A program made the position numbers and the translations under genes. A stretch of 25,621 nt of DNA from a virus, in IMG/VR virus record IMGVR_UViG_3300029263_000131, positions 1 through 25,621 of that record; one strand, given 5' to 3'. Below are positions 1-25,621 of the stretch, in pieces (position 1 is the stretch's first letter; each line of letters starts with the position of its first letter). The notes beneath the pieces were generated by a model. That model did not search any database. It was not told where the DNA came from and saw nothing but the letters and a program-made list of their open reading frames with translations.

Positions 1-3000
1 GATATATTTTAGTCCACCTAGATATGCTATGGCACCCTGAACTGGAGATGCAGGGAAATTTTGTTCCATTGCAACAACATCTCTTGGTGTATAATCACAA
101 TATTCTGGACGAATAGGTCCACCTCTAGTAAGCATAAAAATTCTCATACCGTTACCAAATGGTTTTGTACTCATCATACCCATATAAGTTCTAATTGAAC
201 TATTTGTAGTGGTATCATTTGCAGTTGTGGTAGTATCAGATTTTTTTGTATTATGCCAGAAATATTCTCTTCTGAAATTGAGTTGTTCTCCGGCACCTGT
301 TGCAGTCACAAAGTTAGAAGAAGGAGATACGGTTTGTGTAATATTTCCCCCATTATCCAACATTACTGTTTTTAATTTAGATTGGTGTTGTCCATCCAAA
401 TCAAATTTGGTCGCAGCAGTTTTAATAATACCACCCTGAGTGGAGCTATCAGCACCAGCAATACAAATTAAATCCGCTTCGGCATCACTATAGATAAATC
501 TTTGCGATGCAAGTGGAGTTGGGAAGTTGAAAATTACTGTTTTATCTTGAGTAATAGATAACTGTTCTACTGGGTTGATACAAGCTGGACTGTCAATTTG
601 TGGTATAACAGCAGAAACATGGAAATCCCAAGGTTTAAATACATCACTTTCTCTAACAATGAACCTATAAATACCTTTAGAAACTTTATGAATATCGTTC
701 CAGATATTAGGAATGTCTCTGTCTTCTGGTACTCTAATTAGGTATGTAGATTTACCAGTATCACGTTCTTCTACATCTGAATAATTTTCATAACTGATTT
801 TCACAACTGTACCATTTTCGATAGGTTGATTAAATCTCCAAGTATCTGTGGCCAGTGAATATGCATACATTGGTATCTCAATACCAAAATATTCTAAACT
901 ACTACTTGTAGTACCGTATACAATATCACCTTCATTATCTATAGAATAATTCTGTCCTATTACAGCAGCATCAGCCTCAGATCCATCAACAAAAATTTTC
1001 AATCTGTTTACTTCAAATAGTGGATTTGAGGATGTACCAGTTCTACCATAGAAGTTAGTGTATTCGTTATTAAATCCAGCACCTTCCCAAGCATATTCAT
1101 ATATGAATTGATCGCCCTCTGGAAATGTATCGACAATGGCAGTAACTTGAATTGCTGCAATATCAGTACCACTTGCTGCGGTATTAATTCCAGCAGTACC
1201 AAGAACTTCGCCAACTTTCATATCTAAAATACCAGTTCCTGCTACTGTAATTGCGAAACTGTTATCGCCAGAAACGGCAGACTCTAGTACATATCCACTT
1301 GTAGAACCACCACTTGATGATCCAGGCAAGGGTATTAAAGTTGATTGTGCAGAAGTTGGTGCGCCGGCGTTTAAAGCTAATGTTTGGACATGTAATTTAC
1401 CAGCCGTTGCATCACCAGCAGTAATAGATGGAACCGCACCCGTATAATTTGCAATCACATCTGTAAAATAAATTACTCTTTGTCTACGACTTGCTACTAG
1501 TTGTTTTGCGGCAGCGGATGTAGGAGTAAATACTGCAACACTAGAAACAATAGGAAGTTCTCTTGCATCACCGTTAGCATTTACAGAAGCTGCTATTTCT
1601 GTTTTATTTACGATTTGTACATCTTTATTGAAAATTAAAATACTATCTGTACCAGTTGCAGATCTGTGCCTAATTCTTGATATTCTAAGTCCTAGTCCAG
1701 CTGGTCCCTGTTGTTGATTTCTTGCAAAGTTATAGTTTTGCAATCCTTTTGAATCGGCCGGTGCAGTGTAACCAGTTTTAGAAAATGTGGATGGTCCACC
1801 ATTTGTATCAACGACAGAAGAATACCTAATAGCACTATGCAATCCACTAATATAATCACCTACTGGTACAAAAGTAGAACCATATCCATTTGCAAAGTTT
1901 AATGCAAAACCCTGTCTAATAATTGCTGGAGCGGGTGCTGCAGCTGCTACATTTATAACCGGAAGACCAGTTAAGTTTGCAAGAGCAATAGTAGGATAGT
2001 TTGCTGCGTCTATTGCTGGAAATTTAAATACGTCATTAACAATAGTAAATCCAGTACTAGGATCTGTACCTAAAGATGCTGTATCTTCTAGAGGCAGTCC
2101 TATATTTGCGCCAGACGCATCTGTAGGTGTAATTGCATATGTAAGTCCACTACCATAAGCCGTTGTTCTAAGGGACGTTGGTCGAGTGTCAGTAGGTATA
2201 TTTTGCGTTATAGGCAATCCAGGCTTGAGTTTTCTACCATTGACATCATACACTTCGAGTTCGTTCAAACTCTTAGATGTGACTGTGGTTTGTCCTGTGG
2301 TTGGGTCGGTGTTTCTACTGACTTCTGCAAAATATCCAACATTGTGATCACTGGTTTCTTCTGGTCTTTTAGAAGGAGAGTATAGACAATGGACAGGAGA
2401 TTTTCCATCTTCCATTTCGACACCACCAGAAATATTATTTGCATGTCTTTGTACAATAAACCAAGCATAATCGTCATCTTGATCAACAGCGGCTTGGTCA
2501 TAAAAGAATAAAGCCGTACCATGATCTGTACAAGTGAGTCTGTAAGTCATTGGATATGCAGCTTCTACATCATCTGTAGTTTTACCTTGGCGTCTAAACC
2601 AACCAGATTTCGCTTTATTTGTGTCATTACTAAAGTTATAGTAAATTTCTGAAAGTTCGCCAGGCTGTCTGAAAACTGATTGTTTAATACCATCTCTACC
2701 CTGACCTTTAGTAATATCACCATTATCTTTTAATTGTAAAGGAGTGGCAATATTCACATAAAGATATTCATCTCTTTGGTCGTAGAAAAATCTCATTCTC
2801 CATTTTTGTGGTTTTCTTTTATCTTTTACGGGTTGAGTTAGTGTCACAGATGTGGGAAGAGCACTAGTCGCAGAATTAATATCATTCTTAGATGACATCA
2901 AGTCTGTTGCCTTTTCAGATTCTACAACAAATAAATCACCAATTCTATCAACACAATTTTTAACCTGTCTATGATTTTGTTGTCCGTTTACGCCAATATG

Positions 3001-4587
3001 AACCGGAAGGGTTGCATCTGAATTTTCATATGGATAAATTATGTTATATGGTTGTGCCTCAAACCCGCCTTTGTTTTGGCCATTGGGCAGTTTTGCGATT
3101 GATAATCTCCAAGTTCCCTCTGGATATATTAAAATACTTGAATTTGTAAAAGAATTTACTTCTTCTGTACTATTACTAGTCGCCCAATCGAGAGTTGCAA
3201 CACCATCAGTAACAGCACTAATTAAACAAGTACCGTCTTGATTTGGTTCTATAATTCTTTTGCCTACATCTCCTGCTTGAAATCCACCAGTTGCTTCTGT
3301 TAAGGAAGTACCTGAGATTGGGTCACTAAGTGTTGCAGATGTTGCAGAACCAGCAGCTACAGGAGATGCATTAAATGTAAGTGTTGCAGTTCTTTGTGGT
3401 ACTGTAGAAAATGATGTACTATAATAATTTGCATATGGGTGTAAACACAAATCTTCTGCCAGTTGTCTTAAAAAACCATTATTTGCAGTAAGATTTTTCT
3501 TTGTGTCTACAAAATACTCTAAAAGAATTGAATCTCCAACTGTAAAGGTTTCACTTCTCCATGTAACTGTACCATGATCTAGTGCAGTTTGTGCTTCGTT
3601 TGTAACAGTTTCTACTTTTAGTACAAGATCATCTTGTCCTGTGACATTGCCTATAAGGGCTTGTGGAATAGTAATCAAATCTCCAACTGCAAAACCTTGA
3701 CCAAATGTCATAGGTAAAACTTTAGTAACTTTTCCAGTTGCATCTACATATACTTGAAATCTCAGATCGGTAGTATGTACCGCTGGAGATCTTGCGGCCC
3801 CACTAGTTGTTTCACCAATAACAGGGTGATCCATTCTCGAACCCACAACAACAGAACTACTATCAGTAATAGTAATTTTATTTGTAGAATTTTGATTACA
3901 AAAATAAACACCTTCGCGTTGTTTCGCAGTTCCGCCACCAGTATGTCCACTTTGTATTGAGATACCTGTAAGAGCTCCAACACCTGTTCTGTCTGCAAGT
4001 GGAATTTTCTCATTTTTAAAAAAACTTACAAAAAATTGTCCCTCAATCATACCTTCGTCAATTGAGACTGTAGGCAAACTTCCTGATGTAGTGTTATAAT
4101 TATTACCACCGTTTAAAATTTCAGTGGATACAATTCTACCAACACCGTCAGAACGCACTGTTATATTTGCGGGAACTAAAACACCAGATGTGGGTTCTCC
4201 ACCTCTAACATTTACTGCAAAAGTTGTATTGGGAGAATAACCAAGGCCGCCATCATTTACATTAACTGCCATAATTATGCCGTCTGTATTTATAGTAGCA
4301 ATTGTAATAGTAGCCGGAGTGTTACCATTTCTAAAAGTTTGTTTTAATGGTCTTTTTACTGTTGTTACTGCCCCACCGATAAAGACTCTTTTTTGAGAAG
4401 ATAAAATGTAGGGGTCAATTCTATCAAATTCCCCCTGAGCCGGTTTGTTTAGACGAGTAAATGTTTGGTTGAACGAATTCATAAACTGAAACTTTTGTGT
4501 TTGTTTCTGTTGTTGAATCGACACCATTTCATTTCTCTGAATAGAGAAACCGCCCGATAGGAACTTCGTTTGTAGTGAAGTTGTCAT
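1..4587 (-). CDS. Large virion structural protein, paralog 3 of 3 (partial, C-terminus beyond window)
   Basis: The frame opens at ATG 4587 and stays open to the left edge: at least 1529 residues with no stop seen. The start is set by a strong AGGAGAT site at 4594-4600 and by alignment with paralog 2 (LSGGFSIQRNEMVS at residues 10-23). Visible parts: beta-rich N-terminal region with short repeats such as GGLGYSPNTTF; FLRQLAEDLCLHPY near residue 390; KPQKWRMRFFYDQ near 610; core 678-741 (YPMTYRLTCTDHG, DQAAVDQDDDYAW, SPVHCLYSPSKR); C-terminal module from 1309 (FIVRESDVFKPWDFHVSA, INPVEQLSITQDK, FGNGMRIFML). Between core and C-terminal module lie about 567 residues, mostly Thr/Ser/Ala/Gly-rich beta-type sequence. 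It continues at least 40 residues past GNGMRIF, farther than paralog 2. No catalytic motif or membrane segment was seen. Role: structural virion protein, inferred from context; exact location in the particle is unknown. Confidence 0.85.
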   Translation of the reverse strand, partial: MTTSLQTKFLSGGFSIQRNEMVSIQQQKQTQKFQFMNSFNQTFTRLNKPAQGEFDRIDPYILSSQKRVFIGGAVTTVKRPLKQTFRNGNTPATITIATINTDGIIMAVNVNDGGLGYSPNTTFAVNVRGGEPTSGVLVPANITVRSDGVGRIVSTEILNGGNNYNTTSGSLPTVSIDEGMIEGQFFVSFFKNEKIPLADRTGVGALTGISIQSGHTGGGTAKQREGVYFCNQNSTNKITITDSSSVVVGSRMDHPVIGETTSGAARSPAVHTTDLRFQVYVDATGKVTKVLPMTFGQGFAVGDLITIPQALIGNVTGQDDLVLKVETVTNEAQTALDHGTVTWRSETFTVGDSILLEYFVDTKKNLTANNGFLRQLAEDLCLHPYANYYSTSFSTVPQRTATLTFNASPVAAGSATSATLSDPISGTSLTEATGGFQAGDVGKRIIEPNQDGTCLISAVTDGVATLDWATSNSTEEVNSFTNSSILIYPEGTWRLSIAKLPNGQNKGGFEAQPYNIIYPYENSDATLPVHIGVNGQQNHRQVKNCVDRIGDLFVVESEKATDLMSSKNDINSATSALPTSVTLTQPVKDKRKPQKWRMRFFYDQRDEYLYVNIATPLQLKDNGDITKGQGRDGIKQSVFRQPGELSEIYYNFSNDTNKAKSGWFRRQGKTTDDVEAAYPMTYRLTCTDHGTALFFYDQAAVDQDDDYAWFIVQRHANNISGGVEMEDGKSPVHCLYSPSKRPEETSDHNVGYFAEVSRNTDPTTGQTTVTSKSLNELEVYDVNGRKLKPGLPITQNIPTDTRPTSLRTTAYGSGLTYAITPTDASGANIGLPLEDTASLGTDPSTGFTIVNDVFKFPAIDAANYPTIALANLTGLPVINVAAAAPAPAIIRQGFALNFANGYGSTFVPVGDYISGLHSAIRYSSVVDTNGGPSTFSKTGYTAPADSKGLQNYNFARNQQQGPAGLGLRISRIRHRSATGTDSILIFNKDVQIVNKTEIAASVNANGDARELPIVSSVAVFTPTSAAAKQLVASRRQRVIYFTDVIANYTGAVPSITAGDATAGKLHVQTLALNAGAPTSAQSTLIPLPGSSSGGSTSGYVLESAVSGDNSFAITVAGTGILDMKVGEVLGTAGINTAASGTDIAAIQVTAIVDTFPEGDQFIYEYAWEGAGFNNEYTNFYGRTGTSSNPLFEVNRLKIFVDGSEADAAVIGQNYSIDNEGDIVYGTTSSSLEYFGIEIPMYAYSLATDTWRFNQPIENGTVVKISYENYSDVEERDTGKSTYLIRVPEDRDIPNIWNDIHKVSKGIYRFIVRESDVFKPWDFHVSAVIPQIDSPACINPVEQLSITQDKTVIFNFPTPLASQRFIYSDAEADLICIAGADSSTQGGIIKTAATKFDLDGQHQSKLKTVMLDNGGNITQTVSPSSNFVTATGAGEQLNFRREYFWHNTKKSDTTTTANDTTTNSSIRTYMGMMSTKPFGNGMRIFMLTRGGPIRPEYCDYTPRDVVAMEQNFPASPVQGAIAYLGGLKYI

Positions 4588-4615
4588 TTATTGATCTCCT
4601 AATTAACTTTCTTAT

Positions 4616-4623
4616 TATTTATA
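4616..4623 (-). promoter_or_regulatory. T4-type late promoter for paralog 3
   Basis: The minus strand reads TATAAATA, the exact T4 late -10-like octamer recognised by the phage gp55 sigma factor with gp33 and the gp45 clamp. It sits in the 56-base gap between the stop of paralog 2 and the ATG at 4587, leaving room for a leader of roughly 20 bases that holds the AGGAGAT ribosome site. The promoter of paralog 2 has the same 36-base octamer-to-ATG layout. Confidence 0.75.
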
Positions 4624-4643
4624 CCACAAACTTCTTAATAGAA

Positions 4644-7600
4644 TTAAGTTGCAGGGACGGCAGTCGCAGGCGTTGCATCACTAAATCTAATACTAGATCC
4701 AGTAACTTGCATAAAGATACGCATTCCGTTACCATTAGGTAATGTCGCGGCCATACCCTCATACTTTCTTGCATTTTTTCTCCAAATATAAACTTCTGCA
4801 TCTGGTCCAGTGTGGCCACCATATGCAAATCTTTCAAGAGTGTTTGTCGAAGTAGTCATATCAGTACCGGCATCGGTTGTATTTGCACTTGCAGCAACAG
4901 CAGTAATAGCTGCTGTAGATACAGTTGCAGCACCACTGTTTTTACCGTCTGAGTCCGTGTATTTGTTGATTTCAACATATCCAGCTTGTGTAGAGAAGTC
5001 AGCAGAAGAAACACAAATCAAATCCAATTCACTTTCTGGATAGTAGAATCTCTGCGATGTCAACTGAGTTGGGAAGGAAAATACAAAATTTCTCCCTTGG
5101 GTAATAGACAACTGTTCTTGAGGATTGATAATTGCATGTGAATCAATTTCATGCATAGTGGCAGAAACATGATAATCCCATGGCTTCATCACATCTTTTT
5201 CTCTAACAACAAATCTATTAATTGTTTTAACTTCATTCATATTTGTTTCTGGGAAGTTTCTATCTTCTGGTATAGAAATAATATACGATTCCTGAGATGG
5301 GTTTGAAGTTTGATAGTTAATCATTCTAATAGAGAATGTGGCACCTGATCTCGGCGCAAGTTTGAAATACAGAGACTTATTCCAGAAATCATACATGTAA
5401 ACATTTCTATTACCAGTATCCGTCCAAATTACATCGCCAGGCAATTTTTGATTGAGTGGGGCATCATTTGAAGATGATACCAACATGCCAGTCGTGAGGG
5501 CAAAAGTTGGAGCAGTTACATTTGCACCGGCCGCAGCACCAGTATTATATTCTGAGAAGAATTTTCTACCAGTTGTACGGTTATTTGTAGAAATTGAAAG
5601 TGTATGGTCAGTACCAGCACCAGCTGTGGGTGTTGGGTCCATTCCAGGCACCAAAGTATTCATCAATGGAACAGTAGATGCGTCAAGATTTGGAATTTTA
5701 AAACTTGATCCCAATGTAGTAACACCGGCAGCTTCTAATGATTCTAAAAATCTAGGAACTGTGGTGGGGTCTCCACGGCGAGTCCATTCATCATATGTGA
5801 GGATATAAGCACCAGAATCTCTTGGAACTTCGATATCGTCTAAAGACACAATCATAGATTCAAATACTTTAGTGATATTTTCTGGTTGTGCAGTATAGAG
5901 AATATCCAATAGTGCAGCATCACCTTCTTTATAATCCGACAGATTAATATTTTCAACAGAACTAGGAACCCCAGTACCCGATGCAGAAGAATCTTTAAAG
6001 GTAGACATTCTTTGTAAAATATTTGTAGGCCATACTACGTTTGCGGAAAACTGTGCTGTAATATCAGATGTTTCCAAGAATGTAGCAGAAGGTGGTGTGT
6101 TTGCAGAAGTCATTGGATCGCCGGCCGTGCCAGGAACTGTTCCTGTTGCGTCCATGAAATTACCAGTTTCTGTGATTGCGCGAATAAATGGAGCGTTTGT
6201 AACTCCACCAATTACATATGCTGGTTTCTGTTGAATCGCGCCAGGCGCATTAGATGCGGATAGAGCAATTGAAGTATTTCTTCTTCTTGGTAGTGAGTTA
6301 AATCCTGTCACTGCGAGATCGGTGACTACTGCGTCAGCACCAGATGTATTTACACCAGAAGATTTGTTAGCTGGAATTAGTGTCTTACACATACCATTAA
6401 CAATTGGAGGCGAATCTAAGAATATATTAGACATGACAGTATTATTGTGATACGCCCAACCCGTTGTAACATCACCAGTACCACTAGAACCTTGAAATAA
6501 AGTAAATGCTGTACCAGAACCATCAATCTCCATTGCACTTAAATCTTGTGGAGATGAAAGTACCAACTTACCAGAACTACTGTTCCAAGATTTAATTTTA
6601 CCACCCCATGTTGGAGTAGTATTATTGTCTGCAACAAACATACCAACTTGGAAATTTGGAGTTGTCGAACCAGTTGGGGGTGTTGCACCCGCACCAGCAG
6701 CACTACCAGTAAAACTGGCCGCATCAGAAATATCAATGAAAAGTGTATATGTCGTTTGTCTCCAATATGTACTACTGTCCGAAGTATAGTTACCTGTCAT
6801 ACCTCTAAACAAGTCTACTTTTAAATCTGTTTGTGCAAGATTAGAACCACTAACAACGCCAGGTACACCAGCGGCGTAACCATAACCATTAAAGTCAATA
6901 GCATTGATTCTACCATTAAAGAATGACGCATCATTACTAATGTAAACAGTTGGTCCTTCTGTAGTACGAACACCACCTAGAGCACTTGAAATTGAAGAAG
7001 GTTTAGACAAATCATCCATATCTTTAGTTGAATAATAAGGAGTGAGTGATGCAAGATCGACTGTACGTTTAGACGGCGAGTATACACAATGTACTGGTGA
7101 TTTATCACCAAATTCTGGTTCACCTGTTGTCTGGTTTACGTGTCTCTGTACAACTAACCATGCGTAGTCATCATCTTGATCAACTGCGGCTTGGTCAAAT
7201 ACAAATAATGCGATACCATGATCGGTACAAGTAAATTTATATGACATTGGATATGAAAGAGCATCTTCATCTTCCATTTGTGATTTTTTAAACCACTGTT
7301 GTTTTGCGCGACTTATCTTGAGTTTAGAACCTCTACCGATAGCAGGGGTTTGATAAACGTCACATAATTCACCAGCTTCTCTGAATACTGGGGATTTTAT
7401 ACCATCTCTACCAGCTGGGGCAGAAATTGTCATATCATCTCTTAGTTGATAACTAGTCGCAACATTGACTTTCAATGTATAAGAAGTATCATCCCATTGG
7501 AATCTCATTCTCCATTTTTGCGGTTTTCTAGTACTTGCAGGACTATTACTTGCAAGAGTCATGTTACTGTCTGAAAGTAAGTCTGCGCCTTTATCTGATT

Positions 7601-9212
7601 CTACCAAGAATTTATCAGTAATAGTTCTAAGAGCAATTTTGATATCTTCTTTTGTATTACTAGTCGGTGCCGGATAAATCAGTTTAAATGGTGTCATAAA
7701 TTCTGCATTTGTAGCCATTTCAACCATCATCAAATCTTGAGAAGCAATCTTTGCAGTGTTTTGGTGACGAGGAGATGTTGTTGGAATAACAGTTGCATTT
7801 CCTAGTCCTACAATTGCATCTGCATCATCTGCCTGAGCAGTAATAATTGCAGCAGTAGAACCATCGGTTGCAGCTGCCCAACCAACAAAACCAGATCCAG
7901 TAACAGTTGGGTTTCCGGATGGTGTAACAAATGCACCAGCCGCACCTGTTGTCAGGCCACTTCTAAATGGGCGACTATAATACCATAAATCTGCACTAGC
8001 AGTATGTTCTTTAGGAAATGCAGTATTTCCAGAATTGATTGAACCACTATATTGATCTGGTCCTAAACCAGTTTTACCAACTAATGCACCATATGGAACA
8101 TCTATAGATTTGCCCCAGACATAAGAAACTGTAATATTTACGGCAGCAAGATTTTCTACCCAATTCATAGCTTCTGTTCTTTGGAGTTTGAAGGTAGACT
8201 TTCTAGTTGCAACATCCGAAGATACTACAAAGTCATCTGGTGCTAGTTGTTTGCCATCAATAGCAATTCTGAATCTACCAGTTCCTAGATCATTTTCAAC
8301 TAGTGGGAAATCATCCATAATAGTGACATATGTTGAAACGGTGCCAGCAGTAATAGCACTAAATGCCAATGACGTACCAGCGGCAATTACTGCATCATTT
8401 GCAGAAGTTGCTACGCCGGTGGCCATATTAATGATTGATGTTTCTCTATGTTCGCGAACAACTTTCCACAATGCACTAGCAGTTCTTTGTGTTGCGGCAG
8501 AACCATCATCATTATACATGTCTACATAACTAGCGGCAAGTTTATTTTCATACAATGTCACAGCGCCTGCGGTGTCAAGAGTTTGAGCCATTCCTGTTGT
8601 ATCTAAATCACAAGTAAGTTCTGAACCAGCAGCACCAGAAGCAGTAGTATCATGTGTTGCAAATCCGGCAAATGTTGCTTGAAATAATTCTGGGCCTTCG
8701 TATGGGTGAATACACATATCGTGAGCCAGTTGAAATAGAAGTCCGCCATCACTACCAGTAAAATTATCTTTATGTTCTGTGTATTTGATTTCTACTTTTT
8801 CGCCAGGCATTGGTTGCGCTGTTGCAGTAAATTCAATCGCACCATATAGGCCTCTGTCTGAACGATATCTTACAGAACCAAATCCAGCATCTACAGAACC
8901 TTCTGTATAATCGTTTGCATTCCATGCAGCACCTTCTGTGGCATGAATTCCTGTAGGTCCAACACCTGTCGCGGTAGTGTTGTAAATGTTTATAGCATCT
9001 GCGCCAGTGTTGGCTCCTAATTTTCTATCTAGGTGAAGTCTTACTTCTCCCATTCTGATATCCCAATTCCAATCTTTATCTGTAAAGTCTGGCTTTGATC
9101 TCAAAATATAGATGCTATCTCCCGAAACCGCATCGTGTGTTTCGTATTGTGTCCTGTGGGGCACATTTATAACGTCATTTCGTTGAATGCTAAATCCGCT
9201 GGCAATAGACAT
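4644..9212 (-). CDS. Large virion structural protein, paralog 2 of 3 (1522 residues)
   Basis: Complete gene, ATG 9212 to TAA, with AGGAGAT at 9218-9224. Layout: N-terminal GFSIQRNDVINVP (residues 7-19); LLFQLAHDMCIHPYEG near 175; KPQKWRMRFQWDD near 565; conserved core 654-716 (YPMSYKFTCTDHG, DQAAVDQDDDYAW, SPVHCVYSPSKR); about 617 residues of Ser/Thr/Gly/Ala-rich sequence; SIPEDRNFPE; then the C-terminal module from 1334 (FVVREKDVMKPWDYHVSA, INPQEQLSITQG, PTQLTSQRFYYPESELDLIC, NGNGMRIFM). It ends only about 25 residues after GNGMRIF. The core is close to paralog 3 and clearly related to, but further from, the 784-residue paralog. No signal peptide, membrane segment or enzyme motif was seen. 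Its place in a late structural cluster makes it a probable virion protein (baseplate periphery or fibre); function is not assignable from sequence. Confidence 0.9.
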   Translation of the reverse strand: MSIASGFSIQRNDVINVPHRTQYETHDAVSGDSIYILRSKPDFTDKDWNWDIRMGEVRLHLDRKLGANTGADAINIYNTTATGVGPTGIHATEGAAWNANDYTEGSVDAGFGSVRYRSDRGLYGAIEFTATAQPMPGEKVEIKYTEHKDNFTGSDGGLLFQLAHDMCIHPYEGPELFQATFAGFATHDTTASGAAGSELTCDLDTTGMAQTLDTAGAVTLYENKLAASYVDMYNDDGSAATQRTASALWKVVREHRETSIINMATGVATSANDAVIAAGTSLAFSAITAGTVSTYVTIMDDFPLVENDLGTGRFRIAIDGKQLAPDDFVVSSDVATRKSTFKLQRTEAMNWVENLAAVNITVSYVWGKSIDVPYGALVGKTGLGPDQYSGSINSGNTAFPKEHTASADLWYYSRPFRSGLTTGAAGAFVTPSGNPTVTGSGFVGWAAATDGSTAAIITAQADDADAIVGLGNATVIPTTSPRHQNTAKIASQDLMMVEMATNAEFMTPFKLIYPAPTSNTKEDIKIALRTITDKFLVESDKGADLLSDSNMTLASNSPASTRKPQKWRMRFQWDDTSYTLKVNVATSYQLRDDMTISAPAGRDGIKSPVFREAGELCDVYQTPAIGRGSKLKISRAKQQWFKKSQMEDEDALSYPMSYKFTCTDHGIALFVFDQAAVDQDDDYAWLVVQRHVNQTTGEPEFGDKSPVHCVYSPSKRTVDLASLTPYYSTKDMDDLSKPSSISSALGGVRTTEGPTVYISNDASFFNGRINAIDFNGYGYAAGVPGVVSGSNLAQTDLKVDLFRGMTGNYTSDSSTYWRQTTYTLFIDISDAASFTGSAAGAGATPPTGSTTPNFQVGMFVADNNTTPTWGGKIKSWNSSSGKLVLSSPQDLSAMEIDGSGTAFTLFQGSSGTGDVTTGWAYHNNTVMSNIFLDSPPIVNGMCKTLIPANKSSGVNTSGADAVVTDLAVTGFNSLPRRRNTSIALSASNAPGAIQQKPAYVIGGVTNAPFIRAITETGNFMDATGTVPGTAGDPMTSANTPPSATFLETSDITAQFSANVVWPTNILQRMSTFKDSSASGTGVPSSVENINLSDYKEGDAALLDILYTAQPENITKVFESMIVSLDDIEVPRDSGAYILTYDEWTRRGDPTTVPRFLESLEAAGVTTLGSSFKIPNLDASTVPLMNTLVPGMDPTPTAGAGTDHTLSISTNNRTTGRKFFSEYNTGAAAGANVTAPTFALTTGMLVSSSNDAPLNQKLPGDVIWTDTGNRNVYMYDFWNKSLYFKLAPRSGATFSIRMINYQTSNPSQESYIISIPEDRNFPETNMNEVKTINRFVVREKDVMKPWDYHVSATMHEIDSHAIINPQEQLSITQGRNFVFSFPTQLTSQRFYYPESELDLICVSSADFSTQAGYVEINKYTDSDGKNSGAATVSTAAITAVAASANTTDAGTDMTTSTNTLERFAYGGHTGPDAEVYIWRKNARKYEGMAATLPNGNGMRIFMQVTGSSIRFSDATPATAVPAT

Positions 9213-9240
9213 TAAATATCTCCTATTTGGTTTTTACTTA

Positions 9241-9248
9241 TATTTATA
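9241..9248 (-). promoter_or_regulatory. T4-type late promoter for paralog 2
   Basis: Exact TATAAATA on the minus strand in the 67-base gap between the 784- and 1522-residue genes. Octamer start to ATG is 36 bases, and the leader carries AGGAGAT. The placement just ahead of an ORF, repeated at 4616-4623, supports a real late promoter rather than chance in AT-rich DNA. Confidence 0.75.
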
Positions 9249-9279
9249 AAAAAGAATCTGTGTAATCTCAAAAAATTTA

Positions 9280-11634
9280 TCATACTGTACCAACTGCATC
9301 ATTAGTGTCAAGCATAACATCGCTATTGAAAATATATTGACTATTAACCAAAACCATTATCCGCATACCATTTCCGTATGCAGCAGTAGATCTCATTCCT
9401 TGATATCGTCTTTTGTCAGTATTAGTTCCATCATATTTATAGGTTGTCATAGGAATATTACTTGATTCTGCGACAACTTCAGCTGAAGAAAAACAAATTA
9501 AATCCATTTCTTCTTTCGGATACATAAATCTTTGTGTAGTTAATCCAGTTGGAAATGTTATGACAAATCTGTTTTCATCAGTAATTGCCAGTTGTTCCAA
9601 TGGATTTATAATTGCGTTACTATCTATTTGATGGCGAGTTGCAAATTTATGCACATCTTGTGGTTTTAGAATATCAAATTCTCTTACAACAAATCGCCAA
9701 ATATTTTTTGCAGAAAATTCATCTGCTAGATAGTCCTCTCTATCATGTGGACTCATAATATAAAAGGTTTTATTATTTGCGATTGTGGAAAGGTTGTATG
9801 TATTTCCTAAAGTATCGTAAACAGTATCTACAGTAGTTTCTGCCGTTTGTAAATTAGCTGCACTAGTAGAATAATATACACCCAAATCACTACTATATGT
9901 TGTTTCTCTTGAACACGAATACATGCAATGGACAGGAAATTTAGAAGATTCGTCAATTCTAGGCATTCCCGATTCATTATTAACAGTTCTTTGGATATTA
10001 AACCATGCATAATCATCTGCTTGATCTGCGGCCGCATCATCATGGAGGTAAAATAAAATACCTCTTTCAGTCATCGTCAATCTATAGGAGAAAGGATATG
10101 CACCAGAAAGATTTGAATTTGTCTTTGGAAATCTTTTAAACCAACCACAACCTTTTCTTTTATTTCTAAATCTAATAGAACGATTGTTAATATATTTTGT
10201 AAATCCTAAAGATCCCGCCGGTACAGTGGACGATGATGTAGTAGATCCATTGCTTGGCATATAAAATGTCGCAGAAGGAAATTGTGTAAATGTATGAAGT
10301 GTAGACGTTCCAACACCACCAGTTACTGTACCACCAGTAGTGAATGCTGTATAATTCGTACCATCTACAGGATCTCCCAAACTAGAATTGGAATATATTT
10401 GAAATTCATTCGAGTCAACAACATTTACATAGTAAACTCCGTCTGTCAACTCAGACATACCACCAACTCCAGCAACAGAAACTGGTTGTCTGTTGACATA
10501 TCCGTGATTTGCAGCAGTTATTTTTACTGGATTGGCCTGTGTTACCGCACTAATGTTTTGGGCCGTGCCACCACCAATCGCCGCACTATATTGATTGGCC
10601 ATAGTTTGATCTAAAAATATTGGGAAAAAGTGCTGTTGACTTGATCCATACGTTTGAGTATTTGTATGATTAGCATAAGTAAAATATGGCCCAGTATTTG
10701 AAGGGTCGGCAGTAATTGTAACATCTTCAAAATGCAAATCTACCATTTCGCCTGGCATTCGCATCACAGTAGTATCCAGTGTAGACCCATTCGCTAAAGT
10801 AATAAGACCATCAGTATTTAATTGTGGCTTTGTAACTGTACCGTTTGGTAATATTTGACTAGAACACCCAGCACTAACTTTCAACCAACCATAACAAGGA
10901 TTTGGAATACCTTGCGTAGTTTCCCATCCCGCTGTGTTTGCACTTCCGGCAGCAGTAAATCCAGACGCCCCCAAAGTTGCATCTAAAGTATATCCAATAT
11001 CATAACTACTAGGTTTATATAAAGATTCTTTTATAGTTGAACCAGCCTTATATTCTGGAAATCCAGCTGACTTCATTCTTAGATTTAATTGATATAATTC
11101 ATCTGGAAATTCTCTATCACCTTTATCTGTCGGTGGATACCAATAGAGTCTAGGTCTTAGATCAAACTCAAAACGCAATCTATAATTTTGGTCGAGACCT
11201 CTAGAAACAGCACCTGATTTTGGTAGACTTGCATCTGTAGTCTTAAAAACTAAAACATGTTGTTGGTTAATTGCACCTGTAACTTGTCCTGTAGATGTAT
11301 CGGGCATTTCTGTAAAATTGGCAGTTCCTGCATATGGAGTTGCAGTACCAAACTGTGGTCTATCTAAAGAAATTTGAGTAAAAAATTGTTTAGTGATTGG
11401 TGGAGTTGCTGCGTCACTACTATCTAATAATTCGTTTCCAGCTACCGCATCTCCATTGTACATCGACCAAGTTCTAGCTAAATCCTCTGCAAGAATTCCT
11501 AGCATTCCAGCGCCAGCAGGAACACCACCGTCACTATCAATTGCTCCAGCGCCTTCTACGGTTGTAAATCCGTTTCTCTGACGTGACATTCCATAATTTG
11601 TAAATGACGCAGGGTTTACTAGTCTAGTTGCCAT
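9280..11634 (-). CDS. Virion structural protein, short paralog 1 of 3, with FCCH-like insert (784 residues)
   Basis: ATG 11634 to TGA. The start overlaps the end of the 237-residue gene by 11 bases and has GAGGATC at 11642-11648, so the two are probably translationally coupled. N-terminus carries YGMSRQRNGFTTVEG, the diverged form of the GFSIQRN motif. LGILAEDLARTWSMYNGD lies near residue 45. At about 358-440 is a beta module (ISAVTQANPVKITAANHGYV, VAGVGGMSELTDGVYYVNVV, GTNYTAFTTGG) resembling the FCCH-type domains often annotated in phage proteins; the long paralogs lack it. Core 513-576 (YPFSYRLTMTERG, DDAAADQADDYAW, FPVHCMYSCSRE). Only 71 residues separate core and C-terminal module (648 on: FVVREFDILKPQDVHKFA, INPLEQLAIT, GNGMRIMVLV), against 567-617 in the long paralogs. 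Probable virion protein; specific role unknown. Confidence 0.9.
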   Translation of the reverse strand: MATRLVNPASFTNYGMSRQRNGFTTVEGAGAIDSDGGVPAGAGMLGILAEDLARTWSMYNGDAVAGNELLDSSDAATPPITKQFFTQISLDRPQFGTATPYAGTANFTEMPDTSTGQVTGAINQQHVLVFKTTDASLPKSGAVSRGLDQNYRLRFEFDLRPRLYWYPPTDKGDREFPDELYQLNLRMKSAGFPEYKAGSTIKESLYKPSSYDIGYTLDATLGASGFTAAGSANTAGWETTQGIPNPCYGWLKVSAGCSSQILPNGTVTKPQLNTDGLITLANGSTLDTTVMRMPGEMVDLHFEDVTITADPSNTGPYFTYANHTNTQTYGSSQQHFFPIFLDQTMANQYSAAIGGGTAQNISAVTQANPVKITAANHGYVNRQPVSVAGVGGMSELTDGVYYVNVVDSNEFQIYSNSSLGDPVDGTNYTAFTTGGTVTGGVGTSTLHTFTQFPSATFYMPSNGSTTSSSTVPAGSLGFTKYINNRSIRFRNKRKGCGWFKRFPKTNSNLSGAYPFSYRLTMTERGILFYLHDDAAADQADDYAWFNIQRTVNNESGMPRIDESSKFPVHCMYSCSRETTYSSDLGVYYSTSAANLQTAETTVDTVYDTLGNTYNLSTIANNKTFYIMSPHDREDYLADEFSAKNIWRFVVREFDILKPQDVHKFATRHQIDSNAIINPLEQLAITDENRFVITFPTGLTTQRFMYPKEEMDLICFSSAEVVAESSNIPMTTYKYDGTNTDKRRYQGMRSTAAYGNGMRIMVLVNSQYIFNSDVMLDTNDAVGTV

Positions 11635-12337
11635 AATTTTTGATCCTCATTATTTCAATTTTATTTTTTAATACTTTAATTTTTCCAGCAGCGTAAACTA
11701 CAGGATGTATAATGCTACACCAAACTTTACCTACTAAACTGTCTTTAGCTTTACCTTTAGTAAGTATGTGTCTTAAATGTTGTGTTCTTTCTGTAGCCAA
11801 ATAAGCACCTAGTTTAGTAAGAGTATTATTTTTTTGCATACCTCTTACATAAGGTCTAAATAACCAGTGATAACCAATCTCGTGAGTAGGAGTTAAGTAT
11901 TTCTTTTGATATATGTCCCAAGTTTTCATAGCTTTAGACCAATCGGGAAGTTGAGTTTGACGGTACATTTCAGTGCAAACAATCTTACCGCCTCCGCCAC
12001 CACCACCGTCACCAGAGTTTGGGTTATTATCTACGACTAGTTTTACTGGTGTTGGGTGGTAGGGCGTAGCATTATTAGCAGCAGCGATAGTTTTAGCACT
12101 ACTGTTAGAATAAACATTATGAAAGGTAGTTTGTCCAGCATCATTTCTACTTTGTACCGAATATACTGGTTGTGGCGAATTGTTGTCGTCATTATACTGT
12201 TTATTGATATCATCGCCTTCAAATCCACCATGCCCGCCGTTTGGTGCGGGAGATAACGCCTTTATTACCTCAACGGCGGCCTCAACAATGGGCGATTGAG
12301 TTCGTCGTGTACCTTTTCCGTATCTTGCAATGGACAT
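11624..12337 (-). CDS. Phage tail-associated protein with poly-Gly linker and 'KIVCTEMYRQ' domain (237 residues)
   Basis: ATG 12337 to TAG, with AGAGGA at 12345-12350. Residues 1-108 are polar and low in complexity (Asn, Asp, Ser, Gly, Pro) and look disordered. Seven glycines at 111-117 then lead into a folded domain: KIVCTEMYRQTQLPDW, a W/Y-rich helix, GYHWLFRPYVRGMQ, a helical stretch with LRHILTKGKAKDSLVGKV, and a hydrophobic IIHPVVYAAGKI before a basic tail. From memory, a Gly-run followed by 'K[IV][IV]CTE[LM][YH]RQ…GY..W..P.VR.M' is a recurrent small domain at the ends of phage and prophage tail or fibre loci; I know no established function for it. The gene lies between the glycine-rich fibre and the paralog cassette and overlaps the next gene by 11 bases. 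Hydrophobic 208-220 is short and is not called a membrane segment with confidence. Confidence 0.85.
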   Translation of the reverse strand: MSIARYGKGTRRTQSPIVEAAVEVIKALSPAPNGGHGGFEGDDINKQYNDDNNSPQPVYSVQSRNDAGQTTFHNVYSNSSAKTIAAANNATPYHPTPVKLVVDNNPNSGDGGGGGGGKIVCTEMYRQTQLPDWSKAMKTWDIYQKKYLTPTHEIGYHWLFRPYVRGMQKNNTLTKLGAYLATERTQHLRHILTKGKAKDSLVGKVWCSIIHPVVYAAGKIKVLKNKIEIMRIKNYGN

Positions 12338-12358
12338 GAATATTTCCTCTTTATTCTC

Positions 12359-12366
12359 TATTTATT
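12359..12366 (-). promoter_or_regulatory. Possible late promoter (7/8 match) for the 237/784-residue gene pair
   Basis: The minus strand reads AATAAATA in the 30-base gap between the 1198-residue gene and ATG 12337, about 21 bases upstream of the ATG. It differs from the T4 octamer only at the first base, and marine T4-like phages are reported, as I recall, to accept any base there (NATAAATA). The short spacing would give a leader of only about 5-15 bases containing AGAGGA, which makes this weaker than the two exact copies downstream. Confidence 0.45.
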
Positions 12367-12367
12367 C

Positions 12368-15300
12368 TCAAAAAACAGTATGTGATCCAGAACTACTATA
12401 TGTTATTCCTTGAATGACTGCAACGCCACCACTCCCAGCACTACCAGCTGTGTTTCCACTACCGCCGGCCGGCGTTCCGCCCTCTGGGCCACTAGCTCTT
12501 CCCCATGCAGAAGCACCACTACCACCATGACCGCCTGCGGGATACGATTGACTGTCACGCCCCCACTGAGCGGCGGGGTTGGTTTGTCCAGCGCCGCCAC
12601 CAGCAGATGATGTGCAACCTACACCGCCACAGATTGAAGATGTACCAGAACCGCCACCGTTTGGTTGACCACCAATAACAGAGGCAGTAATTCCACCGGA
12701 CATTGACGAACCTACGCCGGAGCCACCAGTACCACCACCGCCAACACCACCAGCACCAAGAGTAAACGATATGACAGTCCCGACATCTAACTGTGCAGTT
12801 CCCTTAGACATTTGTCCAGCACCACCACCATTACCACTGGTCGAGTAGCCCTGATATGGACTACCATTTGCTCCGGAACCAGATCCACCGTTACCGCCAG
12901 CACCACCACCAGTTAGAGAATACTTGACTTGAATCATATTTCGTTCAACCTGTCCATACACAGTACCCCCCAAATCATTTAATGTGAGTTTTTGTCCAGA
13001 TGTTGCTGCGCCGCCAACACCGCCTAAGTAGTTGTCGGCGTGACCGCCACTAGATGCCCAGCCGCCACCGCCACCCATTTTAGCGTAACTCTGCCCAGCT
13101 TGTTGGCCCTGTCCACCCGCTTTTGCAGTGGCTTGACGGACATCACCACCGCCAGTTTCGTATTGGATCGTCAGACTACCAGTAAAAACGCCCGGCAGGC
13201 CGGCGCCACCAGCCTGAGCGCCTCTTTTATCATCATCACTGGTGTTGCGCCAAAAACCGCTATGTCCACCAGCATGCGCAGCACCGGATGCCTGATAGAT
13301 ACGCTGACCTGCGCCACCACCGCCAGTGGAACCATTTTTGATACCGCCGCCACCGCCACCACCAGCAATCCAACCAGTAGAATAATTATTAATTATCACA
13401 GAACCAGTAGATTGATTCTCAATTGCATCTCCGCCATCGTGACCAAATCGCCTATTACTGGGCGATGCACTTGCGGGCCTTGCTCCGTAGCCACCTAGAC
13501 CAATAATTTTTCCATAATTATTAATAGTGATTGATACGTCTGATAATGCTTCGGGGATCAAAAAACTGGATAGTCCTTTGGTCTCTCCTGGCCTGTCGTC
13601 TTGCCCAACGGCGCCATGTCTTTCGTTATACCCATATGCAATACCATGCACAAATATATTTTCATTAACTCTCACAGAAATATTTTGTTTTTTGGAAGCT
13701 GTCCACCCTGCAAACTGTGCATGTTCTAATAGGTTATATCCAGCTGCATTAGACGCAACAATTAGGTTTATGAAATCTGGAACTACTGGTAGTATTGGTA
13801 ATTCAATCGAACCACTAAATCTAGTCTTATCATTGAGTACATAAAATCCACCAGTACACATACCAGAAATTTTTGTTCCAAGATCTCCATCAGCTAATAC
13901 AGAAGAACTAGAGGAAGCAAAATTACTTCCTGTACCGTCTTCTAAAACATGTTCTGTACCATTTTTTACCCAAGAATATAGTTCTCTAGTTGAATTACCA
14001 TCAAATATTGTACTAGTAAGTCCACTAGTGTCGAGCTCATAAACTTCTTGTTGAGCAATTACATGTTCTTGCGTACCAGCATTAGGACCCAATGTAATAG
14101 ATTTCGGAGATTTTCCGATCCACCCTTCTGGCGATGTACTTTCTATCAAATTAAATTTCGCAGTGTTTGCATGTACAGTATCAGTTCCTTTAGTTGTAAC
14201 AAATACTACATTACATTTGGGAATTGCCCAATTGTTCTGCGTTTCTTCATCTACACTAGACCAATTCGCTGGATTGCCAGTAACTTCTTCAATATCAGAA
14301 CCGCCGTCTGGTTCTATATAAAGAGATTGTGGTATTGGATTTGTGGTAAGTACTTCCGCAATTCCTTTGACAGTTACAAATTTATCACCAATATGACAAA
14401 ATCTATTTTTTAGTTCCAAATCACCATTTTTACTGATTCTAGAACTGAATCTAAGAAAATATTTTCTAGGGGCAGTTCTAGTGCCACCCAGAACTTTTAC
14501 TGTAGTTTCTGAAGTTGTTGAATTCTGAAACGTATCAATTCCCTTAACAGAAGTGGCAGCACTATAAGATTTTGCAATAACAAGACCCTCTGAGTCTTCT
14601 AATATCCAACCAGAGTGTGTCATTGTGGAAAAGTAATTTCCATAAGATCCCCACAATTCGACTCTACCTTCTCCGCCTTCAGAACTTGCTGAATATGATT
14701 GATAAGTACTATTACCTAACGTATTCCATTCATTAAAAGTTTCTATAGCCTGCTGACCACCTCGGCCGGCCTTGATATGAATAATATCGCCAGGGGAAGT
14801 TTCAAAATCTCCCAGATATGCAGTCATTGCTCCATCACCACCATCGGTTGTAGTAAAACTAATATCTTTTCCTCTACCACCGTGTTGTCCGGCATTTCCA
14901 CCAGCACCAGCTGGTACTTGTTGATTTCCAATATAATTCGTAGATAAGGCATCCCGCGCAGCATAACTGCCTGGTATCGGAATTTCTACATGTGGAGAAG
15001 AACCAATACCATAGATAGAATCTCCACCCTTACCACCAATAGCTATTGCAGAATGTATCTTTCCAATGCGTTGGTCATCTCTATAGACAATATTAATAGG
15101 GACTCCATTATTTGCAAAAGATATTTCATTATTTATTAACGAACTAATGCCAGAGGAATATGCAACTTCTTCTGGTGTATTTCTAAAGGAGAGTATCTGA
15201 GTAGTTTTTATACCACCAGTAACTTGAATATCTTTCATATCGCTGGGTGATATGAAAGGGGATCCATCTACCCCACCACCCTTACCGCCAGGCACAGTGA

Positions 15301-15964
15301 CAGAAAATCCATCAGACCAGACAGATGTTTCTTCGCCATCCATGCCACGATCTATAGTCGCAGTAAGTGTTTTATTTTTGAGATCTGCGTTACTGAAAGT
15401 AGTTTTTGCAGTTGAACCTGCGCCGCCGCCAGCAGTCGCAACAATACGCAATCTTTTCATTCTTTTAGGAACAGTTAGTTTCCATGTCCCAGCTGGGAAA
15501 AATTCGGCCCCATCCTGCTTTGCGTAGTTTTTATATAATCTTTCATACTTGGTGTCTTCGCCTAGAACAGTACCAGTTTCAATTGTCAATGCTGGAATAG
15601 TTATTTCATTATATGCGTGATAACATAAAATTTCTATAGACCCTAGTGTATTATTTCTACCGACATATTCTTTTGGATTGTCTTGTAAATCATCCCAACC
15701 ATTATTTTCTCTAGTGAAATTATGAAAGTAATCAGTACATAGTTCTGGAATTTGCCACTTATATTGGTCTTGTACTCCCGCTCCATAAAAATTGGACCAT
15801 TTTATTGGTCCTGTTGTTGGAATTTTTGCATTTCCCTGATTATTTGGAACATTTGCACCACCCCTATAATATTCAGAAATTTTATGTGGAGAAGAATTAT
15901 TATTTGGAAAAAAATTAACAACTATCTCAGATGTTGATATTTTTCCTTTTTTTGTAATCGCCAT
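12368..15964 (-). CDS. Glycine-rich tail fibre / receptor-binding adhesin (1198 residues)
   Basis: ATG 15964 to TGA. Parts in order: N-terminal domain 1-65 ending IPTTGPIKWSNFYGAG, a motif seen in phage fibre proteins; a first glycine-rich beta domain about 150-440, opening PAGTWKLTVPKRMKRLRIVA and closing GGEGRVELWG, as in Gly-rich beta-sandwich families; a mixed region 450-730; then from about 730 a tip module like the C-terminus of many gpJ-type tail proteins (AAGYNLLEHAQFAGW, VSITINNYGKIIGLGGYG, VIINNYSTGWIAGGGGGG). The last 350 residues are extremely Gly-rich, probably poly-glycine-II type packing as in T4-like gp38 adhesins, and end SGGVAVIQGITYSSSGSHTVF minus further domains. Predicted role: host receptor recognition at a fibre or tail tip. 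The ribosome site is weak (AGAAAG about 13 bases upstream) and no late promoter precedes it, so it is likely expressed from upstream with gene 15985-17151, 20 bases away. Confidence 0.88.
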   Translation of the reverse strand: MAITKKGKISTSEIVVNFFPNNNSSPHKISEYYRGGANVPNNQGNAKIPTTGPIKWSNFYGAGVQDQYKWQIPELCTDYFHNFTRENNGWDDLQDNPKEYVGRNNTLGSIEILCYHAYNEITIPALTIETGTVLGEDTKYERLYKNYAKQDGAEFFPAGTWKLTVPKRMKRLRIVATAGGGAGSTAKTTFSNADLKNKTLTATIDRGMDGEETSVWSDGFSVTVPGGKGGGVDGSPFISPSDMKDIQVTGGIKTTQILSFRNTPEEVAYSSGISSLINNEISFANNGVPINIVYRDDQRIGKIHSAIAIGGKGGDSIYGIGSSPHVEIPIPGSYAARDALSTNYIGNQQVPAGAGGNAGQHGGRGKDISFTTTDGGDGAMTAYLGDFETSPGDIIHIKAGRGGQQAIETFNEWNTLGNSTYQSYSASSEGGEGRVELWGSYGNYFSTMTHSGWILEDSEGLVIAKSYSAATSVKGIDTFQNSTTSETTVKVLGGTRTAPRKYFLRFSSRISKNGDLELKNRFCHIGDKFVTVKGIAEVLTTNPIPQSLYIEPDGGSDIEEVTGNPANWSSVDEETQNNWAIPKCNVVFVTTKGTDTVHANTAKFNLIESTSPEGWIGKSPKSITLGPNAGTQEHVIAQQEVYELDTSGLTSTIFDGNSTRELYSWVKNGTEHVLEDGTGSNFASSSSSVLADGDLGTKISGMCTGGFYVLNDKTRFSGSIELPILPVVPDFINLIVASNAAGYNLLEHAQFAGWTASKKQNISVRVNENIFVHGIAYGYNERHGAVGQDDRPGETKGLSSFLIPEALSDVSITINNYGKIIGLGGYGARPASASPSNRRFGHDGGDAIENQSTGSVIINNYSTGWIAGGGGGGGIKNGSTGGGGAGQRIYQASGAAHAGGHSGFWRNTSDDDKRGAQAGGAGLPGVFTGSLTIQYETGGGDVRQATAKAGGQGQQAGQSYAKMGGGGGWASSGGHADNYLGGVGGAATSGQKLTLNDLGGTVYGQVERNMIQVKYSLTGGGAGGNGGSGSGANGSPYQGYSTSGNGGGAGQMSKGTAQLDVGTVISFTLGAGGVGGGGTGGSGVGSSMSGGITASVIGGQPNGGGSGTSSICGGVGCTSSAGGGAGQTNPAAQWGRDSQSYPAGGHGGSGASAWGRASGPEGGTPAGGSGNTAGSAGSGGVAVIQGITYSSSGSHTVF
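12371..13549 (-). other. Poly-glycine receptor-tip region of the adhesin gene
   Basis: Codes for residues 806-1198 of the adhesin. The plus strand is dominated by ccacc/gccgcc runs that are Gly codons on the minus strand, so this stretch is visibly more GC-rich than its neighbours. Blocks of 5 to 8 glycines alternate with short variable loops (for example SGAAHAGGHSGFWRN, HADNYLGG, GSPYQGYSTSG), the loop-and-sheet pattern expected of a poly-glycine-II tip, where loops would carry specificity. Two cysteines in ICGGVGC sit close together near residue 1112-1117. Confidence 0.7.
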
Positions 15965-15984
15965 TTTAAAATATACTTTCTAAT

Positions 15985-17151
15985 TTAAGGAATGTCTGCA
16001 TATGCAATAATATCACCGGAACATTGAATAGTTTTGGAAGTCCCATCCCCCTTCACTAATAGTGGAGCAGTGATTGTGAGTGTTCCAGCCATAGTTTGGG
16101 CAATATCTTTTCTTAAATAATAATTAGAAGTTCCTTGTGACAATGGCAATATCATGGCATATAATGAATTTATTGCAGAAACAAGAGTAGTAGTATCTGC
16201 AATTGAATTATTAAGAGCGGATATATCACCCGTTTCTACTTGTAGAGAACGGGTTTTGATATTATTCAGATTTGTAGTGATATTTTGATTAGCAAGAGTG
16301 AGAGAATCATCTACAGTCTTTAATGCGGCATCCATTAATTCATCTGCACCCTTTAACGTGGACGCAGTGTTAATATAGTTTAAAGAAGTATTTGCAGTAT
16401 AAGTTCCAATAGTACTGAGTCCACTACTGGCCTGAGTAGTTGACAATTCATCACTCAAACCTGTCACAGTAGACGCGAGCGCAGCTGCGGTATCGACCGT
16501 TGCCTTTATAGTACCATCCAATTTCACTAATGATTTTTTAATACTTGCATTTCCTGTAGTCTCAACTGTTAAATATTCTACAGTCTCATCTGACCAATCA
16601 AAAAATCCAGTGTTTGCAGCACCCATAGTTGTTTTTAAATTGTCTGCCATCGTATTTGTTGTAAACAGTTGTGTATCAAGTAAATCTGTAGCATTCTTTA
16701 GGGAAACTGCGCCAGAAAGATAATTATTATCAGTTGCAGTGAATGTTCCTGTTGCACCCAAACCAGCTCCAGTTTGTGTATCATCGAGTTCACTTTGAAT
16801 ATTTGACTCAATTCCTACAGCCCTATCTGTCTCTATCTTAACTTTTGCATTAGTATTGACAACATGAAAGTCATCCAAACTATTGAGAGCATTTACCAGT
16901 GTATCGTGGGGTTCTGGTGTTGTCAATGTAGACATACTACCAATAGAAGTCAATGCATTATTTGCTTCTGTATGAACTTCATTGATTGCATCTACAGCAG
17001 TAGTTTGAGCGTCTGTGGAAAGAAAACTTAAAGTCCCAAGATTTGATTGACTGGCCTGAGCATGTGCAATCATTGAATTGGTTTTCTTTCGCCATTCTTC
17101 GAATGTATCAGATGTTATAACATCTACTAGCGTTGGATATGCTACGGCCAT
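15985..17151 (-). CDS. Fibre-like virion protein with tandem repeat, lacking a C-terminal chaperone domain (388 residues)
   Basis: ATG 17151 to TAA. GGAGA at 17161-17165, inside the end of the 68-residue gene one base upstream, supports the start. N-terminus LVDVITSDTFEEWRKKTNSM matches the 'DTF..W..KTN' opening of marine phage fibre-type proteins. The body is Ala/Thr/Asn-rich and mostly helical. Two diverged 42-residue copies (121-162 and 235-277) share EL..TQ, GL...GT[FY]TA, NY[LI], LK.A..L[ML]D. The end reads YYLRKDIAQTMAGTLTI…GDIIAYADIP; in related fibres GDI.A(Y/F) leads directly into an S74-type intramolecular chaperone (…SDRRLK), which is absent here. Probably a trimeric fibre or linker between the baseplate and the adhesin encoded next (20-base gap). 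Virion location is inferred. Confidence 0.85.
   Translation of the reverse strand: MAVAYPTLVDVITSDTFEEWRKKTNSMIAHAQASQSNLGTLSFLSTDAQTTAVDAINEVHTEANNALTSIGSMSTLTTPEPHDTLVNALNSLDDFHVVNTNAKVKIETDRAVGIESNIQSELDDTQTGAGLGATGTFTATDNNYLSGAVSLKNATDLLDTQLFTTNTMADNLKTTMGAANTGFFDWSDETVEYLTVETTGNASIKKSLVKLDGTIKATVDTAAALASTVTGLSDELSTTQASSGLSTIGTYTANTSLNYINTASTLKGADELMDAALKTVDDSLTLANQNITTNLNNIKTRSLQVETGDISALNNSIADTTTLVSAINSLYAMILPLSQGTSNYYLRKDIAQTMAGTLTITAPLLVKGDGTSKTIQCSGDIIAYADIP
16321..16449 (-). repeat. Fibre protein internal repeat, copy 2
   Basis: Codes for residues 235-277 (ELSTTQASSGLSTIGTYTAN … LKGADELMDAAL). Aligns with copy 1 at 16666-16791 with one residue inserted. The copies start 114 residues apart. 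Conservation is at protein level; the DNA copies have diverged. Confidence 0.75.
16666..16791 (-). repeat. Fibre protein internal repeat, copy 1
   Basis: Codes for residues 121-162 (ELDDTQTGAGLGATGTFTAT … LKNATDLLDTQL). The same motif recurs, as I recall, in many marine phage structural proteins, suggesting a modular fibre-shaft unit. Confidence 0.75.
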
Positions 17152-17152
17152 T

Positions 17153-17359
17153 TTATTCTTTCTCCAATATCTTAATTAATAGTTCTTTTATTTGCGAGAC
17201 TTCCATTTTTAAATCTCTTATTTCTTCGTCTCGGCGCTTGACCGAATTATTTTTTGTCATATATTGCTTATAACCTATGTCATCAGTATTTATGATCGCA
17301 CTTGACACTGGATCTCGCACAAATGATTTATTTTCTTTAACTTTTAATCTTTCTTTCAT
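17153..17359 (-). CDS. Small conserved marine-phage protein with coiled-coil C-terminus (68 residues)
   Basis: ATG 17359 to TAA, 2 bases after the DUF4815 gene and 1 base before the 388-residue gene, so it sits tightly inside the operon. N-terminal half carries SFVRDPVSSAIINTDDIGY, a '(V)RD..S.AI(I/L)NTD...Y' signature I recall from short proteins in the structural clusters of marine T4-like phages. Residues about 42-68 (RRDEEIRDLKMEVSQIKELL) form a heptad-like, strongly charged amphipathic helix, a likely short coiled coil that could trimerise or bind a helical partner. No Shine-Dalgarno stands out; translation is probably coupled to the upstream stop. Role unknown; a linker or assembly factor is plausible. 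Confidence 0.8.
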   Translation of the reverse strand: MKERLKVKENKSFVRDPVSSAIINTDDIGYKQYMTKNNSVKRRDEEIRDLKMEVSQIKELLIKILEKE

Positions 17360-17361
17360 AT

Positions 17362-20300
17362 TTAACTCGCAAGCGCTATAATTCTTAAATCTTTTATCAA
17401 AGGAATAATAGAAGAATTTTTAGTAGTCATTACAATTTTTACAGAGACAGATGTAAATTCTGGCAAATCTCTTACATCAAAATCATATTCCCTAAATTCA
17501 AGTTCTATTTTAGAGGCATTTTCATACACAGTTGGTCTAACCATTAAACTGTATGGTAGTTCTGAAAATTCTTGATCTTCTGATGTTTTAATTCTATAAT
17601 AAAAATCTACATCACAACCTATTTGTCTACAAACTCCGGCGATAACACGCAATGACGAAGAAGCCTGATCTAGTGTGACTTCTCTTGTCATATACTTAGT
17701 TGCGGCCGATCCGCCAGAAGCAGAAAGTTCTGAGACAAAACCAGTATTTACGTGTCCTACATTTCCTCTTACAATATCAATAGGTGAATTTGTTTTATTT
17801 GAAATAAGAATTGCACTCATTCTTTCTGTATCAATAACAGGAGAAAGATTTGAATTGTCCGAAGATAGTCCAATTTTAAACACCAATGATTTTTTATCTA
17901 ATTGATTTGCAGTGGTATTGAAAAGTTTTTCATTAAATTCTGTTGCAATCATTCTAGGAGCATTATATTTAATATTCTCATTTGGAACAAATCCAGTGTA
18001 TGTAGGATCTTTGATGCCCGGAATTTTTGAGCTATCCTGAGAAGTACCAGATAATCCTCTATAAAGAAAAGTTAAATCTGTTTTAGGCAATTCAATACTT
18101 TGGATTGTAGGTTTCATTAAGTCATATTTAAAATTGGCCCTATATTGTGGAGAATATATTGAATTACTTTTAAGAGTATATAAATTAGTTGCAGATGGCA
18201 AATCAGTAGCGGTATAGGCAGTACTAGGAGCATCAGAACCAGTAGGATAAAATTGTCCACGCATGTCGATTGTAAAACTATTATAAGTCGTGTCTGTTAC
18301 CAAGTGACTCCCATTTAACGATCCGTGTGGGAAAGTGTCATAAGTTCCAAATATATTAGAAAGAGTAACATAATTATAACCATTTGCTTCCCATAATACT
18401 GTAGGAACACAACCACTAGAATCTGGAACAAAAAATGTAACTTTTGATGAATCAGCGGTAAGTTTCATTGAATTGGGAGAAAATTCTTCCGACCAACTAT
18501 CATTTTTCGCATCGTCATATTCAGAATTTTCGATATAAACATTAGAAGTAGATTGTGTTGCGAAAGAAGCTTTTGATACTCTAAATTTTAAATCTTCCAT
18601 TTGATCTGCTGTCCAAGTAGAAGCATTCTGAGATTTGAAGAAAACTCCAGCATGTGGTTGTTTAGAAATAACTCCAGATCCGTCAAGAGCCTCTTGCCCC
18701 ATTCTAGAAATATGACATCTATATCCTTGGGTGTCTGCCATAATAACAATACAATATTCTTGCTGATGTTTTACAAATACCGGAGAAGGAAATACAAATG
18801 ATGTTGGTAAATTTCCTGTTTCAGAAGTTTTTACATCTTTTGGATATACACGTTTCTGTGCCAAAATTCTAGGGCCAGGATATCCATTCACTGTTTCTCT
18901 AAGTTGACAAGTAACAGGTTTTACTGCATCTTTTGTCGAGAAGAATAATTCTACAGCGGTAATAAATGCACCGTCTTTTGAATCAATCATAATAGTCTGT
19001 GCGAGTGGGTCATACCAACCACTTGAAGCAAATGGTTGACCTTCAATTGAAAAGTTATTACCACTTATTGCCTCAGAGCCTGAAACGCTGCGGGTTGAAA
19101 ATTCTGGAACTCTTGTCAAAACAATCTGGTCTTGAACAGTTTCAATGATACCTCTAGCAGTATAGGTCGTTTCGGTCTGAGTATCAGCCCCACTACCATT
19201 TGCAATTTGGTCTGTCAATCTAAATACTCTTTCACCAGTTTTAAATCTTATATTTGAAGTATCGGGAATTGTGAAAATTCCAGTAATAAATCCAGAACTA
19301 TCCGCCATCAAAGATGTGGTACTTCCTGCAACTTTTGCTGTTGAGTATGTTCCAACATTTTTTTCGACAAACCCAGCAGGATTTGAAGGATTGGGCCATC
19401 TAGCGATTAATTGTTCACCAGATTGGAACCCTGCACTATATATCACAGGGGCAGCAGCATGTCTAGTCTGAGTTTCTGTATTACCATATTGATTGAAGTG
19501 AAGTTTCAAGCTTGTATTACTAATAAATTCTACATCATATAAAGTACATTTAAATCCACTTGTAGCACCTACCAGTTCCAGTTTACCTCTATTATCAACA
19601 ACATTTGCAATCAAACCACTTTCTGTTCTATCAGATGAAACTCTGATCGGTGTATCTGTTGTTGTTAATTTTGCTGTTGTATTACAAAACTCCGAAACAC
19701 CAACACCATCAAAAAACGCATACAATGTAGTGTTGGGTTTCATTCCCTCAGCACTGAAATATACATCTCTAGAGCGAATATAAGGAATTACCTCTGTGTT
19801 CAATACTCTGGTTCCGACATTTTGTGTTCTATCTTTAGGTGATACAATTTCTTGTATTCCTGTTCTATCTCTTGTACCAGTTTTAGTATAGCTAATATTA
19901 GTTCTACTCAATTGCCGAATATTGCCAGCATGGCCCGCTGCCCAACCGCCACCTTGATGACCAGCACCTACTGTACTGCGACTGATTTCACTTTGGCCAG
20001 TCCAATTCTTTTCCCAAGAATTCCATGTTGTTCCCATGATACCATTTTCTGGAATAACACCAGATTTTATTAAATTATCATAATCACCTCTATTGTCTGT
20101 TACAATATCGGGGGCCTGTTTTGTGTTTTTCCAATCGTCACTTGATGGAAACAGTGAAAGCGAACCTCTAAATGAGAAAATTGCAAATGGATTCACGTTA
20201 ATAGTTTTAGAAGATGCCTCTTGTGTGATAAAATATTTACTTGTATATGGCAAATAAACTTTACCATCTTTCAATGCATATCCACTAGAAGCCCTGGCAT

Positions 20301-23300
20301 TGATAACCATATTTACATTTTTTTCTGAAAAGAAAGGACGCAAAGTTTTAGAATCAGAATCTATAGAAACTCTATAGTCTCCATCATATACATTTCCGAT
20401 TTTATGATTTTGAAATTGATCTACAATAAATCCATTTTTAAATCTATCGTTACCATTTTCATCAGTCACCTTCATATCCATAGTGTCTTTTTCTAAAAGA
20501 TTGAGACTAGTATAATATTCTAATGTTGATATTCTTTTTTCTAATTTACCAATATCTCGCATTGTATATCTTTTATTATCAATCATTTTAGTACTAATTG
20601 AATCAGGGCCCAATGTGTAAGGATCTGTTTCTAGTTCATACAATACCATTCCATCGACAGGTTGTTCTGGCGATTGTGGAATACCTGAAGGTGCTCCATA
20701 TTTAACTCTTACTTCTCCATTTGGATTCATATAAAGTTTATCTTTTCTACCAAAATATGCTCTTAAATCTGCACTGATAGAAGATCCATTAATAGGATAA
20801 TCTTTTGCAGTAGAAACCACACCACGACCATATGGCCACCCAGTAATTTGTTCATATGTTGCAACTGGTCTAAAATCAAAAGAATCTGAAAGACGGTCGC
20901 CATCAAATGATGGAATATCTTCATATCTTAAATATGAATCGACAGACGCATAATCTCCCGAAGAAACATGGTTCCAATAATCATAAATTAAAATTGGGCG
21001 GCCGCCACATGGGGTACTACCAGATTTCAAAGAAATTTTACCCAACTGAATAATTGATTTCTTTTGTCCATCAAATAAATTATATCTTTCTGTGATGTCA
21101 TTTAATTTTACAGGTACTTCTGTTGGATTGTATATAGAAGTGATACCGTTGACATATAATGCTTCTATTTCTGCCTTAAACGGATTGATAATGTTATTTA
21201 CTGTTAGTTGAGATGTTACTGCGGCCAAAGTACCGGCTGTCGGTGCTAAATCTATATTAAATGGACTTGTAGATGTTTGTTCATAGAAATCATATGCCTT
21301 TTGAGCAAATTCAAAATCTGCTTTGGTCATTTGGTGTATATTTTTCTTTGTGCCACCAGAGATTTCAACTCTATACGCATGATTTGTCACATTACAAGTA
21401 TCATAAATTTTTACAATTTTATTAATATCCGATTTTTTCAATTGAAATTCAGATACAGACAATACTAAATCACTATTAGTTCCAACTGTAAACGTAGGAC
21501 TAATTCCATTTTGAGAAGTCTTTTTCAAGTATGGGATATCTGTTAAATATGAGGCTGCATCAGTTCTACTGGCAACTGTTGTGTCTGTATTATCATATGC
21601 AGTACCGGCTATTGCAGTACCAGCAACATCGGTCAATGAATATGGCAATTCTATATGATTGGTTATAAGTGTTTTTGTTTTTTCTTTAGAAACTTTTTTC
21701 TTAACTGGTGCGATTATAGTTGCTGCATCGCCACTAGCCCAACCGATACTATTAATAGTTATGACTACTTCTTGCATACTTGCGCCATATGCAAAAGTAG
21801 TAGGAACTCCAATTAATCCGGCATTACTACCACTTGCAGATGGAATTTTTGCGACAGTATAGAGACTTTCTTGATTAGTGAAAACATTATCTCCATCTAC
21901 AGATAATGTAAATGTATAAGACGAAGATGCAGATGCACTAAATTGTTTCATAACTGAGTATTGAGTATCTACTGTAGAATTTCCACTGATCGCATCTACA
22001 TTTCTAATAGTTTGTGTCCACCTATGACCAGTTGGAATTACACTACTACCTGTAGGATTTTGTAGGACAGATTTACTAAACAATCTACCAGAGGCAGTTC
22101 CATTACTAATCTTATTTGTACTTGCGCCTGTACCACTAGGAAAAGTACCATTTGATGCAACCCCTGTTGCTTCCAATAATACTTCATTCAAAACAAATCC
22201 ATTACTAGGCAAAAATCCTGTTGGTTCCGATGTTAGGTTGCCAGCATTTAATTGTTTTATCAGTAGGAGTCCAGTGAAAGAATTATAATGATAATTTATT
22301 GCCCGTACATTTGTATTGTACTTATCATACAACATACATTTATTAGTGAAAGTTCCTGCAACATCCATAAGAGTCAATTTAGTAAGAATATTTGCACCAA
22401 AATCATAATAGTTGGCGACAGCTTTACTTTCAGAAACAATAGATCTTGCATCTGACATACTATATTCTACACTAGTTCTTGGATTTTTTTCATAATTTAT
22501 ATCATATAGATATACTTTCCAAATTCCTGTTTCTTGAAATGTTTGAGGTGGGGCAAATGATGATGTCGTACTCGCGTTTATTTTTGCAGAAGAAGCAGAA
22601 TCTTTAAAATATTCAACTGCTTTTACTTTCGCGCTTGCGATAACATCAATACCATATGTGTTTGTACCTAAACTAGTTCCACTACCTTGGAAAAATACAC
22701 TATCTTCATTATATCCAATAACAGATTCATAATCGGCTGGTACTGTAGTATCTGATTTAATTGAAACAAAATCGTTATTTGCCGCTGAACCAATATGAGA
22801 ATTTACGATTTTTACCTGAGTGTCTATTTTCGGCAACCCCTTTACATCGGTGACATATACAAATGTACCAAGATCAACAGGAATATACTCGTTATTCACT
22901 TGATAATTAGTTCTAGACTTATCATACATTACATATTTTGACGAATTAGAAGATGGTTTTCTTTGTATCTCATAACCTTTAACATATGCCTTACCCGATT
23001 CAACACCGATTGCAATTTTATCTCTTGCGGCAGCAATTAAATTGTCGTGTGTTAGGCCAGGATAATACTTTGTTGCAGTAGTATCCAGAGTTTGTGTACT
23101 ATATGTTATTAAATCAGAAGCAGATATTTGGTGGGCCATTCCCTCACCATTAATTACCATACCAACATCATCTGGGAAAGTCGAAAGGGCAAAACTTCTT
23201 GCGGCGACTTCTGTATCAAAAACAAAATCAGGCATAGTATATACACCTTGATTTTGGTTCTCTTTAAGATATTCCCGTATATCTAACATGAACGGGGTCA

Positions 23301-24339
23301 CAGTATAATCACCAGATTCATCAAAAGTTCTTCTGGCCAGTGTTTTCATCAACTGAGTATATATCGTGGTGTCTACAACACTTGCCATAGCACCAGATTC
23401 TACTACAATAAGTTCAACAAAATTTGTAGTATCTATAACATCTATCGCACGTTTTGTCAACTTTAAAGTTATCTTCAATCTATCTGCGCCGGGCGCTGAT
23501 CTATTTGCAGTACCCAATGCATTGTCTAGTAGTGAAGTATCATCACTTGAAGTGGTAAGAGATTCTACAATTTCCAAACCAATTTTATAAGAAGGATTGC
23601 TGGAATATTTGTCTAGAATAATTTTTTGAGGCGCAACCCGAATAAGTTTGCCTTGAATATAATAAACACCTTCTTCAATAAATGCAATACTACCGACACC
23701 AATAGGACTGACAACAGCGGTATTCAATTTAACCGTAGCCTGCATATTTGAACCATCAGTAGTAGATGTAAATAATGTTTCACCTTCAACAAAAGTTGAT
23801 GTAGCACCTACTGCAATTGTAACTGTTTCACCATTAACTGTAAAACTAGTAGTGCCTGGCGTAGTATTTAAAATTGCCTCATTGACACCATCACCATCAG
23901 AATCTACAACTGTGGACGATGCCGGAGCTCCTTCTAGATATTTCAAATATAAAGTTGTCGGTTCGTCATTGACATCATCAATAACAGAATCGGAATTCAA
24001 ATCTTCTGCATCTATATAATGGACGCATAGGGCTTTCAATCCTGTAGACTTACCTTGTACAATTTTACCAACAAAATCAGCGGCACTTGACAAAGAACCA
24101 ACTAAATCAACTTTGACGTATCCTGCCTGTAAGTCCAATGCAGATTGGCCAGGAATTACCATTGCACCTTCTTTGAAGAAATGATCAGATAAATGCGAAA
24201 CCTGTTGTTGTAACACAGTTTGTATTTGTGTCAATTCTCTTGCCTGAACAGAATTGCCCGGCTTAAATAATATCTGTAGATAACCTTTATTTACGTCATA
24301 ATCGTCAAAATAAGGTGTGACATTAAGATTTAAAGTCAT
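17362..24339 (-). CDS. DUF4815-type giant virion structural protein (2325 residues)
   Basis: ATG 24339 to TAA. The N-terminus is diagnostic of DUF4815 phage structural proteins: NVTPYFDDYDVNKGYLQILF, KPGNSVQARELTQIQTVLQQ, HLSDHFFKEGAMVIPGQ. Further family blocks: GGRPILIYDYWNH near 1112; YTMRDIGKLEKRISTLEYYT near 1255; GMKPNTTLYAFFDGVGVSEFC near 1533; FRLTD after a TIPDTSNIRFKTGERV segment near 1700; DPLAQTIMIDSKDGAFITAV near 1777, followed by a beta-sandwich-like region with CQLRETVNGYPGPR and YRCHISRMGQ. The C-terminal 500 residues are beta-rich and end LIKDLRIIALAS. Marine T4-like phages carry a homolog near gp8. Its position right after gp8, where T4 has gp9 to gp12, suggests a peripheral baseplate or fibre-attachment protein, but this is inference. 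The ribosome site is only moderate (GAGAG about 10 bases upstream). Confidence 0.9.
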   Translation of the reverse strand: MTLNLNVTPYFDDYDVNKGYLQILFKPGNSVQARELTQIQTVLQQQVSHLSDHFFKEGAMVIPGQSALDLQAGYVKVDLVGSLSSAADFVGKIVQGKSTGLKALCVHYIDAEDLNSDSVIDDVNDEPTTLYLKYLEGAPASSTVVDSDGDGVNEAILNTTPGTTSFTVNGETVTIAVGATSTFVEGETLFTSTTDGSNMQATVKLNTAVVSPIGVGSIAFIEEGVYYIQGKLIRVAPQKIILDKYSSNPSYKIGLEIVESLTTSSDDTSLLDNALGTANRSAPGADRLKITLKLTKRAIDVIDTTNFVELIVVESGAMASVVDTTIYTQLMKTLARRTFDESGDYTVTPFMLDIREYLKENQNQGVYTMPDFVFDTEVAARSFALSTFPDDVGMVINGEGMAHQISASDLITYSTQTLDTTATKYYPGLTHDNLIAAARDKIAIGVESGKAYVKGYEIQRKPSSNSSKYVMYDKSRTNYQVNNEYIPVDLGTFVYVTDVKGLPKIDTQVKIVNSHIGSAANNDFVSIKSDTTVPADYESVIGYNEDSVFFQGSGTSLGTNTYGIDVIASAKVKAVEYFKDSASSAKINASTTSSFAPPQTFQETGIWKVYLYDINYEKNPRTSVEYSMSDARSIVSESKAVANYYDFGANILTKLTLMDVAGTFTNKCMLYDKYNTNVRAINYHYNSFTGLLLIKQLNAGNLTSEPTGFLPSNGFVLNEVLLEATGVASNGTFPSGTGASTNKISNGTASGRLFSKSVLQNPTGSSVIPTGHRWTQTIRNVDAISGNSTVDTQYSVMKQFSASASSSYTFTLSVDGDNVFTNQESLYTVAKIPSASGSNAGLIGVPTTFAYGASMQEVVITINSIGWASGDAATIIAPVKKKVSKEKTKTLITNHIELPYSLTDVAGTAIAGTAYDNTDTTVASRTDAASYLTDIPYLKKTSQNGISPTFTVGTNSDLVLSVSEFQLKKSDINKIVKIYDTCNVTNHAYRVEISGGTKKNIHQMTKADFEFAQKAYDFYEQTSTSPFNIDLAPTAGTLAAVTSQLTVNNIINPFKAEIEALYVNGITSIYNPTEVPVKLNDITERYNLFDGQKKSIIQLGKISLKSGSTPCGGRPILIYDYWNHVSSGDYASVDSYLRYEDIPSFDGDRLSDSFDFRPVATYEQITGWPYGRGVVSTAKDYPINGSSISADLRAYFGRKDKLYMNPNGEVRVKYGAPSGIPQSPEQPVDGMVLYELETDPYTLGPDSISTKMIDNKRYTMRDIGKLEKRISTLEYYTSLNLLEKDTMDMKVTDENGNDRFKNGFIVDQFQNHKIGNVYDGDYRVSIDSDSKTLRPFFSEKNVNMVINARASSGYALKDGKVYLPYTSKYFITQEASSKTINVNPFAIFSFRGSLSLFPSSDDWKNTKQAPDIVTDNRGDYDNLIKSGVIPENGIMGTTWNSWEKNWTGQSEISRSTVGAGHQGGGWAAGHAGNIRQLSRTNISYTKTGTRDRTGIQEIVSPKDRTQNVGTRVLNTEVIPYIRSRDVYFSAEGMKPNTTLYAFFDGVGVSEFCNTTAKLTTTDTPIRVSSDRTESGLIANVVDNRGKLELVGATSGFKCTLYDVEFISNTSLKLHFNQYGNTETQTRHAAAPVIYSAGFQSGEQLIARWPNPSNPAGFVEKNVGTYSTAKVAGSTTSLMADSSGFITGIFTIPDTSNIRFKTGERVFRLTDQIANGSGADTQTETTYTARGIIETVQDQIVLTRVPEFSTRSVSGSEAISGNNFSIEGQPFASSGWYDPLAQTIMIDSKDGAFITAVELFFSTKDAVKPVTCQLRETVNGYPGPRILAQKRVYPKDVKTSETGNLPTSFVFPSPVFVKHQQEYCIVIMADTQGYRCHISRMGQEALDGSGVISKQPHAGVFFKSQNASTWTADQMEDLKFRVSKASFATQSTSNVYIENSEYDDAKNDSWSEEFSPNSMKLTADSSKVTFFVPDSSGCVPTVLWEANGYNYVTLSNIFGTYDTFPHGSLNGSHLVTDTTYNSFTIDMRGQFYPTGSDAPSTAYTATDLPSATNLYTLKSNSIYSPQYRANFKYDLMKPTIQSIELPKTDLTFLYRGLSGTSQDSSKIPGIKDPTYTGFVPNENIKYNAPRMIATEFNEKLFNTTANQLDKKSLVFKIGLSSDNSNLSPVIDTERMSAILISNKTNSPIDIVRGNVGHVNTGFVSELSASGGSAATKYMTREVTLDQASSSLRVIAGVCRQIGCDVDFYYRIKTSEDQEFSELPYSLMVRPTVYENASKIELEFREYDFDVRDLPEFTSVSVKIVMTTKNSSIIPLIKDLRIIALAS

Positions 24340-24365
24340 ATTTGTTTTCTCTCATTAAGGCAGAA

Positions 24366-25621
24366 TTAAAATTCAAAGACTACTTTGATATCTTCGATTT
24401 GGTCGATAGCGCGTGATACTGGTTGTCTATTTTCTGTATACAGAACTTTACCAGAACCAGTTTCCACATCAAATGTAGTTTCATCAGAAGTACCAAAATC
24501 TGGATGTTGTGGTCCTCTATAAGATTCTTCAGTTGAAGGATCTAACGTAGTTTTTTCTAGTGGATCTGCTAGAATCGCAATCTGTCGGAATACTGATTGT
24601 GTGCCAGATACAGGGAATACAACTTTGGTAGTGGATACTGGTGAGGATGCAGAATTGAGTCTAGTGGATTGTTCGTCATACTCAAGCTTCATTGCAATCA
24701 TAATATAATAACCACCCATTTCTTCTACAGCATCCCAACCATGTCCCTTTTCTGGGGAAATAATAGGTTTTACTTTGACTGCATTAACATTTGGATTTCC
24801 GCCAGATAATGCAGGGAGATCATTTGTGGACACTGTTGCATTATCTACATTTGTCCAACTCGATCCCTCATCAGAAATTTGAAACTTGGAAATTTTGCCA
24901 CTGGCACCACCATTTTCTACAATACCATATGCCTTAAATCCTGTACCATTACCAGAAATTGTTATACCGGGCGCAATGATAAAACTTTGTGCAGCTGCAG
25001 CGGAAATAGTTCCGTTTAATGTTGCGGTTGCAGTTGTTCCAGAAACCGCCCAATTAGTGATTTCAAACTGTTGCATCGGACTAGATGATGTATTGATAAG
25101 GTGATATCCCTTATAGGCCTGATTAGTTACATTTTCAATAGTTGGAATAGAGATAGTTGTAGAACCATCGAAAGTAAATCCAGATCTCAAAATATTAGGT
25201 AAATATCCAATACCACCCGCCACGGCTCCACCAGTTTCATTTGGTAGAATCTTAACATGTTTAATTTTACCAATAGTTGCAGCAGGACCACCAGCAGCAG
25301 TCTGAACTGCCCATTGAATATCCTCTGCTGTCGAACCACCAGCATTTGGGTCATACATGATAGTATCAATAGGAATATAGTCTTTGGTTAAAAACTTCAA
25401 AGATTTTGTTAGAGCGATAGAATACATATACTTCCAAATATATCCATCACTAGTTGTTTCCATAATAGTTGTGGAAGTAGTCGATGGTTTGACAGTCGAT
25501 GCAACTTGTACTACGGTATCAGTATCGTTTGTGTACAGCATGTTGTTGATACACTTATATACGTTGTATTGATTGTTGCCCTCTGTAATTACATAAGAAT
25601 TTGGAATAATTTCTTCTCCCC
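24366..25621 (-). CDS. 8: Baseplate wedge protein, T4 gp8-like (partial, N-terminus beyond window)
   Basis: The open frame continues upstream of the internal ATG at 25541 to the window edge (IIPNSYVITEGNNQYNVYKC precedes that Met), so 25541 is not the start; 417 residues are visible. Recognisable gp8 features of marine T4-like phages: YVIT…YNVYKCINN, then SDGYIWKYMYSIALTKSLKFL and KDYIPIDTI; middle region KGHGWDAVEEMGGYYIMIAM; and the ending GKVLYTENRQPVSRAIDQIE followed by DIKVVFEF, a highly typical gp8 C-terminus. In T4, gp8 is a dimer in each baseplate wedge that connects with gp10, gp7 and gp6. The TAA is 26 bases from the DUF4815 gene, suggesting one transcript. Assignment rests on remembered family motifs, not a search. 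Confidence 0.8.
   Translation of the reverse strand, partial: GEEIIPNSYVITEGNNQYNVYKCINNMLYTNDTDTVVQVASTVKPSTTSTTIMETTSDGYIWKYMYSIALTKSLKFLTKDYIPIDTIMYDPNAGGSTAEDIQWAVQTAAGGPAATIGKIKHVKILPNETGGAVAGGIGYLPNILRSGFTFDGSTTISIPTIENVTNQAYKGYHLINTSSSPMQQFEITNWAVSGTTATATLNGTISAAAAQSFIIAPGITISGNGTGFKAYGIVENGGASGKISKFQISDEGSSWTNVDNATVSTNDLPALSGGNPNVNAVKVKPIISPEKGHGWDAVEEMGGYYIMIAMKLEYDEQSTRLNSASSPVSTTKVVFPVSGTQSVFRQIAILADPLEKTTLDPSTEESYRGPQHPDFGTSDETTFDVETGSGKVLYTENRQPVSRAIDQIEDIKVVFEF

Follow-up and report, generated by a model that had tools for sequence, protein, structure and literature searches.

The closest described relatives of the locus studied here are jumbo-phage proteins grouped in PHROG 12249, with named members in Y3 (gp151 and gp152), PaBG (RefSeq gp225), Lu11 (gp246 and gp247) and Atu_ph07. 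By tblastn and alignment scan, the family was found in Erwinia, Dickeya, Pseudomonas and other jumbo phages, as single genes or in tandem arrays (1-6 copies), and the proteins are mostly 300-460 aa long with the two halves of a core adjacent. In CsCl-purified virions of PaBG, gp261 was one of 14 Coomassie-visible proteins; it was assigned to band 10 with a mass of 34,778.16 Da and its function was given as unknown, and the sheath proteins of this phage were gp213 and gp76, not gp261 (PMC7412058 and its Table 1). Other large viruses carry surface structures that are relevant to the comparison. Bacillus phage G has a tail that bears fibres of helical form or a coiled structure on its outside. 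According to a published description, the globular unit that is repeated in the horns of SH1 is almost certainly VP3, which has a close homolog in VP3 of Haloarcula hispanica virus PH1. BpSp gp133 is related to ORF129 of phage 0305phi8-36, a curly-fibre candidate (PMC4870245).

The window analysed, that is, the whole stretch of DNA, comprises 25,621 nt (25.6 kb) of virus record IMGVR_UViG_3300029263_000131. All of its main genes lie on the minus strand, in the order T4 gp8, a DUF4815/VrlC protein, a small protein matching phrog_473, a 388-aa protein, a glycine-rich probable adhesin, a 237-aa protein, and the three genes A, B and C. The principal genes are as follows.

24366..25619, minus strand: P0009, T4 gp8 baseplate wedge subunit (Pfam PF09215, PHROG 438), 5' end outside the window
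17362..24339, minus strand: P0008, 2325 aa, DUF4815 or 'VrlC' structural protein (Pfam PF16075, 3.6e-48)
12368..15964, minus strand: P0005, 1198 aa, glycine-rich, matching GP38 adhesin (Pfam) and tail fibre PHROG 2056 weakly
9280..11634, minus strand: paralog A (P0003), 784 aa, core with modest insertions, PHROG 12249 at E=3.7e-50
4644..9212, minus strand: paralog B (P0002), 1522 aa, core matches in separate pieces, PHROG 12249 at E=4e-43
1..4587, minus strand: paralog C (P0001), at least 1529 aa, reading frame running off the window edge, PHROG 12249 at E=2.1e-35

P0008 is related to VrlC of Kyanoviridae and has a solved relative, 9euf (E=6.5e-42); it marks the operon as a T4-like late operon. 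P0005, upstream of the cassette, is a probable host-recognition fibre or adhesin as judged from its matches. The stop codon of C lies outside the window. Orthologs from five loci terminate soon after the same ...TPRD motif, and by this comparison P0001 is nearly complete; the C orthologs of the L020 group have a longer C-terminal tail.

On sequence grounds, A, B and C are beyond doubt paralogs of one family. Pairwise BLASTP aligned B with C in two blocks (E=1e-46 and 1e-41), A with B at E=4e-30 and 3e-14, and A with C at E=2e-23 and 1e-17, and PHROG 12249 was the profile match common to all three; Pfam gave no match above cut-off to any of them. Eight motif blocks follow each other in identical order in A, B and C: GFSIQRN, LAEDL, QKWRMRF (YRLRFEFD in A), DQDDDYAW, PVHC.YS, VRE, INP.EQL and GNGMRI. 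They belong to a colinear core of about 350 residues that is interrupted in the three proteins at shared points by insertions of unequal length. One such point separates the first strand from a helix, another this helix from the WRMRF strand, and a third the core halves; B and C also have a short insertion near the C-terminus. The insertion between the core halves measures about 40 residues in A, about 590-600 in B and about 540 in C, and B and C have additional long N-terminal segments. The core blocks and insertions, which in B and C were placed by HMM matches and motif coordinates, are located as follows.

10324..10515, minus strand: small inserted domain of A, E1_FCCH-like below the Pfam cut-off, weak fold matches to UBA6
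9895..10197, minus strand: core block 'mid' of A, residues 480-580 (...DQADDYAW...PVHCMYS), HMM matches family-wide
9283..9777, minus strand: core block 'cterm' of A, residues 620-784 (VRE...INPLEQL...GNGMRI)
7065..7544, minus strand: core block 'mid' of B, residues 557-716
5250..7064, minus strand: variable insertion of B, residues 717-1321, separating the two core halves; the corresponding part is a hot spot of change in some relatives
4662..5249, minus strand: core block 'cterm' of B, residues 1322-1517
2344..2838, minus strand: core block 'mid' of C, residues 584-748
703..2343, minus strand: variable insertion of C, residues 749-1295, separating the two core halves
103..702, minus strand: core block 'cterm' of C, residues 1296-1495

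The E1_FCCH-like domain of A overlaps a match to PHROG 584, major tail protein. An earlier sequence-only reading of this DNA had taken the three genes for paralogs, rebuilt by insertions after duplication of one protein, and the pairwise alignments, the common profile, the colinear core and the shared insertion points all bear this out. The motifs it listed are real and further ones were found; its description of two conserved ends around a 64-residue centre gives way to one interrupted core. The PHROG 12249 members are the same family by sequence, with the same core blocks. The marine T4-like copies differ from them in their large insertions and N-terminal segments and in lying in another operon, and the gene neighbours of the jumbo-phage copies are unlike those in the window.

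To place the cassette among its relatives, viral contigs were scanned by protein and alignment, which yielded 43 distinct loci, several of them near-identical and from different samples. The A-B-C order was unbroken in the approximately 30 loci in which all three positions could be read; the remaining loci end at a contig edge before that point. Copies in the marine T4-like group range from about 580 to 3400 aa. In one subgroup (L043-L048, L051 and L052) A and B are separated by an extra copy of up to 3398 aa, and a divergent copy D (PHROG 12249, E=1.4e-37) was present in six of the seven contigs searched whole; in those for which the distance was determined, D lies about 8-12 kb past the end of C. 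In a tree of the core with jumbo-phage copies as outgroup, A, the extra copy, B, C and D formed separate clades. Recent duplication was rejected because every copy has its own clade, or orthologous group, in relatives; the duplications are, as far as the tree can date them, older than the whole marine group. The protein had earlier been proposed to be duplicated twice: duplication stands, with at least one more paralog (D) beyond the window and an origin that predates the marine group. The constant gene order together with one clade per position argues for co-retention of distinct roles. No member of the marine group was found in the phage collection searched, and a scan of one genome per species from 84,980 bacterial and archaeal species confirmed no relative.

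Identity profiles were made for five close pairs of loci, and dN/dS was calculated for part of these sets. A orthologs were 92-99% identical in close pairs. Between L020 and L021, the B insert showed 61% amino acid identity with a dS of 1.30, compared with 97% and 0.25 for the core. This difference in dS suggests that the segment was replaced, presumably by recombination. Between L024 and L040, the inserts of B and C were 91% and 87% identical and the cores 99%; the adjoining fibre gene has similar hot spots. In L009 and L014 the B insert and core were conserved equally, in L029 and L049 the N-terminal part of B was the most variable, and in the remaining pairs the contrast was weaker, absent or placed differently. 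In these alignments the contrast between insert and core thus holds in several close pairs and is not universal. The conserved and variable parts recognised in the sequence-only reading therefore hold to the extent that the core is kept and the inserts vary in several close pairs; the pattern is not uniform, and A is almost invariant.

Evidence that the family forms part of the virion comes from PaBG. Translated from its second methionine, the PaBG family member has a calculated mass of 34,777.74 Da, against 34,778.16 Da for gp261. The gene numbering was anchored by gp257 and gp263 (57,162.2 versus 57,162.97 and 18,908.2 versus 18,908.47). The match between the PaBG family protein and gp261 was made here by mass and gene position, not by published sequence. 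By analogy, it supports the earlier assignment of the cassette to a virion-protein family, the purified particles being those of a phage outside this marine group.

The core of a 346-aa jumbo-phage member, modelled from a 78-sequence alignment, was predicted as one compact, mostly beta fold with high confidence (pLDDT 93.8, pTM 0.93). The full-length model of P0003 was poor (pLDDT 58.7) and found nothing usable among PDB structures. The core model had no PDB match at E<=0.001, and PDB sequence searches with P0003 and with the jumbo-phage alignment gave nothing convincing. Among predicted models in BFVD, matches outside the family included phage G gp371, Xanthomonas phage FoX4, PH1 VP3 and others (E 1e-5 to 1e-3); for phage G and PH1, Foldseek matched one predicted model to another (E 2e-5 and 2e-4, TM 0.46-0.60). 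Phage G gp371 (PHROG 9130, Foldseek E=2.3e-5), a virion structural protein according to RefSeq, is followed by gp372 and gp373, so that three adjacent, mutually related paralogs again form a tandem trio; they differ in their length of 280-290 aa and in having no large insertions. Sequence-profile comparison with phage G gp371-373 and BpSp gp133 was not significant. PH1 VP3, a spike protein, matched at E=1.7e-4 (prob 1.00, TM 0.46-0.47) with no sequence similarity found, and PH1 and SH1 differ in being archaeal, tailless viruses. The curly-fibre candidates 0305phi8-36 ORF129 and BpSp gp133 resemble the family in their motif pattern around a central strand. The unnamed BFVD entries A7KUT2-A7KUT4 are presumably 0305phi8-36 proteins.

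Our leading interpretation, in which our confidence is evenly balanced, is that A, B and C are specialised copies building a tail-associated surface appendage from an assembling core with outward inserts. The core of about 350 residues would be the assembling unit, and the copies would probably come together in a hetero-oligomeric appendage at the periphery of the tail or baseplate. Being conserved and the least enlarged by insertions, A is probably the scaffold. The inserts of B and C (about 540-600 residues) and their N-terminal segments would probably project outward and contact the host surface or glycans. We infer the outward orientation and host contact and, since no solved structure matches, the tail location and the hetero-oligomer as well.

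A specific form of this interpretation, which we put forward tentatively, is that the cores stack as beads into filaments, giving a long polymeric tail hair or curly fibre. The family occurs in the phages Y3, Lu11, JA and AD1, which are reported to be hairy. The fold match to phage G gp371 points the same way, as does the match of BpSp gp133 to the phage G family phrog_9130 (E=1.7e-4). However, the Rak2-like lineage of hairy phages did not turn up in our phage searches, ORF129-like proteins align marginally to the family (hhalign P=0.02), and the reports on hairy phages consulted here do not identify the hair genes.

The position of the cassette in the late operon, after gp8, the DUF4815 protein and a fibre gene, would also suit a baseplate skirt, with the copies as a peripheral ring of the baseplate wedges and the inserts structural rather than host-facing; in the large T4-like contig G001 the cassette lies between baseplate genes and gp13-gp15. 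We regard such a skirt as unlikely, because quite different genes adjoin the jumbo-phage copies, some inserts vary as adhesins do, and one PaBG copy is Coomassie-visible (though as few as a dozen copies might be enough for that). A, B and C gave no Pfam match to PF07880 (T4 gp9/gp10); two large contigs gave none either, but control genomes were likewise silent.

Decoration of the capsid, with the proteins coating the head, would fit the filing of the PHROGs of phage G gp371-372 and BpSp gp133 under head and packaging, virion structural. We read that category as an apparent default for virion proteins that have no assigned place, and the cassette lies among tail and fibre genes in T4-like and jumbo phages alike, which makes this alternative improbable.

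The sequence-only reading knew no named function for the family. It does carry one, since PHROG 12249 and RefSeq records call it 'tail sheath', a name that looks wrong. Distinct sheath genes (PF04984 or PHROG 23) were found in three T4-like contigs and in five of six jumbo-phage contigs; for contigs with no sheath match, incompleteness or divergence may be the explanation. For one of the T4-like sheath genes the assignment to PHROG 23 was confirmed, and genes for tube, gp13, gp14 and gp15 lie nearby; the Y3 and NCTB records each have a separate annotated sheath gene. A, B and C had no Pfam sheath match, and no sheath was among the 50 PDB matches listed for the core model. The label fails because true sheaths are encoded separately in genomes that have the family, and because no solved sheath is among the listed matches of the fold model. 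Two sheath proteins do exist in some of these phages, but a second contractile sheath protein is extremely improbable in view of these separate genes, the other sheath assignments in PaBG, the confident model and copy sizes from about 300 to 3400 aa.

Returning to the tail appendage, it is possible, as a speculative extension, that a widespread, misnamed bead-core family builds the tail appendages of large phages by tandem duplication. In the marine T4-like phages it would supply three to four co-assembling scaffold and display subunits with recombining display domains, and the fibres of phage G and the horns of SH1 may share the fold. Should the relation in fold to phage G and SH1 hold up, viruses of bacteria and of archaea would use one and the same unit as a surface bead. 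The correction of the sheath label affects a database name now spread over many jumbo-phage records. An unnamed marine cassette is now tied to a virion protein for which proteomic data are published, and a testable candidate is offered for tail appendages that still lack assigned genes. The division into scaffold and display copies would locate host-facing variation in an uncultured group of marine phages.

Additional copies of the cassette family and the neighbouring genes were located as follows.

L044, 12329-22525: extra family copy between paralogs A and B
L045, 12311-22339: extra family copy between A and B
L071, 15788-18976, minus strand: 1062-aa gene between C and D, PHROG 8578 (unknown function)
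G001, 101390-107386: paralog D (the fourth), divergent, outside the cassette
G002, 193353-197300: the same
G003, 10716-14756: the same
Window, 11624-12337: P0004, a gene of its own

The extra copies in the related loci L044 and L045 were about 3340-3400 aa long, with some 3,000 other residues preceding the conserved core, which formed the C-terminal end. A P0006-like gene lay close to D, a few genes away at most, in G001, G002 and G003. Relatives of the L071 gene were found in phages of Caulobacter and Brevundimonas.

Upstream of the cassette, GC content reached 51% at window positions 12001-13500, against 34-40% elsewhere; this stretch encodes the glycine-rich C-terminal part of P0005, a probable fibre or adhesin. 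In some relatives a P0004-similar domain was built into a much longer fibre protein (L012, 5612-9997; L020, 4288-9972).

Family members (PHROG 12249) are named 'tail sheath' in RefSeq records such as NC_047880, NC_022096 and NC_017972 and 'hypothetical protein' in the GenBank counterparts of those records. The RefSeq name appears to be a propagated annotation.
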